From Streptomyces hundungensis (GTDB lineage: Bacteria > Actinomycetota > Actinomycetes > Streptomycetales > Streptomycetaceae): a stretch of 64,000 nucleotides of DNA. Location of the stretch: NCBI RefSeq assembly GCF_003627815.1, contig NZ_CP032698.1, positions 3,162,001 through 3,226,000 on the forward strand, read 5' to 3'. The position numbers and the translations under genes are program-made. The notes under the pieces are model-generated. The model was not told where the DNA came from, ran no database searches, and saw only the letters and a list, made by a program, of their open reading frames with translations. How positions within the stretch are numbered: the first letter of the stretch is position 1; each line of letters opens with the position of its first letter. Of the stretch, positions 1 to 64,000 are shown one piece after another.

Positions 1-315
1 GCCGCGCGCGTCCTCCTCGGCCTGCTCCTGCCGGAACGGGCTCGCGCCCTTGGTCGGGCGGTAACCGGAGCGGGCCACCCGGCGCGGCACCGGGCGCTCG
101 CGGACATAGGTGCCGGAGCCCGAGCGGCCCTCGACCAGGCCCTCGGCCATCAGCACCTTGCGGGCCTCCAGGGCCACGGTGTCCGAAACCCCGTACTCCT
201 CACGGATCCTGGCCTGCGAGGGAAGTCGGGTGTGCGGCGGCAGCGAACCACTCACGATCTTCTGCCTCAGATCGCTGGCTACACGCAGATAGGCCGGCTG
301 CTCACCGAAAGTCAC
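1..315 (-). CDS. GntR-family transcriptional regulator, C-terminus beyond the window
   Basis: The leftward frame gives about 105 residues beginning VTFGEQPAYLRVASDLRQKI, with a GntR winged helix (LPSQARIREEYGVSDTVALEARKVL, here split by its helices, then the wing EGLVEGRSGSGTYVRERP). The frame runs off the left edge, so the effector domain is not seen and the subfamily (UTRA or other) cannot be named. The GTG at 313-315 is used because the only nearby ATG, at 327-329, is out of frame. Nothing ties it to the biosynthetic cluster. Confidence 0.85.
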   Translation of the reverse strand, partial: MTFGEQPAYLRVASDLRQKIVSGSLPPHTRLPSQARIREEYGVSDTVALEARKVLMAEGLVEGRSGSGTYVRERPVPRRVARSGYRPTKGASPFRQEQAEEDARG

Positions 316-425
316 GGGCCACTCCCATCAGGTTGACAGACCGCAACAGCGTGGCAACCGTGGGTTGGCGACCGCAAGCAAAGGCCAAACAATCACCCGA
401 AGTGATGAAGCGCCCTTACCCAGCG

Positions 426-449
426 CGTACCCGCGGTACAGCGGGTACG
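426..449 (-). terminator. Inverted repeat, probable terminator of the DUF4190 gene
   Basis: GTACCCGC (427-434) and GCGGGTAC (441-448) form a perfect 8-bp stem with a 6-nt loop, extended by one C-G pair. It lies about 20 bp beyond the leftward stop at 472. There is no clear U tract, so an operator for the adjacent GntR gene is an alternative. Confidence 0.45.
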
Positions 450-471
450 TTCTGCCCCTCCCGAGCCCCTC

Positions 472-1761
472 TCAGACGCTTTTGGAACCATCGCTTCCGG
501 AACTGCCACCGGAGCTTCCGCCGGAACTGCCGCCGGAGCCCCCGCCCGTGCCGCCCCCGCCGGAGCGGTCATCGGTGGAGGGCGGAGTGGTGGCGAGGCC
601 GAGGGCGCCGCGCGCGGCGATCTCGACCGACTGCTTCATCGCGGCGTCCGCCGCCCCGGAGTGCAGGTAGTAGCCGTCCGCGTCCAGGGCGGAAGCCGCC
701 TTCAACCACTCCTTCTGCGCGGTCCTCATGCCGTCGATGTACGGCTGTACGGAGCCGGAGACCCGGGACGGCCAGGGGTGCTTGCTCAGGATGCCGACAT
801 AGGCGTCCATGGTGCCGGAGACCTTGATCGCCCACTTGTTGAACCCGGGCAGGTCGTCCTCGACCCGGTCCTCGTCGGGGGCCTCGCCCATCACGCGGTC
901 CAGGGCGTTCAGGGCGTCGAGGAACGCCATCTGGTCCGCGTCGAGCGTTCTGGCGTCGTTGCGGACCGAGCCGGTGAGCTTGCCGTGCTCCGCGGCGAAG
1001 GCACAGGTGACGGAGTGGTCGCCCTGCGCCCAGCTCCGCGAACTCGGCGTGTAGTAGTAGGTCTCCGCCTCGGCCGGCACCTTCCACCGGTCCATGGCGT
1101 ACGCCTGCCCCAGCTGCCGGCACTTGGTGTCGGCCTGGGCCGCGATGGCGCTCTGGCCCGGGTAGGAGGTGTTGTTCAGACGGAACGATCCGGAGACCTC
1201 GACGTCGTGCTTGCCGGCGCAACTCACGATCCGTACCGAGGCCACCTCGCGCTCCAGCTTGCCGCCCGGCACGTCGAAGCAGTCGCCCTTGCGCAAGTCG
1301 ACGGTGTCGCGGGTGTTGGCGACGGAGTCGTTCCAGCCGTCCTTGAAGTCGCGCCAGCCGTCGGCGAATCCGCCGGACGCGATCGTGACGGCCAGCAGCA
1401 CCGTGGTGATCGTCGAGAGCACGACGCCGGTGACGGCCAGGCCCTTGCCGCGCTGCCCCTTCTTCTTGATCTGCCCGAGCGCGACCGCGCCCAGGATCAG
1501 ACCGAGCGGGGGTATGCAGCAGCCCACGATGCCCGCGACGAGGGATCCGATCGCGAGGCCGTTCACCGGCGGGCGCTGCGGCGCGGCCGGATACGGGTAC
1601 CAGGGGCCGGTGTTCATCGGCTGGCCGGTGTTCATCGGCTGCCCCGAGTAGGGACCCGGCTGTGCCCCCGGCGCGTGGTGCGGCGCGGGCGAGCCGTACC
1701 CCTGCCCCGGCTGCGGCTGGGGGGGCTGCTGCCCGGGTGCGGGCGGCGGCGGTATCTCCAC
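472..1761 (-). CDS. DUF4190 / septum-formation-type membrane protein
   Basis: This is a 429-residue protein. The N-terminal 65 residues are rich in Pro, Gln and Gly and carry a duplicated QPMNTG. Two hydrophobic segments follow (about residues 67-95 and 107-130: the GLAIGSLVAGIVGCCIPPLG type typical of DUF4190, a KKKGQRGKGLA link, then a second helix). The extracytoplasmic part resembles the septum formation family, with LRKGDCFDVPGG and paired cysteines, and the tail is a Gly/Ser repeat of GGSSGGSS type. Start is GTG at 1761. Function is unknown; the family is common in actinomycetes as a membrane-anchored secreted domain. It lies outside the biosynthetic cluster. Confidence 0.7.
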   Translation of the reverse strand: MEIPPPPAPGQQPPQPQPGQGYGSPAPHHAPGAQPGPYSGQPMNTGQPMNTGPWYPYPAAPQRPPVNGLAIGSLVAGIVGCCIPPLGLILGAVALGQIKKKGQRGKGLAVTGVVLSTITTVLLAVTIASGGFADGWRDFKDGWNDSVANTRDTVDLRKGDCFDVPGGKLEREVASVRIVSCAGKHDVEVSGSFRLNNTSYPGQSAIAAQADTKCRQLGQAYAMDRWKVPAEAETYYYTPSSRSWAQGDHSVTCAFAAEHGKLTGSVRNDARTLDADQMAFLDALNALDRVMGEAPDEDRVEDDLPGFNKWAIKVSGTMDAYVGILSKHPWPSRVSGSVQPYIDGMRTAQKEWLKAASALDADGYYLHSGAADAAMKQSVEIAARGALGLATTPPSTDDRSGGGGTGGGSGGSSGGSSGGSSGSDGSKSV

Positions 1762-1905
1762 GGGTGCGGTGCTCCTCGTCGGGCGGTGCGAACGGTTGCG
1801 CGAATGCGCATCGTACGCGGGTGCGCGCGGGGCAACGGCCGTCGGGCTCGCGCCGGATGGGCCCCTCCCCGGACCGCCGTCGCCGCCCCGGAGGCGGGCC
1901 CCGGC

Positions 1906-2754
1906 TCAGCCCGTCGCGGCCGGCCCGAACAGGGTGCGCGGCCGGCCCGCCATGGGGTGCAGGTCGCGCAGCATCGGCTCCGCCTCGCGGGCCGCGCGCA
2001 GACGCTCGGGGAGGAGGTCGGCGAGGACGAGCTCCTCGTCGGTGGGGCCGCCTTCGGCGACCGGACGCCCGTCCGGTCCCCACACCGCGCTGGCGCCGCA
2101 GGCGCGCCAACCGCCGGTCACGCCGACGTGGTTGGCGAGCACCGCGTACATGGTGTTGTCGAACGCCCGTGCCGGGAACCAGATCCGGGACTCGTGGTGT
2201 CCGTTGCCCTCGCCGAACAGGGCGCCCACCACATAGGCGTGGCAGCCGTCGAGCGCCGCGGCGCGGGCGTGCTCGGGGAACCCGGAGTCGTAGCAGACCC
2301 CCAACCCGAGCCGCCAGTCGCCCACTTGGAGCGTTGCGCCCGCCGTTCCGGGCCGGTAGAGCGTCCGCTCCTGCTGGAACAGGTTCTGCTTGTCGTAGCG
2401 TCCCGCGAAGCCGGTCGCGTCCAGGACGAGCGCGGACACATACAGGCCGCCGCCGTCCCGCACCGCCGCTCCGACCACGGCGGTGACCCCGCTGTCCCGG
2501 CAGGCCCCGATGATCGGGGCGAGCCGGGAGTCGTCGGGGCGTACGGCACAGCGCTCGGGGTCCGCGCGGATCAGTTCGGGCTCGTAGCCGCTGAGGAACT
2601 TCTCCGGGAACACCACGACCCGCGCGCCGCGAGCCGTGGCCGCGCGCACCGTGCGGGCCGCGGCAGCGGCGTTGGCCTCGACCTCGCCGGGGACGGACCG
2701 GGTCTGGGCGGCGGCGACGCGAAGGGGCGCCTCGGGGAGGGCGAAGGTGGTCAC
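1906..2754 (-). CDS. Carbon-nitrogen hydrolase (nitrilase superfamily)
   Basis: This 282-residue protein has the Glu-Lys-Cys triad of the nitrilase superfamily: E51 in VVFPEKFLSGYEPE, K122 in GRYDKQNLF and C154 in LGLGVCYDSGFPEHAR. Length is normal for a single-domain omega-amidase or carbamoylase-type enzyme. It presumably hydrolyses a small amide; the substrate cannot be read from sequence. GTG at 2754 is the start. The MarR gene lies 43 bp upstream on the same strand, so the two may be co-transcribed. Confidence 0.85.
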   Translation of the reverse strand: MTTFALPEAPLRVAAAQTRSVPGEVEANAAAAARTVRAATARGARVVVFPEKFLSGYEPELIRADPERCAVRPDDSRLAPIIGACRDSGVTAVVGAAVRDGGGLYVSALVLDATGFAGRYDKQNLFQQERTLYRPGTAGATLQVGDWRLGLGVCYDSGFPEHARAAALDGCHAYVVGALFGEGNGHHESRIWFPARAFDNTMYAVLANHVGVTGGWRACGASAVWGPDGRPVAEGGPTDEELVLADLLPERLRAAREAEPMLRDLHPMAGRPRTLFGPAATG

Positions 2755-2797
2755 GGGCCTCGACCCTATCGCGCGTCCGCGCGGCGACCGGCGCCGG

Positions 2798-3244
2798 TCA
2801 GGCGCTCGGCCTGGCCTGTTCCAGGAGGGTGACGCAGCGCCCCAACAGGCCGATGAGGGCCTCCCGTTCGGCGTCGGTGAACTCGGCGGCCAGCGCCCGC
2901 TCGACCCGTACCGCCCGCGCGTCCGCGTCCGCCATGACGGTGCGGCCGGCCTCGGTGAGCCGGGTCTCCAGGACGTTGCGGTGCCAGGTGTGCGGGGTGC
3001 GCTCGATCAGGCCGCGCTCCTGGAGGTTCTTCAGGACCGTGTTCATGGTGGGCGGCGTGACCCCGCACAGCCGGGCGAGCGCCGCCGCGGAGATGCCCGG
3101 GCTCTCCTCCAGGTGCAGCAGCGCCGCGTACTGCGCCACGGTCAGCCCGGCGGGCTTGAGCACCGCGTGCTTGGTCGCGTTGAGGGCCTGCTCGGCCCGC
3201 TTGAGGTGCGCGCCGAGCCGCTCGGCCGCGGGCAGGGAGGTCAT
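2798..3244 (-). CDS. MarR-family transcriptional regulator
   Basis: This 148-residue protein has the MarR winged helix: LTVAQYAALLHLEES, recognition helix region GVTPPTMNTVLKNLQERGLI, and wing ERTPHTWHRNVLETRLTEAG. N- and C-terminal helices provide the dimer interface. It is divergent from the secreted SMP-30-like gene; a perfect 14-bp palindrome lies between them and is a natural operator candidate for control of both genes. The ligand is unknown. Confidence 0.88.
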   Translation of the reverse strand: MTSLPAAERLGAHLKRAEQALNATKHAVLKPAGLTVAQYAALLHLEESPGISAAALARLCGVTPPTMNTVLKNLQERGLIERTPHTWHRNVLETRLTEAGRTVMADADARAVRVERALAAEFTDAEREALIGLLGRCVTLLEQARPSA

Positions 3245-3305
3245 CTCCGCATGCTACGACCCTTCAACGATGAGCAGCGATTCGAGGGTAAGACCGTTGA
3301 CGAAT

Positions 3306-3319
3306 GTTAGAGCTCTAAC
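3306..3319. promoter_or_regulatory. Perfect palindrome, candidate MarR operator
   Basis: GTTAGAGCTCTAAC is its own reverse complement over 14 bp and sits in the 131-bp divergent space between the MarR gene (start 3244) and the SMP-30-like gene (start 3376). It is AT-richer than its surroundings. MarR regulators usually bind such short palindromes next to their own promoters; binding here is inferred. Confidence 0.6.
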
Positions 3320-3375
3320 CTACGTTCATACCCGTTCGACCATTCGACTCGCTTCACCGACCGAGAGGCACCACC

Positions 3376-4380
3376 GTGTCCCGTTCGATCCAGCGCCGCA
3401 CCCTCCCCGCCGTCCTGACCGCCGCCGCTGCCGTGCTGGCCGTCCTGCCCCTCACCGGCACGGCCCAGGCGGCGCCGGCCGGGGCCGCGCAGGTCTCCAC
3501 CGCGTTCCGGCTGCCCGGCGAGGGTGCCTACCCGGAGGGCATCGCCGCCGACCCCCGCACCGGTGACGTCTACGTCGGCTCGTACACGACCGGCGCGATC
3601 TACCGGGCCCTCCCCGGCCACCGCGCCGCCCAGGTCTTCCTGCCCGAGGGCGTCGACGGACGGCACACAGCCAACGGCCTGAAGGTCGACCGGGCGGGCC
3701 GGCTGTGGGTGATCGACTCCACGGCCGCCGTCACCGTGTACGACACGCGGACCCGCGCCCTGCTGGCCCGCTTCGACGCCCCCACCGACGCCCACTTCCT
3801 CAACGACCTGGCCATCGGGCCCGACGGCACCGCGTACGTCACCGACAGCACCAGGCCCGTCGTCTACCGGGTCACCCCGGCCGAGCTGGCCCGCGCCGAG
3901 GCGCACGGCCGCCGGGCCGAGCTGAGGGTCGCCCACGACCTGTCCGGCACGGTCCCCGCCCACCCGTCGGGCAGCTTGACCCTCAACGGCATCGTCGCCG
4001 ACCCGGCGGGCCGCTTCCTGCTCACCGTCGACATGACCGGCGGCGGCCTCTACCGCATCGACCTCCACGACGGTTCGGTACGTCAAGTGGCGCTCCACGG
4101 TGGCGACTTGGTGAACGGGGACGGCCTGGAGCTGGCCCACGGAACCCTGTGGGCGGTGCACAACAAGAGCAACACCCTCACCCGCTGGCACCTCTCCCCG
4201 GACGGTGCGTCGGCGCGGCTCGAACGCCGGATCACGGACGACTCCCTCCAGATCCCCACCACCGTGGTGCACACCGGGGGCCGCGCCCTGGTGGTCCGCT
4301 CCCAGTTCGACAAGGGCGGCCCGATGGGCCCGGGCACCCCGCGGACGCCGTTCACCGTGGCGTACGTCCGCGGTTTCTGA
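3376..4380 (+). CDS. Secreted SMP-30/gluconolactonase/LRE-like beta-propeller protein
   Basis: This 334-residue protein starts at GTG 3376, with GAGAGG 7 bp upstream. Residues 1-34 form a signal peptide (two arginines, a long Ala/Leu/Val core, then an AQAAPA cleavage region). The mature part shows the repeated blades of the SMP-30 family: YPEGIAADPRTGDVYVGSY, GLKVDRAGRLWVID, LNDLAIGPDGTAYVTDS and LNGIVADPAGRFLLTVD. The family includes lactonases and uncharacterised secreted proteins, and no substrate can be assigned. Divergent transcription from the MarR gene with a shared palindrome suggests MarR control. Confidence 0.8.
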   Translation: MSRSIQRRTLPAVLTAAAAVLAVLPLTGTAQAAPAGAAQVSTAFRLPGEGAYPEGIAADPRTGDVYVGSYTTGAIYRALPGHRAAQVFLPEGVDGRHTANGLKVDRAGRLWVIDSTAAVTVYDTRTRALLARFDAPTDAHFLNDLAIGPDGTAYVTDSTRPVVYRVTPAELARAEAHGRRAELRVAHDLSGTVPAHPSGSLTLNGIVADPAGRFLLTVDMTGGGLYRIDLHDGSVRQVALHGGDLVNGDGLELAHGTLWAVHNKSNTLTRWHLSPDGASARLERRITDDSLQIPTTVVHTGGRALVVRSQFDKGGPMGPGTPRTPFTVAYVRGF

Positions 4381-4544
4381 GCGCCGGCGAGCCCGGACAC
4401 CGAGCCGTCCGGGCCCGACGAACACGGACCGTAACGCCCGAAAATGCGGCGAATGTCCCTCCGTGCCAGGCTGGTCGAGGCTCGGCGGAGCCGCGGGAGA
4501 AGCCCCGGCCCCCAGCCCCTCACACCCCGTAGGAGTGAACCCGG

Positions 4545-4742
4545 ATGGGCATCAAGGACCAGTTCCAGGACAAGGCGCAGGATCTCGCGGACCGAGCCGG
4601 CCAGGCGATGGGGTCGAAGAAGGACGAGGCGCGGGACCGCGCCCGTCCGGGCCAGGAGACCGGCCAGGACAGGGACCAGGAAGAGACCCGGCGCGCCCAG
4701 CAGGAGGAGCAGGACCGCTTCGACCAGGACTACGACGTCTGA
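4545..4742 (+). CDS. Small hydrophilic protein, possibly CsbD-like
   Basis: This 65-residue, strongly charged protein (MGIKDQFQDKAQDLADRAG followed by a Gln/Glu/Asp/Arg-rich tail) has no hydrophobic segment. AGGAG lies 9 bp before the ATG. The N-terminal half resembles small CsbD-type stress proteins, but the match is weak and the tail is low complexity, so this is best treated as a hypothetical protein. A strong terminator follows 25 bp downstream, which supports an independent short gene. Confidence 0.55.
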   Translation: MGIKDQFQDKAQDLADRAGQAMGSKKDEARDRARPGQETGQDRDQEETRRAQQEEQDRFDQDYDV

Positions 4743-4767
4743 CGCGTCGCGCTCGGACCAGACGTGA

Positions 4768-4800
4768 GCGGCGCATCCGCGGCACCGGATGCGCCGCTTT
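4768..4800 (+). terminator. Rho-independent-type terminator
   Basis: GCGGCGCATCCG (4768-4779) pairs perfectly with CGGATGCGCCGC (4786-4797) around a 6-nt loop and is followed by TTT. The 12-bp GC-rich stem closes the small gene and insulates it from the biosynthetic cluster that begins at about 4834. Confidence 0.8.
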
Positions 4801-4833
4801 CACGCGCCCCCGCCACGCGCCCGAGCGCCCTGT

Positions 4834-4887
4834 GTCAGAGTCCCGTCAGCCCCCGGTCAGGTCCCGGTCAGCTCCGCATCGGATCAT
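4834..4887 (+). promoter_or_regulatory. SARP-type promoter with four 11-bp-spaced repeats (thioesterase)
   Basis: GTCAG starts at 4834, 4845, 4856 and 4867, exactly 11 bp apart. The last hexamer, GTCAGC, is followed after 9 bp by GATCAT (4882-4887), a plausible -10. The same geometry recurs before six other units in the window. This is the binding architecture known for Streptomyces antibiotic regulatory proteins, whose repeats overlap the -35 position. Transcription would start near 4894, which rules against the upstream ATG at 4886 as the thioesterase start. Confidence 0.75.
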
Positions 4888-4933
4888 GGACGGCGCGTAT
4901 GCGACCGCACGCGCCACAGGTCTTGGGGGCCCG

Positions 4934-5662
4934 ATGGTCTGGATACAACGCGTCGCGCCGAGGCCCTTCGCGGCCCGGCGGGTCGTCTGCTTCCCGCACG
5001 CCGGGGGGTCGCCGTACTTCTTTCAGCAGTGGGGCAAGGCGCTCGACGGGTTCGAGGTGCACGCGGTGTGCTACCCCGGGCGGGCGGAGCGGATGGCGGA
5101 GGAGCCCGCGGGCCGGCTCATCCCGATGGCGCGTGAAATAGCCCGCGAGGCCGCCGACTTGATGCGCGAGGACGACCGGCCCACCGTCTTCTTCGGGCAC
5201 AGCATGGGTGCGGTCGTCGCGTACGAGACGGCCGTGGCCCTCGCGGACGACCGCCTGGCCCCGCACCACCTCTTCGCCTCGGGGGCGCGGGCCCCGCATC
5301 TGATGCGGCCCGATCCGGACGCGCGCTGGGACGACGCCTCCATCGCGGCGACCCTGGTCGAACTCGGCGGCACGGACGCCGAACTCCTCGACAACCCGGC
5401 CTTCGTGGAGTTCGTCCTGCCCTACATCGGGGCCGACTTCCGGATGCTCTCCTCGTACGCGCCGGCGCCGCGGGCCCCGCTGGAGTGCGCGCTCACCGCG
5501 CTGGTCGGCGAGGACGACCCCCGGGTGACCCTCGACCAGGCGTCCGCCTGGCGGGAGACGACCCGGGGCGCCTTCGCGGTGCGGACGCTGCCCGGGGACC
5601 ACTTCTATCTGGCCCACCACCCGCCGTTCGGCATCATCGAGGGCTCCGCGGCGGGGTGTTGA
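4934..5662 (+). CDS. Type II thioesterase (editing alpha/beta-hydrolase)
   Basis: This 242-residue protein begins MVWIQRVAPRPFAARRVVCF. It has the type II thioesterase features: CFPHAGGSPYFFQQW oxyanion region, GHSMGAVVAYE with the nucleophile Ser, and GDHFYL with the catalytic His. Such enzymes clear wrongly primed or stalled carrier proteins of NRPS and PKS systems. The frame is open further upstream (ATG at 4886), but that codon would fall inside the predicted -10 of the SARP promoter, so 4934 is preferred. The 3' end overlaps the convergent DAHP synthase gene by 29 bp. It is the leftmost clear member of the cluster. Confidence 0.85.
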   Translation: MVWIQRVAPRPFAARRVVCFPHAGGSPYFFQQWGKALDGFEVHAVCYPGRAERMAEEPAGRLIPMAREIAREAADLMREDDRPTVFFGHSMGAVVAYETAVALADDRLAPHHLFASGARAPHLMRPDPDARWDDASIAATLVELGGTDAELLDNPAFVEFVLPYIGADFRMLSSYAPAPRAPLECALTALVGEDDPRVTLDQASAWRETTRGAFAVRTLPGDHFYLAHHPPFGIIEGSAAGC

Positions 5663-7037
5663 CCCGGCCCCGCTCGCGGTACATCCGGGCCAGCCGGAAC
5701 GCCAGGTCCAGGGACTGGGTGTGGTTGAGCCGGGGGTCGCACGCCGTCTCGTAGCGGTGGTGCAGCTCTTCGGCGAGCACCGCGTTGCCGCCGCCCACGC
5801 ACTCGGTGACGTCGTCGCCGGTGAGCTCCACATGGATGCCGCCGGGGTGGCTGCCGAGCGCGTCGTGCACCTCGACGAAGCCGCGCACCTCGTCCAGGAT
5901 CGCGTCGAACCGGCGGGTCTTGTGGCCGCTCGCGGCGGTGATCGTGTTGCCGTGCATCGGGTCGCTGACCCAGCAGACCTGGGCCCCCTCCGCCTGCACC
6001 TTCTCCACCAGGGTGGGCAGAACGTCCCGGATCCGTTCGGCGCCCGCCCGCACCACGAAGGTCAGCCGGCCGGCCTCGCGCTCCGGGTCGAGGCGGTCGA
6101 GCAGACCGAGGACCGTGTCGGGTCCCGCGCTCGGGCCGAGCTTGACCGCGATGGGGTTGGCGATGCGGGAGAAGTACTCGACGTGCGCCCCGTCCAGGTC
6201 CCGGGTGCGCTCGCCGATCCACAGGAGGTGAGCGCTGGTGGCGTACGAGCGGCCCGACTCGGCCTCGGTGCGGGTCAGGGCCGCCTCGTAGTCCAGGAGC
6301 AGTCCCTCGTGGCCGACGAAGAACTCGGCCGTGCCCAGCTCCCGGGTGTCCACCCCGCACGCCTTCATGAAGGCGAGGCTGCGGTCGATCTCGTCGGCGA
6401 GCTCCTCGTACTGCTCACCCACGTGCGAGTCGGCCACGAACCCCCGGTTCCAGGCGTGCACTTGACCGAGGTCCGCGAAGCCTCCGGTGGTCAGGGCGCG
6501 CACCAGGTTGAGGGTGGTGGTCGAGGCCTCGTACATGGTCCGAAGGCGCGCCGGGTCGGGGCGGCGGGAGTCGGCGGTGAACGCCGGGCCGTTGACCGCG
6601 TCGCCCCGGTAGGAGGGCAGGGTCACGCCGTCGCGCGCCTCCTGGTTCTGGGAGCGCGGCTTGGCGTACTGCCCGGCCATCCGGCCGATCTTGACGACGG
6701 GCAGGGCGGTGGCATGGGTCAGCACGACGGCCATCTGCAACAGCGTCTTGAGCTTGGCGTGGATGGCGTCGCTCGTGGTCCCCGCGAACGTCTCGGCGCA
6801 GTCGCCCCCTTGCAGCAGGACCGCCTCACCCCGGGCGACCGCCGCCATCCGTCGGCGCAGCAGATCGCATTCGGCGGCGAAGACCAGCGGCGGCGCCTTC
6901 TCCAACTGGGTGGTGACGGCGCGCAGTTCGGCGGCGTCGGGCCAGTCGGGCTGCTGCGCCGCGGGCCGGCCGCGCCAGGATTCGGCGGCACTGTCGGTGG
7001 ACGCCTGCGGTGCGGGGTCCCAGATGCTGTTTCTCAT
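5634..7037 (-). CDS. Class II 3-deoxy-7-phosphoheptulonate (DAHP) synthase
   Basis: This 467-residue enzyme is of the plant-like class II DAHP synthases, which condense phosphoenolpyruvate and erythrose-4-phosphate as the first step of the shikimate pathway. Class II features include LLQGGDCAETF, KIGRMAGQYAKPRS, the metal/substrate segment VWVSDPMHGNT (seen as CWVSDPMHGNT) and GGIHVELTGDDVTECVGG. ATG 7037 is preferred over the longer frame from 7061 because GGAGG lies 5 bp upstream. A duplicate DAHP synthase beside trp genes is also known in the CDA cluster and would raise chorismate flux to tryptophan. It is divergent from trpE; only one GTCAGC (around 7075) lies upstream, so SARP control is uncertain. 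Confidence 0.9.
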   Translation of the reverse strand: MRNSIWDPAPQASTDSAAESWRGRPAAQQPDWPDAAELRAVTTQLEKAPPLVFAAECDLLRRRMAAVARGEAVLLQGGDCAETFAGTTSDAIHAKLKTLLQMAVVLTHATALPVVKIGRMAGQYAKPRSQNQEARDGVTLPSYRGDAVNGPAFTADSRRPDPARLRTMYEASTTTLNLVRALTTGGFADLGQVHAWNRGFVADSHVGEQYEELADEIDRSLAFMKACGVDTRELGTAEFFVGHEGLLLDYEAALTRTEAESGRSYATSAHLLWIGERTRDLDGAHVEYFSRIANPIAVKLGPSAGPDTVLGLLDRLDPEREAGRLTFVVRAGAERIRDVLPTLVEKVQAEGAQVCWVSDPMHGNTITAASGHKTRRFDAILDEVRGFVEVHDALGSHPGGIHVELTGDDVTECVGGGNAVLAEELHHRYETACDPRLNHTQSLDLAFRLARMYRERGRVNTPPRSPR

Positions 7038-7174
7038 GACTGCCTCCGAAAGGGCGGACAAAGGAGGGAGAGCGGCTGACGAGCGGAGAACGGGAAAACG
7101 ATCGGGACGGCCCGCCGGAACCGGGCCGATATCAGGTCAGCCCCATCGGGCCATCGGGGTCAAGCGAATCCCGA

Positions 7175-7252
7175 GTGGTCCGTACCGGGCGCCGCCAATT
7201 GGTCTGGCAGCGCCGATGGTCCGCTGATGTGCTGGGTGTGGCCGAGTGGTCC
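7175..7252. promoter_or_regulatory. Candidate MocR operator region upstream of trpE
   Basis: CCAATTGG (7195-7202), extended as ATTGGTCTGG, is flanked by AGTGGTCCG at 7175, ATGGTCCG at 7216 and AGTGGTCCG at 7246. The same CCAATTGG and AGTGGTCTGG occur in the MocR/trpD divergent region at 10851-10885. Sharing of the motif by the trp units suggests one regulator, most simply the MocR protein encoded between them. Confidence 0.5.
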
Positions 7253-7299
7253 GCTTCGGCGAAAAGCCCCCAGGGTCCCGAATGCAGGAGGAGTTCACC

Positions 7300-8811
7300 A
7301 TGCCGGAATTCAGCACGATCGGTGTGCGGGTCACCGATACGGCACTGCCGCGTCATGACCCTCTCGATCTCTATGTCCGGCTGCGGGAAAGCCTGGCCGC
7401 CGACGACCTCTTCCTTTTCGAGAGCGTGGACGGCGCCGATCCGGACCGCCGCTGGGCCGTCGTCGGATCGGGGCGGCTCGCGGAGATCCGGGTGTACGAC
7501 GGCTTCCTGGAGATCGACGGCGCCGCGCGGATCGCCGGGGCGCTGGCCGGGCGGGCCGCGGCGGCCGGGATGGCGGACCACACCGTCGAGGGCGGGGTGC
7601 ACCGGCTGACCTTCGCCCGCGCCGAGCAGATGTGGGACGTGACGGCCGGGGCGCAGGAGCTGTTCGAGGTCGCGACGGACATCCCGTCGACGTCGTACGC
7701 CTTCGGGTTCCTGGCGACGTTCGCCTACGAGTCGGCCTGGCACATGGAGACGCTGCCCCGGCGCACCAAGGTGGCGGGCGGCCCGGACATCACACTCACG
7801 CTCTTCCGGGACACCGTCTGGTACGACCTGGTCGACGGCTCGGTGCGTCAACTGGCCGCCGAGAGCCGGGCGTTCGTGGACGTGCCGCGCAGCGCGGACG
7901 TCTGTCTCGCCGCGGGCTTCGCCTGGGGCGCGCGGCGCGACGGCGAGGAGGTCGCGGTGCCCGAGGCGCCCGCGCCGAACTCGGTGTGCGACAACGTGAG
8001 CCGCGAGACCTTCCTCGGCTGGGCCGAGCGGTGCCTCGAGCACATCAGGGTCGGCGACGTCTACCAGATCCAGATCGGCCACCGCATCGACGTGACGACC
8101 GCGTTGGAGCCGGTGGACGTCTACCGGCGGCTGCGAGCCCGCAACCCCTCGCCGTACATGTATCTGATGCCGCGCGCCGGGCGCACCCTCATCGGTGCGA
8201 GCCCCGAGCTGTTCTACCGGATCGAGGGCGACGAGATCACGATGCGGCCGATCGCCGGCACCGCCCGGCGCGGCCCGGACGACGAGGAGAACGAGCGCCG
8301 CGTCAAGGAGATGCGCGCCAGCACCAAGGAGCAGGCCGAGCACATCATGCTGGTCGACCTGTGCCGCAACGACATCGGGCGGGTGACCCGGCCCAGCACC
8401 CAGCCGGTGGACCGGCTGATGGCGGTGGAGACGTACTCCCATGTCTTCCACCTCGTCTCGACGGTCTCGGGCACTCTGGAGGAGGGCGTCGACACCTGGC
8501 AGGCGCTGCGCGCCACCTTCCCGGCGGGCACCATGACGGGCGCCCCCAAGGTCCGCGCGATGGAGATCATCGACACCCTGGAGCAGGAGTCCCGGGGCGG
8601 TTACGCGGGCGCGGTGGGCCTGGTGGACGTGCGGGGCTGGAGCGAGCTGGCGCTGACCATCCGCACCGTCGAGTACGACGGCCTGACGTACTCCACCCAG
8701 AGTTCGGCCGGCATGGTGGCCCAGTCGGAGCCCGAGTCGGAGTGGCGCGAGACGCTGGCGAAGATGGGGGCCGCCTACTGGGCGCTCACCGGTGAGGAGC
8801 TGTCGTCATGA
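7300..8811 (+). CDS. trpE: Anthranilate synthase component I
   Basis: This 503-residue chorismate-using enzyme starts at ATG 7300 with GGAGGAG 7 bp upstream. The catalytic domain shows GASPELFYRIEGDEITMRPI, RPIAGTARRGPDDEEN, EHIMLVDLCRNDIGRV and GTMTGAPKVRAMEIID. The PIAGT motif has Ala where aminodeoxychorismate synthases carry Lys (PIKGT), which favours anthranilate over 4-aminobenzoate formation. It overlaps trpG by ATGA, so the two subunits are translationally coupled. With trpD and the DAHP synthase it forms a pathway-specific tryptophan supply; no trpC, trpB or trpA is present, so the rest must come from primary metabolism. Confidence 0.9.
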   Translation: MPEFSTIGVRVTDTALPRHDPLDLYVRLRESLAADDLFLFESVDGADPDRRWAVVGSGRLAEIRVYDGFLEIDGAARIAGALAGRAAAAGMADHTVEGGVHRLTFARAEQMWDVTAGAQELFEVATDIPSTSYAFGFLATFAYESAWHMETLPRRTKVAGGPDITLTLFRDTVWYDLVDGSVRQLAAESRAFVDVPRSADVCLAAGFAWGARRDGEEVAVPEAPAPNSVCDNVSRETFLGWAERCLEHIRVGDVYQIQIGHRIDVTTALEPVDVYRRLRARNPSPYMYLMPRAGRTLIGASPELFYRIEGDEITMRPIAGTARRGPDDEENERRVKEMRASTKEQAEHIMLVDLCRNDIGRVTRPSTQPVDRLMAVETYSHVFHLVSTVSGTLEEGVDTWQALRATFPAGTMTGAPKVRAMEIIDTLEQESRGGYAGAVGLVDVRGWSELALTIRTVEYDGLTYSTQSSAGMVAQSEPESEWRETLAKMGAAYWALTGEELSS

Positions 8812-9410
8812 AGGTGCTGTTGATCGACGCCTACGACAGTTTCGTGCACATCATCGACCAGTACGTGCGCACCCTCGGCGCGGACACCGAGGTCGTACGG
8901 TCCCACGCGCTCAGCCCCGACGAGCTCGCCGCCCGCGAGCCGGACGCGGTGGTGCTCGGGCCCGGCCCCGGACACCCGGCGCGCTCCGGCCATGTGGAGC
9001 TGGTACACCGGTTCGCCGGGCGGGTCCCGCTGCTCGGGGTGTGCCTGGGGCACCAGGCGATCGCGCTGGCCCACGGCGGCCGGATCGAGGTCGCCGACCA
9101 GGTGATGCACGGCCGCACCAGCACGGTGCGGCACGACGGCGGCGGCCTCTTCGAGGGGCTCGGGCACACCCTGGAGGTGACCCGCTACCACTCGCTGATC
9201 GTCGCGGAGCCGCTGCCCGAGGAGCTGGTGTCCACGGCCGTCGCCGTCGACCACGGCTATGTGATGGGTCTGCGCCACCGCACCCTGCCGGTCGAGGGCG
9301 TGCAGTTCCACCCGGAGTCCATCACCACCACCGGCGGCCTCGCCATGCTGGACAACTTCCTTGTCGGCGCCGCCCGTTGGCGCTCCGAGCGGCCCCTCGC
9401 GCGGGCCTGA
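8808..9410 (+). CDS. trpG: Anthranilate synthase component II (glutamine amidotransferase)
   Basis: This 200-residue class I amidotransferase has the full triad: Cys in LLGVCLGHQAIALAHGG, and His and Glu in GVQFHPESI. It supplies ammonia from glutamine to the TrpE subunit encoded just upstream (ATGA overlap). It ends 6 bp before the convergent stop of the MocR gene. Taken alone it could serve PabB-type partners too, but coupling to a PIAGT-type component I indicates anthranilate synthesis. Confidence 0.9.
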   Translation: MKVLLIDAYDSFVHIIDQYVRTLGADTEVVRSHALSPDELAAREPDAVVLGPGPGHPARSGHVELVHRFAGRVPLLGVCLGHQAIALAHGGRIEVADQVMHGRTSTVRHDGGGLFEGLGHTLEVTRYHSLIVAEPLPEELVSTAVAVDHGYVMGLRHRTLPVEGVQFHPESITTTGGLAMLDNFLVGAARWRSERPLARA

Positions 9411-9416
9411 ACCGGC

Positions 9417-10832
9417 TCATCGGCGGGCCGCGGCCGCCAGCTCCCGCACGGCCTCGGCGACCCCGGTGCGCGGCAGATGGGCGTGGCCGACCACCAGGGC
9501 CGGGGCGCTGCGCCCGGGTCCCGCGTGGAAGGGCGCGGCGCCGCGCACCAGTACGCGGCGGCGCCCGGCCCGGGCCACCAGGGCCGCCTCGTCGGTGCCC
9601 CGGGGCAGCTGGAGATAGGCGTGCAGGCCGGCGCCCCGGCCGAGCACGGCGGCCCCGGGCAGATGTCTGCGCACCGCCTCCTCCAGGGCCTCCCGGCGGC
9701 TGCGGCCCAGGGAGTTGAGGCGGCGCAGATGGCGGTCGAAGAGGCCGGTGCGCAGGAGTTCGGCGAAGGCGAGCTGGGTGAGGGTCTCGGTGCCGAGGTC
9801 CTGTCGGGCACGGGCCCGCAGCAGGAGGTCGAGCATGGGCGCGGGCGCCGCAAGCCAGCCGAGGCGCAGCCCCGGCGCGAGGGACTTGCTCGCGGTTCCG
9901 GCGTAGACGACCCGCTCGGGGTCGGTGCGCTGCAACGCGAGTGGCCGGGGGCCGTGTTCGTACCACAGGCCGCCGTCGTAGTCGTCCTCGATGATCCAGC
10001 CGTCCACATCGCGGGCCCAGCGGGCCAGGGCCTCGCGGCGGCGCGCGGAGAGCGTGACTCCGGTCGGGAACTGGTGGCCGGGGGTGACCAGGACGGCGCG
10101 GGCGCCCGACGCGGCGAGGGCCGCGACGTCGATGCCCTCGGCGTCGACGGGCACGGGCACGGCCCGCAGCCCGCTCTCGCGCACGAACTGCCGCTGCCCC
10201 GGGTGGCCCGGGTCCTCGACGGCGAGCGCGTCGATGCCGATCACCGGCAGCACCGCGCACATCAGACCGAGCGTCTGGGCGAAGCCCGCGACCACCATCA
10301 GCTGGGCGGGCGAGGTGCGCACCCCCCTCAACCGGCCGAGGCAGCGGGCGAGTTCGAGCCTCAGGTCGGCCTCGCCCGCGAGCGAGGGGTAGTCGTGTTC
10401 GGCGGGGCCCGCCCGGTGCAGGACCCGCTGGTAGCAGCCGAGCCACTCGCGCCGCGGGAAGGCCGGCAGGTTGCCGCCGCTGGGCCTGAGGTCCCAGCGG
10501 ACCGGGTGGGCCGCCCCCTCGCGCGGCCCGCCCCGGCCGGGTTCTTCGAGGAGCGCGGGGACCACGGGCTGCTCACCGCCGAGATGGCGCACGACACGGG
10601 TGCCCGCGCCCTGGAGCGCCTCCAGATAACCCTCGGCGACGAGTTGGCCGTACGCCTCCACGACCACGCTGCGGGACACGTCCAGGTCGTCGGCGAGCCG
10701 GCGGCTGGACGGCAGCCGGGTGCCGGGGTGCAGAATTCCCTGGGCTATTTCGCGTTTGATGAATTCCTGGATCTGCGAGGTCAGGGAGTGCGACGAATCC
10801 CGGACCACTTCCACCGCCATGTGCAGGGCCAT
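9417..10832 (-). CDS. MocR-type regulator (GntR domain fused to aminotransferase fold)
   Basis: This 471-residue protein has an N-terminal GntR winged helix ([29 protein letters not shown] spread over residues 36-65) and a fold-type I aminotransferase-like domain with the PLP lysine in [17 protein letters not shown]. MocR proteins use PLP or an amino compound as an effector. It sits between trpEG and trpD, is divergent from trpD, and shares CCAATTGG-containing upstream regions with both, which suggests local control of tryptophan supply. Start is ATG 10832 behind a G-rich Shine-Dalgarno; a second ATG is at 10820. Confidence 0.85.
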
Positions 10833-10850
10833 CGGCCCCGCCCCCCTTCA

Positions 10851-10885
10851 CCAATTGGACCGTATGGGTGGTCGGCCAGTGGTCT
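10851..10885. promoter_or_regulatory. Candidate MocR operator between mocR-type gene and trpD
   Basis: CCAATTGG (10851-10858) followed by ACC, GGTCG (10870-10874) and AGTGGTCTGG (10879-10888) lie in the 124-bp divergent region. The CCAATTGG core and the GTGGTCT/C repeats match the trpE upstream region. Autoregulation plus trpD control is the simplest reading. Confidence 0.5.
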
Positions 10886-10956
10886 GGAGGGCGCTGTGCG
10901 CGCCGCACAGAATGGTTTGTGCACCCGTCCACTGGCGCCGTTCGAGGAGATTCCCC

Positions 10957-12015
10957 GTGACTGCCGAGCCGCAGGGCCGTACCTGGCCGGAATTGCTGAA
11001 CTCGCTTCTGGAACGAAGGGATTTGAGCACCGAGGAATGCGCCTGGGCCATGGACCAGGTGATGTCGGGAAGCGTCGGTCCGGCGCGCCTGGCCGCTTTT
11101 GTGGTGGCGCTGCGCGCCAAGGGCGAGAGCGTCGGCGAGATCGAGGGCCTGGTGGACTCCATGCGTCGGCACGCGGTTGCGCTGGAGGTCCCCGGGCCCA
11201 CCCTCGACATCGTCGGGACGGGGGGCGACGGCTCGAACAGTGTCAACGTGTCCACCATGTCGGCGGTCGTGGCGGCCACCGCGGGAGCCCGGGTGGTCAA
11301 GCACGGCAACCGTTCGGCCTCCTCCGCCTGCGGCTCCGCCGACGTCCTGGAGGAGCTGGGGGTGGCCCTCGACCTGAAGCCCGAGGTGGTCGCCACCGTC
11401 GCCGAGGAGACCGGCATCACCTTCTGCTTCGCCTCGCTGTTCCACCCGGCGATGCGGCACGCCGCCGCGCCCCGCCGTGAACTGGGCATCCGTACCGTCT
11501 TCAACGCGTTGGGCCCGATCGCCCATCCGGCCGACCCGACCGCGCAGGCCGTGGGCGTCGCGGACGCGCGGCTCGCGCCGCTGCTCGCCGAGGTGCTGGC
11601 CCGCCGCGAGGTGTCGGCGCTGGTCTTCCGGGGCGACGACGGGATGGACGAGCTGACGGTCACCACTACCTCCACCATCTGGTCGGTCATCGGGTCCGAG
11701 GTGCGGCGCGAGACGTTCGACCCGCGCGACCTCGGCATCGCGTACGCCTCCCCCGGCGCCCTGCGCGGCGGGGACCGGGCGCACAACGCGCGGGTGGCCC
11801 GGGAGGTCTTCGCCGGGGCTCGGGGACCGGTCAGGGATGCCGTGCTGCTGTCGGCGGCGGCGGGGCTCGCGGCTCTGCGCCCGAGCGGACGCCCGGTCGC
11901 GGAGCGGCTCGCCGAGGGCGTGGCCCGGGGCGCCGAGGCGCTCGACTCGGGCGCCGCGGCGGCCCTCCTGGAACGCTGGACGACGGTGACCGCCAAGTAC
12001 GCGGCCGAGGGCTGA
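10957..12015 (+). CDS. trpD: Anthranilate phosphoribosyltransferase
   Basis: This 352-residue enzyme transfers phosphoribose from PRPP to anthranilate, the second step of tryptophan synthesis. Motifs include [18 protein letters not shown] (PRPP binding), [20 protein letters not shown] (anthranilate site) and [13 protein letters not shown]. Start is GTG 10957 with GAGGAG about 8 bp upstream. It is divergent from the MocR gene. A second trpD in a cluster that also carries a tryptophan halogenase fits the view that (halo)tryptophan is a building block of the product. Confidence 0.92.
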
Positions 12016-12020
12016 GCGGG

Positions 12021-12101
12021 TCAGGCGGCGGGCGCGCACCGGCCCGCCGCCACCAGTAGGTCGCGCGCGTCGACGCCGACGGGCCCGCCTCGGGTGTTCA
12101 T
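12021..12101 (-). CDS. Possible 26-residue ORF translationally coupled to the ABC ATPase gene
   Basis: An ATG at 12101 overlaps the stop of the ABC ATPase gene as ATGA and opens a frame MNTRGGPVGVDARDLLVAAG ending ...CAPAA, with its stop just inside the space before the convergent trpD stop. The ATGA arrangement mirrors real couplings elsewhere in the window, but the peptide is short and has no recognisable feature. It may be a remnant or a chance frame. Confidence 0.2.
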   Translation of the reverse strand: MNTRGGPVGVDARDLLVAAGRCAPAA

Positions 12102-13039
12102 GCCGCCGGGCCTCCCGTGAGCTCGGCGAAGACGTCGTCGAGGGTCGGTCGGCGCAGCGCGAAGTCGGACACCGTGATGCCCGCCGCGCGCAGCGCGACC
12201 GCCACGTCCGCGACATCGCCGAGCCCGTCGTCGAGGAGGATGGACACCCGGCCCTTCTCGGTGTCCACCACCGGCGCGGTCGTGAGCGCGGGGCCGAGCG
12301 CGGTGAGCACCGCGCCGACATCGCCCGGTGAGGCAACCGTCAACTCCAGGCGGTCGCCGCCCACTTTGCGCTTGAGTTCCTCGGGCGTGCCGTCGGCGAT
12401 GACCCGGCCGCGGTCCACGACCACGATCTGGTCGGCCAAAAGGTCGGCCTCCTCCAGGTACTGGGTCGTCAGGAGCAGGGTCACTCCGCCGTCCACGAGC
12501 TCGCGGACCAGACCCCACAGCGCGATCCGGCTCACCGGGTCGAGGCCCGTGGTGGGCTCGTCCAGGAACAGCACGGGCGGCGAGGTGACCAGACAGCTCG
12601 CCAGGTCGAGGCGGCGGCGCATGCCTCCGGAGTAGGTGTGGGTGGGGCGGTGCGCGGCGCCCGCCAGGTCGAAGCGCTCCAGGAGCTCGTCGGCCCGGCG
12701 CCGCGCGGCCCGGCGGCCGAGGTGCAGCAGCCTTCCGAGGAGCACCAGGTTCTCGTGCCCGGTGAGCACCTCGTCCACGGCGGCGTACTGCCCGGCGAGG
12801 CCGATCCGCCGGCGCACCTCGGCGGGCCTGGTCACCACGTCGTAGCCGGCCACCTCGGCGTGGCCGCCGTCCGGCGGCACCAGGGTGGTGAGCACCTGCA
12901 CCGTGGTCGTCTTGCCCGCCCCGTTCGGTCCGAGTAGGCCGAGCACGGTGCCGGCCCGGACGTTCAGGTCGATTCCCGAGAGCGCCTCGACGCCCCGGTA
13001 CTTCTTGCGGATGCCCTCCGCCCGGATGGCCATCTCCAC
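12098..13039 (-). CDS. ABC exporter ATP-binding protein, DrrA type
   Basis: This 313-residue protein has Walker A GPNGAGKTTT, the signature YSGGMRRRLDLA, Walker B PPVLFLDEPTTGLDP and the H-loop region LLLTTQYLEEADLLADQI. Its C-terminal extension ends in RRPTLDDVFAELTGG, which is characteristic of daunorubicin-resistance DrrA-type ATPases. Together with the DrrB-like permease at 14628-15449 it should export the product or give self-resistance. The start is GTG 13039 or ATG 13033; it follows MbtH by 18 bp in the NRPS operon. Confidence 0.9.
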   Translation of the reverse strand: MEMAIRAEGIRKKYRGVEALSGIDLNVRAGTVLGLLGPNGAGKTTTVQVLTTLVPPDGGHAEVAGYDVVTRPAEVRRRIGLAGQYAAVDEVLTGHENLVLLGRLLHLGRRAARRRADELLERFDLAGAAHRPTHTYSGGMRRRLDLASCLVTSPPVLFLDEPTTGLDPVSRIALWGLVRELVDGGVTLLLTTQYLEEADLLADQIVVVDRGRVIADGTPEELKRKVGGDRLELTVASPGDVGAVLTALGPALTTAPVVDTEKGRVSILLDDGLGDVADVAVALRAAGITVSDFALRRPTLDDVFAELTGGPAA

Positions 13040-13057
13040 GTCAGCCGCCCCGTTCCC

Positions 13058-13276
13058 TCAGCGCGCCGGGTCTTGGGTCCGCTCCCGCAGAGCGCGCGGG
13101 CGCATGTCCGTCCAGTGCTCCTCCACATGGGCGAGGGCGGTGGCGTACGGGCTCGCTTCGAGGACCACCGTCCAGCCGTCGGGGACCGCCGCGAAGGCGG
13201 GCCACATGCTGTACTGCGCCTCGTCGTTCACCAGAACGCGGAAGGTGCCGTCCTGGTCGTCGAAGGGGTTCGCCAT
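13058..13276 (-). CDS. MbtH-like NRPS accessory protein, full length
   Basis: This 72-residue protein, [19 protein letters not shown]..., keeps the MbtH signature [19 protein letters not shown] and the C-terminal [12 protein letters not shown]. MbtH proteins bind and activate or solubilise adenylation domains. It lies downstream of the NRPS, ABC permease and P450 genes in the same operon and is the likely partner of the NRPS. A second, truncated MbtH gene lies at 50697. Confidence 0.93.
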
Positions 13277-13309
13277 GTCGTCGCTTCCGTTCTCTCGGGG
13301 TGGGGGCCG

Positions 13310-14542
13310 TCAGCCGCGGGGGGCCCGGCCGAGCCGGACCGGCAGGCTGGTGTAGCCGTACACGAAGTTGGAGTAGAGGGTCTCGGGGTCGTCGAGGATC
13401 TCGATGGAGCCGACCTTGGTCCGCAGCGCGGCGAGCATCGCCGAGACGTGGGTGCGGCCCAGGAACGCGCCGAGGCAGAAGTGCGGGCCGTGCCCGAAGG
13501 CCACGTGTTTGTTGGGGGTGCGCGCCAGGTCGAAGCGCTCGGGCTCGACGAAGGCGTCCTCGTCGAAGTTGGCGGAGCTGTTCCACAGGGTCACCACGTC
13601 GCCGGCGGCGATGGTGCGGCCCCGCAGCTCGACGTCGGTCAGCGCGCGGCGGCCGAAGTGCATGGCGGGGGTGGTCCAGCGCAGCACTTCCTCGGTGGCC
13701 GTCTCCAGGTCGACGTCTTCGCGCAACGCCTGCCACTGCTCGGGGTGTTCGGCCAGGGCCAGCACGGCGCCGACCGACGACATCCGGCTCGACTCGTCGC
13801 CGCCCAGGATCAGGCTGTAGCAGTTGAAGACGATCTCGTCCTCGCTCAGCGGGCGGCCGTCGACGAGGCCGGTGGCCAGGGCGCTGAGCACGTCGTCGCC
13901 GGGGTGGCGGCGGCGCTCGGCGGCGAGCGCGGAGAAGTACAGCAGGATCTCGTTGCGGGCCAGCCACTCCTCCTCGGCGCCGTGCTCCGAGGAGGTCCGG
14001 GACAGGGTCTGGGTGTTCCAGTGGACGAGCTGTTCGCGGTCCTTCTCCGGGATGCCCATGAGGTCGCCGATGGTGTTGATCGGGATGTGGTCGGCGAGGT
14101 CGGTGACGAAGTCGAAGGAGCCGCGCTCCAGGGCCTCGTCGAGCAGCGCGTCGGTGCGCCGCCGCACCCCTTCCACGACGGGCGCCAGGACCCGCGGCGA
14201 GAACGACTTGAGCATCAGGTTGCGGATGTCGCGGTGGCGCGGTCCGTCGGTGACGGCGAGCATCTTGCCGGACGCCGAGTCCTGGCCCTGGAGCAGGGTG
14301 GCCAGGACGTTGCCGCGCTCGGAGGTGAACCGCTTGTTGTCGCGGTACACGGCGAGGACGTCGGCATGCCGGGAGAGCACCCAGAACGGGGGCGCTCCCG
14401 CGGTCGCCGGATGCAGATGGACGGGCCGCTCGGCGCGGAACCGGGCCCACATGGCCCGCAGGTCGGTGCCGGCGAAGGTCCCCGGGTCGGTGAGGTCGAT
14501 GCGGTCCAGGTCAGGTGCGATGGACATGGCCTGTGCTGCCAT
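13310..14542 (-). CDS. Cytochrome P450
   Basis: This 410-residue soluble P450 has an I-helix LILGGDESSRMSS (Ser replaces the usual Thr after Glu), the ExxR pair in ATEEVLRWTTPAMHFGRRAL and the heme loop FGHGPHFCLGAFLGR. ATG 14542 has GGGGAG 6 bp upstream. In NRPS clusters such P450s often hydroxylate an amino acid on a carrier protein or modify the released peptide; beta-hydroxylation of the Trp or Dap residue, or oxidation of the acyl chain, are all open. It is co-transcribed with the NRPS. Confidence 0.9.
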   Translation of the reverse strand: MAAQAMSIAPDLDRIDLTDPGTFAGTDLRAMWARFRAERPVHLHPATAGAPPFWVLSRHADVLAVYRDNKRFTSERGNVLATLLQGQDSASGKMLAVTDGPRHRDIRNLMLKSFSPRVLAPVVEGVRRRTDALLDEALERGSFDFVTDLADHIPINTIGDLMGIPEKDREQLVHWNTQTLSRTSSEHGAEEEWLARNEILLYFSALAAERRRHPGDDVLSALATGLVDGRPLSEDEIVFNCYSLILGGDESSRMSSVGAVLALAEHPEQWQALREDVDLETATEEVLRWTTPAMHFGRRALTDVELRGRTIAAGDVVTLWNSSANFDEDAFVEPERFDLARTPNKHVAFGHGPHFCLGAFLGRTHVSAMLAALRTKVGSIEILDDPETLYSNFVYGYTSLPVRLGRAPRG

Positions 14543-14627
14543 GACGTCTCCCCTTGGCGTTGGTCAATTGCCTTGCGGCACGGGCGAGTTGAGGCCGAAC
14601 GGGCTCATGGGGTGGCGCGGTCCCGGC

Positions 14628-15449
14628 TCACCGGGCGGCCGTGCGGTAGCGCCGCAGGCTCAGGACGACGGTGAGGACGAACACCGTGCCGAGGGAGACC
14701 GCGAGCGCGAGCGAGGCGTGTTCCGAGGGGAAGCTTCCGCCGGTGGAGGTGGGGTTGCCCCAGAGTTCACGGGTCCGGGTGACCACGGCGCTGACCGGGT
14801 TCCACTCGGCCAGGGCGCGCAGCCCCGAGGGCAGGCGGTCCACGGACTGGAAGGCGTTGGAGAGGAACGAGAACAACACGGTCACCAGGCCCGCGACCAC
14901 GTTGATGGTCTCCAGGTTGCGGGAGAACAGGCCCAGCAGAACGCCGACCCAGAGCATCGCGTACATGAACAGGGCGAGCAGGGCGAACCCGGCGAGGACC
15001 GGGAGCAGCCCGTTGTCGGGCCGCCAGCCGAACAGCACGCCGAGCAGCGTCACCACGGCGAGGCCGATCAGCCCGACGGCGAGATCGCCCAGCGTGTGCC
15101 CGATGAGGACGGCCGGCCGGGAGATCGGCAGCGAGCGGAACCGGGCGACGAGCCCGCCGCGCAGATCCTCGGCGACGGCCACGGCGGTCGGTCCGATCCC
15201 GGCGAGCCCGGCCTGGGCCGCGACCCCGGCGAAGATGTACTCCTGGTAGCCGCCGCCTCCGGTGACGGAGAGGGATCCCCGGAAGAGGTAGCCGAGCACG
15301 ATCATCGACACCAGCGGGTTCATGATGATGCCGACCAGCCGGCCGGGGGCCCGGCGCAGCCGGCGCAGCCGGCGGCCCGCCACGGCCAGCGACTCCACGA
15401 CCAGCGCCAGGGGCGCCGCGGGCCTGCCTGTCTCCACCAGCGTCACCAT
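14628..15449 (-). CDS. ABC-2 type exporter permease, DrrB type
   Basis: This 273-residue protein has six predicted membrane segments and the ABC-2 pattern [12 protein letters not shown] ... [11 protein letters not shown] ... [25 protein letters not shown], ending in the common [17 protein letters not shown]. It pairs with the DrrA-type ATPase of the same operon. The start overlaps the NRPS stop by 7 bp, so translation is coupled to the end of the synthetase. Confidence 0.9.
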
Positions 15450-18400
15450 GACCGCTCGCCCTCCTCGGGTGCGTTGTGGGCCGACGGGGCGGCCGGGGTG
15501 TGGTCGAGCCGGTCCAGGGCGGCATCCAGGACGCGTCCGACGACGGCCTGCGGTCCGGGGTGCATCAGGTATTCGTGGCCGCAGTCGATCCGGTGGACGC
15601 GCAGCTCGCCCTCCACATGGGCCTCCCATCGGCCGGTGAGCTCGTCGGCCTCGTCCGGCGCGTACTCGCGGGTGGCAAGCAGCAGATGCATGTCGCCGGC
15701 GAAGCGGCCCGCGGTGAAGCGGTCCATCAGCTCGCCGTGGGTGCGGGCCAGGCGCAGCAGACGCGGTACGCCCTGTTCGCCGAGTTCGGCCAGCGGGTGG
15801 TTCATCCGCCGCAGCGCGTCGAGGACTTCGGTCGGCGTCACCGTCCGCCCGGCGAACTCCTCGCGGCTGCGCCCCAGTGCCTCAAGGGCCCGCAGCAGCA
15901 GTTCGCGGTCGTCCTGGCCGCCTTCCTCCCGTACGGTCCGGCCGGGATAGCCGTCGAGGTTGGCGAGGAAGTCGACCTGGTCGCCGCCCTGTTGGAGCTG
16001 TACGGCGATCTCGTGGGCGAGTACGCCGCCGTAGGACCAGCCGAGCAGCCGGTAGGGGCCGTGCGGCCGCAGCTCCTTGATGTGCCCGATGTACTCGGCA
16101 GCCACCGCCTTGATGTCGCTCGGCATGGGGCTCGCGCCGCCGGCCGCCGTGGACTGGAGTCCGTAGAGCGGATGGCGCCGGTCGAGGTGTCCGGCGAGCC
16201 CGACGTAGGGAAGGCTGAAGCCGAGCCCGCTGTGGACGAGGAAGACCGGCGGGGCGTCGCCGCCGGGACGGATCGGCAGGACGGGGGCGAACGGGTCGAG
16301 CAGACCGTCCGCGACCGGGGCCGCCTTCTCGGTGCGGACGGCGAGTTCGGCCACCGTGCGGTGCAGCACCACATCGGCGACGGTGAACCGCAGGCCCGCG
16401 GTCTGGGCGCGGCTGACCAGGCGGACGGCGAGCAGGGAGTGGCCGCCGAGGTCGAAGAAGCTGTCGTCGACGCCGACCCGGTCGACTCCGAGGACCTGCG
16501 CGAACAGACCGCACAGCGCCTCCTCGACGGGGTCCTGCGGTGCCCGCGAGGAGGCGCCCGCCGTGAAGTCGGGGGCGGGCAGCGCCCGTCGGTCGACCTT
16601 TCCGCTCGGCGACAGCGGCAGTGCGTCAAGCTCCACGACCACCGGCACCATGTACGGGGGCAGGGAGCGGCCCACGAACTCCCGCAGGACGTCCGCGTCC
16701 ACACCCGCAGGCCCGGCCGCGACGACGTACGCCACCAGGACGCCGCCGCGCCCGCCGTCGGAGCGGGCGACCACCACGGCCCGGCCCACCGTGGGGTGGG
16801 CGAGGAGCACGGCCTCGATCTCGCCGGGCTCGACGCGGAAGCCGCGTACCTTGATCTGGTCGTCGGCGCGGCCCTTGAACACCAGCCGCCCTTCGGCCGT
16901 CCACCGCACCACGTCGCCGGTGCGGTACATCCGAGTTCCGGCGGGCCCGAACGGGCAGGCCAGGAACCGCGTCGCGGTCAGGTCCGGCCGGCCCACATAA
17001 CCCCGGGCCAGACCCGCGCCCGTCAGATACAGCTCGCCCCCGACGCCGACCGGCACGGGCCGCAGCGCCTCGTCCAGGACCAGGACGCCGGTGTTCCACA
17101 CGGGCCGGCCCAGCGTGACGGGGTCGCCCGCGGCGAGGTGGGTGGCGGTCGACCAGATGGTGGTCTCGGTCGGGCCGTAGAGGTTGGTGACCTCGGCGGC
17201 GTGCGCGGTCAGGGTGTCGGCGAGGGACTGCGGGAGCGCTTCGCCGCCGACCAGGACGCGCAGCCCCCGGACGGCCTCGGGGTCGCGAAGGACGAGCTCC
17301 TGCCACAGGGCGGGGGTCGCCTGCATGACGGTGACGCCGGCCCGTTGGATGAGCGCGGTCAGGGCCGCCGGGTCCAGGACGACGCCGTCGCCGCCGATGA
17401 CGACACCGGCCCCGGACAGCAGCGGGAGGTAGAGCTCCAGGCCCGCGATGTCGAAGGACCAGGTGGTGACGGCGAGCAGCCGGTCGGCCGGGTCCAGGGT
17501 GAAGCGTTCGCCCATGGAGAGCAGGAAGTTCATCAGGTTGCGGTGCTCGATCAGGACGCCCTTGGGCCGTCCCGTGGAGCCCGAGGTGTACAGCACATAG
17601 GCGGGGTGGGCGGGCCGCAGGGGCGCGCTCCGCTCGCCGTCGAGCGGGTCGGCGGCGCTGCGGACGGCCAGCGCGGTGAGCGTCGCCGGCTCGTCCAGGA
17701 CCAGGCGCGGCACACCCGTCTCGGGCAGGGCCCCGGCGGTCGCCGAGTCGGTGACGAACAGCGCGGGGTTCGCGTCGCCGAGGATCAGTGCGATGCGCTC
17801 GCCCGGGTGGGCGGGGTCGATGGGCAGATAGGCGGCGCCGGACTTCAGGACCGCGAGCAGGGCCACCACCATCGTCTCGCTGCGGGGCAGCGCGAGCGCC
17901 ACCAGACGCTCGGGCCCGGCCCCCCGGGCGATCAGCTCCCGGGCGAGCCGGTTGGCCCGCTCGTTCACCTCCCGGTAGGTCAGCTCCGTACCGCCGGACA
18001 CCACCGCCACCGCGTCCGGCGTCCGCTCCACCTGGCGCTGGAACTCCTGCGGCAGGGTGGTCGCGGGCAGCGGCATCGCGGTGTCGTTCCACTCGACGAG
18101 CGCGCGCCGGCGCTCGTCCTCGGACAGCACCTCGATCGCGCCGACGTTCAACTCCGGCTCCAGCGCGACCTGTTCGAGCAGCCGCACCAGACGCTCGGCC
18201 AGGGAGGTGGCGGTGGAGGCGTCGAAGACGTCCGCGCTGTACTCCACGAATCCGTCGAGCCCGCCGTCGGCGCCGTCCTCCATGATGTTGAACGTGAGGT
18301 CGAGCTTGGCGGCGTCGGCGGTGATGTGTTCCGGCACGGCGCGCAGGCCCGGCATCCGGAGTTCGGCGCGTTCGTTGTTCTGGAGGATCAGCATCACCTG

Positions 18401-21400
18401 GAACAGCGGGTTACGCCCCATCGACCGCTCCGGGTCGAGAACCTCCACCAACCGCTCGAACGGCACATCCTGATGCGCATAAGCCGCAAGCGCCGTCTCC
18501 CGCGCCCGACCCACCAACTCACGGAACGACGGATCACCCGACACATCCGTCCGCAACACCAACGTATTGGTGAAGCACCCCACCAACTCATCCAACGCCG
18601 CATCCAAACGACCCGCCACCGGCGAACCCAACGGCACATCCACCCCCGCACCCAACCGCGACAACAACGCCGCCAACCCCGCCTGCAACACCATGAACAA
18701 CGACGCACCCGACTCACGCGCCAACCGCACCAAACCCCGATGCGCCACCGAACCCACCCGGAACGCCACCACACCACCCCGGTGCGACGTCACCACCGGA
18801 CGCACCCGATCGAAGGGCAACACCAACTCCCCCGGCACACCCGCCAACTGCTCAGTCCAATAGTCGAGTTGACGCGCCACCACACTCGACGCATCCCCCT
18901 CGTCCCCCAACAACTCCCGCTGCCACACCGCGAAATCCGCGTACTGCACCGGCAACCCCGGCCACTCCCCCACACCCCCACCACACCGCACCCCATACGC
19001 CCGCGACAGATCGCGGGCCAGCGGGGCGAGCGACCAGCCGTCGGCCGCGATGTGGTGCAGCAGCAGGAGCAGGACGTGCTCGTCGGGCGCCGTGCGGTAG
19101 AGGAAGGCGCGCAGGGGGATCCGGGAGGTCAGGTCGAAGCCGCGGTCCGTCTCGGCCCGCATCAGTTCGGCGAGCCGCTCCTCGGTCACCTCCTGGACGC
19201 GCAGCCCGCTCCACATCTCACCGGCGTCGAGGACGACTTGGCGCGGCTCGCCGTCCACCTCCGGGAAGACCGTGCGCAGACTCTCGTGCCGCGCCACCAC
19301 ATCACCAAGGGCCGCGTCCAGGGCCACCACGTCGAGCGGACCCGAGAGGCGCACGGCGAGCGGCATGTTGTAGGCGGCGGAGTCCGGGTCGAGGCGGTTG
19401 AGGAACCACAGCCGGCGCTGTGCGGAGGAGAGCGGGAGGGTGGCCGTGCGGGGTGCCGGGGTGAGGGCGGGCCTGGTCCGGCCGCCGGTCCGGGCGCGCA
19501 GGGCGAGTTCGGCGACGGTGGGCGCCTCGAAGACGTCCCGTACGGACAGGGCGGTGCGCAGCGCGGCGCGGGCCCGGCTGACCAGCTTGGTGGCGAGCAG
19601 GGAGTGGCCGCCGAGGTCGAAGAAGCTGTCGTCGACGCCGACCGACCGCACCCCGAGGACCTGGGCGAAGAGCCCGCACAGGGCTTCCTCCACCGGATCC
19701 ATGGGCTTACGCGGGACCGTGGGGGCATCCGCCAACTCGGGCGTAGCAACCGGCAGTTGGCTGTCTTCCGCGCGTCCCGTGAGGACGAGTCCGCCGTCCG
19801 GCGTCCAGCGTGCCCGGTCGCCGGTGCGGTACATCCGGGCTCCGGCGGGCCCGAACGGGCAGGCCACGAACCGCGTCGCGGTCAGGTCCGGCCGGCCCGC
19901 GTAGCCCCGGGCCAGACCCGCGCCCGTCAGATACAGCTCGCCGGTGACGCCGGTCGGCACCGGGCGCAGGCTTTCGTCGAGGACCAGGGCGCCGGTGCCG
20001 CCCATGGGGTGCCCGATCGGGAGGCCCGCGTCGTCGTCGGGACGCTCCCCGTGCAGCGAGATGCCGTCGGCCGCCGCCGATCCGTAGAAGGTGACCAGAC
20101 GCGCCGAGGGCAGGCTGGTGCGGAAGCGCTCGACGGTGGCCGGGTCCAGCGGCTGGTCGCCGCACATCCAGACGGTGGCACCGGTCATGCGGGGCAGGTC
20201 GTCGCTGTCGGCGAGCGCGCCCAGGTGACCGGGGGCCACGGTGAGGCGTGCGATGCCGTGCCGGATGACGGTGTCCGCGAGGTCGACGGCGTTGTGGGTG
20301 TCCTCCGGTTCGACGACCACGGTCGAGCCGCCGGAGAGCAGCGGCGCGAGCAGTTCGGCGACACCGTCGATGCCGGTCGGTGACGAGGTGGCCAGGACGG
20401 CCGCCGTGCGGTGCTCCGGGAACTCCTCGGCGTACCAGGTGAGCCGGTTGACCAGCGCGCCGTGCTCTGCGGCGACCGCCGTGGAGTCCGGACCCGCCAG
20501 CACATGCGCGAGGTGTCCCGGCCGCAGCGGCGCGGCCCGGTCGGCGTCGACGGGGTCGTCCGCGCGGTGGGCGGCCAGCGCCGCCGCCGTCGTGGGGTCG
20601 TCCAGGACCAGGCGCGGGACCCCGGCGTCCGGGAGCGTCCCGGCGGTGGCCGCGTCGGTCACCAGGAGCGCGGGGATGCCCGGGCGGGCGGGGTCGGCCG
20701 TGAACGTGAGGCCGTCGGTCGTGAGGCCGTCGGTCGTGAGCGCGGGGTCGATGGGCAGATAGGCGGCGCCGGACTTCAGGACCGCGAGCAGGGCCACCAC
20801 CATCGTCTCGGTACGGGGCAGCGCGAGCGCCACCAGACGCTCGGGCCCGGCCCCCCGGGCGATCAGCTCCCGGGCGAGCCGGTTGGCCCGCTCGTTCACC
20901 TCCCGGTAGGTCAGCTCCGTACCGCCGGAGACCACCGCCACCGCGTCCGGCGTCCGCTCCACCTGGGCCTCGAAGCGGGTCGGCACGGTGGTGGCGGTGT
21001 CGCCGGCCCGGGTTCCGCTCGACTCGACGAGGGTGCGCCGGCGCTCGTCCTCGGACAGCACCTCGATCGCGCCGACGTTCACCTCCGGTTCCAGAGCGAT
21101 CTGTTCGAGCAGTCGCACCAGACGCTCGGCCATCGAGGCGACCGTGGACTCGTCGAACAGCTCCCTGCTGTACTCCACGAATCCGTCGAGCCCGGCGGGG
21201 GCTCCGTCGGCGCCGTGCTGTTCCAGCAGGAAGAAGTTCAGGTCGAAGCTGACCTCCTCGACAGCCGGGGGCTCGTACTGGGCCTGGAGGCCGGGGAGTT
21301 CGAGTGCGGCGCGTTCGTTGTTCTGGAGGATCAGCATCACCTGGAACAGCGGGTTGCGCCCCATCGACCGCTCCGGGTCGAGAACCTCCACCAACCGCTC

Positions 21401-24400
21401 GAACGGCACATCCTGATGCGCATAAGCCGCAAGCGCCGTCTCCCGCGCCCGACCCACCAACTCACGGAACGACGGATCACCCGACACATCCGTCCGCAAC
21501 ACCAACGTATTGGTGAAGCACCCCACCAACTCATCCAACGCCGCATCCAAACGACCCGCCACCGGCGAACCCAACGGCACATCCACCCCCGCACCCAACC
21601 GCGACAACAACGCCGCCAACCCCGCCTGCAACACCATGAACAACGACGCACCCGACTCACGCGCCAACCGCACCAAACCCCGATGCGCCACCGAACCCAC
21701 CCGGAACGCCACCACACCACCACGGTGCGACGTCACCACCGGACGCACCCGATCAAACGGCAACACCAGCTCCCCCGGCACACCCGCCAACTGTGCCTTC
21801 CAGTAGTCGAGTTGACGCGCCACCACACTCGACACGTCCCCCTCCTCCCCCAACAACTCCCGCTGCCACACCGCGAAATCCGCGTACTGCACCGGCAACC
21901 CCGGCCACTCCCCCACACCCCCACCACACCGCACCCCATACGCCCGCGACAGATCGCGCAGGAGGGGTGCGACGGACCAGCCGTCCCAGGCGATGTGGTG
22001 CACGACGAGGTGCAGCACATGGGTGCCGGGTTCCGTGCGGTAGAGGAAGGCCCGCAGCGGGACCTGGGAGGTGAGGTCGAAGCCGCGGCGGGCCTCGGTG
22101 CGGCAGACGTCGGCGAGCTGCTCGGGCGCGACCTCGCGGACCCGCGGTCCGCTCCACACCCCGGCGTCGAGGACGACCTGGCGCGGCTCGCCGTCCACCT
22201 CCGGGAACACCGTCCGCAGACTCTCGTGCCGCGCCACCACATCACCAAGGGCCGCATCCAGGGCCACCACGTCGAGCGGACCCGAGAGGCGGGCCACGAA
22301 GGAGACGTTCTCGGCCGCGGAGTCCGGGTCGAGCCGGTTGAGGAACCACAGCCGGGTCTGGGTGAACGACACCGGCAGGGGTTCGCCGTCGGCGCGCTCG
22401 GTGCGGCGCAGGGGCGGGCGGACCGCTTCCTCGGTGCCGAGCTGCTCGGCGACGCCGGCCACGGTGCGCTGCTCGAACAGGGTGCGGATGGGGAGCTCGA
22501 CGGAGAGGGCGGTACGGATCCGGCTGACGACCCGGGTGCCGAGCAGCGAGTCGCCGCCGACGGCGAAGAAGTCGTCGTCGATGCCGACGGCGTCCTTGCC
22601 GAGGACGTCGGCGAAGATGCCGCAGAGGATGTCCTCGACGGGGGTTCGCGGGCCGCGGCCGCGCGGGGCACGCGCCTCCTCCTCGGCGGCCGGCAGCGCG
22701 CGGCGGTCCAGCTTGCCCTGCGGGGTGAGCGGGAGTTCGTCGAGGAAGACGATCACCGCGGGCACCATGTACTCGGGCAGCGACCGGGCGAGCCGCTCGC
22801 GCAGCAGGTCCGCCTCCGCGCCGCCCGGCTCGGTCGCGACCACATAGGCCACCAGCCGGTCCCCGCGCTCGTCCTCGCCCCGCACCAGGGCGGCGGCCTG
22901 GCGCACCTCGGGCTGCGCGGCAAGTTCTGCCTCCACCTCGCCGAGTTCGATGCGGAATCCGCGCAGTTGCACCTGGTCGTCGGCGCGTCCGGTGTAGTGG
23001 AGCTGGCCGTCCGGGAGCCACTGGGCGAGGTCGCCGGTGCGGTACATGCGGGCACCCGCCGGGCCGTAGGGGTCGGCGACGAAGCGCTGGGCGGTGAGGC
23101 CCGGCCGGTGCAGATAGCCGCGGGCGAGGTTGCCGCCGACGTAGAGCTCTCCCGTCACCCCGGCCGGGACCGGGCGCAGCGCCTCGTCGAGGACGTACAC
23201 GCGGTGGGCCTCGGTGGGGCGGCCGATGGGCGGGTGCCCCGCGCCGTGCAGCGGGTCGCTGACGGTGGAGGCGAGCACGGCCTCGGTGGGGCCGTAGCCG
23301 TTGAACATCCGGACCTGGTGGGACCAGCGCTCCATGACGTGCGGCGGGCAGGCCTCACCCGCGACGATCAGGGTGAGGTCGTCGGGCAGCGTGCACTCCT
23401 CGGGCAGGGCGCCGACGACGACGGGCGGCAGCCCGGCGAGGTTCACCCGGTGGCGGTGCATCAGCTCCACCAGCGGGCGGCCCGGCACCCGGCACTCCTC
23501 GTCGGCGATGACGAGGGTGCCGCCGGCCAGCAGGGACAGGCTCAGCTCCCACACCGAGGCGTCGAAGCTGAACGAGGCGAACTTCAGCACCCGGGTGCCG
23601 GAGTCGACGCCGAACTTGCTGACGAGACTCGCCACCATCGCGGCGAACCCGGCGTGATCCACGCTGACGCCCTTGGGGCGGCCGGTGGAGCCCGAGGTGT
23701 AGATGACGTACGCGGGGTGGCGGGGGTCGAGCGCGGTGGTCCGGTCGGCGTCCACGGGCGCGTGGTCCGGGAGCGCGGCGAGTTCGGCGGCGGTGGTGGG
23801 CAGGTCGAGGAGGAGCGTCCCGCAGCCGGGCTCGGGCAGCCGGTCGGCCAGTGCGGCCGTGGTGACCAGGAGCGAGGGGGCGCTGTCGGCGAGCATGAAC
23901 GCGATGCGGTCCGCCGGGTATTTGGGGTCGACCGGCAGATAGGCGGCGCCCGCCTTGAGGACGGCGAACACGGCCACCGTCATCTCGACGGGGTCCGCGA
24001 GGGCGAGCGCGACGATCCCCTCGGGCCCCGCCCCGCAGGCGATGAGCAGCCGCGCCAACTGGTTGGCACGCGCGTCGAGTTGGCCGTAGGTGAGCTCGTC
24101 GTCCCCGTCGATCACGGCGATCGCGTCCCGGTCACGCGCCACATGGGAGGCGAAGAGGTCGGGGATCACCGGGCGCGGGGTGTCCGAGGCGTGGCCGCCC
24201 CATGCGCCGACGATGCGCCCGAACTCGGCTTCCTGGTGCAGCGCGAGGCCGCCGAGCGGGGTCTCGGGGCTGTCGAGCAGGGACTGCACGGCCTGGACCA
24301 GTTGGTCGAGGGCCGCCTCGACGGCCTCCTTGGCGTATCCGGCGGGCCGGTACTGGACGCTGAGGCCGAGGCGCCGGCCCGGGTACACCAGGACCGCGAG

Positions 24401-27400
24401 GCCGCGCTCGGCGGCGAGGCGGGTGGTGCCGTTGGTCAGGCGCAGTTCGGGTACGAGCGCGCCCAGTTCGGTGAGGTCGGCCCTGGGCTGGTTCTGGAAG
24501 CTGAGCACGGTGTCGATCAGGTCGGCGACGCCGGCGACGCGCTGCACCTCGGACAGGCCGAGGTGGTGGTGCTCCATGAGGTCGGTGCCGCGGGCCTGCA
24601 CCTGACGGACCAGGTCGGCGAAGGGCTGCGCGGGGTCGAGGGTGACCCGTACCGGCAGCATGTTCATGAAGAGGCCCACCATGCCGTCCACGCCCGGCAG
24701 TTCGGGCGGCCGAGCCGAGCTGACGGCGCCGAACACGACGTCGGAGCGGCCGGTGCGCCGGCCGAGGACGACCGCCCAGCACGCCTGGAGGACGGTGTTG
24801 AGCGTGACACTGTGCTCGCGGGCGAAGGCCGTGAGGCGCGTGGTGAGGTCCTCGGTCAGCTCGAACACCGCCGACTCGGGGAGCCGGGAGGCGTCGCCCC
24901 CGTCGCCGGTGCCGAGGCGGGTGGGTTCGGTGACCCCCTCCAGCGCGGCGCGCCAGGCGTCCCGGGCCGCCGGCAGGTCCTGCCCGGCGAGCCAGTCGAA
25001 GTAGTCGCGGTACGGCGGGGCGGGCGGCAGCGCGCGGGGGTCGCCTCCGGCCGCGTACAGGGTGAACAGCTCCCGGGCCAGGACGCCCATCGACCAGCCG
25101 TCGACCAGCAGGTGGTGCAGCGTCCACAGCAGGCGTACGCGCTCGCCGGGCAGCCGCAGCACGGTGAACCGCAGCAGCGGGGCGGCGGCGAGGTCGAAGC
25201 CCCGCTCCCAGTCGGCGTCGGTCAGCCGCTCGATCTCGGCGGTGCGCTCCGCCTCGTCGCCCAGGGCGGTGAGGTCGGCCTCGGCCCACGGGGTGCGGGC
25301 GTGCGGCGCCACGGTCTGGAGGTGCTCCTCCTGTCCGGGCGTGGTGGGGAAGCAGACGCGCAGGCCCGCGTGGCGGGCCAGCAGCGCGTCGGCGGCGGCG
25401 CGGAAGGTGTCCGCGTCGAAGAGCCCCTCGATGTCGAGGACGACCTGCATCAGATACGAGTCGGTGTGCTGCTTGTCCAGTTCGGCCTGGAAGAGCAGGC
25501 CCTTCTGGAGCGGGGAGAGCGGCAGCACCTCGGGGGCGTCCGCCGCGCTCTCCCGGTGGCGTACGAGGGCGTCGAGCGCCCGGAACCAGGTGTGGGCGAT
25601 GTCGTGCGCGTCGTCGTCGGCGAACACGTCGGGCGCCCAGATCCAGTCGGCGACCAGGTGGGGGCCGTCCGCCCGGTCCTCGGTGACCGGGGTGACGGCC
25701 AGGGTGTGCCGCAGCGGCATGCGGGGGTGGGTGCCGGTGCCGACGACACCGTCGTCGGTGACCAGGGACCAGTCGCCGGCCGGCTCGTCGGTGCGGAACC
25801 GGCCGAGGTAGTTGAAGCCGATCGCCGGGGTGCCGTGGCGGGCCAGGGCGGGCAGGGTCTGGGGGTTGAGGTGGCGCAGCAGTCCGAAGCCGAGGCCGTG
25901 GTCGGGCAGCCGGCGCAGCAGTCGGCGCACCTCGCGCACGGCGGCGCCCGCGCCGGGCCCGCCCGCCCACGGCTCGTCCCGGTCGACGGTGTCGCCGAGG
26001 GCGAGCAGGACGGGGTAGACGCTGGTGAACCAGCCGACCGTACGGGAGAGGTCGACGTCGTCGGTGAACTGTTCGCGGCCGTGGCCCTCCAGCTCGACCA
26101 GGGTTCCGGCGGGCGAGGTGTCGCCGTGGCGTCGCCGCCAGTCGTCGACGGCGATCGCCAGGGCCGCCAGGAGCAGGTCGTTGACCTCGCCGTCCCGGGC
26201 GCCGGACAGCAGGGTGGCGGTGGTGTCGGCGGGCAGTTCCAGGCGGAGCCGGTGGGCGTTGCCGTAGGTGTCCCGCGCCGGGTCCAGCGGGCCGGATCCG
26301 ACCGGGGTGGCGGCGCCCGTCAACTGCTCGGCCCAGAGCGGGAATTCGGCGAGCCGCTCGGCGGTCCGTGCCTGTTCGCCCAGGAGCCGGGTCCACCGGC
26401 GGTAGGAGGTGGGCACCGGGTCGAGTGCGGCTCCGGCGACGGCGGCGGCGAGGTCGGGCACCAGGATGCGCCACGAGACGCCGTCCACGCACAGGTGGTG
26501 GGTCAGCCACACCAGCCGGCCGGGGCGCCCGGGCCCCGCGTCGAGCAGCACGAGTTGGGTCACCAGGGCCCGTTCGGGGGCGAGCCGGGTGCGCGCGAGG
26601 TCGATCTGGTCGCGGACGGCGGCGGCGAGCGCGGCCGGGTCGTCGGCCAGGGCGGAGACGTCGAGGCGGTGCACCACGTCGGCGGCGGCCACCGCGCCCT
26701 GCTCCAGGGCGGTCAGGGACCACAGCCCGGGGGCGGGGACGGAAAGACGCGTCCGCAGGGCGGGGTGCCGGTCGAGGACGGCGGCGGCCGCGGAGCGCAG
26801 CGTGTCGAGGTCGAGGCCCGCGGGGGTGGTGAGCACGACGTACTGGCTGTACTGGCGTGAACGCTCGTCCAGGGCCCCGAGGTCCTCCCTCAACTGGGCG
26901 GCGATCGGGGCGAGTTCGACCTCGCCGGTCCCGTCGCCACCGTCGGCGGCCGGGCCCGGGGTCCCGGGTGTCGCCAGGGCGGCGATCGCGCGGGGCGTGC
27001 CGTGTCCTCTGATCAGGAGCGGGGTGAGCGAGAGGCCCGCCTTGCGGGCGCGGCTGACCGCCAGGATGGTGCTGATGCTGTCGCCGCCCAGGGCGAAGAA
27101 GTTGTCGTCGACGCCGACCGAGGGCAGGCCGAGGATCTCGGCGAAGACGGCGCAGAGGATCTCCTCCTCGCGTGAGCGCGGGGCGCCCGCCACGGCGGCC
27201 ACGCTGTCGGGGCCGGCGTCCGGCCGGGGCAGCGGCAGCGCCTTGCGGTCGACCTTGCCGTGCGCGGTCAGCGGCAGACGGTCGAGGGCGACCAGGTGCT
27301 GGGGGACCATGTAGGAGGGCAGGGTCTGCTTCAGATGGGCGCGGACCGCGCCGAGGTCGAGGGCCTCCCCGTCGCGACCGACGGCGTACCCCACGAGCTG

Positions 27401-30097
27401 CTTGCCGCCGTTGGGGTCGTCGGTGACCTTGACCGCCGCGTCGGCCACGGCGGGGTGGCCGCGCAACGCGGCCTCGATCTCGCCGAGTTCGATGCGGTGG
27501 CCGCGCACCTTGACCTGGTCGTCGCGGCGTTCCAGGAACGTCAGTTGGCCGTTCTCGTCCCAGCGGACGCGGTCGCCGGTGCGGTACATGCGGGAGCCCG
27601 GCGCGCCGAACGGGTCGGCGACGAAGGTCGCCGCCGTGCGGCCGGCGGCGCCCAGATAGCCCCGGCCCACCCCGGTCCCGGCGACGTACAGCTCGCCGGG
27701 CGTGCCGTGCGGGACGGGGCGCAGGTCGTCGCCGAGTACGTACAGGCGGGTGTTGCGGACCGGGATGCCGATCGGCACCGGGCGGTCCTGGGGCGGGGCC
27801 TGCGCGATGTGCGCGTGGGTCACGTCGTCGGAGCACTCGGTGGGGCCGTACGCGTTGACCAGCGGAGTACCCGGGTAGCGGGCGAGCCAGCGCGCGCACA
27901 GGTCGGCGGGGAGTGCCTCGCCGGTGACCATGAGGTGGCGCAGCCCCGGCAGGGGGATCTCGGTGCCGTCGAAGTCCCAGACGTCCAGGGCGGCGCGCAG
28001 CAGCGAGGGGACGACTTCGAGGACGGTGACGCCGTCGGCGGCGGCCAGCGGGAAAAGCAGGTCGGGGTCGGCGGCGGTGTACCGGTCGACGGCCCGCACC
28101 CGGCCGCCCACGACGAGCGGCGCGAGCATCTGCCAGACGGAGATGTCGAAGGTCACCGGGGCGTTCTGCACCAGCGTGTCGTGTTCCCCGAGGTCGAGGT
28201 CGTCGACCTTGGCGAGCAGGTGGTTGACCATGCCGGCCCGGTGCACCATGGCACCCTTCGGCTTGCCGGTGGAGCCGGAGGTGAAGATGACGTACGCCAG
28301 GTCCTGTGGGTCTCCCGCGAGCGGGGCGAGGGCGTCGGCCCGGTCCTCGGAGCCGTCGGGGGTGACCAGGCGCACGGGCCGGCCCACGGCGGAGGCGGCC
28401 CGTTCGGCGAGGGCGCGGTGTTCGGCGTCGGCCAGCAGATGGTCGATGCCGTTGTCGGCGAGCAGCGCCGTGGTGCGGGCGACGGGGGCGTGCGGGTCCA
28501 GGGGTACGTAGGCGGCCCCTGCGCCCATGACGGCGAGCACCGCGGTCACGAACCCGGCGCCGGGCGCCGCGAGAACGCCGACCAGACCGGTGCGGGGAAG
28601 CGTGCGCGACAGGGCGCTGGCCCGGCCCACGAGGGCGGCGTAGGTGAGGCGCTCGCCGTCCTCCTCGACGGCGATCGCCTCGGGCCGCCGGGCGGCCTGG
28701 GCGCGGACACGCTCCACGACGCAGGCGAAGTCCGCGGCGCGCACCGGGCCGGTGCCGGTCCGCAGCCAGGCCTCCTCGGTGTCCCCGGCCGTGCCCACCC
28801 GTCCGATCGGCTCGTCGTCGGCGGCGGCCGCGAACTCCTCGGTGAGGGCGGCGAGTTGGTCGAGGTGGGCGCGCGCCTCCTCGGGCGTGTAGCGGTCGGG
28901 GTTGGCGTTGAGGTGGAGTTCGATGCCGTCGTCGGCACGCTCCACGACGGTGATCATCAGGTCGTCGACGAGCCCGGTGGACAGGTTGTTCACCTCGGCG
29001 GTGCAGGGGCCGAGCGCCAAGGAGGCCTGCTGGGGCAGGAGGTTGACGAAGGGGCCGAACGGTCTGCGGTCCTCCGCGCGCAGCCCCATGTCGCGGCGGA
29101 TCGCGCTCACCCGGTGCCGTTGGTGCTTGAGCACCTGGGCCAGTTCCCGGGAGGCCCGGCGCAGCAGTTCGGCCTTGGTCAGGGTGGGGCGTACGGGCAC
29201 CCGCAGCGGCAGGTAGTTGGCCATCATGCCGGGCACGGCCCGCTGCCGGGCGCTCATCCGGGCGGAGGCGGCCAACGTCAGCAGGACCTCCTCGGTGCCC
29301 GCGGTGCGCTGGGTGTGCACGGCCACCGCGGCCACGGCCGCGGTGGGCAGCGTGACGTCGGCGCGGCGTGCGCTGTCGCGCAGCCGGCGCGCGGCCCCGG
29401 CGGACAGCGCGGCGGAGACGCGCAGGAAGCCGGTCGGCAGCCCGTGGGACTCCGGCCGGCGGGACAGGGTGACGAGTTCGGGCGGCTCGGGGAAGCGGCC
29501 CCGCCAGAACGCCTGGTCGCGCCGGGCGCCGGTGGACTCCCGGTAGGCGCTCTCGGCGTCGGTCAGCTCGCTCAGCGGGGGCAGCGCCCGGCCCGGCACG
29601 GCGCCGTCCGGGTCCGCCTCGTACAGCTCGGCGAGCCGGCGCCACAGGACGGTCTGACTGAAACCGTCGCACAGCAGGTGGTGGACGCAGAGATAGAAGT
29701 AGGAGCGTTCGTCGCCGACGGTCAGGAGCGCGGTGCGCATCAGCGGGAAGTCGTCGAGGCCGAAGGGCACGTCCAGGTCCGCGGACATCCAGGCGAGCGC
29801 GGCGCCCCGCGGGTCCTCGGAACGCCTCAAGTCCTGTTCGTACAAGGGGAGTTCGTCGAGCTGCTCGATGTGCTGGCGCGGCTCACCGTCGATGTCGGTG
29901 AAGCGGGCCCGCAGGCACTGGGCCTCCTCGAACAGGCGCCGCAGCGCGGCGCGCAAGCGCCTGCGGTCCAGGGGGCCGCGCAGATCGAGGTAACCGGCGG
30001 AGTTGTACGCGTTGTTGCGCCCGGCGCCCTGTGCGTCGAGCCAGATCTCCACCTGGCCCGCGGTCAGCGGCAGCACGGTGCCATGAGTCGAAGTCAT
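15443..30097 (-). CDS. Four-module nonribosomal peptide synthetase, C-A-T-E-C-A-T-C-A*-T-C-A-T-TE
   Basis: The product is about 4,884 residues; ATG 30097 is preferred over GTG 30100 because GGGAG lies 6 bp before it. Approximate domains: C1 8-440 (HHLLCDG), A1 455-960, T1 975-1040 (GGDSI), E 1065-1510 (HHLCVDG), C2 1525-1960 (HHLLVDG), A2 1985-2470, T2 2485-2550 (GGDSL), C3 2565-3000 (HHIAWDG), A3 3025-3450 (degenerate), T3 3465-3530 (GGHSL), C4 3545-3980 (HHIAADG), A4 4005-4500, T4 4515-4580 (GGHSL) and TE 4610-4880 (GWSYGG). Every C and E active site is intact. Pocket residues read by alignment to GrsA are DIWEMTADD (A1), DAWGIAGLA (A2) and DILQVGLIW (A4). A4 matches glycine codes; A1 is acid-lined, so a basic residue such as 2,3-diaminopropionate is plausible, epimerised to D by E; A2 is GrsA-Phe-like with a larger pocket, so Trp or chloro-Trp is plausible. 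The first C domain implies an acyl cap. Confidence 0.93.
18369..19014. repeat. NRPS internal repeat, copy in C4
   Basis: About 645 bp of C4 is almost identical in DNA to 21307-21958 in C3, from the QNNER...NPLFQ region to DLSRAYG. Both copies use G/T-ending codons (TTG, GTG, GGG, GCG, CGG, GAT) while flanking NRPS sequence prefers C-ending ones. Identity at the DNA level with a shared odd codon style points to recent duplication or gene conversion. Confidence 0.8.
19760..20990 (-). other. Degenerate adenylation domain A3 of the NRPS
   Basis: The A1-A2 cores are intact ([27 protein letters not shown]), but the A3 core (normally [11 protein letters not shown]) reads [20 protein letters not shown], the A5 core NLYGPTE reads [11 protein letters not shown], and after the A7 core (YRTGDRARW) and GRAED the frame jumps directly to the T-domain linker. 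The A8 hinge and the whole A9-A10 subdomain with the catalytic Lys (GK-DR) are missing. Outer parts are near-identical to A4 DNA. This domain should not adenylate any amino acid. Confidence 0.88.
20706..20740. repeat. 15-bp tandem duplication inside degenerate A3
   Basis: GTGAGGCCGTCGGTC occurs twice in tandem (20706-20720 and 20721-20735), followed by a third GTGAG. In the protein it produces [12 protein letters not shown] in place of the end of the A2-A3 linker. It is a sign of relaxed constraint in this domain. Confidence 0.8.
21307..21958. repeat. NRPS internal repeat, copy in C3
   Basis: This copy pairs with 18369-19014. Divergence rises sharply on both sides: beyond the GACAGATCGCG end the sequences differ in GGGCCAGC versus CAGGAGGG, and the C3 N-terminal third and C-terminal linker are clearly distinct from C4. 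The repeat covers the region after the HHxxxDG motif. Confidence 0.8.
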
Positions 30098-30186
30098 CAC
30101 AGGCTCCCAGGAGAGGTCGGGCCGGCGGTCACCATCGGGCAGGGGGTGCGGGGCCGGGCCGGGTGCGGGCCGTAAACGATGGGTTC

Positions 30187-30230
30187 ATCCTGGTCGGGCG
30201 GCCTGACGACGGACTGACTCACCGCTGACG
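30187..30230 (-). promoter_or_regulatory. SARP-type promoter of the NRPS operon
   Basis: On the plus strand CTGAC starts at 30203, 30214 and 30225 (11-bp spacing), which reads GTCAG(T/C/G) in the direction of the NRPS. The promoter-proximal hexamer is followed after 9 bp by CAGGAT (30187-30192 complement) as -10. The expected start near 30180 leaves a leader of about 80 nt before ATG 30097. The site lies between the upstream dehydrogenase stop (30250) and the NRPS, so the NRPS operon can be transcribed independently. Confidence 0.72.
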
Positions 30231-30249
30231 CGCGCAAGGAGCGGACGGC

Positions 30250-31431
30250 TCAGGCGTCGGCCGGGACGCGGCGGCGGTCGCGGTCGACCTTTCCGCCGAG
30301 CAGCCCCTGGAAGAGGTTGAGCCGCTGCATGTTGCCGGTGCCTTCGAGGAACTCCATCGCCCGGGCGTCGCGGGCCAGCTTGTCCAGGAAGGGGTGGGAC
30401 AGGCGCGCCCCGGGCCCGAAGAACGCGGCGGCCGCGAGGGTGACGTCCTCGGCGAGCCGGGCGGCCCGCAGTTTGGCGGCCGAGGCCAGATGGCCGTCGG
30501 TGCCGCGGGCGTCCACGGCGGCCGCCGCGTGGTGCACCAGGTGGCGGGTGGCGTCCACGCGCCGGACCAACTCCTCGTAGCGCTCGCGCTCGGCGCCGCT
30601 CAGCGTGGAGCGGTGCTCGGCGACGTATTCGAGGGCGGCGCGGGCGATGCCGACGGCGATGGCCGCGACACCGGGTCGCAGCACGTTGAAGGTCTGCACG
30701 AACGCCCACACCCCGCGCCGGGTCGCGGTGAGATGGCGGCCGAGGAAGCGGTCCTCGGGGATCGGCATCCGGTCCATGACGACCGAGCTGATCCGGGCGC
30801 CGCGCAGCCCGATCATGTCGAGCGGCCGGGCGTCGAAGCCGGGCTCGGCGGTGTCGACGAGCACGGCCGTGATGCCGAGCGGCCCGGGCCTGGCCCGCGC
30901 GAACACCACGCCCAGCTGGGCGCGGCAGGCGTTGCCGACGTAGCGCTTCTCGCCGCTCAGCAGGGCGCCCCCGTCCGGTGTGGAGGTCAGCGAGGTGCGC
31001 ATCGCCGCCGCGTCCGAGCCGCCCTCCGGTTCGGTCAGGGCGAAGCAGGTCCACAGCGGCTCGGCGAGCACCCGCCCGTAGAACCAGCGTTTTTGCCGGT
31101 CGTCGGCGCACAGGCCGACGGCTACGCCGGCCAGCAGCGGCCCGGGCGAGGCGACCAGGGTGCCGACGTCGGCGCAGGCCAACTCCTCCATGACGACGGC
31201 CCGTTCGAGGGCGGAGACCCCGTAGAAGCGGTGGCCGCCGATCTTCTCGGGTTCGTGGCCGTACTCCTCGGGGACGCCCATCGTGGCGAGGTGGCGCACG
31301 GCGGGCAGCGCGAAGTGGTGGCGGACGGCCTCCGGGTCGCGGTCGATCTCCAGGGCGAGCGGACGCACCTGGGCGCCCCATTCGCGGATCTGGCCGCGCA
31401 GGATGAGGAGACGGTCGTCGAGGTGGGTCAC
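30250..31431 (-). CDS. Acyl-CoA/acyl-ACP dehydrogenase, catalytic subunit
   Basis: This 393-residue flavoprotein has the three-domain acyl-CoA dehydrogenase plan: the helical N-terminal part (VMEELACADVGTLVASPG), the substrate/FAD segment CFALTEPEGGSDAAAMRT, GEKRYVGNACRAQLGVVF, and the C-terminal region with the usual catalytic Glu in MEFLEGTGNMQRL. It would desaturate an acyl thioester at alpha,beta. GTG 31431 overlaps the upstream half-dehydrogenase gene, so the two are coupled and may form a heteromeric enzyme. In context the likely substrate is the amino-acyl chain on the nearby carrier protein (inference). Confidence 0.85.
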   Translation of the reverse strand: MTHLDDRLLILRGQIREWGAQVRPLALEIDRDPEAVRHHFALPAVRHLATMGVPEEYGHEPEKIGGHRFYGVSALERAVVMEELACADVGTLVASPGPLLAGVAVGLCADDRQKRWFYGRVLAEPLWTCFALTEPEGGSDAAAMRTSLTSTPDGGALLSGEKRYVGNACRAQLGVVFARARPGPLGITAVLVDTAEPGFDARPLDMIGLRGARISSVVMDRMPIPEDRFLGRHLTATRRGVWAFVQTFNVLRPGVAAIAVGIARAALEYVAEHRSTLSGAERERYEELVRRVDATRHLVHHAAAAVDARGTDGHLASAAKLRAARLAEDVTLAAAAFFGPGARLSHPFLDKLARDARAMEFLEGTGNMQRLNLFQGLLGGKVDRDRRRVPADA

Positions 31432-32126
31432 GGTGCCTCCTTCGCCGCGGCGTACGCCTCGGCCAGCAGCTCCGACACATAGGCGGTCAGACCGGGGCTG
31501 TCGGTGAGATAGCCCGCCGCGCCCAGCAGCCGCACCTGCTCCCGGTCGGCGGCGGTGATCCGCCCGTGCAGATGGTCGAGCATCCCGGGCGAAAGGTCCC
31601 CGGGGCGCGCCCCGCTCAACACGGCCTGGATCTCCAGGTGTTCGGCCAGAACGTCGGCGACCGTGCCCTTCACCAGTTGCTGCTGGAGCAGGGTGGAGTC
31701 CCCGACGCGCCGGTGCGCGAGGCGGGTGAAGCAGGCGGCGCGCAGCGCCTGGGCGAGCCCGAGGCGCAGCCATACGAGCCCCAGGCCGTACACCTCCCGT
31801 GGTTCGGCGCCGGCGCCCGCGTCGCGGTCCGCCGGCGCCGCGTGCCCGGTGTCGAGCAGGACCACGCGGCCGCCCGGCAGGTCGAGTTCGGCCCGTATCT
31901 TCGTACGCGCCGGGTCCAGGGGCCGCCGCGCGCCGTCCAGCCAGAGCGCGTGGGCCCCGGCGTGGGTCGGCGCGGCGACGACGGCGTGCCCGCCGGGCCC
32001 GCACGGCAGCAGACCGGGCAGGACGCCGTCGGCCAGCGCGGCGAGCGCGGGGGCCGGGCCCTCGTGCCGGGCCGCGTCGTGACAGCGCTCCAGGAGTGCG
32101 GCGGTGTCGGACACCAGGGTGGTCAT
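31428..32126 (-). CDS. Truncated acyl-CoA dehydrogenase-like protein, probable partner subunit
   Basis: This 232-residue protein lacks the N-terminal helical domain and the TEPxGGSD segment. Its C-terminal half, LVWLRLGLAQALRAACFTRLAHRRVG then LLQQQLVKGTVADVLAEHLE, resembles the C-terminal helical bundle of acyl-CoA dehydrogenases. No catalytic Glu motif is seen. It overlaps both neighbours by ATGA/GTGA. By analogy with heteromeric actinobacterial dehydrogenases, where one partner has lost the active site, it may form the second subunit with the 30250-31431 product. The assignment is modest. Confidence 0.55.
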   Translation of the reverse strand: MTTLVSDTAALLERCHDAARHEGPAPALAALADGVLPGLLPCGPGGHAVVAAPTHAGAHALWLDGARRPLDPARTKIRAELDLPGGRVVLLDTGHAAPADRDAGAGAEPREVYGLGLVWLRLGLAQALRAACFTRLAHRRVGDSTLLQQQLVKGTVADVLAEHLEIQAVLSGARPGDLSPGMLDHLHGRITAADREQVRLLGAAGYLTDSPGLTAYVSELLAEAYAAAKEAP

Positions 32127-33001
32127 GGCGCTCCCCGGTCGAGCAGGCAGACGCTCAGCTCCGCCGAGTCCGGGTCGTGGTCCACCAGGACGCGCCGGGC
32201 GTCACGCCCCTCGGCCGGCGTGACGCAGCCGACCTCCGCGGCCAGCGCGCCGAACACGCCCGAGGCCGGGAACCCGTCCGGGGCGGAGACCGTGAGCCCG
32301 GTGTGCCCGGGCAGATCGCGCGCGGCCCGAAGGCCGGGGCTGAGGACGGCCGGCACCTCCGGATCGCACTCCAACTCGTCCAGGGCGGTGCGCACCGCGG
32401 CCGGAACGTCCTCCGCGGCCACCCCCGACATCCGGCGCATCGCCAGCGAGCCGGCCCGTCCGGCGGCCGTGAACAGCAGCGCCGCCCCCGCGTCGCCCGC
32501 GAGGTGGCGCCCGGTCTCGTACGGCAGCCGCGCCTGGTCCAGGACGAAGACCGCGGCGGTGCGGTGCCCGTGGCGCCGGATGTAGGCGTCCGCGAGCTCC
32601 AGGGCGGCGAACGGCGCCGCCGAGCCGCAGTCCGCGACGGTGAACACCAGGGGCCGGCCGGGGATGATCTCGGAGAGACAGGTGACCGCGGCGCGTCGGC
32701 AGTCCAGGTCCGGGGTGGCGTGGGCGACGACGGCGAGGCCGATGTCGGCGGGCTCCGGCGTGAGGTCGGCGAGGAGGGCGGCGGACATGGCGGCGAAGGT
32801 GTTGCCCGCCGCGTCCGCCACCTCGGGCCGGGGTTCGACGCCGTACAGGGCACTCAGATCGGCGAAGTGCCTTCGCGAGAACGGGTCGTCGATCCGCGTG
32901 GTCCCGGCGGAGAAGCTCCGGTGCACGATCCTGTCGAGCCGCAGCGGGAACCTGACCGGTGCCCGCCGCGCGGGCGAGGCCCCGGCGGGGTGTGCGGCCA
33001 T
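32123..33001 (-). CDS. KAS III-like thiolase-fold protein
   Basis: This 292-residue protein of ketosynthase III-like length has a candidate nucleophile Cys in FTVADCGSAAPFAALELADAY, followed by a KAS III-like core (AAVFVLDQ, GDAGAALLFTA). The His and Asn elements of true KAS III (HQAN and GNTSAAS) are not recognisable, so it may be an acyltransferase or a non-condensing partner rather than a synthase. ATG 33001 lies directly after the ACP stop at 33004, and the gene overlaps the next by ATGA. Role inferred: transfer of the amino-acyl unit. Confidence 0.6.
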   Translation of the reverse strand: MAAHPAGASPARRAPVRFPLRLDRIVHRSFSAGTTRIDDPFSRRHFADLSALYGVEPRPEVADAAGNTFAAMSAALLADLTPEPADIGLAVVAHATPDLDCRRAAVTCLSEIIPGRPLVFTVADCGSAAPFAALELADAYIRRHGHRTAAVFVLDQARLPYETGRHLAGDAGAALLFTAAGRAGSLAMRRMSGVAAEDVPAAVRTALDELECDPEVPAVLSPGLRAARDLPGHTGLTVSAPDGFPASGVFGALAAEVGCVTPAEGRDARRVLVDHDPDSAELSVCLLDRGAP

Positions 33002-33003
33002 CG

Positions 33004-33273
33004 TCAGGAGCCCATTTCCGCGGCGATGAAGTCGGCGAGCGTCCGCACGCTGGTGAAGTGCGCCATCTCCAGGGAGTCCGTGTCGAACTCGATGTCCAGC
33101 GCCTCTTCGAGCCGCATCAGCATCTCGAAGACGCCCGTCGAGTCGAGCCCGAGCTCGTCGAACAGGCGGGAATCCTCGGTGAGTTGGGGCAGCTCGTAGT
33201 CGAGTACCTCCGAGAGCGCGGCGGAGATCGCGGAGACGATCACGTCGCGGTCGGTGGCGGTCAGTCCGGCCAT
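33004..33273 (-). CDS. Acyl carrier protein (aminoacyl carrier candidate)
   Basis: This 89-residue carrier has the phosphopantetheine Ser45 in FDELGLDSTGVFEMLMRLEE. ATG 33273 has AAAGGA upstream; longer frames are not used. It sits immediately downstream of the PLP decarboxylase and ATP-grasp genes, the same trio as butirosin BtrI (carrier), BtrK (decarboxylase) and BtrJ (ligase), in which glutamate is ligated to the carrier and decarboxylated there. It is distinct from the PKS ACP at 44702 and the FAAL ACP at 59956. Confidence 0.88.
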   Translation of the reverse strand: MAGLTATDRDVIVSAISAALSEVLDYELPQLTEDSRLFDELGLDSTGVFEMLMRLEEALDIEFDTDSLEMAHFTSVRTLADFIAAEMGS

Positions 33274-33338
33274 GGCGGTGGTCCTTTCGAAGGGGGCACG
33301 GGGGACAGAAGGGCACCGGGGTCGTGCGGTGGGCCCGG

Positions 33339-34670
33339 TCAGTGGGTGGCGGCCCGGCGGAACGCGGCCGCGGCCGGCAGGTGCTGTTTGCGCAGCAGGT
33401 CGTCGGGCCGGTCCGCCTCGCGGATCAGATGCGCCCGGCCGTCGGCGACGAGCACTTCGGCGGGGTAGCCGTGGCTGAGGAAGTGCACGGGTGAGGCGGT
33501 CGGCCCGTACGCGCCGGAGCGCTCCACGCCGAGCAGGTCCCCGGGCCGCAGCGGCGGCAGCTGGGCCTTCTTGGCCAGCGTGTCGTTGGGGGTGCACAGC
33601 GGCCCCGTCACGTTCCAGGCCTCCGTCGGCTCGGGCCCCGTACCGTCGAGGCTGCCGCTGAGCAGGCGCAGGGGGAAGTTCCGCTTCACGAAGGAGCCGA
33701 TGCCGACGGCCGCCATGTGGTGGTGGGTGCCGCCGTCGGTGACCGCGAACCGCTCGCCGAGCGAGGTCTTCACATAGCGCACGCGCACCACGTACGTGCC
33801 GGACTCGGCGGTCAGATAGCGGCCGAGCTCCATGACCAGACGGGTGCCGGGGTGGGCGTCGGCGAACCGGGCGATCACCGGGTTGAGGTCCCCGGCCAGG
33901 GCGGTCAGGTCGAGGTCGTGTTCGCCGTCGAAGTAGGCGACGCCGAGGCCGCCGCCGATGTCCACGAGCTCCAGTGCGAAACCGAGCGTGGCCGACAGGC
34001 GCTCGGCGAGCTCGAAGATCTGCTCGGTGTTGCGCACGATGGTGGCCTCGGTCAGGATCCGGGTGCCCATGTAGACCTGGACACCCCTGATGTGTACGTG
34101 CTCATAGCGCTCCACCAGGCCCTTCTCCGCCAGGAGTTGGGCCTCGTCCATGCCGAACTGGCGGGGTTTGCCGCCCATGGTGAGGCCCGAGCCCTTGATG
34201 GAGAAGGCCGGGTTGACGCGCAGCACGACCGGGGCGCGCACCCCGCGTTCGCGGGCCAGCTCGTCGATCCACGCCAGCTCCTGGAGCGACTCGCACACGA
34301 CGGCGGCGATGTTCTCGTCGAGACAGGCGGCCAGCTCGGCGCGGCTCTTGCCGGGCCCGAGGAAGAGGATGTCCTCGGGGGCGACGCCCGCGCGGCGCGC
34401 GGTGAGCAGCTCCGTCATCGAGGAGACCTCGGCGCGCGCGCCGTGCGCGTGCAGCAGGGCGCAGACGGCGATGTTGGGGTTGGCCTTGAGGGAGTAGAAG
34501 ATCTGCAACCGTTCGTCGAACGCCTCGCGCAGCGCCCGCATCCGGCCCGCGAGCGCGTCCCCGTCGTACACGAACAGCGGGGTGCCGTAGGTCCGGGCGA
34601 GTTCGGCGACGGGGATGCCCTGCACGGTGGCCGGGCCCTCCCGCACGTCTGCTCCCGTGGTGATGGTCAT
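33339..34670 (-). CDS. PLP-dependent decarboxylase (LysA/BtrK family)
   Basis: This 443-residue fold-type III enzyme has the PLP lysine K62 in QIFYSLKANPN, the phosphate loop VDIGGGLGV, and the Cys loop GPLCTPNDTLA with the downstream Tyr in VERSGAYGPTASP. The family includes diaminopimelate and ornithine decarboxylases, but also BtrK, which decarboxylates glutamyl-S-carrier protein. Overlap (ATGA) with the ATP-grasp gene and 65-bp spacing to the carrier gene favour the BtrK-like role over lysine synthesis. The substrate amino acid is not proven; glutamate giving a 4-aminobutyryl thioester is the parallel. Confidence 0.85.
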   Translation of the reverse strand: MTITTGADVREGPATVQGIPVAELARTYGTPLFVYDGDALAGRMRALREAFDERLQIFYSLKANPNIAVCALLHAHGARAEVSSMTELLTARRAGVAPEDILFLGPGKSRAELAACLDENIAAVVCESLQELAWIDELARERGVRAPVVLRVNPAFSIKGSGLTMGGKPRQFGMDEAQLLAEKGLVERYEHVHIRGVQVYMGTRILTEATIVRNTEQIFELAERLSATLGFALELVDIGGGLGVAYFDGEHDLDLTALAGDLNPVIARFADAHPGTRLVMELGRYLTAESGTYVVRVRYVKTSLGERFAVTDGGTHHHMAAVGIGSFVKRNFPLRLLSGSLDGTGPEPTEAWNVTGPLCTPNDTLAKKAQLPPLRPGDLLGVERSGAYGPTASPVHFLSHGYPAEVLVADGRAHLIREADRPDDLLRKQHLPAAAAFRRAATH

Positions 34671-36051
34671 GCGACGGTGTCCCTTCCGGCCGCGAGACGG
34701 GCCGCTATCCGGGTGTCGAGGGCTTCGACGGCGTCGTCGGAGTCCGCCACCAGCACGCCGTAGAGGCGGCCCGCGACAGGGCCCTCGGGCGCCCGGCCGC
34801 CGGTGGGGAAGCCCGCGTTGACGGTGGCGTAGTTGTTGACGAGCAGGCCCGTGCCGCGCGCGCGGTCGAAGAGGAGCCCGTCCAGGAGCCGGTGGGCGGC
34901 CGCGAACGGCAGGGGCGCGGCCAGCCGCAGCGGGTAGTGGCGGGCGACGGCGATCTGCCGGTCGGCGACGAACTGTTCCTGGAGGCGCACCTGGTACGTG
35001 GACATGTTGTTGCGGGCGTTGATCTCCACGACGGGGTAGAGCTCGCCGTCGGGGTCCACCATGGCGTCCACGCCGACCACGCCGAAGTAGCCGTCGGCGG
35101 CGAGCCGTTTGCCGAGCCGTTCGGCGGTGCCGCGCACCTCGTCGAGCTGGGCCGCGGTGAGCCGGGCGGGCATCCGGTGGCCCTTGTGCACACCGCCCTC
35201 GGTGAGCTGTTCCTTCACGAAGTCGAAGTGTGTGGTGCCGTCGCGGGCGACGGTGAACTGGTAGTTCAGATCGCCCTGTTTGGCCACCCACTCCTCGACG
35301 ACGAAGCTGACCGCGTCGTGGCCCGTGCGCTCGGCCTGGCGGGTGACCATCGCGAGGATCCGCTCGCCGCGTCGCCTGCTCTCCAGGACGGCGATGCCCT
35401 TGCCGGAGACGCCGAACGCCTCCTTGACCACATACCGCCGCCCCTCGTCGCCGGCCGCGGCCGCGAAGGCGGCGCCCAGTTCGGCGAGGGTGGCACAGGC
35501 CCAGCCGCGGGGCTGGCGCAGTCCGAGCTCGTCGGCGACGCGCCGGCTGTAGACCTTGCTGTTGACCGCCTTGCAGGTGACGGCGGAGGGGGCGGCGACG
35601 CCGAGGCCGGTCGCCGCGGCCAGCACCTCCTCCTGTGCGGAGACGCCGTGGGCGGCGATGCGGCAGCCCTGGGCGGCCAGGCCCGACAGGTCGGCGAGCA
35701 GCGCGGGGTCGGCGAGCGCGTCCTCGGTGACGGTGCGGGCCGGGTCCTGCGCGGTGGCCACGTGGAGGTGCGGCAGCCGCACCCCGAGCTCCGCGAGGAA
35801 GGCGAGGTGGTCGTCGTCCGGGCGGGACTTGAGGACCACGTGGTCTGCCGCGTCGCCGAGCAGCAGCGCGAACTCGTCCATGTGGTTGACCACCGCGTCG
35901 GCCGCCGGGGCCGACAGGCGGGGCAGGGTGTGTTCGCCGCGCGCCCACTGCTGTTCCACCTCGAAGTTGCCGAGGAAGACCAGGGGGTCTCGGGCGTCCC
36001 GGTGAGTGCCGTCGCGAGTCGCTCGCGGAAGCCGGGCGAAGTGCCGGTCAT
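34667..36051 (-). CDS. ATP-grasp amino acid-carrier protein ligase (BtrJ-like), apparent frameshift near the start
   Basis: The main frame (stop at 34667, open from GTG 35959) gives 430 residues with ATP-grasp features: KVYSRRVADELGLRQPRGW, RRYVVKEAFGVSGKGIAVLE (ATP lysines), SFVVEEWVAKQGDLNYQFTV and YPVVEINARNNMSTYQ (metal ligands). The frame upstream of GTG 35959 reads DPLVFLGNFE but has no start codon. A separate frame opens at ATG 36051 behind GAGAGG and reads MTGTSPGFRERLATALTGT. One extra base in the G5 run at 35983-35987 (C5 in coding sense) would join them into MTGTSPGFRE...TPLVFLGNFEVEQQW. Either the read is one base short, or the gene starts internally at GTG 35959. Role by analogy: ligation of an amino acid onto the carrier protein. 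Confidence 0.78.
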
Positions 36052-36118
36052 GTGCCGTCCTCTCGGGGTCTGGGGAGCTCGCGGGCGGCGGGCCGCGCGA
36101 GGCTCGGTGCCGTGGCCG

Positions 36119-37048
36119 TCAGTGCTGGAGCACCATCGCCGCGAAGGACTGGCCGAGGCCCGCGGAGGTCATCACATAGGTGGCTCCGGGCCGCAGCAGG
36201 CCCAGTTCGCGGGCGGACTGGTAGTTGATGAAGGGGTCCGCGCAGAAGCAGTGGCCGGTGCGCGCGATGTTGTCGAGGAAGATGCGCTCGGCGGGGATGC
36301 CCAGTTCTTTGGCGGCGACCGTCCACGAGACGCGGTTGACGTTGTGCGGCAGGATCAGGTCGACGTCGGCGATGGTGAGCTCGGCGTCGGCGAGCGCGCT
36401 GTGGACGACGTCGGACATGACGTCCTGGTAGATGCGCTTGGCTTCCCTGGCGCCCTCGGGGTCCAGGTCGATGACGCCGTCCTCGCGGCCGACGATGCGC
36501 GCGTGGTAGCCGAGCACCCGGTCGCGTGGGCCGTCGGCGCTGACGAGCAGGGCCGTCATGCCCTCGCCCATGATGGAGACGTCCGCGACCCACTGCGAGA
36601 ACGGGGTGAAGGTCTTGTCCCCGGCCAGCACCAGGGCCAGTGCGTCGGGGTCGTCGTCGCCGGCCAGCAGGGTGCCCGCCACGTCGACGGCGAGAAGGCC
36701 GGTCGCACAGCCGTGGTCGGCCACCGAGAAGACGTTGGCGTTGCGCAGTCCGAGCACCTCGCGCACCTGCTGCAAGGGGCTGACCGGGTAGGGCGCCGTG
36801 GTCCGCAGGCCCTTGGCCCGGATCACATGGCGCACCCGGTCCTCCTGGCCGGCCAGGGCGTCCAGTTTGCCGACCGCCGCGAGCAGCATCTCGGCCTCGG
36901 ACTGGTCGGGGGCCTGGCAGATCTGGTCGAGGCCGTAGAGCCGGGTGAACCTGCGCACCTGCTGGTCGTCGAGGCCCAGCGGTTCCCGCAGGTCGGCCAC
37001 GGAGATGGTGGGCGGCAGGTAACTCGACACCGCTTCCAGTGAGGTCAT
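36119..37048 (-). CDS. Ketosynthase III-like enzyme with altered triad
   Basis: This 309-residue KAS III-fold enzyme has Cys114 in SVADHGCATGLLAV and His235 in LILPHNVNRVSW. The third catalytic position, normally Asn in GNTSAA, reads RTGHCFCADPF, so it is His266. ATG 37048 is chosen because AAGGAGG lies 9 bp upstream; the longer frame to 37081 lacks this. It is the first gene of the starter-unit operon, under a three-repeat SARP promoter. It may prime the type II PKS by condensing the starter with malonyl-ACP or may transfer it; the changed triad makes transfer a real option. Confidence 0.8.
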   Translation of the reverse strand: MTSLEAVSSYLPPTISVADLREPLGLDDQQVRRFTRLYGLDQICQAPDQSEAEMLLAAVGKLDALAGQEDRVRHVIRAKGLRTTAPYPVSPLQQVREVLGLRNANVFSVADHGCATGLLAVDVAGTLLAGDDDPDALALVLAGDKTFTPFSQWVADVSIMGEGMTALLVSADGPRDRVLGYHARIVGREDGVIDLDPEGAREAKRIYQDVMSDVVHSALADAELTIADVDLILPHNVNRVSWTVAAKELGIPAERIFLDNIARTGHCFCADPFINYQSARELGLLRPGATYVMTSAGLGQSFAAMVLQH

Positions 37049-37084
37049 GCGCCGGGCCCTCCTTGAGTGGTTTGCAGCCACTCA

Positions 37085-37127
37085 AGACTTGCCGGGCCCG
37101 CTGACGAGCGGCTGACGCGCAGCTGAC
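37085..37127 (-). promoter_or_regulatory. SARP-type promoter of the starter-unit operon
   Basis: GCTGAC on the plus strand starts at 37100, 37111 and 37122 (GTCAGC in the direction of transcription, 11-bp spacing). After 9 bp comes AAGTCT (complement of 37085-37090) as -10. The inferred start near 37078 leaves about 30 nt containing AAGGAGG before ATG 37048. Confidence 0.75.
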
Positions 37128-37147
37128 CGGGCCGGGCATGCCGATGC

Positions 37148-37178
37148 CCCAACCCCCCGTGCCGACACGGGGGTTGGG
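37148..37178 (-). terminator. Strong hairpin terminator after the DUF4097 gene
   Basis: CCCAACCCCCCGTG (37148-37161) pairs with CACGGGGGTTGGG (37166-37178) with one bulged C and a CCGA loop. It lies 16 bp beyond the leftward DUF4097 stop (37194) and just upstream of the SARP promoter of the next operon, so it separates the two units. Confidence 0.75.
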
Positions 37179-37193
37179 ACCCGGGGGGGGTGT

Positions 37194-37928
37194 TCAGGAG
37201 CCCTTGACGCTGACGTCCCCGCTGCCGGTCTTCAGACCGATCTCGTACTTGCCCGAGGGGTCGTTGGGGATCTTGATGTCCTTGTCGCCGTTGCCCGTCT
37301 TGACGGTCACCTTGTAGGTGGCCGGCGGCACGGTGAGGCTGACGTCGCCGCTGCCTGCGGTCACCTGGACGTTCTGCGGGGCGCTGGGGGTGAGGTGGAT
37401 GTCGCCGGAGCCGGTGCGGGTGTCGATGCCGCCGCCCGCAAGGCCCCGTCCGGAGATCTCGCCGCTGGTGGTCTTCACCTTGACCGCGCCGCTGATGTCC
37501 TCAAGGGTGATGTCGCCGGAGGACGCCGACACGTTCACCGCGCCCACCTTGTGCAGGCCGATCTCCCCGGAGGAGACGTCGCCGCTGACGGGGATCCCGG
37601 CGGGCACCTGCACGGTGTACTTGACCGAGCAGGAGCCGGAGCAGCCGCCGAGGATCAGGACGCCGTCCTCGATCCGGTGGGTGGCGCCGGACGGCTTGGT
37701 GTCGCCGTTGTTGTACTGGACCTTGCGGTGTAAGGACGCCGAGCCGCCGTCGGTGCCGTTGACGGTGACACCGCCCGAGCCGTTCTCGAGGCGCACGGCG
37801 GTGATCTTTCCGGAGAGCGCGCTGTCGTCCTCGAAGGACTGCTGGTTGATCGAGCCGCACGCGGCCAGTGCGCCGGCCGCGATGCCGATCGAGGTGAGAA
37901 TGCCCAGGGCGCGGAGCTGCTGACGCAT
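37194..37928 (-). CDS. DUF4097 beta-strand-repeat lipoprotein
   Basis: This 244-residue protein has a lipoprotein signal with lipobox GALAAC (Cys near residue 24). The rest is a right-handed beta-strand repeat of the DUF4097 type, with recurrent SGDVS/SGDI/SGEI units (SSGEIGL, SSGDITLEDISG, TSGEISG, GSGDIHL, GSGDVSL, GSGDVSVKGS). ATG 37928 has GGGAGA upstream. It is not an obvious biosynthetic enzyme, has its own terminator, and a GTGTC-GG-GACAC inverted repeat (38051-38062) lies upstream. It may be an inserted housekeeping or envelope gene, or an immunity-related lipoprotein; neither is shown. Confidence 0.8.
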   Translation of the reverse strand: MRQQLRALGILTSIGIAAGALAACGSINQQSFEDDSALSGKITAVRLENGSGGVTVNGTDGGSASLHRKVQYNNGDTKPSGATHRIEDGVLILGGCSGSCSVKYTVQVPAGIPVSGDVSSGEIGLHKVGAVNVSASSGDITLEDISGAVKVKTTSGEISGRGLAGGGIDTRTGSGDIHLTPSAPQNVQVTAGSGDVSLTVPPATYKVTVKTGNGDKDIKIPNDPSGKYEIGLKTGSGDVSVKGS

Positions 37929-38143
37929 GAAATGTCTCCCAGTTCTGGAGAAGCGGCTGGGCCCGTGCGGGCGTGGCGCCCGCTCGGGCGTGGGGAAAAC
38001 CGTGGCCCGGTTTCGCCCCGGGACCTCGCGTGTCACGACGCTAACGCAGAGTGTCGGGACACGAACATGGGGCAGGCCCCCGGATACCCCCTGAGGACTG
38101 CCCCCCGTCCGAACTCACCGCCGTACGACGGTCCTGCGTCCGG

Positions 38144-38854
38144 TCATCCGCAGCCTCCCGCGTGCCCGTCGTCGACGGCTCTTCGGCCGAGTCCGACCGC
38201 GCCGACGGGCTGCGGCAGGGCGGGAGCGGTGAGCTCGCGCTCGCGCAGGTGGCGGACGAAGTCCGGCAGCCGGTCCAGGCCCCAGAAGCGGGTGAAGCCG
38301 TGCACGAAGAAGGGCACGCCGAACACCCCGTCCGCGCAGACGTCGAGCAGGACGCGCACCCCTTCCGCCCGCAGTGCCGGGTCGTCGCTCGCCCCGGCCA
38401 ACTCGGCCGGATCGAGACCCAGTTGGGCGCCGATGTCGGCGACGACGCGGCGGTCGCAGATGTCGCGGCCCTCCTCCCAGCGCGCACGGTAGGCGGCGGC
38501 GACGTACTGCGGGCCGCGCCCTTCGCGCCGGGCCACCAGATAGGCCAGATGCGGGATCTCCCACACCGGGTCGCGGTCGACCGGCCAACTCAACGCGATC
38601 TCACGGGACTTGGCGAGCCGGTTCACGTCCTGGAGCACATAGAGGTGCTTGGCGCGCGACATGGCGGTGTACGGGAAGGTGCCGCCGGCCTCGGTCAACA
38701 GGCGCTCGCTGACCGCGTCCGGCTCGAAGAAGGGCCGCCACTCGACGGCGGCCGCCACCTCCGGGTAGCGGGCCATCAGGTCGCGGTGGGCGAGCCAGGA
38801 GTAGGGGCTGCGCAGCGAGAAGTAGAACCTCGGGGTCTTCGGGTCGGCTCTCAC
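38144..38854 (-). CDS. DsbA-fold isomerase (2-hydroxychromene-2-carboxylate isomerase-like)
   Basis: This 236-residue thioredoxin-fold protein is of the kappa-GST/DsbA type: FYFSLRSPYSWLAHRDL has Ser at the active turn and no CxxC, and GVFGVPFFVHGFTRFWGLDRL carries the cis-Pro loop. Such proteins act as glutathione-independent or -dependent cis/trans isomerases. Members occur next to highly reducing type II PKS genes, where double-bond isomerisation of the polyene is proposed. GTG 38854 follows the KR stop by 1 bp, so it belongs to the PKS operon. Confidence 0.75.
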   Translation of the reverse strand: MRADPKTPRFYFSLRSPYSWLAHRDLMARYPEVAAAVEWRPFFEPDAVSERLLTEAGGTFPYTAMSRAKHLYVLQDVNRLAKSREIALSWPVDRDPVWEIPHLAYLVARREGRGPQYVAAAYRARWEEGRDICDRRVVADIGAQLGLDPAELAGASDDPALRAEGVRVLLDVCADGVFGVPFFVHGFTRFWGLDRLPDFVRHLRERELTAPALPQPVGAVGLGRRAVDDGHAGGCG

Positions 38855-38855
38855 A

Positions 38856-39605
38856 TCAGATCACCAGGCCTCCGTCGACCCCGAGCACCTGGCCCGTGAT
38901 GTACGAGGCCCGCTCCGACACCAGGAAGGACACCAGGTCGGCGACCTCGTCGGGGCGGCCGAAGCGGCCCAGCGGGATGCGTTCGGCGAGCTTGTCGGCG
39001 CTGTCCTCGCCCAGGGCCGCCGTCATGTCGGTCTCGATGAAGCCCGGCGCCACCGTGTTGACACGGATGCCGCGCGGCGCCACCTCCTTGGCCAGGGCCT
39101 TGGAGAAGCCGATGATCCCGGCCTTGGACGCCGAGTAGTTGGTCTGGGTGGCGTTGCCGTACACCCCGGCGACGGAGGACATGGTGACCACGGTGCCGGC
39201 CCGGCGCTTCAGCATCCCGAAGACCGCCGCACGGCAGATGTGGTACGTCCCGTCGAGGTTGACCCGCAACACGTCCTGCCACGCCTGGTCGTTGAGCATG
39301 ATCAGCGGGTTGTCCCGGACGATCCCGGCCGAGGAGACCAGCGCGTGGACGGGCCCGAGCTCCCGCTCGGTCGCGCGGACGAACTCCTGGGCCTGGGCCC
39401 CGTCCGCCACGTCCACGCGTCGGGCGAACACCCTCGCGCCCGCCTCCTCGGCCTCCTTGGCGACGGCCTGGGCCTCCTCGTCGCGCGAGCGGTAGCAGAA
39501 CGCCACGGCGAAGCCGTCGGCGGCGAGCCGGCGCACCACGCTGCGACCGATCCCCCGGGAGCCCCCGGTGACCAGTGCGACGCGGGGTTTGTCTGCGGAC
39601 ATCAT
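38856..39605 (-). CDS. 3-oxoacyl-ACP reductase (type II PKS ketoreductase, FabG-like)
   Basis: This 249-residue short-chain dehydrogenase has [11 protein letters not shown] (NADPH binding), SSAGIVRDN, catalytic Ser in [11 protein letters not shown], the YSASK pair, and [10 protein letters not shown], all FabG-like. It reduces beta-ketoacyl-ACP in each polyene extension cycle. ATG 39605 and ATG 39602 are both possible; GAGAGG spacing slightly favours the second. The gene lies between the dehydratase genes and the isomerase gene in one operon. Confidence 0.9.
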
Positions 39606-39624
39606 GACCTCTCGTGGGTTGTCT

Positions 39625-40122
39625 TCACGGGCTCGCGAGGACGGCGGCCTCGGCGAGCGACTCCAGCTCCGCGGCCGGGCGCAGCGCGAACGTGAGCTGT
39701 TCGACCTCCAGGACCCGCCGTCCGTCCACGGAGCTGGAGCCGCGGGTGACGACGGTGTCGCCGAGGTCGCGGACCAGGGTGACCTCGTGCACCAGGACCG
39801 ACCCCGGGTAGACGGACCCCAGGACGCGGGCGTCGCGCACCCCGGCGCCCAGCGTGACCTGCCCGGTGCGCACATCGGGGTTGGGCCGCTCCCAGCACGC
39901 CAGCAGCAGCGCGGCCTGCGCCCAGGACTCCAGCATCATGCTCGCCGGGTACGCGTACTCCTGCGCCGCTCCCTGGGCCAGGCCCCGGTAGGCGGGTTCG
40001 GCGACGCTGACCGCCTTGTACGCGGTCAGATGCTTGCCCGGTTCCACCTCCCCGAGCCGGTCCACCAGCAGCGCCGGGTGGCGGTGCGGGATGACGGAGG
40101 TGATGCGGAATTCGGGGTTCAC
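39625..40122 (-). CDS. FabZ/FabA-like dehydratase subunit 1
   Basis: This 165-residue hotdog protein has [21 protein letters not shown] with the FabZ catalytic His region, and [23 protein letters not shown], where Glu sits at the second catalytic position (FabZ VxxVExxAQ). It overlaps the 40119-40532 gene by ATGA. Two adjacent hotdog proteins suggest a heterodimeric dehydratase that forms the polyene double bonds after the ketoreductase step. Confidence 0.82.
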
Positions 40123-40532
40123 TCGTCCTCCTGGTCGGGGCGGTCCTGCGGGAAGTGCAGGGCGATGCGGGCGGCGGGCCGGGCGTCCGCGCTCACGGAG
40201 GCGGTGGCCCGCACCCCGTGGTCACCGCGTTCGATCCGGGCCTCGATGACGAGTTCCTCGCCCGGCCGCACCGGGCTCAGAAAACGCGCCTTCTTGAGCA
40301 CGAACCCCCCTCCGTCGCCGACGCCGTGGGCGCGGACCAGGTCGTGGACGTACTGCACCAGGGCGAATCCCGGCACCAGCGGGAAGCCGGGGCAGTGGCC
40401 CTGGAGGAAGGGGGCGCCGTGGGCCACGGTGACGCTGCCGCGCACGGTCTCCTCGGCGGGCCGCGGGGCGGTGGGTTCGTGGGGCCACGAGGGCTCCAAC
40501 TCGGCGATGGTGAGGGCCTCTTCGAGCATCAT
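40119..40532 (-). CDS. FabZ/FabA-like dehydratase subunit 2
   Basis: This 137-residue hotdog protein carries LQGHCPGFPLVPGFALVQYVHD, equivalent to the GHFPGxPVxPG His motif of FabZ, and FLSPVRPGEELVIEARIE as the next strand pair. The Glu of the long helix is not obvious (Gln in VQYV), which fits a division of labour with the 39625-40122 protein. ATG 40532 (or 40529) has GAGGAGG about 8 bp upstream. Confidence 0.78.
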   Translation of the reverse strand: MMLEEALTIAELEPSWPHEPTAPRPAEETVRGSVTVAHGAPFLQGHCPGFPLVPGFALVQYVHDLVRAHGVGDGGGFVLKKARFLSPVRPGEELVIEARIERGDHGVRATASVSADARPAARIALHFPQDRPDQEDE

Positions 40533-40545
40533 GGACGTGTCCTCC

Positions 40546-41667
40546 TCATCCGCCCAGCAGGGCGCAACCGACGGTGCCGTCCCGGTCGATCCCGGTGACC
40601 AGGGCCGTCGCACCGGGGGGCAGCCCGCCCTCTTCGGCGAGGGCCAGGACCGCCCCCGTCTGGAAGGCGGTGGCCGCCGCCGAGGCGTCCCCGAGCAGCG
40701 GGCGGCACCGGATCAGGCGGGGGTCGGCGCCCTCGGGCAGGGCCCGCAGGACGGCGTCCTCCTCGCCCTCGGCGCCGAGTGGCGCGACGACGCGTACGCT
40801 CGCCGCGTCCACTCCGGCGTCGTCCAGGACGGCGCGTACACAGGTGGTGAGGGCGTCGGCCGCCGCAGCGGGACGATGGTAGGCGCGGAAGCGGGTGCCC
40901 AGGAGCCGGGCGAGCGGGGTGCGGCCCGCGGCCGAGGCGCTCGCGGCCGGCTCCAGGAGCCAGACCACCGCGCCCTCGCCGAGCGGGGGCCGCTCGGCTT
41001 CGGCGGCGGCGTGCCACTCCAGCCAGGCGCGCTGCGTCGAGTACTCCTCCGCCGCTCCGCACAGGACGCGGTCGCAGTGGCCGCCCCGGTGGAGGCGGGC
41101 GGCGTAGCCGAGGGCGAGCAGACCGGTCAGCCAGCCGCCCGCGACGGTGGTGTTGGGGCCCTTGATGCCGTGCCAGATGGCGCTCTGGCCGGCCATCCGG
41201 TTCATCACGGTGTTGGGGAAGCGCGCCGGGTCGACGAGGTAGGGGCGCTCCCCGGTCAGCGAGTCCCGGGTGAAGTCCATGATGCTCTGGACGCTGCCGT
41301 GGCCGGTGCCGAGCACCAGGGCGAGCCGTTCGGGGTGCTCGACGACGTCGGGCCCGCACTCCTGGAGCAGCTGTCCGTACGCCGCGACGGCGAGCGCGGT
41401 CAGCCGGTCCATGGTGCGGGTGCCCTTCTTGCCGAGCGCGCCGGCGGGGCTGAACTCCCGTACCAGGGCGGCCTGTTGGTAGGGACCGGGATGGTGCGAG
41501 GGGTCGAGCGGGGCCTGGGCGTTCGCGCCGGCGGCGAGGCCCGCGCGGTAGGCCTCGCGGCCCGCGCCGTAGGGAGAGAGCGCGGACCAGGCGGAGAAGA
41601 CGAGGTCGCCCGCGGGTGCGGGCCGGACCGTGGGGCCCGGGTCGTCGAGGGTGGCGGCGCCGGTCAT
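40546..41667 (-). CDS. Chain length factor (KS-beta) of the type II PKS
   Basis: This 373-residue thiolase-fold protein aligns with ketosynthases (GTGHGSVQSIMDFTRDSL, NRMAGQSAIWHGIKGPNTTV), but the nucleophile position reads TVAGGWLTGLLALGYA, with Trp where KS-alpha has Cys, and the HGTGT His motif is missing. This is the pattern of a chain length factor that sets the cavity of the KS-CLF dimer. It overlaps the thioesterase gene by ATGA. It is separated from KS-alpha by two genes rather than adjacent to it. Confidence 0.82.
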   Translation of the reverse strand: MTGAATLDDPGPTVRPAPAGDLVFSAWSALSPYGAGREAYRAGLAAGANAQAPLDPSHHPGPYQQAALVREFSPAGALGKKGTRTMDRLTALAVAAYGQLLQECGPDVVEHPERLALVLGTGHGSVQSIMDFTRDSLTGERPYLVDPARFPNTVMNRMAGQSAIWHGIKGPNTTVAGGWLTGLLALGYAARLHRGGHCDRVLCGAAEEYSTQRAWLEWHAAAEAERPPLGEGAVVWLLEPAASASAAGRTPLARLLGTRFRAYHRPAAAADALTTCVRAVLDDAGVDAASVRVVAPLGAEGEEDAVLRALPEGADPRLIRCRPLLGDASAAATAFQTGAVLALAEEGGLPPGATALVTGIDRDGTVGCALLGG

Positions 41668-42629
41668 GCCGTGGTCCCGCGGGCCGCCGTCTGCCCCGGC
41701 TTGCCGTTGAGGGCGTTGAGCAGCCGGTCGTCGAAGTTGACCAGGCTCCAGTCGCGGCGGTTCTCGATCACGGCCCAGCCGTGGGTGATGCGGCCGGTGG
41801 TGGTGGGCACGAGGACGCCGTCGCGCAGGACGTAGGTGTCCATGCGGGCGGTGTAGGTGAAGCGCTTGAAGACGTTCTCGACGGTGAAGACGGTGTAGAG
41901 CGTCTCCTCCATCCGGGCCTCGTCCAGGACGGTGATCCGCGAGTGCGGGACGACCGGGATCCAGTCCTGCTCGTCGAGCAGGGTCTTGATGGAGACGCCC
42001 CGGTCGGCCAGGAACAGGTCGACGACCTCCTCCATCTGCCGCAGATAGCCGGACATCTGCACGCGCTCGGTGAAGTGGCAGTAGAAGTACGGCATCCGCC
42101 AGGCCCAGCCGAAGGCGTTGCGGCCCTCGGTGAGCTGCTCCAGGGGGTCCGCGCCGGGCCGCAGCGCGATGGGCTCCGCGCCCGCGCCGAGGCGGTCCAC
42201 GACCGCGCCTTCCAGGGCGGCGGGCGGCTGCTCCGCCTCGTGGCCGCGCGGGTCGAACCGGAACTGCACGGCGACCTTGGACACGACGGCCCGCTGTATC
42301 TCGCCGTCGCGCCGCACCGTCATCTCGACGGTGAGCCGCATCCCGTCGCCCTTGTCCGGCGCGGGGGCGACGACGGCGCTCGCCACGTCGTCGATGTGGA
42401 ACGCGGTGAGGATCTTGGTGTCGATGTCGGTGATGTCCACGCCGAGGCCGTACCGCTCGTACAACTGCCCCGCAGGGAAGCCGAGTTGGCGCAGGTGGTC
42501 GTAGACGGCCTCCTCCACCATGTAGTTGACGTGCTTGAAGCCGATCCAGGTGCAGATGTTGGACCCCTCGTAGCGGGGGCGTATCTCCACGCGGGTGGTG
42601 CCGTCCGTCGCGGCGGTGCTGACGCTCAT
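41664..42629 (-). CDS. Double-hotdog acyl thioesterase-like protein
   Basis: This 321-residue protein has two hotdog halves: the first contains SNICTWIGFKHVNYMVEEAV and YGLGVDITDIDTKIL, and the second YFYCHFTERVQMSGYLRQMEEVVDLFL and VVPHSRITVLDEARMEETLY. The halves resemble 4-hydroxybenzoyl-CoA/acyl-ACP thioesterases. It could release or transfer the polyketide chain from ACP. It overlaps both neighbours by ATGA, so it is an integral part of the PKS operon. Confidence 0.7.
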   Translation of the reverse strand: MSVSTAATDGTTRVEIRPRYEGSNICTWIGFKHVNYMVEEAVYDHLRQLGFPAGQLYERYGLGVDITDIDTKILTAFHIDDVASAVVAPAPDKGDGMRLTVEMTVRRDGEIQRAVVSKVAVQFRFDPRGHEAEQPPAALEGAVVDRLGAGAEPIALRPGADPLEQLTEGRNAFGWAWRMPYFYCHFTERVQMSGYLRQMEEVVDLFLADRGVSIKTLLDEQDWIPVVPHSRITVLDEARMEETLYTVFTVENVFKRFTYTARMDTYVLRDGVLVPTTTGRITHGWAVIENRRDWSLVNFDDRLLNALNGKPGQTAARGTTA

Positions 42630-43429
42630 GGCTTCTCCAGGAGGGAAACGGGGGCCGCGGCGGCGTGCCGCGCCGGGCAGGGGTCGGCGGCGAGGAAGTC
42701 GCACACCAGGCGGGTGACGCGATCGGCGGCCTCCACCATCGGAAAGTGGCCGCACTCTTCGAGGAGTTCGAACCGGGCGCCGCGGACGGCGCCTGCCAGC
42801 GCGCGGCCGTCCTCGGCGCGGGCGGCGATGTCCTGCGCGCCGGACAGGACGAGCAGCTCGGTGCGTACCGCCGTCAGATCGAGGAAAGGGGTGCGCAGAT
42901 ACGACTCGAAGAACCGCATCCAGCCGTAGGGGCCGATCCGGTCGCGCAGCCGGCGCGCCATCCAGTCCCGGTGGGCCCGGGCGAACCGGGCGGTCTCTCC
43001 GACCGCGAGCGCCTCCTCGAAGGCGCGGTGGAAGTCGTTGAGGTAGTAGGAGATCACCGACCAGTCGAAGTCCTCGGGGTTCGGCCGGTAGAACGGGCTG
43101 ATCAGTACGGTGCGGCGGGGCGCCGGTTGTCCGGCCGCGAGGGCCTCGGTGATCAGGTTGGCAGCGTAGGAGTGGGCGACGACCGCGTCGTACCCCTCGT
43201 CCACCAGGTCCCTCACGCAGCGGCCCGGGTCGGGCAGCGCGCCCCAGTCGGCGCCGTCGGTCATGGCCCGCCAGGGCAGGTGCGCGTCCCACAGCTCCAG
43301 GCGCCCGTCCGAGCGGGCCACCAGCGGATCCCAGACGGAGGGCTTGCCGCCGAGGCCGTGCAGCAGCAGGACCCGGACCGGCTCACCGGACTCGGCGGGC
43401 CTGCGCAGCCGGGCGGTGACCCGGCTCAT
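42626..43429 (-). CDS. Alpha/beta-hydrolase of the PKS operon
   Basis: This 267-residue protein has VLLLHGLGGKPSVWDPL (oxyanion loop), the nucleophile elbow VVAHSYAAN (Ala replaces both usual glycines, as in A-H-S-Y-A), VLSGAQDIAARAEDG (acid) and EECGHFPMVEAADRV (His). The substrate is unknown; a role in chain release or hydrolysis of stalled acyl-ACP is plausible. ATG 43429 overlaps the KS stop. Confidence 0.75.
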   Translation of the reverse strand: MSRVTARLRRPAESGEPVRVLLLHGLGGKPSVWDPLVARSDGRLELWDAHLPWRAMTDGADWGALPDPGRCVRDLVDEGYDAVVAHSYAANLITEALAAGQPAPRRTVLISPFYRPNPEDFDWSVISYYLNDFHRAFEEALAVGETARFARAHRDWMARRLRDRIGPYGWMRFFESYLRTPFLDLTAVRTELLVLSGAQDIAARAEDGRALAGAVRGARFELLEECGHFPMVEAADRVTRLVCDFLAADPCPARHAAAAPVSLLEKP

Positions 43430-44664
43430 GCGGCCGGCTCCCCCTCGTATCTGCCGAGGATCACCACCGCGTTGTTCCCGGCGAAGGCCAGCGCGTTGTT
43501 CTGCACGATGCGCACATCGGCCTGGCGCGCCTCGTTGGGTACGGGGTCGAGCGCGCACTCCGGGTCGGTCGCCCGGTGGTTGATGGTGGGCGGGATGAAG
43601 CCCTCGGTGATGGCCAGGGCGCAGGCCGCCGAGGCGAGCGCGCTGGCGGCGCCCATGGTGTGGCCGAGCATGGACTTGATGGAGATGGTGGGCGGCGGCT
43701 CCGCGAACACCTGGCGGATCGCTCCGGCCTCGGTGACGTCGTTGGCCTTGGTGCCGGTGCCGTGCGCCGAGATGAAGTCGATGTCCTCGGGCTTGACCCC
43801 GGCGTTGCGGTGCGCCAGTTCGATACAGGCGGCGAGGCTGTCCTGGTCGGGGGCGACCGGGTGGTGGGCGTCGCAGTTGAGGCCGTAGCCGAGCACCTCG
43901 GCGTAGATGCGGGCGCCGCGGGCGAGGGCGGACTCCAGGCTCTCCATGAACAGGATGCCCGCCCCCTCGCCGGTGAGGATGCCCTTGCGGTCTACGTCGA
44001 AGGGCTGGCACACCTCGGGGGCGATGGTGCCCAGGCGGTAGAACCCGGTGAACGTCTTGCGGCACACCGCGTCGGCCCCGCCCGCCAGGGCGATGTCCAC
44101 CTCGCCGGAGCGGATCGCGTCGAAGCCGGAGCCGATGGCGTAGTTGCCGGCGGCGCAGGCGGTCGGAATGGTGACCGCCTCCACGTCCTCCAGCTCCAGC
44201 TCCCTCACGACGCTGCTGGACAGCAGCCCGGCGGTGGAGCGCCGTGCGGCGACGGGGTCCAAGCTTTCGGGCCCGTCCCACAGTTGACGTTCCATCAGGA
44301 CGTCGAGGTCGTGCGATTCGCCGTCGGTGGTGCCGACGGACACCAGGACGCGGCGGGCCCGCAGGGCCGTGAGCTCCAGGTGCGCGTCGTCCACGGCCAT
44401 TCTCGCCGCCGCGACACAGAACTGGCTGGCCCGGCCGAGCTCGCCGGGATCGATGTGCTCGATCCACCGCGCCGCGTCGAAGCCCTCGATCTCGCACCCG
44501 TTGGCGTGGGCGTAGCCGGTGGTGTCGAACGAGGTGATCGGCTTGACGCCGCTGCGGCCGGTCCTGAGCCCGGCCAGGAATTCGGCCGGCCCGGTGCCGA
44601 TGCTGGTGACCGTGCCCAGGCCCGTGACCACGACCCGGTGTGGCTGCCGGCGCTCACTGCTCAC
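43426..44664 (-). CDS. Ketosynthase (KS-alpha, FabF-like) of the highly reducing type II PKS
   Basis: This 412-residue enzyme has the full Cys-His-His triad: C170 in AVTIPTACAAGNYAIGSG, H301 in FISAHGTGTKANDVTEAG and H335 in KSMLGHTMGAASALAS. GTG 44664 is the start, with GAGGAG about 6 bp upstream; the longer frame overlaps the ACP gene and is not used. With the CLF at 40546 it extends acyl-ACP with malonyl units. FabF-like KS with KR and FabZ-like dehydratases is the composition of polyene-forming type II systems such as that for ishigamide. Confidence 0.9.
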   Translation of the reverse strand: MSSERRQPHRVVVTGLGTVTSIGTGPAEFLAGLRTGRSGVKPITSFDTTGYAHANGCEIEGFDAARWIEHIDPGELGRASQFCVAAARMAVDDAHLELTALRARRVLVSVGTTDGESHDLDVLMERQLWDGPESLDPVAARRSTAGLLSSSVVRELELEDVEAVTIPTACAAGNYAIGSGFDAIRSGEVDIALAGGADAVCRKTFTGFYRLGTIAPEVCQPFDVDRKGILTGEGAGILFMESLESALARGARIYAEVLGYGLNCDAHHPVAPDQDSLAACIELAHRNAGVKPEDIDFISAHGTGTKANDVTEAGAIRQVFAEPPPTISIKSMLGHTMGAASALASAACALAITEGFIPPTINHRATDPECALDPVPNEARQADVRIVQNNALAFAGNNAVVILGRYEGEPAA

Positions 44665-44701
44665 CGGTGTCTCCTCTCTCTCGGCATCCGAGCGGCCGGG
44701 C

Positions 44702-44962
44702 CTACTTGGACAGGCTCTCCCTGACCACGTCGACCACGCCGTCGAGGTTGACCATGCGGACGAGTTCGGCCTGGTCGATCTCGATCTGGAAGGTGCGCTC
44801 CAGGGACGAGAGGATCTCGATCGCCCCGAGCGAGTCCGCGTTGTGGTCCTCCTTGAACAGGCTCGTGTCGGTGACCTCGGCGGGCTCGATCTCCAGGATC
44901 TCGCAGACGATGTCCCGGATCTGAGCGCGCTGTTCGTCGGTGATGGCAACCGTGCTGGGCAT
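44702..44962 (-). CDS. Acyl carrier protein of the type II PKS
   Basis: This 86-residue ACP has Ser44 in KEDHNADSLGAIEILSSLER. ATG 44962 has GGGAGG 5 bp upstream; an in-frame ATG 12 bp earlier is less well placed. It is the first gene of the leftward PKS operon and is preceded by a three-repeat SARP promoter. Confidence 0.92.
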   Translation of the reverse strand: MPSTVAITDEQRAQIRDIVCEILEIEPAEVTDTSLFKEDHNADSLGAIEILSSLERTFQIEIDQAELVRMVNLDGVVDVVRESLSK

Positions 44963-45011
44963 TGCGCCTCCCATGGGAATGCGGTGGTGGGGTACCGGCT
45001 GGATGGCGAGA

Positions 45012-45054
45012 AGTCTTGTCGCCGACGCTGACGCGAACCTGACGGACGGCTGAC
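45012..45054 (-). promoter_or_regulatory. SARP-type promoter of the PKS operon
   Basis: CTGAC on the plus strand starts at 45028, 45039 and 45050, exactly 11 bp apart. Read leftward, the last GTCAGC is followed after 9 bp by AAGACT (complement of 45012-45017). The inferred start near 45005 lies about 43 nt before ATG 44962. Confidence 0.75.
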
Positions 45055-45407
45055 TCCCGGAGCCGTCCCCCGACCCCCCGTCCCCGCGCGGGTGACCGGC
45101 GTTGTTCAGGCCTGACTGAAACACCTGGTCCCCGGCGCCGGGCGGCGTCATCGTGGGCGCCCGGACGCCCACGCGTCACCCGGGCCGACGCGGTCTCACC
45201 CGAAAGTGGATTCCTCGCCACCACCGTCAACCTGTTCATGAGCGACGGCGTCAGTGTGGTCGGGTACGCGGCGACGCTCGCCGCACCAGAACCCGGGCCG
45301 GCCAACTATCCATCGCCACAGCGGAGTTGACCTCTTCGGCGTCGCTCGGAGCGCCGCCCGCGGTCCTCACGACCCGCAGTACTCACCCCGACCAGGGAGT
45401 CGATCTG
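45055..45407. other. Non-coding divergent region between PKS and MacB-type ABC operons
   Basis: No convincing gene is seen in these 353 bp. An imperfect dyad around TTCAG...CTGAA (45104-45119) and a TTGACC near 45327 could belong to the rightward ABC promoter. No 11-bp GTCAG repeat points rightward, so the ABC operon is not an evident member of the SARP set. Confidence 0.5.
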
Positions 45408-46205
45408 ATGAACCGCACAGGGCCCCACGGCCCGGACGACGTCGTCGTGCTGAGCGAGGTCCGCCGCGCCTACGGCACCGAACGCGCCCGCACCGTCGCC
45501 CTCGACGGCGTCTCGGTCGTCTTCCGCCGCGGCACCTTCACCGCCGTGATGGGCCCCTCCGGCTCCGGCAAGACCACGCTGCTCCAGTGCGCGGCGGGCC
45601 TGGACCGGCCGACGTCCGGCACCGTCACCCTCGACGGCCTCGACCTGTCCGGGCTCGGCGAACGCGCGCTCACCAAGCTGCGCCGCGACCGCATCGGCTT
45701 CATCTTCCAGGCCTTCAACCTGCTGCCCGCGCTCACCGTCGAGGACAACGTGACCCTGCCGCTGCGGCTGGCGGGGCGCACACCCGCGCACGGGGCGGTG
45801 GCCCACGCCCTGGAGCGGGTGGGCCTCGCCGACCGGGCGCGGCACCGGCCCGGCGAGCTCTCCGGCGGCCAGCAGCAGCGCGTCGCCATCGCGCGCGCCC
45901 TGATCACCGACCCCGCCGTCATCTTCGGCGACGAGCCCACCGGCGCCCTGGACACCCGCACCGCGCTCGAAGTGCTGCGGCTGCTGCGCTCGGCCGTGCG
46001 CGACGGCGGCCAGACGGCCATCGTGGTCACCCACGACCCGGTGGCCGCCTCCCACGCCGACCGCGTCGTCTTCCTCGCCGACGGCCTGGTCGTCGACGAG
46101 CTGCACGGCGCCGGTGCCGACACGATCGCCGAACGCATGACCCACCTCGGCGCCTGGGGCGACCTGCCCGACGCCGGCAGCCGCTCGCTCAAGGGAGCCC
46201 TGTGA
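45408..46205 (+). CDS. ABC transporter ATP-binding protein, MacB/LolD type
   Basis: This 265-residue ATPase has Walker A MGPSGSGKTTLL, Q-loop FIFQAFNLLPALT, signature LSGGQQQRVAIARAL, Walker B AVIFGDEPTGALD and H-loop VVTHDP. ATG 45408 follows AGGGAG by 8 bp. It partners the FtsX-type permease gene that starts at its stop codon. Such pairs export peptides or remove membrane-active compounds, so product export or self-protection is a reasonable role. Confidence 0.92.
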   Translation: MNRTGPHGPDDVVVLSEVRRAYGTERARTVALDGVSVVFRRGTFTAVMGPSGSGKTTLLQCAAGLDRPTSGTVTLDGLDLSGLGERALTKLRRDRIGFIFQAFNLLPALTVEDNVTLPLRLAGRTPAHGAVAHALERVGLADRARHRPGELSGGQQQRVAIARALITDPAVIFGDEPTGALDTRTALEVLRLLRSAVRDGGQTAIVVTHDPVAASHADRVVFLADGLVVDELHGAGADTIAERMTHLGAWGDLPDAGSRSLKGAL

Positions 46206-48142
46206 TGTTCCACCTGGCTCTGGCAACCCTCAGGTTCCGCAAGGGCGGCTTCCTCGCCTCCTTCGTCGCCCTGTTCTTCGGCGCGTTGATCCTCGCGGCC
46301 TGCGGCGGCCTCATGGAGACCGGGGTACGCGCCGACGTGCCGCCCCAGCGGTTCGCCGCCGCGCCCGTGGTGGTCGCCCGCGGCCGGTCCTACGACGGCG
46401 AGCTCGTCCTCGCCTACGACCGTCTCGACGCCTCGCTCGTCACCCGGATCGCGGCCACGCCCGGCGTCCGGCGGGCGCTGGGCGATGTGTCGTTCCCGGC
46501 CACCGCACTCGACGAGGGCCGGGGCACGGACCCCGGCGCCGACCTCGTCGGCCACGGCTGGTCCTCCGCCGTACTGGCGGCCGCCCCGCTCGCCCGGGGC
46601 ACCGAGCCGCGCGCGGCCGGGCAGGCCGCCCTGGACGCGCGGCTCGCCACCCGGCTCGGCGTGGACGTCGGCGACCGGCTGCGGATGACGGTCTCCGGGG
46701 CGTCGCTGTCCGTGCGGGTGAGCGGCCTGGTGCGCCCCGCGACCGGGACCGACACCGCCCTGTACGTCACCGACGCACAGGCGCGCCAGGTGCGCGGCGC
46801 CCCGGACCGGGTGGACGCCATCGCGGTGCAGCCCCAACCGGGCGTGTCCGCCGAGGAGTTGAAGCAGAGCCTGGCTCCGGCGCTGCGCGGCCTGGACGTG
46901 ACGGCGGTGACCGGCGAGGACCGGGGCACCGTCGAGTTCCCCGACTCCGAGGGCGGGGCGTCCCCGCTGATCTCGATGTCCGCCGTGTTCGGCGGGATCG
47001 CCGCCATGGTCGCCGTGTTCGTCGTGGGCTCCACCCTGGCCGTCCTCATCCAGCAGCGGATGCGGGAAATGGCCCTGCTGCGGGCGATCGGAGCGCTGCC
47101 CGGGCAGATCCGCCGCATGGTGGTGGGCGAGACGCTGGTCGTAGGGCTGGGGGCGACGCTGCTCGCCCTCGTCCCGGGGCGCGCGGCGGGCGAATTGATG
47201 ATGCGTCAACTCGCCGAGGCCGGTGTGGTGGACGACCACATCGTCTACCGGGCCGGATGGATTCCGCTGGCGACCGCCGCCGGTACGGCGCTCCTTGCGG
47301 CGGTGGCCGCCGCCTTCATCGCCTCGCGCCGGGCCGCACTCGCCCCGCCCACCGCCGCCCTCACCGAGTCCACCCTGGCGAGCCGCTGGCTGAGCGCGCC
47401 CCGGCTGGTGTGTGCGCTGCTCTGCTTCGGCGGGGCCGCGGCCCTCGCGTTCGTCACCGCCACCGTCATGGACGGCTCGGTCGCCTCCAGCACCGCGGGG
47501 CCCGCGGCCATGCTGTGGACCGGCGGTGTCGCGCTGATCGCCCCCGGCGTGACCCGGGTGCTGCTCGCCGTGGTGCGCCCGCCGCTGCGGCTGCTTCCGG
47601 GCCTCGCCGGCCGGCTGGCCTCGGACAACGCCCGCGCCCGCAGGATCCGTACGGCCGGCGCGGTCACCCCTGTCGTCCTTGCCACCGGACTCGCCACCGC
47701 GCTGATCTACCTCCAGCTCAGCGCGGACGCGGGCGGCGGGGGCGAGGCGACCAGCGCGTGGATCAACTATCTGCTCGCCGGGACCATCATCGGCTACGCG
47801 GTGATCTCCCTGGTCAACACCTTGGTGGTGGCCGCCGCCGAACGGCGGGCCGAGTTCGCGCTGCAACGCCTCGTCGGCGCGACGCCGGGGCAGATCCTGC
47901 GCATGGTGACCGTCGAGGCGCTCCTCGTCGCGGTGATGGGCATCGCGCTCGGCTCGTTCGTCGCCCTCGCCACGCTCGTGCCGTTCAGCCTCGCCCTCGA
48001 CGGCTCGTGGCTGCCGGGCGGCGGCCTGACGGTCTACGGCGCGATCGTGGGGTGTGTCGCCGCGCTGACGCTGCTGGCCACCCTGCTCCCGGCCCGCCTC
48101 GCCCTGCGCACCCGGCCCGCCGAGGTACTGGCGATGCCGTGA
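46205..48142 (+). CDS. FtsX/MacB-type ABC transporter permease
   Basis: This 645-residue protein has an N-terminal membrane segment (FLASFVALFFGALILAACGG), a large extracytoplasmic region, an FtsX core (VLIQQRMREMALLRAIGALPGQIRRMVVGETL) and a second FtsX core near the C-terminus (ERRAEFALQRLVGATPGQILRMVTVEALLV), giving about ten membrane helices. The ATG at 46205 overlaps the ATPase stop by one base (TGATG). With the ATPase it forms the second exporter of the cluster, besides DrrAB. Confidence 0.9.
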   Translation: MFHLALATLRFRKGGFLASFVALFFGALILAACGGLMETGVRADVPPQRFAAAPVVVARGRSYDGELVLAYDRLDASLVTRIAATPGVRRALGDVSFPATALDEGRGTDPGADLVGHGWSSAVLAAAPLARGTEPRAAGQAALDARLATRLGVDVGDRLRMTVSGASLSVRVSGLVRPATGTDTALYVTDAQARQVRGAPDRVDAIAVQPQPGVSAEELKQSLAPALRGLDVTAVTGEDRGTVEFPDSEGGASPLISMSAVFGGIAAMVAVFVVGSTLAVLIQQRMREMALLRAIGALPGQIRRMVVGETLVVGLGATLLALVPGRAAGELMMRQLAEAGVVDDHIVYRAGWIPLATAAGTALLAAVAAAFIASRRAALAPPTAALTESTLASRWLSAPRLVCALLCFGGAAALAFVTATVMDGSVASSTAGPAAMLWTGGVALIAPGVTRVLLAVVRPPLRLLPGLAGRLASDNARARRIRTAGAVTPVVLATGLATALIYLQLSADAGGGGEATSAWINYLLAGTIIGYAVISLVNTLVVAAAERRAEFALQRLVGATPGQILRMVTVEALLVAVMGIALGSFVALATLVPFSLALDGSWLPGGGLTVYGAIVGCVAALTLLATLLPARLALRTRPAEVLAMP

Positions 48143-48158
48143 CCGCGCCGGGCGGGGC

Positions 48159-49154
48159 TCAGGCGGTCTCGGCCGTCTCGGCGGTCCCGGCCGCCTCGGC
48201 GAGGTAGGGCCTCAACTCCGCGAAGGATTCGGGGTGTTGGGCGATCCACGACCAGTAGCGCGGGATCGTACGGGCGTACTCGCAGTAGTAGCGGCGGACC
48301 GTGCCCACCAGGCTGCGCAGGGTGCCGCGGGCGAGCGAGTCGGTGCGCCACACCAGCAGCATCTCGGTGCTCGCGGTGCCGCTCAACGGCACGAGCGCGA
48401 CCTCCTTGGTCGCTCCGGTCGGCGTGGTCAGGGCGGCCGCGCCGGCGTCCCGTACCCAGTTCATCGCCTCGTGGTGGCCGTCCACGTAGTGCAGGACCTC
48501 GGGGTCGGCGTGGTCGAACTTGGCGAACAGGTGCTTCTCGATGGGGTGGAACCAGTGGTCGCGCGCGTAGCGGACCCAGGTGAGACCGGCGAGGTCGGCC
48601 ACGCCCACCCCGGTCCGTTCGGCCAGCGGATGGCCGCGCGGAACGGCGAGCCACACCGGCTCGCGCACGATGACGGTCTTGGCCAGGGCGGGCTCCAGCA
48701 CATCGGCCGGCGCCACCAGCGCCATGCTGGGCACCAGGGCCGCGTTGAGGGCGCCGCCCCGCACCGCCGCCACGGCCGCCGCGGGCGCGAGGGTCTCGCT
48801 GCGCACCTCGCCGACGGGCAGCGCCTCCTGGAGCACCGTGCGCAACGACGGCGGGGTCCACTCGGCGTTCCCGAACCGGAACACCTCGGAGGAGTACGCG
48901 CTGGCTTCGGCGATCACCAGATCGGCCTGGTGGACGAGGTCGGCGAGGAGCGGCAGCAGCCGTTCCCCGCGGGAGGTGGGGAGCACGCCCGATCGGCTGC
49001 GCACGAAGAGTTCGCCGCCTATCGCCTTTTCAATCCGATGTAATTGCGCGGTAAGGCTGGACTGCGGAAGATTCAGTTCCACAGCGGCCTTGGATATGCT
49101 TCCGGCGCAGTCGATGGCCATCACGATTCTGGCATGACGCAACTCGACGTTCAC
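48159..49154 (-). CDS. LysR-family transcriptional regulator with a TTA codon
   Basis: This 331-residue protein has a LysR winged helix at residues 5-60 (ARIVMAIDCAGSISKAAVELN, then LPQSSLTAQLHRIEKAIGGELF) and a periplasmic-binding-protein-like effector domain. Leu in TAQLHR is encoded by TTA (complement of 49041-49043), so translation depends on the bldA tRNA, a common developmental check on secondary metabolism. The first 60 codons are also AT-richer than the rest. Start is GTG 49154. It lies convergent to the ABC permease gene and downstream of the SARP gene. Confidence 0.88.
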   Translation of the reverse strand: MNVELRHARIVMAIDCAGSISKAAVELNLPQSSLTAQLHRIEKAIGGELFVRSRSGVLPTSRGERLLPLLADLVHQADLVIAEASAYSSEVFRFGNAEWTPPSLRTVLQEALPVGEVRSETLAPAAAVAAVRGGALNAALVPSMALVAPADVLEPALAKTVIVREPVWLAVPRGHPLAERTGVGVADLAGLTWVRYARDHWFHPIEKHLFAKFDHADPEVLHYVDGHHEAMNWVRDAGAAALTTPTGATKEVALVPLSGTASTEMLLVWRTDSLARGTLRSLVGTVRRYYCEYARTIPRYWSWIAQHPESFAELRPYLAEAAGTAETAETA

Positions 49155-49308
49155 TTATCCCCCGTTCGCGACCGACACCCGCGGACGTCCATCCGGGGAC
49201 AGGCCCGGACCGACCGCACGCTAACAGGACGCACAGGTTCAGTCCATATCGTCGCCAGGCGAAGGCGCGGGCCGCCGGACGGCTTCGGGGAAATGCAGCG
49301 GGAATCGG

Positions 49309-50103
49309 TCAGCCGACGGCCGTAACGGCGTGGGCCAGCACGCAGCGGGGTTCGCCGAGCGTTTCGTCCTGGCGGAGAATCGCCTCATAGGCGCGGTGCA
49401 GCGCCCGGCCGGGTTCGAGCCCGAGATCGACGGCGAGCCGGCGGCGGGCGCCGTGGAAGATCTCCAGCGCCTCGGCCTGCCGGCCGTCCCGGTACAGGGC
49501 GAGCATCAAGAGCTCGCTCAGCCGCTCCCTGCCGCTGTGCTCGACGGCCAGTTGCCGCAGTTCGGAGACGGGCACCCGGGCCGCGTCCACGGACAGCTTG
49601 GCCGCCGTGAGGTCCTCGTAGGCGGTGATGCGGCGCTCTTCGAGATGGTCGGCCTGGATCCGGCAGCGCATCCCGTCACGGGCGTCCATCAGCGCGGGCC
49701 CGCGCCACAGCGCCAGTGCGGACTCCAGGGTGACGATGGCCCGGTGCGGGTCCCGGTCGACCAGTTCGGCGCCGGTGTCCGCCAGCTCCAGGAAGCGGTG
49801 TGCGTCCACGCTGGCGACCGGCACGTCGAGGAGATACCCGCTGCTGACGGTGTGCAGCGGCTCGGTCGTGCCGGTGACCGACTGCAATAGTTTGCGCAGT
49901 CTTCGCACATTGGCTTGAAGTGCGTTGCGGGCGTTCGCCATCGGCTGCTCGGCCCACAGCTCGTCGACCATCCGGTCGGAGCTCACCGGCACCCCGGGAG
50001 AGAGAGCCAGCATCGTGAGCACCACGCTCGCCCGCTTCGAGGACATCGTGTACCGCTTGCTTCCGTGCGCGAGGTAAAGCGGACCAAGAACGTTGATTTC
50101 CAT
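49309..50103 (-). CDS. SARP-family activator (OmpR-like DNA-binding plus BTAD)
   Basis: This 264-residue protein has an N-terminal OmpR-type winged helix (MEINVLGPLYL..., SKRASVVLTMLALSPGVPVSSDRMVDELW, ANVRRLRKLLQ) and a bacterial transcriptional activation domain (DRDPHRAIVTLESALALWRG..., RQLAVEHSGRERLSELLMLALYRDGRQAEALEIF, LGLEPGRALHRAYEAIL). This is the size and plan of small pathway-specific SARPs. Seven 11-bp-spaced GTCAG(C/G) sites in the window are the obvious targets. No such repeat is seen before its own start, and no TTA codon was found in it. Confidence 0.92.
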   Translation of the reverse strand: MEINVLGPLYLAHGSKRYTMSSKRASVVLTMLALSPGVPVSSDRMVDELWAEQPMANARNALQANVRRLRKLLQSVTGTTEPLHTVSSGYLLDVPVASVDAHRFLELADTGAELVDRDPHRAIVTLESALALWRGPALMDARDGMRCRIQADHLEERRITAYEDLTAAKLSVDAARVPVSELRQLAVEHSGRERLSELLMLALYRDGRQAEALEIFHGARRRLAVDLGLEPGRALHRAYEAILRQDETLGEPRCVLAHAVTAVG

Positions 50104-50606
50104 AGCAGGACCCCCATGTCAACTCGCGGACTTCGCACATGATGCCCAGGCGCATTCGGTCGGGGGAAATACCATCTCGCCGTGAATGCGAGCGCCATCA
50201 GTATGGCTTCGCGTCGTCGCTCATCAAGGGGCTCATGCTTCTGACACGTGCCACGGTGACGGCCGTTCTTTCCCCCAGATATCCGTCCTGCCCCCTTTCG
50301 ATCCCCTTTCGCTCGTGCGGTGCACCCGGCGGCCGCCACCCCGCGAGCACCGGACCGGGGCCAGGCCGGGCCCGGCCCCCTCTTCAGCGGCCCGGCGGCC
50401 CCGGGAGCGGCGCCCCCGACGTCGGGTTCACCGGGGCCCGGCCATACCAAAGGGTCTTGAATTGCCGTGCGCGGCGGCCGAGTTCACAGAAAGCGCTTAA
50501 ACTCCTGGCGACGGCGCGGTGGTGTGGGGTGTTGTACGTCGCTCGGCGACCGCGTCCTGTCGGTTCGGGATCCTGCCGCGCGGTGTCGGCCAGCCCCCGC
50601 CGGGCT
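50104..50606. other. Non-coding region upstream of the SARP gene
   Basis: These 503 bp between the SARP start (leftward) and the MbtH promoter (rightward) hold no convincing gene. The 50104-50300 part is AT-richer and should contain the SARP promoter. A single CTGAC near 50241 has no 11-bp partner. The unusually long leader space suggests control by regulators that cannot be identified here. Confidence 0.5.
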
Positions 50607-50638
50607 GTCAGCTTCGCGTCAGCGATCCCCGCGAGCAT
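50607..50638 (+). promoter_or_regulatory. SARP-type promoter of the short MbtH gene
   Basis: GTCAGC starts at 50607 and 50618, 11 bp apart, followed after 9 bp by GAGCAT (50633-50638). The distance from the last repeat to the GTG start (73 nt) equals that at the SbnB gene. Confidence 0.65.
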
Positions 50639-50696
50639 GAGGGCTCGGGCCGTACGGCCCGCGTCTTCCCACGACTCGGATACCGGAGTTGGCGAC

Positions 50697-50855
50697 GTGT
50701 CGAACCCCTTTGACGACCAGGACGGAACCCTTCTCGTAGTGGTGAACGACGCCGGCCGGCACTCGCTGTGGCCCGCGTTCGCGCCGTGTCCCGACGGCTG
50801 GAAGGCCGTGCTCGGCGCGGCTCCGCGCGAGGCCGTCGCCCCAGCGGCTTCCTGA
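50697..50855 (+). CDS. C-terminally truncated MbtH-like protein
   Basis: The frame from GTG 50697 encodes 52 residues: [20 protein letters not shown], then HSLWPAFAPCPDGWKAVLGA, then a short unrelated tail ending AVAPAAS. The MbtH N-terminal signature is intact, but the C-terminal helix with EExWTDMRP, present in the 13058-13276 paralogue, is missing. The +1 frame downstream reads RTRTMRPVA, a faint echo of the lost end, so a frameshift is possible. It retains its own SARP-type promoter. It may be a decaying duplicate or a minimal MbtH. Confidence 0.7.
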   Translation: MSNPFDDQDGTLLVVVNDAGRHSLWPAFAPCPDGWKAVLGAAPREAVAPAAS

Positions 50856-50996
50856 GCACTCCCCGGTTCGCCCGCACCCGCACGATGCGCCCGGTCGCCA
50901 CCACGCCCGGTGACGCACGACGACGTCCTGGTGACGCTCACCGGCCAGTCGGCCCGACCGCTCCTTTCGCGAACGAGCCCATAAACGGGGGCAGTT

Positions 50997-52010
50997 ATGC
51001 AGAGAATCCACTTCACGGCCGCCGATATAGCCAAGACCCGGCTGAGGACGACCGCCGGGCCGCTGATCGAGACGGCCTTCGCCTACGGGCTGCTCGGCCG
51101 GGGCGTCACACCCGCCTACGCCCGCTGGCGCAAACAGGTCGCCACCCGGCTGCCTGCCTGGCCGCGGTTACGTTCCGGCGGGGTCGGCGTCGTCAGTGAC
51201 CCCGAGGTGCTGTTGCGGCTGATCGAGCAGAGCGGATCCGAGGACCGCGCCTCGCACGACGTGGCCCAACAGGACGCCCTGACCGCCCAGTTGTCCGCCT
51301 ACCGGGAAGCCGCCGGCCTCCCGGAGGTGTGGCAGGCGGCGATCGCGCCGTACTGGGACCACATCGAGGCGTATCTGGAGGTCGAGTGCGAGGCGCGCGG
51401 CCGGGTGGTGATGGCGGGCGGGGTGGGTTCGCTGCTCGCCACGCTGCATCCGAGGATCACGTGGCGCTCGCAGATCCTGGAGATCCCCGGCGGGCCCGAC
51501 GAGGACATCTACCTCGACCGTCGCGGCCTCGCGCTCACCCCGTCGGTCTTCCTCAACCACCGCCCGGCCCAGCTCACAGGCGGCCGCAGCGAGGGCGGTG
51601 AGCTGGTGCTGGCCTTCGCCGCGCCGCCGGACGCCCAGCGGGCGGCGAGCCTGTGGGACGCGCCCGACGACGACGCGCAGTCGCTGGGCGCGCTGGTCGG
51701 CCAGACCCGCGCCGCCGCGCTGCGGGTGCTGCGGGCCACCTGCACGACCAGCCAGCTCGCGCACCGGCTCGGCATCTCGGCGGCGGGCGCCAGCCAGCAC
51801 ACCACGGTGCTGCGCCAGACCGGTCTGATCACCACCCGCCGCATCCGCAACACCGTCCTGCACACGGTGACCCCGCTGGGACTCGCCCTGCTCGACGGTC
51901 TGCCCACGCGCTCCGCGCCGGACCGGCGCTCCCCGGCGGCCTCCGTACCCGAGACGTGGCGCCACACCCTGGACGGCATTCCGCGCCCGGCCGTCCAGCA
52001 CGCCTCCTGA
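50997..52010 (+). CDS. ArsR-like winged-helix regulator with a TTA codon
   Basis: This 337-residue protein has a C-terminal ArsR-type winged helix (AALRVLRATCTTSQLAHRLG, ISAAGASQHTTVLRQTGLIT, TRRIRNTVLHTVTPLGLALL). The N-terminal 230 residues match the large DUF5937-type ArsR proteins of Streptomyces only in general layout. Codon 58 is TTA (51168-51170), which implies bldA-dependent translation. ATG 50997 follows GGGGG by 6 bp. It is downstream of the short MbtH gene and may share its transcript. Confidence 0.75.
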   Translation: MQRIHFTAADIAKTRLRTTAGPLIETAFAYGLLGRGVTPAYARWRKQVATRLPAWPRLRSGGVGVVSDPEVLLRLIEQSGSEDRASHDVAQQDALTAQLSAYREAAGLPEVWQAAIAPYWDHIEAYLEVECEARGRVVMAGGVGSLLATLHPRITWRSQILEIPGGPDEDIYLDRRGLALTPSVFLNHRPAQLTGGRSEGGELVLAFAAPPDAQRAASLWDAPDDDAQSLGALVGQTRAAALRVLRATCTTSQLAHRLGISAAGASQHTTVLRQTGLITTRRIRNTVLHTVTPLGLALLDGLPTRSAPDRRSPAASVPETWRHTLDGIPRPAVQHAS

Positions 52011-52075
52011 CGGGACCCGTCCTCTTTCACCCGGCCCACGTCCGTCGAGGCCGAAGCCCAATCCCCCACACGCGA

Positions 52076-52102
52076 AGGTCCGGCCCCGGCGGGGTCGGAC
52101 CT
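52076..52102. terminator. Bidirectional terminator between convergent genes
   Basis: AGGTCCGGCCCC (52076-52087) and GGGGTCGGACCT (52091-52102) form a 12-bp stem with one G-U pair and a 3-nt loop, midway between the ArsR-like stop (52010) and the convergent flavin reductase stop (52135). Confidence 0.75.
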
Positions 52103-52134
52103 CTGGGCGTGGCGCGATCGGTGGCGGCCCGGGT

Positions 52135-52659
52135 TCAGAGCCGGGACCAGGTGCGGAACTGCCGCAGGCCGTACAACAGCGGGGGCAGGGCGTGCCGTTG
52201 GGTGATCAGGCGGGCTTCGCCGAAGACGGTGACGTGGTCGCCGGTGCGGTGCAGGGCGCTCACATCGCAGTCGGCGACGGTGTGCGCGTCCTGGACCAGA
52301 TGGGGGCCGCCCGAGTCCGCCCCCTGTTCCCACGGCACCAGGTGGAAGCGCTCGGGGTTGCCGGAGGCGAACAACTCGGCCGTCCCCTGGGCCCCTTCGT
52401 GCAGCAGGTTCACCGCGAAGGTGCCCCGCTCCAGGATGGCCTCCAGGGTGGGGCTGCCGTGCCGCAGGCAGACGAGCAGCGTCGGCGGCTTCAGCGTGAC
52501 GCTGCACACCGAGGAGCAGGTCATGCCGCGCGGCGCCCCGTCGTGACCGGTGGTGGTGACCACGCCCACGCCGGTGGGGAAGCCGCTCATCATGGCGCGG
52601 AAGCGGTCGGGCGTGGTCCGGTCGGCCACCGCTTCGACATGGACGGTGTGTTCGGTCAT
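52135..52659 (-). CDS. Flavin reductase (HpaC/PrnF-like) for the halogenase
   Basis: This 174-residue flavin reductase has FRAMMSGFPTGVGVVTTTGHDG, GMTCSSVCSVTLKPPTLLVCL and FAVNLLHEGAQGTAELFAS, the FMN-binding core of NAD(P)H:flavin oxidoreductases. It would supply FADH2 to the tryptophan halogenase encoded two genes upstream in the same leftward operon. It overlaps the antiporter gene by ATGA. Confidence 0.9.
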   Translation of the reverse strand: MTEHTVHVEAVADRTTPDRFRAMMSGFPTGVGVVTTTGHDGAPRGMTCSSVCSVTLKPPTLLVCLRHGSPTLEAILERGTFAVNLLHEGAQGTAELFASGNPERFHLVPWEQGADSGGPHLVQDAHTVADCDVSALHRTGDHVTVFGEARLITQRHALPPLLYGLRQFRTWSRL

Positions 52660-53951
52660 CGGACCCTGCTTTCTGTGGCTACGGCGTACGCCGCGGTCGT
52701 GGGGCGGCGCTCGGCCCGGTCGAGGAGGGTGAGGAGCGGTCCCGTCATGGCCGTCGTCGTCAGCGCCATGACGATCAGGGCGAGGACGATCGGGCCGGTG
52801 AGGATCCCAGAGCTCAACCCGGCCTGGAGGACGATGAGTTCGGTGAGCCCACGGGTGTTCATCAGGACGGCGACCCTGCGTGCCGTCCTGGGGGGCCGGC
52901 CGCCCCGGCGGGCCCCGAGATATCCGCCGAGCCCCTTGCCGAGGCAGCCGAGGACCACGGCCGCGGCGATCAGCCGCCAGGAGGTGTCGGTGAACGAGCC
53001 GGTGAGCACGGTGACCCCGGTGACCACGAAGAAGGCGGGCGCCAGCGCGCCGCCCGCCCGCGAGACGGCGGTGACCGCGCGTTCCCAGGGGGCGTTGGTG
53101 CCCCGCGGGATCGCCAGGCCGACCAGGGCGGCGCCGAGGACGGCCGTCATGCCGAGGTGTTCCATGGCGAGCGCGACGGCGAGGGCCACCGCGCCAAGCA
53201 GCACCGCCGCGGTGCGCGGCAGCCGGGCGCAGAGGCTCCGGGCGGCCCGGGTGCGCAGTCCGTGGCGGACGGCGAGCGCGCACACCGCGCCGAACGCGAG
53301 CGCCCCGACCGAGTGGAGCACCCCGTCCAGGCTTCCCGCGCCGAGGCTGATGGCGAGGGTGAGCAGCAGCCAGCCGACGGCGTCGATGACCAGGGCCGCG
53401 GCGAGCGCCGTCTGCCCGGCCGCCGAGCGCGTCATGCCCCGGTCGGCGAGGATCCGGGCCATGACGGGGACGGCGGTGATGGACATCGACACCGCGACCA
53501 TCAGGACGAAGGCGGGCAGCGGGGCGTCGCCGCGTGCCGCGGTGTCGTCGCTCGCCAGCACCAGGCCGGCGAGGAGCAGCCCCGTCAGGAGCGGCGGGAC
53601 CAGCGCTCCGGTCGCCACCCACAGGGTGCCGCCGCGCCGGGGGCCGCCGGAGTCGGCCGCCCCCAGGGTGTGGGCGAGGCCCACCAGGAACAGGACGAGG
53701 CCGGCCTGGGCGATCAGTTTGACCACGTCGAACACGGGCCCCGGCAGGGCCGCGTCCAGGGTGTCGCGGCCGAACAGGGCGATCACGGCGGGCCCGGAGA
53801 GGAGGCCCACCACGATCTCCCCGATGACCACGGGCTGGCGCAGCACCCGGGCGAGGGACCGCCCCGCGAACGCGATGAGCAGGATGGCGGCGAGCGCCGC
53901 CAGGACATGGGCGACGCGTGGAGCGTCGCCGAGGAGCCTGAGCGATTCCAT
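52656..53951 (-). CDS. Cation/proton antiporter (CPA2, KefB/Na-H exchanger type)
   Basis: This 431-residue membrane protein has about 12 hydrophobic helices. CPA2 features include VVIGEIVVGLLSGP, QAGLVLFLVGLAHTLG, MSITAVPVMARILADRGM (unwound helix region), ALVIDAVGWLLLTLA and NTRGLTELIVLQAGL. It lies between the halogenase and flavin reductase genes and overlaps the latter. Similar antiporters occur in antibiotic clusters, possibly for export or ion balance; chloride handling for the halogenase is only a speculation. Confidence 0.88.
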   Translation of the reverse strand: MESLRLLGDAPRVAHVLAALAAILLIAFAGRSLARVLRQPVVIGEIVVGLLSGPAVIALFGRDTLDAALPGPVFDVVKLIAQAGLVLFLVGLAHTLGAADSGGPRRGGTLWVATGALVPPLLTGLLLAGLVLASDDTAARGDAPLPAFVLMVAVSMSITAVPVMARILADRGMTRSAAGQTALAAALVIDAVGWLLLTLAISLGAGSLDGVLHSVGALAFGAVCALAVRHGLRTRAARSLCARLPRTAAVLLGAVALAVALAMEHLGMTAVLGAALVGLAIPRGTNAPWERAVTAVSRAGGALAPAFFVVTGVTVLTGSFTDTSWRLIAAAVVLGCLGKGLGGYLGARRGGRPPRTARRVAVLMNTRGLTELIVLQAGLSSGILTGPIVLALIVMALTTTAMTGPLLTLLDRAERRPTTAAYAVATESRVR

Positions 53952-53973
53952 GACGCGGTCCCCCGTCGGCCGC

Positions 53974-55524
53974 TCAGCGATGCTGGGCGAAGTATTCGTA
54001 CGCCTTGGGAAGCGTCTGCGTCAGGCGCCGCGTCTTGTCGCGGATCGCCTCGAATTCCCGCTCGGCGGCGGAAGGGTCGGACAGGGCGAGTGCGGGTGAA
54101 GGCTTCAGCTCGATTCCGCCCATGCCGAGCAGGACGCACATGTACGAGTAGGCGGGCAGACCGTGGTAGTACGGGAAAATGCTCTCGGAGTCGGGGACCT
54201 GGGTCTTCCACATCTCCAGGCGCTCGGCGAGCGAGTCGGGAATCGCGCGGGTCTTGGTGTCGCGCCAGTACTGGGTGTCCTGTCGTTTGGCGGCGACATA
54301 GTGCAGGACCAGGAATTCCCGTATTCCGTCCATGACATGGGAGACGGAACGGTTGTAGAGCATGCGCTGGTTCGGGTTCCAGTCCTCGTTGGGGAAGTTC
54401 TTGGCGATCTGCTCGATGGCGTGGTGGATGAAGAAGATGCCGGTGGATTCGAGCGGCTCGACGAACCCGCTGGAAAGGCCGACGGCCACGCAGTTGTTGA
54501 CCCAGGAATTCCTGCTGCGCCCGATGCGCATCTTGATGTGGTTGGCGTTGACGTCGGCGGCCGCGGGGCCGACGAACTCGCGCAGGGTGCGCTCGGCGTC
54601 CTCGGGCGAGAGGTAGTCCTTCGCGTAGACGTATCCGGTACCGACCCGGCCCATCAGCGGGATCGTCCAGATCCAGCCGGCGTCCTGGGCGGTGGCGGTG
54701 GTGCACGGCAGGATGCCGCGCTTCTCCATGTCCATCGGGACCTGGAGGGCCACCGCGCTGTCGTTGGGCAGCGTGTCCTGGTAGGAGATGAACGGTTCGT
54801 TGAGCGCCTTGTTGATGAGCAGCGCGCGGAAGCCGGTGCAGTCGATGTAGAGGTCGCCGGTGAGGTCGCCGTGCTCGGCGGTGGTGACCCCGCTGATCCA
54901 GCCGCGCTCGTCCAGGTTGACCTGCTTGACGTCGTCGACGATGTGCCGCACACCGCGTTCCACCGCGTAGGTGGTGAGGTATTTGGCGAGCAGTGCGGCC
55001 TCGAACTGGTAGGCGTAGGGGAATTGGGTCTTGCCCTGGTGCTCGGACATCGTGAGGCCGTGCATCTCGTCCGCGCCCTCGTCGAAGGGCTGGTCGATGA
55101 GGGCGCCGTCCAGGCGGCGCGGGCTCAGTCCGGCGTCGATGACCGAGGCCATGACGAAGCAGTCCTTGTCGAACCGGTCGGTCGGCCCCTGCTGGAGCCA
55201 CCAGTCGGTCAGCGGGAAGCCGTTGACCGAACGCATCTGCTCGAAGGGGTGGTAGAAGTAGTGGCCCCTTTCCCGCCAGTTCTCGAACCGGACGGCCAGT
55301 TTGTACGTGGCGTTGCAGGCCGGCATCCAGTCCTTCTCCTTGAGTCCGAGGAACTCGAAGAAGTGCCGGATGTCGCTGAAGGTGGCCTCGCCGACGCCCA
55401 CCGCGCCGATGTTCCCGGATTCCACGAGGGTCACGTTTATTCGCTCCCCGAAAGCGGCCTTGAGGTACGAGGCCGTCATCCATCCGGCTGTTCCGCCACC
55501 CACGATCACGACTTTGTTGAGCAC
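53974..55524 (-). CDS. FAD-dependent tryptophan halogenase, PyrH (5-halogenase)-like
   Basis: This 516-residue flavin-dependent halogenase has GGGTAGWMTASYLKAAF (FAD), the catalytic Lys75 in NATYKLAVRFENW, GWIWTIPLMGRVGTGYVY (WxWxIP) and the catalytic Glu356 in GLSSGFVEPLESTGIFF. The Lys position, overall length, and segments such as RGVRHIVDDV and ERGWISGV resemble the 5-halogenase PyrH more than the longer 7-halogenases PrnA/RebH, by recollection of those sequences. It should chlorinate free tryptophan, which links to the trp supply genes and to A2 of the NRPS. Its operon continues with the antiporter and flavin reductase genes. Confidence 0.9.
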   Translation of the reverse strand: MLNKVVIVGGGTAGWMTASYLKAAFGERINVTLVESGNIGAVGVGEATFSDIRHFFEFLGLKEKDWMPACNATYKLAVRFENWRERGHYFYHPFEQMRSVNGFPLTDWWLQQGPTDRFDKDCFVMASVIDAGLSPRRLDGALIDQPFDEGADEMHGLTMSEHQGKTQFPYAYQFEAALLAKYLTTYAVERGVRHIVDDVKQVNLDERGWISGVTTAEHGDLTGDLYIDCTGFRALLINKALNEPFISYQDTLPNDSAVALQVPMDMEKRGILPCTTATAQDAGWIWTIPLMGRVGTGYVYAKDYLSPEDAERTLREFVGPAAADVNANHIKMRIGRSRNSWVNNCVAVGLSSGFVEPLESTGIFFIHHAIEQIAKNFPNEDWNPNQRMLYNRSVSHVMDGIREFLVLHYVAAKRQDTQYWRDTKTRAIPDSLAERLEMWKTQVPDSESIFPYYHGLPAYSYMCVLLGMGGIELKPSPALALSDPSAAEREFEAIRDKTRRLTQTLPKAYEYFAQHR

Positions 55525-55592
55525 TGGTGACTCCTGTTCGGTAGTCCACGAGATTCGCCAGTGGCTCCGGCCCCCTGTGTCCGATTTTCCTG

Positions 55593-55604
55593 GGTGGCGC
55601 CACC
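55593..55604. promoter_or_regulatory. 12-bp palindrome upstream of the halogenase operon
   Basis: GGTGGCGCCACC is a perfect palindrome 69 bp before the halogenase start, in the 293-bp divergent region shared with SbnB. No GTCAG repeat faces the halogenase, so a different regulator (LysR, ArsR-like or other) may act here. Confidence 0.4.
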
Positions 55605-55727
55605 GATAAAGGAGACTAGGGGTGGCTGAACTCGGCGCCCAGATCCTTAAGTGATGGCCGAAAGGCGCAGGTGGGGCTGGCCGGATGGACAGATGGCCCC
55701 CGGTCGGCTACGGGCCCTCTTTGCGGC

Positions 55728-55759
55728 GTCAGCCCACTGTCAGCGGCGTTCGGGAACAT
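55728..55759 (+). promoter_or_regulatory. SARP-type promoter of the SbnB-SbnA operon
   Basis: GTCAGC starts at 55728 and 55739 (11-bp spacing) and is followed after 9 bp by GAACAT (55754-55759). The start codon at 55818 lies 73 nt beyond the last repeat. Confidence 0.7.
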
Positions 55760-55817
55760 GAAAGGCGGGGTTACCGGGTGGGAATCGCTCCGCCCGCCCG
55801 CTGCAATGGAGATTTGG

Positions 55818-56876
55818 ATGACAAAGGAAGAATCCGTCCCGCCGTTCGCCGTGATCCCCGGCTCCCAGGTCCACGCCGTTCTGACCGGCCACGAGCAGCG
55901 CACCATGGAGCTGGTGGAGGCCGCCTACCGGCTGCACGGCGAGGGCGACACGGTCAACCCACCGTCGTATTTCCTGCGCTTTCCGGACCGCCCCTCCGCC
56001 CGGATCATCGCGCTGCCCGCCTCCATCGGCGGCGAGAACCGGGTCGACGGGCTGAAGTGGATCTCCAGTTTCCCGGAGAACGTGGCCTCGGGCATCCCCC
56101 GCGCCTCCGCGGTACTGGTGCTCAACGACCATGCCACGGGGTATCCCCTGGCGTGCCTGGAGAGCTCGATCATCAGCGCCGCGCGCACGGCGGCGTCCGC
56201 CGCGCTCGGCGCCGAGCTGCTCTCGCGCGGCCGGCCGCGCCCGCGCAGGATCGGCTTCATCGGCACGGGGTTCATCGCCCGGCACATCCACACCTACCTC
56301 GCCGGCACCGGCTGGACCTTCGACGAGGTGGGGGTGCACGACCTGGCGGCGGCGTACGCGGGCGGCTTCCGCTCGTATCTGGAGGGTTCGGGCGAGCGGG
56401 GCCGGATCACCGTGCACGACAGCGCCGAGGAGTTGATCCGCTCTTCGGACCTGGTGGTCTTCGCGACGGTCGCGGCGGCTCCGCACGTCCACGAGCCCGC
56501 CTGGTTCGCGCACAATCCGGTGGTCCTGAACATCTCACTGCGCGATCTGGCGCCCGAGATCCTGCTCGCCTCGACCAATGTGGTCGACGACGTCGAGCAC
56601 TGCCTGAAGGCGGACACCTCGCCCCATCTGACCGAACAGCTCACCGGGTCACGGAAGTTCATTGCCGGGACGCTGGCCGAGGTGATGGCGCGGAAGGTGG
56701 TGATACCCGGTGACCGCCCGGTGGTGTTCTCGCCGTTCGGGCTCGGCGTACTGGATCTGGCGGTCGGCAAGTTCGTGTACGACGAGGTGGCCGCCCGGGG
56801 CGAACTCCGCGTCGTGGACGGCTTCTTCCACGAGGTGGACAGGTATGGGCGGACCGCGACGGACAGCCGTTCCTGA
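55818..56876 (+). CDS. sbnB: 2,3-diaminopropionate biosynthesis protein SbnB-like (N-(1-amino-1-carboxy-2-ethyl)glutamate dehydrogenase)
   Basis: This 352-residue protein belongs to the ornithine cyclodeaminase/mu-crystallin family, with RIGFIGTGFIARHIHTYLAG (NAD binding), DGLKWISSFPENVASGIPRASAVLVLND (split over strands) and NVVDDVEHCLKADTS. SbnB oxidatively cleaves the Glu-Dap adduct made by SbnA, releasing L-2,3-diaminopropionate and 2-oxoglutarate. ATG 55818 has GGAG 6 bp upstream. SbnA follows after 15 bp. The pair indicates Dap in the product. Confidence 0.87.
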   Translation: MTKEESVPPFAVIPGSQVHAVLTGHEQRTMELVEAAYRLHGEGDTVNPPSYFLRFPDRPSARIIALPASIGGENRVDGLKWISSFPENVASGIPRASAVLVLNDHATGYPLACLESSIISAARTAASAALGAELLSRGRPRPRRIGFIGTGFIARHIHTYLAGTGWTFDEVGVHDLAAAYAGGFRSYLEGSGERGRITVHDSAEELIRSSDLVVFATVAAAPHVHEPAWFAHNPVVLNISLRDLAPEILLASTNVVDDVEHCLKADTSPHLTEQLTGSRKFIAGTLAEVMARKVVIPGDRPVVFSPFGLGVLDLAVGKFVYDEVAARGELRVVDGFFHEVDRYGRTATDSRS

Positions 56877-56891
56877 GGTGAGGGGGCCCAA

Positions 56892-57869
56892 GTGCCGGTG
56901 ATCTCCGTACCCGAGGACTTCCACACGGACGACCTCTATGTGGACCTGCGGTCCGTCCTGGACGCTCCGCTGTATCTGAAGTGCGAAGGCTTCAACTTCG
57001 CCGGGTCGATCAAACTCAAGGCGGCGCGGTCGATGATCGCCGACGCCGAACGCAACGGGCTGCTGACTGCGGACTCGGTCATCGTCGAGTCGTCGTCGGG
57101 GAACCTCGGTGTCGCCCTGAGCATGATCGCGGCGAGTCGGGGCTATCAGTTCCTGTGCGTCACGGACACCCGCTGCAACCTGAACACCCGACGGTTGATG
57201 GAAGCGATGGGCGCCCGGGTGCACACCATCACCGAGCCCGACCCCGAGGCGGGTTTCCTCGGGGCCAGACTCGACCACGTACGGCAGTTGTGCGCCTCCG
57301 ACAACCGCCATCTGTGGCTCAACCAGTACGCCAACCCATGCAACTGGCAGGCCCACTACCGCAGTACGGCGCCGTCCATCGCCGAGCGCTTCCCGGACCT
57401 CGACGTCCTGTTCGTCGGGGCGGGCACCACGGGGACGCTGATGGGGTGCGCCCGGTACTTCAAGGATTCGGGGCGCCCGGTCACCGTGGTCGCCGTCGAC
57501 TCCGTCGGCTCGGTGACCTTCGGCGGCCCCCCGGCGCCCCGGATGATTCCGGGCCTCGGCTCCGGCGTACGACCGCCGCTGCTCGACCGGTCGTTCGTGG
57601 ACGAGGTGGTGCTCGTGCCGGAGATCGACACGATCCGGGTCGCGCACCGGCTGGCCGCGGGCGGCTTCCTGTTCGGCGGCTCCACCGGGACGGTGGTGTC
57701 CGGGGCGCTCGGCTGGCTGGCCGAGCACCGGGGCGGCGGCCGTTGTACGGCGGTGGCGATCTCCCCGGACCTGGGCGAGCGCTATCTCGATTCGATCTAC
57801 CAGAGCAACTGGGTGAGCGACATCTACGGAGCCCACGCACTGGAACTCGGCCCCCTCCGTACGGGCTGA
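56892..57869 (+). CDS. sbnA: 2,3-diaminopropionate biosynthesis protein SbnA-like (PLP synthase)
   Basis: This 325-residue fold-type II PLP enzyme of the cysteine synthase family has the Schiff-base Lys in NFAGSIKLKAARSMI, the substrate loop ESSSGNLGVAL and the phosphate loop GAGTTGTLMGCARYF. SbnA joins O-phosphoserine and glutamate to give the adduct cleaved by SbnB. GTG 56892 follows a G-rich site. A strong terminator lies 59 bp downstream, so sbnB-sbnA form a closed two-gene unit. Confidence 0.88.
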   Translation: MPVISVPEDFHTDDLYVDLRSVLDAPLYLKCEGFNFAGSIKLKAARSMIADAERNGLLTADSVIVESSSGNLGVALSMIAASRGYQFLCVTDTRCNLNTRRLMEAMGARVHTITEPDPEAGFLGARLDHVRQLCASDNRHLWLNQYANPCNWQAHYRSTAPSIAERFPDLDVLFVGAGTTGTLMGCARYFKDSGRPVTVVAVDSVGSVTFGGPPAPRMIPGLGSGVRPPLLDRSFVDEVVLVPEIDTIRVAHRLAAGGFLFGGSTGTVVSGALGWLAEHRGGGRCTAVAISPDLGERYLDSIYQSNWVSDIYGAHALELGPLRTG

Positions 57870-57927
57870 AAGGACCCGGCGACTCACACGTGACGGAGCG
57901 TCAGGTCCTGTGTGGGCGAAGCCGGTT

Positions 57928-57972
57928 GACACGGCTCCCACCACCCCTCCCCCCGGTGGTGGGGGCCGTGTC
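57928..57972 (+). terminator. Long hairpin terminator after SbnA
   Basis: GACACGGCTCCCACCACC (57928-57945) pairs with GGTGGTGGGGGCCGTGTC (57955-57972), an 18-bp stem with one U-G pair and a 9-nt loop, followed by ATTGCC. It separates sbnBA from the FAAL unit. Confidence 0.85.
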
Positions 57973-58030
57973 ATTGCCGTCACGCCCCGAGCGCTGGATG
58001 CTGGACGCCGGACCGGAACCCCGCCGGGCC

Positions 58031-58062
58031 GTCAGCTCCCCGTCAGGGCCCGGCGGCACCAT
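58031..58062 (+). promoter_or_regulatory. SARP-type promoter of the FAAL-ACP-PPTase operon
   Basis: GTCAGC at 58031 and GTCAGG at 58042 are 11 bp apart and are followed after 9 bp by CACCAT (58057-58062). The FAAL ATG is at 58145. Confidence 0.62.
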
Positions 58063-58144
58063 CGGCACAGGGTCGCCGCGGGCAGCGGAAGGCGGCTCGA
58101 CCCCGGCGCATTCCCGAGCGGCGACAGCCGAGAGGAGCCCACCC

Positions 58145-59959
58145 ATGGACCGGACCCTCGCGCCGAGCGCGCTCTCGCCCACTCGACTGCCACGCCCCCA
58201 ACTCCCTTACCCGACAACCCTGGTGGAGGCGCTCCTTTTGCGCTCCTCGGGCCCTGACGCGGCCCGCCCCGTGTTCACCGCGCTCGACGCCGAAGGCCGG
58301 CGGCTCGAACGGCTCAACGCCGTCGAACTCCTCGGCCGGGTCCGCGCCACGGCCGCCGCGCTGGGCGCGGTGGGGTCGGCGGGAGACCGGGTCGTCGTCC
58401 CGGCGCTGCCCGGCACCGACTTCGCGGTCGCCTTCCTGGCCTGTCTGTACGCGGGGCGGATCGCCGTACCCGTACCGCCGCCGAGGCCCGCCACCCGGCG
58501 GCGCACGACGGACGGCGCGGACCGGCTCGGGGCGATCCGGCGGAACTGCGCGCCGGTCGCGTCGCTGGTGGCTTCGGCGGCGGACGCCGTAGGCGGCGAG
58601 GAGGGGGCCGGGCTCGCGTGGATCCCGGTGGCGCGGGCGCCGGGTCATCCGGATCTGCTCCCCGACCCGGCGGCCCTCGACCCCCGGGCGGTGGCGCTCC
58701 TCCAGTACACCTCGGGGTCCACCAGCCGGCCCCGGGGGGTGGTCGTCGGCCAGGACAACCTGATGGCCAATCAGCTCGCGGTGCGCGACCGCTGCGACGT
58801 CGACTCCGGTACCACGGTGGTGAGTTGGCTGCCGTTCTTCCACGACATGGGGCTCTGCACCGGTGTGGTCCTGCCCCTGGTCTCGGGGGCGGCGGCGGTC
58901 ACGATGGAACCCGCCACCTTCGTCCGCGACCCCCTGGTGTGGCTGCGCGCGATCGAGGCGGAGGAGGACGTCTTCGCCGCGGCGCCCGACTTCGCGTACG
59001 AGCTGTGCGTGCGGCGGATCGGCTCCGCGGTGCGACGGCGTGTCGACCTGTCCACCTGGCGGGTGGCCGTCAACGGGTCCGAGCCGGTGCGGGCGGGAAC
59101 GCTCCGCGCCTTCGCGGACGCCTTCCGGCCCTCCTTCTTCCGCCCGGAGGTGTTCTCGCCCGGTTACGGCCTCGCCGAATGCACCCTGGGCGTCACGCTC
59201 GGCCGCCCCCTGTACGAGGCGCCGGTCCGCCGCTACGACCGGGACGCCCTGGCGCGCGGCGCCGCCGTACCGGCCGTCTCCCCCGACACCGCCGTCGAAC
59301 TAGTCGGCTGCGGGCCACCCCTGCCCGGCGTACGGATCGAGGTCGTGGACCCGGCGACCCGGCGCGCCCTTCCGGACGGCGCCGTGGGCGAGATCTGGGT
59401 GGACGCCCCGGGGAACGGCCGGGGCTACTGGGGCCGGGACGCCGAATCGGCGAGGACGTTCGGGGCGCGGCCGACCGGACCCTCCGGGGGCGGGCCGTAT
59501 GTACGCACCGGGGACCTGGGCTGTCTCGACGGCGGCGAGCTGTTCGTCACGGGCCGCCTCAAGGACGTTCTGGTCGTGCACGGCGAGAACTACTTCCCGC
59601 AGGACGTCGAAGCGGTGGCCGGCGCCGCGCACGAGGCCTTCGCACACCAGCGGGCCGCCGCATGGCCGCTGGAGGAGGAGGGGCCGGGGGTCGCGGTGGT
59701 CGTCGAGACGGCCGAGCGGGACCCCGAGGTGCTCGCCCGCGCCGTACGCGCCGCGGGCCTCGCCGTCGCCCGGGCGCTGCCCGCCCCGGTGAGCGTCTTC
59801 GCGGTCGCCCGCCATCAGGTGCCGCGCACGACCAGCGGCAAGACCCGCCGCCGGGACTGCGCGGACGACGTGCGGGCGGGGCGGCTGCCCCTGCTCGCCC
59901 AGTGGTCCAGCCGGCCGGCCCGATCGGCCGGCCCATCAGAGAGGAGCCCGTCCGCATGA
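58145..59959 (+). CDS. Fatty acyl-AMP ligase (FAAL)
   Basis: This 604-residue adenylating enzyme has VALLQYTSGSTSRPRGVVV (P-loop), the FAAL-type WLPFFHDMGLCTGVVLPL, SPGYGLAECTLGVTLG, RTGDLGCLDGGELFVTGR and the terminal TTSGKTRRRDC with the catalytic Lys. FAALs activate a carboxylic acid and load it on a carrier protein instead of CoA. ATG 58145 has AGGAG about 8 bp upstream, and the stop overlaps the ACP start. The substrate is unknown: a fatty acid, or the released polyene acid, that is handed to the first C domain of the NRPS. Confidence 0.88.
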   Translation: MDRTLAPSALSPTRLPRPQLPYPTTLVEALLLRSSGPDAARPVFTALDAEGRRLERLNAVELLGRVRATAAALGAVGSAGDRVVVPALPGTDFAVAFLACLYAGRIAVPVPPPRPATRRRTTDGADRLGAIRRNCAPVASLVASAADAVGGEEGAGLAWIPVARAPGHPDLLPDPAALDPRAVALLQYTSGSTSRPRGVVVGQDNLMANQLAVRDRCDVDSGTTVVSWLPFFHDMGLCTGVVLPLVSGAAAVTMEPATFVRDPLVWLRAIEAEEDVFAAAPDFAYELCVRRIGSAVRRRVDLSTWRVAVNGSEPVRAGTLRAFADAFRPSFFRPEVFSPGYGLAECTLGVTLGRPLYEAPVRRYDRDALARGAAVPAVSPDTAVELVGCGPPLPGVRIEVVDPATRRALPDGAVGEIWVDAPGNGRGYWGRDAESARTFGARPTGPSGGGPYVRTGDLGCLDGGELFVTGRLKDVLVVHGENYFPQDVEAVAGAAHEAFAHQRAAAWPLEEEGPGVAVVVETAERDPEVLARAVRAAGLAVARALPAPVSVFAVARHQVPRTTSGKTRRRDCADDVRAGRLPLLAQWSSRPARSAGPSERSPSA

Positions 59960-60327
59960 GCATCCCCACGAGCGGCCCGGAGACCGCGTCGACCGCCACG
60001 GCCACCGCCCCCGCCGCCACCACCGCCGTCACCGAACGCCAGGTGGCCGACCACCTCACCCAACTGCTCGCCGAACACCTGGAGTTGGAGCTCGACCTCA
60101 TCGACCAGGACGTACCGCTCAGCGCGTACGGCATCGACTCGATGACCAGCACCTGGCTGACCCGGCGCCTCGGCGAGCGCTGCGGGGTGAGCATCGACCG
60201 GGCGCTCCTGGTCGACCGGCCGAGCGTGGCGGAGGTGGCGCAGGACGTGGTCGCCGCCCTGGCCGCGCGGGGCGCTCGCGACCTCGCGGATGGGACGGGC
60301 ACCCCCGGCCCGCAGGGCACCCCGTGA
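59956..60327 (+). CDS. Acyl carrier protein, partner of the FAAL
   Basis: This 123-residue protein has an Ala/Thr-rich N-terminal tail and a carrier domain with Ser62 in LSAYGIDSMTSTWLTRRLGE. It overlaps both FAAL (ATGA) and the PPTase gene, so the three are co-translated. It probably carries the acyl unit to the NRPS starter C domain. Confidence 0.88.
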   Translation: MSIPTSGPETASTATATAPAATTAVTERQVADHLTQLLAEHLELELDLIDQDVPLSAYGIDSMTSTWLTRRLGERCGVSIDRALLVDRPSVAEVAQDVVAALAARGARDLADGTGTPGPQGTP

Positions 60328-60998
60328 TCGAGACGCTGTTCCCCCTTCCCGTCACCGCCGCCTCGGAACTCTTCGGGGACGTTCCCGAAGGGAGCGGTCT
60401 CCACCCCGAGGAGCGGGCGCTGGTGGCGGGGGTCGGCGCCGGGCGGCGGCGCGAGTTCACCACGGTGCGGCACTGCGCCCGCGCGGCCCTCAAGTCACTG
60501 GGCGCGGCTCCGGGCCCGCTGCTCCCGGACGAGTGGGGCGCCCCGCGCTGGCCGCCCGGGATCGTGGGCAGCATGACGCACTGCCGCGGTTATCGGGCGG
60601 CGGTGGTCGCGCGGCACGGGGACGTACGGGCCCTGGGCATCGACGCGGAGCCGCACCGCCCACTGCGCGACGGCGTCCTCACGGCCGTGGCCCTCTCGGA
60701 CGAACAGGACGAGGTGGCCGCCCTCCTCCACCGCGCCCCCGCCGTCCGCTGGGACCGTCTGCTGTTCTGCGCGAAGGAGGCGGCGTTCAAGGCGTGGTTC
60801 CCCCAAGGGGTACGGCGCGGCGGGGCCAGACCGAACGGCTTCCATGACATCAAGGTCACCTTCGGCGGGTCCGGCGGGACGTTCCGGGCGGTGGTGCTGC
60901 CCGGCCTGCCCGAGGCAACCAGCCTCGAAGGCCGCTGGCTGGCCTCGCCCGAGCTCCTCCTGGCGGCGGCGGTGCGGCCCGGCCGGCCCGTCGGGTGA
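60324..60998 (+). CDS. 4'-phosphopantetheinyl transferase (EntD/Sfp superfamily)
   Basis: This 224-residue protein starts at GTG 60324 inside the ACP stop. Motifs of EntD-type transferases are GSMTHCRGYRAAVV, ALGIDAEPHRPL (Mg ligands) and RLLFCAKEAAFKAWFP (KEAxFK). It activates the many carrier domains of the cluster: four T domains and three discrete ACPs. It is the rightmost clear cluster gene; the next gene is convergent, 3 bp away. Confidence 0.92.
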   Translation: MIETLFPLPVTAASELFGDVPEGSGLHPEERALVAGVGAGRRREFTTVRHCARAALKSLGAAPGPLLPDEWGAPRWPPGIVGSMTHCRGYRAAVVARHGDVRALGIDAEPHRPLRDGVLTAVALSDEQDEVAALLHRAPAVRWDRLLFCAKEAAFKAWFPQGVRRGGARPNGFHDIKVTFGGSGGTFRAVVLPGLPEATSLEGRWLASPELLLAAAVRPGRPVG

Positions 60999-61001
60999 CC
61001 C

Positions 61002-63968
61002 TCACTCCCCCACGCGCTCGGCCCGCTTCCGTACCCAACTCGGCCTGATCACCTCGGCGTTGCCGTCCAGCGCGGCGGCCGCCCGGGTCAGGGCTTCGGC
61101 GGCGGCGCGCGGGGACGAAGAAAGGTCACGGGCGGCCCGGGAGAGCGCGCGGGCGGCGTCGGCCTGGGCGGCTCCGGCGATGTCGAGGGCGGCGGAGGCG
61201 CGGTCGGCGGTGGCGGCCGATTCCTCGGTACGGCCGTCGCACCAGTACGCCCAGGCCAGGTTGAGCAGACAGACGCCCTCGGCCCGGGGGTTCTCCATCA
61301 GGGAGGCCTCGTGGCGGGCCTCCTCCAGGACGGTGGCGGCGCGGGCCGGGGCGTCGAGGGCCAGCAGGGCGAGGCCCTGGGCGTTGAGGGCGTAGGCGAT
61401 CGCCTCCTGGCTTGCGGCGGCGCGGTAGGCGCGGGCCGTCGCGGCGCCCGCTTCGGCGGTCTCCTGCCAGCGGCCGAGGGTGAGCAGGGCGATGGTGCGG
61501 GCATTGCCGGCCCGCGCGATGGTGAGCAAGTCACCTTCCGTGTCGGCGAGTTGGGTGAGGCGGTCGGCCACGGTCAGGGCGCTCTCGCCGTCGCCGAGAT
61601 AGCTGTGGGCGAGACTGAGGGAGAGCAGCGCGTGCACCTCCCGCTCGGGGTCGCCGAGTTCGCGGGCCAGTTCGGCGGCGCGGGTGAGCGGGGCGACCGT
61701 GGCCCCCTGGTCGCCGAGCTGACGGTGGGCGTCGCCGAGGCCGAACAGCGCGTTCTGCAACGCGGGCCGGTCACCGAGGCGTTCGGCCAGGGACACCGCC
61801 TCGGCGAACAGGTGGACCGCCTGCTCGATGGGGCCCGCGCTGAGCCGGGCGTGTCCGTAGGCCACCGTGTGGGCGAGGCGCACCCGCTCGTCCTGGATGT
61901 GTTCCTCGACGGCCAGGTGCATCGTGACCGCGGCAAGCACCGAGCCGTGCCAGACCAGCCATTCGCTGATCTCGCACAGGGCCCGCGCGGCGTCGTCGTG
62001 GTCGCCGGCGCGCAGGAGGTGGTGGAAGCGGCGCCGGTTCGGCTCGATGTCCTCCAGGGTGCGCCACTCGCCGCGCGGCCGGGTCCGGCGCTCGTACCAG
62101 GACGCGATCTGCCGTTCCACTGCCTGCCTCCTGTGGGGTCCGTTGCGGGGCATGCGTCCGTAGGCGATCTCCGCGTCCAGCGGGTGCAGCGCGAAGGTGC
62201 GGTGCGCGCGGTCCACGGAGACCAGGTGTCTGCGGACGAGGGAGATGAGGACGGGGGCCGCGGGCAGCTCCGGGTCGAGCCCGGCCAGGATCTCCTCGAC
62301 GTCGTGCTGGCCGACCGGTGTGCGCAGTGCGGCGAGCACGCCGAGGACGGCGTGCGCCCGCGCGTCGAGCCGTTTGTAGCGATCCTGTGCGAGGTCGGCG
62401 ACGACGTCGTGGCGCCGTGTGAAGTCCTTGAGCACGTCTTGGAGGCTGGGCAGCAGCACCGTGTCGTCGGCGAGCGCGCCGATGAGCAGTTCCAGGGCGC
62501 GGGGAACGCCGTGCACATGGACGGCGGCGTGCAGCAGTTCGTCGTCGGACAGTTGCGCCATGCCGAGGCTGCCGTCCCGGTCGAGTTCGCGCAGCAGGGC
62601 CGCCGCCTCGGCGGGGCCGAGTCCCTCGGAGAGTTCGACGTGGGCGGCGAAGCGCCGCAGTTCGGGCGCGAGGCGCACGGGCACCTGGCTGGTGACCAGG
62701 AGCCGCGGGGTGGAGCGGACCCGGAAGAGCCAGTCGAGGATGACGGCCAGTTCCTCGTCGGCGATGCTGCCGTCGTCGTCGAGCAGGTCCTCCAGGTTGT
62801 CCATGAGGACGACGACCAGACGCTCGCCGAGGGCCGCATGCAGTTCGGCGAGCCGGTCCTGCGCCGTCCCGCCCGCCGTCCAGACGTCCCGCAGCCGCGC
62901 CAGGCACTCGGGGCCGAGCAGCCGGGCACAGTCGAAGTAGAGCCGTTCCAGGGAGATCCCGGAGGTCCGGGTGGAGAGGTTGACCAGGCCGGACGGCACC
63001 GGGCCCTGGACGGTGCCCGGCCATGAGCCCCGGTCGAGGAGGTCCATGACCTTCGCCGCCAGGGCGCTCTTGCCTATGCCGCGCGGGCCGGTGATGGTGA
63101 CCATCCGGATCGCGGGGTCGCTCAAGTGGCGTGCGACGGCGTCGCGTTCACTGGTGCGGTTCTTGAACAGCTCGATCCCGTACGCGACCGGCACGCCCAC
63201 CACCCGCAGGTCGGGGGCGCGTGCACCGGGGACGCGTGCACCGGGCGGCTCCCCCGGCCCCTCGAGCGGCAGCGGCCCGGGGCCGGGGAGGCGGAGGAGC
63301 CGGGCCAGTTCCCCGCGCTCGTCGGCGCCGAGCCCGCGCAGCGCGTGGTCCAGGCGTACCGCGGTGAGCCGGCCCGGGCCCTCCGAGCGGTGGTGCTCGG
63401 CGACGACACCGATGATGAGGTGACCGGCCCACACCGCCGCACCGGACATCCCCGCCCAGGGCGAGGCCCCGGGGTCGGGGTCCGCGCCGGCCGGGGCGAC
63501 CGTCATCTCCAGGGTGCCGGTGCGCAGGTTGGACAGGGCGGCCACGGTCCCGTCCGCCTGGTGCAGTTCGCGGAAGGTGCCCTCGCGGCGGGTGCGGCGC
63601 TTCCACAGCGGGAACCCGGCGGCATACACGTCGATCACCCCGTGCCGGTCGTCGGCGATCCGTCCGAAGCGGGCCGGCTCGACCACCGCCGGGGCGTCCG
63701 GCGGCGGCACGACGCTCAGGACGGCGAGGTCGCTGTGCCGGTCCGCCCAGGTCACGGTCGCGGGAGCCGACCATTCGCCGTCCCGGTCGGCGTCGCACCG
63801 TACGACCACGGCGGTCGCGTCGGCGACCACATGGGCTGCGGTCAGGACGGCGCGGGCACAGACGCGGTAGCCGGAACCGCGTCTGCGGCCGCTGCCGGTC
63901 TCGACGATGATCTCGGCGATCCGGTGCGGGTCGAGCCCTGGCCCGTCGGCCACGGGCTCATCTCTCAT
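61002..63968 (-). CDS. Trypsin-like protease / STAND-type NTPase / TPR fusion protein
   Basis: This 988-residue protein has an N-terminal trypsin-like domain with a complete triad (H46 in LTAAHVVAD, D80 in DRHSDLAVL, S175 in GMSGAAVW). An NB-ARC/AAA-like NTPase follows, with Walker A GPRGIGKS at 294-301 and Walker B VVVLMDNLEDLLDD, and then roughly 350 residues of helical TPR-type repeats (ALFGLGDAHRQLGDQGATVAPL and similar). No signal peptide is seen, so it is cytoplasmic. Architecture fits signal-transducing STAND proteins, some of which act in bacterial conflict or immunity; as a SARP relative it lacks the DNA-binding domain. It is probably outside the biosynthetic cluster. Confidence 0.85.
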   Translation of the reverse strand: MRDEPVADGPGLDPHRIAEIIVETGSGRRRGSGYRVCARAVLTAAHVVADATAVVVRCDADRDGEWSAPATVTWADRHSDLAVLSVVPPPDAPAVVEPARFGRIADDRHGVIDVYAAGFPLWKRRTRREGTFRELHQADGTVAALSNLRTGTLEMTVAPAGADPDPGASPWAGMSGAAVWAGHLIIGVVAEHHRSEGPGRLTAVRLDHALRGLGADERGELARLLRLPGPGPLPLEGPGEPPGARVPGARAPDLRVVGVPVAYGIELFKNRTSERDAVARHLSDPAIRMVTITGPRGIGKSALAAKVMDLLDRGSWPGTVQGPVPSGLVNLSTRTSGISLERLYFDCARLLGPECLARLRDVWTAGGTAQDRLAELHAALGERLVVVLMDNLEDLLDDDGSIADEELAVILDWLFRVRSTPRLLVTSQVPVRLAPELRRFAAHVELSEGLGPAEAAALLRELDRDGSLGMAQLSDDELLHAAVHVHGVPRALELLIGALADDTVLLPSLQDVLKDFTRRHDVVADLAQDRYKRLDARAHAVLGVLAALRTPVGQHDVEEILAGLDPELPAAPVLISLVRRHLVSVDRAHRTFALHPLDAEIAYGRMPRNGPHRRQAVERQIASWYERRTRPRGEWRTLEDIEPNRRRFHHLLRAGDHDDAARALCEISEWLVWHGSVLAAVTMHLAVEEHIQDERVRLAHTVAYGHARLSAGPIEQAVHLFAEAVSLAERLGDRPALQNALFGLGDAHRQLGDQGATVAPLTRAAELARELGDPEREVHALLSLSLAHSYLGDGESALTVADRLTQLADTEGDLLTIARAGNARTIALLTLGRWQETAEAGAATARAYRAAASQEAIAYALNAQGLALLALDAPARAATVLEEARHEASLMENPRAEGVCLLNLAWAYWCDGRTEESAATADRASAALDIAGAAQADAARALSRAARDLSSSPRAAAEALTRAAAALDGNAEVIRPSWVRKRAERVGE

Positions 63969-64000
63969 CGAGCAGTTCGTCCCCGGAGATCAGCGCGGGC
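63958..64000 (-). CDS. C-terminal end of an upstream gene, partial
   Basis: The leftward frame entering at the right edge reads PALISGDELLDER and stops at 63958-63960, overlapping the start of the protease/NTPase gene by 11 bp. The overlap suggests translational coupling. The family cannot be named from 13 residues. Confidence 0.5.
   Translation of the reverse strand, partial: PALISGDELLDER

What the first reader, a model, noticed from the sequence alone, without database searches (positions are those of the whole stretch)
30250..37048. Butirosin-like amino-acyl carrier route placed as starter supply for a type II PKS
ATP-grasp ligase, PLP decarboxylase and a discrete carrier protein are adjacent and coupled, the same trio as BtrJ/BtrK/BtrI, which load glutamate on a carrier protein and decarboxylate it there. 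Here the trio is combined with a KAS III, a KAS III-like protein and a split acyl-CoA dehydrogenase. A 4-aminobutyryl or 4-aminocrotonyl thioester could prime the highly reducing PKS and yield an omega-amino polyene. Coupling of this route to a polyene type II PKS and an NRPS is not something I can match to a known product.
Basis: partly seen in the sequence, partly recalled or inferred. Interest (0 to 1): 0.85.

Follow-up and report, generated by a model that had tools for sequence, protein, structure and literature searches.

The report
Enamide-linker cassette joining polyene to peptide
A seven-gene set in a soil bacterium most likely turns aspartate into an unusual unsaturated link between a polyene tail and a small peptide, as in the known enamidonin antibiotics, rather than making a starter piece for the polyene as first proposed.

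Summary
The genes are real and coupled: KAS III, ATP-grasp ligase, PLP decarboxylase, carrier, pseudo-KAS III, reduced ACAD partner, full ACAD. The decarboxylase is BtrK-like, not LysA. The starter-supply reading does not hold. Among 80 actinobacterial relatives the first five genes are contiguous in 59, all seven in 47. Of 45 cassette genomes searched, chosen mainly for lacking a nearby KS-alpha, 22 gave no KS-alpha like the window's. Methylaspartate-mutase-like genes beside one sub-clade point to aspartate-type substrates. The same enzyme logic is published for dehydro-beta-alanine (Dba) in bolagladin and proposed for autucedine/olenamidonin: aspartate loaded on a carrier, decarboxylated, N-acylated by a KAS III, desaturated by an ACAD. 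The first NRPS module has a conserved acidic code, and the cluster encodes SbnA/SbnB, consistent with diaminopropionate, the residue bearing Dba in enamidonins. Two PKS-free relatives show an NRPS order matching enamidonin. Best reading: a polyenoyl-Dba-(D-Dpr)-peptide cluster, a type II PKS variant of the enamidonin kind. Caveats: no biochemistry; the ligase frame is broken near its N-terminus in this assembly.

The parts
36119..37048 (-). KS3: KAS III homologue; proposed acyltransferase joining the acyl chain to beta-alanyl-carrier
   Evidence: ACP_syn_III_C; Cys, His and a third-position His (Asn in FabH, from recall) in 70 of 71 rows, one row a gap; found in 69 of 80 loci, also in genomes without the KS-alpha
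34667..36051 (-). ATP-grasp ligase; proposed loader of aspartate (beta-carboxylate) onto the carrier. Open as 34667-35959 (430 aa); the first 31 aa present in relatives are out of frame here
   Evidence: PF18604, PF02655; nearest solved PGM1, E 1.9e-5; frame break; intact 461 aa in P0001 and L001
33339..34670 (-). BtrK-like PLP decarboxylase; proposed to decarboxylate the aspartyl thioester to beta-alanyl thioester
   Evidence: BtrK 304 bits vs 177 bits for the next solved relative; tree and LysA controls; ATG overlaps ligase stop
33004..33273 (-). ACPx: discrete carrier protein of the cassette
   Evidence: PP-binding 8e-11; attachment Ser in 67 of 67
32123..33001 (-). KS3L: KAS III fold without a conserved nucleophile; probable partner subunit of KS3
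   Evidence: no Pfam hit; position is Ser here, Cys in 1 of 66; AF2 pLDDT 90.1, best folds AbyA1, NatS, ChlB3
31428..32126 (-). ACAD2: reduced ACAD-like partner subunit
   Evidence: AF2 pLDDT 92.6; best PDB fold Tcur3481-Tcur3483 heteromeric ACAD
30250..31431 (-). ACAD1: catalytic ACAD; proposed desaturase making the enamide
   Evidence: three ACAD domains; catalytic Glu in 59 of 59
15443..30100 (-). NRPS: C-A1-T-E-C-A2-T-C-A3(degenerate)-T-C-A4-T-TE; it begins with a C domain, which would take its acyl donor in trans
   Evidence: Pfam: 5 Condensation stretches (one read as E), 4 AMP-binding, 4 PP-binding, 1 thioesterase; order and E domain from motif reading; A1 code conserved
38856..44962 (-). 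Reducing type II PKS block with no enoyl reductase seen: KR, two dehydratase-like proteins, CLF, thioesterase-fold protein, alpha/beta hydrolase, KS-alpha, ACP; proposed source of the polyene acyl chain
   Evidence: Pfam/NCBIfam
38144..38854 (-). DSBA-like protein that often travels with the PKS block
   Evidence: DSBA 3.6e-21; synteny
55806..57869 (+). SbnB and SbnA: L-2,3-diaminopropionate supply, proposed for NRPS module 1
   Evidence: TIGR03944 416 bits (cut-off 327) and TIGR03945 374 bits (cut-off 350)
58223..60998 (+). Fatty-acyl-AMP ligase, ACP and phosphopantetheinyl transferase; alternative or additional acyl source
   Evidence: FAAL subfamily models (below their own cut-offs); PP-binding and 4PPT

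Best explanation
The seven genes are a dehydro-beta-alanine (Dba) linker cassette. The ATP-grasp ligase loads aspartate through its side-chain carboxylate on ACPx (inferred); the BtrK-like enzyme decarboxylates it to beta-alanyl-ACPx (inferred from family). KS3, with its partner KS3L, transfers an acyl chain to the amino group (inferred), and ACAD1/ACAD2 introduce the double bond, giving N-acyl-Dba-ACPx (inferred from the bolQ deletion in bolagladin). The first C domain of the NRPS condenses this onto 2,3-diaminopropionate, which the E domain turns to the D form (inferred). In this cluster the acyl chain most likely comes from the adjacent type II PKS as a polyenoyl-ACP, so the cassette works downstream of the PKS, not as its starter. 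Shown here: the genes, their conservation, cassettes in genomes without a matching KS-alpha, and the conserved module-1 code. Order of acylation and desaturation is not settled.
For: Cassette conserved as a unit: 59/80 and 47/80 contiguous; no KS-alpha at E 1e-130 in 22 of 45 cassette genomes searched. In 9 Amycolatopsis loci where only the ligase sat by the PKS, a 70-72% identical decarboxylase exists in 9 of 9 genomes; in the 3 regions fetched KS3-DC-KS3L lie 26-28 kb from the ligase on a contig of the same length. Published: bolagladin BolO/BolC/BolN/BolM/BolP/BolQ, where bolN deletion is not rescued by beta-alanine and bolQ deletion gives dihydro-bolagladins (PMC7756342); AfcQ/AfcK/AfcP load L-Asp and decarboxylate it on the carrier in vitro (PMC12186527 passages); olenamidonin/autucedine KAS III joins acyl-CoAs to Dba-ACP as proposed (PMC11204786). 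Methylaspartate-mutase-E-like gene upstream of KS3 in 6 of 7 loci of one ligase clade (support 97), the seventh cut by its contig end. Module-1 code D(I/V)WE.TADD in the window and 14 of 15 readable relatives, six of them from genomes without the KS-alpha. PKS-free L110/L111 NRPS order: Dpr-like with E, a C domain without a detected A, Gly-like, Phe-like, matching the enamidonin ring order.
Against: No biochemistry was done. The autucedine paper (Org. Lett. 2022) was not readable and no S. olivaceus aut locus was among the fetched loci, so gene-for-gene identity with aut was not tested. Bolagladin and AFC-BC11 use a VinN-type adenylation enzyme, not an ATP-grasp ligase, and in AFC-BC11 the FAAL AfcA, not a KAS III, made the acyl transfer in vitro. 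BtrK acts on glutamate. The window also holds a FAAL/ACP pair. The ligase frame break may mean a non-functional enzyme here. Five loci with flanking sequence (L013, L021, L029, L068, L072) have the first five genes but no ACADs. In the three split Amycolatopsis regions ACPx and ACADs were not detected. The methylaspartate-mutase-like proteins score below their curated cut-offs.
Confidence: 0.8

Rival explanations
1. One reading: glutamate is loaded and decarboxylated to GABA (or desaturated to 4-aminocrotonyl) and KAS III uses it to prime the PKS, giving an omega-amino polyene.
For: BtrK is the nearest solved decarboxylase and acts on glutamate; the cassette adjoins the PKS block here.
Against: 22 of 45 cassette genomes searched show no such KS-alpha; FAAL and methylaspartate-mutase contexts; published Dba pathways account for each kind of enzyme here.
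Confidence: 0.05
2. Same aspartate route, but beta-alanyl- or dehydro-beta-alanyl-ACP primes the PKS as in vicenistatin-type starter supply.
For: Beta-amino-acyl starters from Asp or methyl-Asp are known for type I PKSs (stated in PMC7756342).
Against: Cassettes occur in genomes without this KS-alpha and share a Dpr-like A1 in an NRPS that starts with C.
Confidence: 0.07
3. The Dba cassette is right, but the chain joined to it is a fatty acid from the FAAL/ACP pair at 58223-60327; the PKS product goes elsewhere or extends the FAAL-loaded acid.
For: FAAL-type protein with ACP and PPTase; FAAL-like genes lie beside the cassette in 13 of 80 loci, with L010's confirmed as FAAL-type; in AFC-BC11 a FAAL transfers the acyl chain.
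Against: 24 of the 33 ligases in the window's supported clade are scored PKS-linked, and the PKS block is collinear with the cassette in several.
Confidence: 0.12
4. The decarboxylase is a LysA paralogue for free diaminopimelate, unrelated to the carrier protein.
For: TIGR01048 lysA 290 bits, just under its cut-off of 298; the best NCBIfam model is TIGR03099 (exosortase-associated decarboxylase) at 371 bits, under its cut-off of 478.
Against: BtrK 304 vs 177 bits; five LysA controls reach 422-471 bits, including the genome's own LysA L107; tree; overlap with the ligase gene.
Confidence: 0.01

Closest known systems
Enamidonin / autucedine / olenamidonin pathway (Streptomyces)
   Same: Acyl-Dba attached to a Dpr residue; KAS III proposed to join acyl-CoA to Dba-ACP (PMC11204786); Dpr supply genes and Dpr-like first A domain here; relatives L110/L111 predict the same ring order
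   Different: Acyl chain there a C7-C13 lipid; here a type II PKS is present, and the peptide order differs (A2 aromatic-like, A3 degenerate, A4 Gly-like). The aut genes themselves were not compared
Bolagladin pathway (Burkholderia gladioli)
   Same: Carrier protein, BtrK-like decarboxylase BolN, two KAS III homologues (active-site Cys replaced by Ser or Thr), ACAD BolQ, chain-initiating C domain
   Different: VinN-type adenylation enzyme BolO instead of ATP-grasp; citrate-primed fatty acid; serine at the acylated position; here KS3 keeps the Cys
AFC-BC11 pathway (Burkholderia)
   Same: L-Asp loaded on a carrier and decarboxylated there by a PLP enzyme; KAS III-like proteins and Dba in the product (passages)
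   Different: Iterative Asp loading, FAAL as acyltransferase in vitro, no NRPS C domains
Butirosin BtrI/BtrJ/BtrK
   Same: ATP-grasp ligase (recalled for BtrJ), discrete carrier and BtrK-like decarboxylase
   Different: Glutamate substrate; window decarboxylase 38% identical to BtrK; here acyltransferase-like and desaturase-like genes travel with the trio
Ishigamide-type reducing type II PKS
   Same: KS-CLF, KR, two dehydratase-like proteins and ACP, no enoyl reductase seen; ishigamide composition recalled
   Different: Here a Dba-type cassette and four-module NRPS follow. Direct sequence comparison was not made

Membership tests
Dehydro-beta-alanine (Dba) linker cassette | Discrete carrier plus BtrK-like decarboxylase | tested here: met
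Dehydro-beta-alanine (Dba) linker cassette | KAS III homologue(s) and ACAD encoded with them | tested here: met
Dehydro-beta-alanine (Dba) linker cassette | NRPS begins with a chain-initiating C domain | tested here: inconclusive
   NRPS starts with C, but the C-domain subtype was not determined by phylogeny
Dehydro-beta-alanine (Dba) linker cassette | Aspartate is the loaded substrate | not testable with these tools
   only indirect: methylaspartate-mutase context
Enamidonin-type lipopeptide | Dpr supply (SbnA/SbnB) | tested here: met
   both above equivalog cut-offs
Enamidonin-type lipopeptide | NRPS order Dpr, Dpr, Gly, Phe | tested here: not met
   window order Dpr-like, aromatic-like, degenerate, Gly-like by motif reading; compatible in L110/L111
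Butirosin BtrI/BtrJ/BtrK route | ATP-grasp, carrier and BtrK-like decarboxylase together | tested here: met
   BtrJ itself was not available for comparison
Butirosin BtrI/BtrJ/BtrK route | Glutamate substrate | not testable with these tools
   no assay; context argues for aspartate-type
PKS starter-supply route | Genes restricted to clusters with this kind of PKS to prime | tested here: not met
   no matching KS-alpha in 22 of 45 genomes searched; other PKS kinds were not searched
LysA diaminopimelate decarboxylase | Passes the lysA cut-off and groups with LysA | tested here: not met
   290 vs cut-off 298 bits, controls 422-471; tree

The most novel reading that the evidence does not exclude
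A KAS III/pseudo-KAS III pair moves a type II PKS polyene from its ACP onto the amino group of beta-alanyl-ACPx, so that one portable cassette splices a polyene, a fatty acid (FAAL clusters) or other acyl chains to peptides through an enamide; this cluster would make a polyenoyl-enamide lipopeptide, possibly with a halogenated aromatic residue, which I did not find described in the papers I could search.
Probability: 0.5. Interest if true: 0.6.

Novelty: new variant of a known kind. Interest (0 to 1): 0.42.

Why it matters
It places an apparently odd trio in a pathway with published precedent and shows that the cassette recurs across many actinobacterial genera in several acyl contexts. It predicts enamide lipopeptides with polyene tails, related to olenamidonins and autucedines that inhibit enterococci (PMC11204786), and gives a gene signature (KS3-ATP-grasp-DC-ACP-KS3L-ACAD2-ACAD1, often with SbnA/SbnB) for finding them. 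The pairing of a KAS III with a nucleophile-less partner as an amide-forming enzyme is directly testable.

Tried and rejected
Considered and rejected: LysA-type free decarboxylase; GABA/4-aminocrotonyl starter; PGM1-type peptide ligase as the main role of the ATP-grasp enzyme, because the ligase travels with decarboxylase and carrier. In 9 Amycolatopsis loci it first seemed to lack them; a decarboxylase exists elsewhere in all 9 genomes, but carrier and ACADs were not detected in the three 16-kb regions fetched. The cispentacin models seen score far below their cut-offs. A literature lead to pachycephalamides (PMC11446937, passages read) did not fit: no Dba was mentioned in the passages and the cluster differs.

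Led nowhere or flawed: one search took wrong reading frames for four reference decarboxylases; one search repeats it with tblastn-derived frames. In one search the cassette enzymes are nearer to two uncharacterised Amycolatopsis paralogues, L112 and L113 (support 1.0; L112 passes the TIGR03099 cut-off), than to BtrK, and the fork that would place BtrK against the own-genome paralogue L108 has support 0.025. The ligase tree is the quick tree, since the careful search was not finished; 24 forks are open, 10 end branches are flagged long and two of them meet. Paper searches (0 papers; 1 paper, listing only) found no direct match. No BtrJ, VinO, BolN or AutS sequence was compared. The autucedine and kutzneridine A papers were not seen, only citations and what other papers say of them, so whether kutzneridine already pairs Dba with a type II PKS is unknown to me. 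That I found no polyene-Dba lipopeptide in print rests on searches of an open-access library, most of them capped listings.

Limits: gene calls in relatives come from a simple GC3 caller of my own; the search for related loci kept 80 of 117 confirmed places. KS-alpha was searched in the genomes of 45 of the 80 loci, 43 of them chosen because no KS-alpha was called within 10 kb (L045 and L057 had one); in many of them only 40 first-look candidates were scored, and only matches at E 1e-130 were counted. Sixteen of 80 loci have KS-alpha within 10 kb. In the tree a row counts as PKS-linked if KS-alpha is within 10 kb, if a KS-alpha lies on a contig of the same length 14-34 kb away (L002, L014, L018, L034, L055), or if other PKS genes lie beside the cassette (L007, L008, L012, L016); this is a judgement. 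A-domain codes were read from motifs with reference positions from recall.
Full report
What is there. On the minus strand, between 37048 and 30250, seven genes follow each other: KAS III (KS3), ATP-grasp ligase, PLP decarboxylase (DC), discrete carrier (ACPx), KAS III-like (KS3L), a 232-aa protein (ACAD2) and an acyl-CoA dehydrogenase (ACAD1). At higher coordinates, upstream in the reading direction, lies a type II PKS block (38856-44962: KR, two dehydratase-like proteins, CLF, thioesterase-fold protein, alpha/beta hydrolase, KS-alpha, ACP) with a DSBA-like protein; downstream lies one 4885-aa NRPS (15443-30100). SbnB and SbnA, a tryptophan halogenase and a FAAL-ACP-PPTase group lie beyond the PKS block. 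The genome is one 8.39 Mb contig with a single close copy of the ligase and of the decarboxylase; the next ligase hit is 29% identical and the next decarboxylases 29% and 34%.

Corrections to the observation. ACAD1 is not half a gene: it has three ACAD domains and the catalytic Glu, found in 59 of 59 members. ACAD2 has no Pfam or NCBIfam hit; its model (pLDDT 92.6) best matches the heteromeric steroid ACAD Tcur3481-Tcur3483 (E 4.3e-6, TM 0.63 by query length), so ACAD1/ACAD2 are probably two subunits. KS3 keeps Cys and His, with His in the third position, in the 70 of 71 rows that have a residue there. In KS3L the matching position varies (V 21, S 10, T 8, Cys 1 of 66 rows), while its model (pLDDT 90.1) has a KAS III-type fold: a probable partner subunit without its own conserved nucleophile. 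The ligase frame is broken near its start compared with P0001 and L001.

Conservation and independence of the PKS. A ligase-profile scan of the GTDB species collection gave 117 confirmed places, of which 80 were kept. Gene calls find KS3 in 69, DC in 70, ACPx in 66, KS3L in 65, ACAD2 in 56 and ACAD1 in 58 of the 80 loci. KS3-ATPg-DC-ACPx-KS3L are contiguous in 59 of 80 and all seven in 47 of 80, with median gaps of -4 at ATPg>DC, KS3L>ACAD2 and ACAD2>ACAD1; contig ends account for part of the rest. Five loci with flanking sequence have the first five genes and no ACAD (L013, L021, L029, L068, L072). Nine Amycolatopsis loci showed only the ligase by a PKS block; all nine genomes hold a 70-72% identical decarboxylase. 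In the three regions fetched, KS3, DC and KS3L lie together 26-28 kb from the ligase on a contig of the same length, but ACPx and the ACADs were not detected in those 16 kb. KS-alpha lies within 10 kb in 16 of 80 loci. Of 45 further genome searches, 43 at loci without a nearby KS-alpha, 23 gave a match at E 1e-130 and 22 none. Of the matches checked, five lie on a contig of the same length as the cassette's, 14-34 kb away (L002, L014, L018, L034, L055); most others are on other contigs. In the quick ligase tree, 24 of the 33 rows in the window's clade (support 98) are scored PKS-linked, with a nested group of five without it (L017, L041, L042, L059, L065); the PKS label needs 7 changes. A starter-supply role does not explain a cassette, KS3 included, in genomes without this PKS; other PKS kinds were not searched.

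Substrate. The decarboxylase's best solved relatives are the two BtrK sequences (304 bits; the next, a DAP decarboxylase, 177 bits). It is 38% identical to BtrK and 26-30% to five LysA controls, which pass the lysA cut-off of 298 bits at 422-471 while it reaches 290. Its best NCBIfam model is TIGR03099, an exosortase-associated decarboxylase, at 371 bits against a cut-off of 478. In the tree (rooted on a LysA) the LysA controls fall outside a group (support 0.98) of cassette enzymes, BtrK, L108, L112 and L113; within it L112 and L113 are nearer the cassette enzymes (support 1.0) than BtrK is. In one ligase clade (support 97, 7 rows) a methylaspartate-mutase-E-like gene lies upstream of KS3 in 6 of 7 loci and the S-like subunit in 4 of 7; the missing ones are at contig ends. 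The two proteins tested score below the curated cut-offs, though these were the families they matched best. Methylaspartate is an aspartate homologue, so aspartate-type substrates are the simplest reading for the family. This is indirect.

Precedent. In bolagladin, the paper proposes adenylation of Asp (BolO), transfer to ACP BolC, decarboxylation by BtrK-like BolN, N-acylation by a KAS III with Ser or Thr in place of Cys (BolM, BolP), and desaturation by ACAD BolQ; deletion of bolN is not rescued by beta-alanine and deletion of bolQ gives dihydro-bolagladins (PMC7756342, section 7 read in full; other passages). In AFC-BC11, Asp loading by AfcQ on AfcK and decarboxylation on the carrier by AfcP were shown in vitro, while the acyl chain was transferred by the FAAL AfcA (PMC12186527, passages). 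Olenamidonins and autucedines carry acyl-Dba on a Dpr residue in a ring of L-Phe, D-Dpr, L-Dpr and Gly; a KAS III (OleH/AutS) is proposed to join acyl-CoAs to Dba-ACP (PMC11204786, Results read in full). [quoted passage not shown]

Link to the NRPS. By motif reading the NRPS is C-A1-T-E-C-A2-T-C-A3-T-C-A4-T-TE. The A1 code DIWEMTADD, with acidic positions E, D and D beside the usual first Asp, fits a diamino acid (inference). D(I/V)WE.TADD recurs in 14 of 15 readable relatives (L068 differs and has gaps; 4 more unreadable), six of them from genomes without the KS-alpha. SbnA/SbnB would supply Dpr. A2 (DAWGIAGLA) looks aromatic and A4 (DILQLGLIW) equals the glycine code, both as I recall the codes. 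A3 has lost its ATP-binding core, while the same module in L119 keeps it. In two PKS-free relatives (L110 of S. nigrescens HEK616, L111 of NRRL S-337) the order is Dpr-like, an E-like and a C domain without a detected A, then Gly-like and Phe-like, which fits the cyclic order of enamidonin as I read it from the NMR numbering. The cassette is thus tied to enamidonin-type products by prediction; the aut cluster itself was not available.

Mechanism and verdict. Most likely Asp is loaded on ACPx, decarboxylated, N-acylated by KS3/KS3L with the PKS-made polyene, desaturated by ACAD1/ACAD2, and handed to the first C domain of the NRPS for condensation with Dpr. Every step after gene identification is inference from family and precedent. 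The FAAL-ACP pair is the main competing acyl source. The type II PKS placed ahead of a Dba-type cassette, with a different peptide order, makes this a variant of a known kind; the most novel point still open is amide formation between two carrier-bound partners by a KAS III pair.

Noticed in passing
window 53974-55479, 52135-52659, 5634-7037, 7282-9410, 11023-12015: Tryptophan halogenase and flavin reductase, plus class II DAHP synthase, chorismate-binding and glutamine amidotransferase genes and a TrpD-like gene, suggest a halogenated aromatic residue, perhaps at the aromatic-like module 2.
   Followed up: partly
window 15443-30100 (module 3, residues about 3020-3440): Third adenylation domain has lost its ATP-binding core in frame; the relative in L119 keeps it.
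   Followed up: partly
window 35959-36051: Ligase reading frame broken in a C run near the N-terminus; intact in P0001 and L001.
   Followed up: partly
L066, L073, L074, L076, L077, L079, L080: Cassettes with methylaspartate-mutase-like genes (E-like in 6 of 7, S-like in 4 of 7), and an asparagine-synthetase-A-like gene in 4 of 7 (the one in L074 passes its cut-off); predicted to give a methylated linker.
   Followed up: partly
L117 (genome of Amycolatopsis sp. CA-128772, behind L040): A second, more divergent cassette (DC 58%, ligase 43%) lies on the same contig as the first.
   Followed up: no
L010, L015, L019, L020, L039, L043, L047, L056, L064, L071: Cassette preceded by a FAAL-like gene, two long ACAD-like proteins and an ACP: an acyl source without a PKS.
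   Followed up: partly
L013, L021, L029, L068, L072: First five cassette genes without ACADs: predicted saturated beta-alanine linker.
   Followed up: no
L112 and L113 (Amycolatopsis): Further decarboxylase paralogues 37-39% identical to the window's, one of them an exosortase-associated-type decarboxylase by TIGR03099.
   Followed up: no
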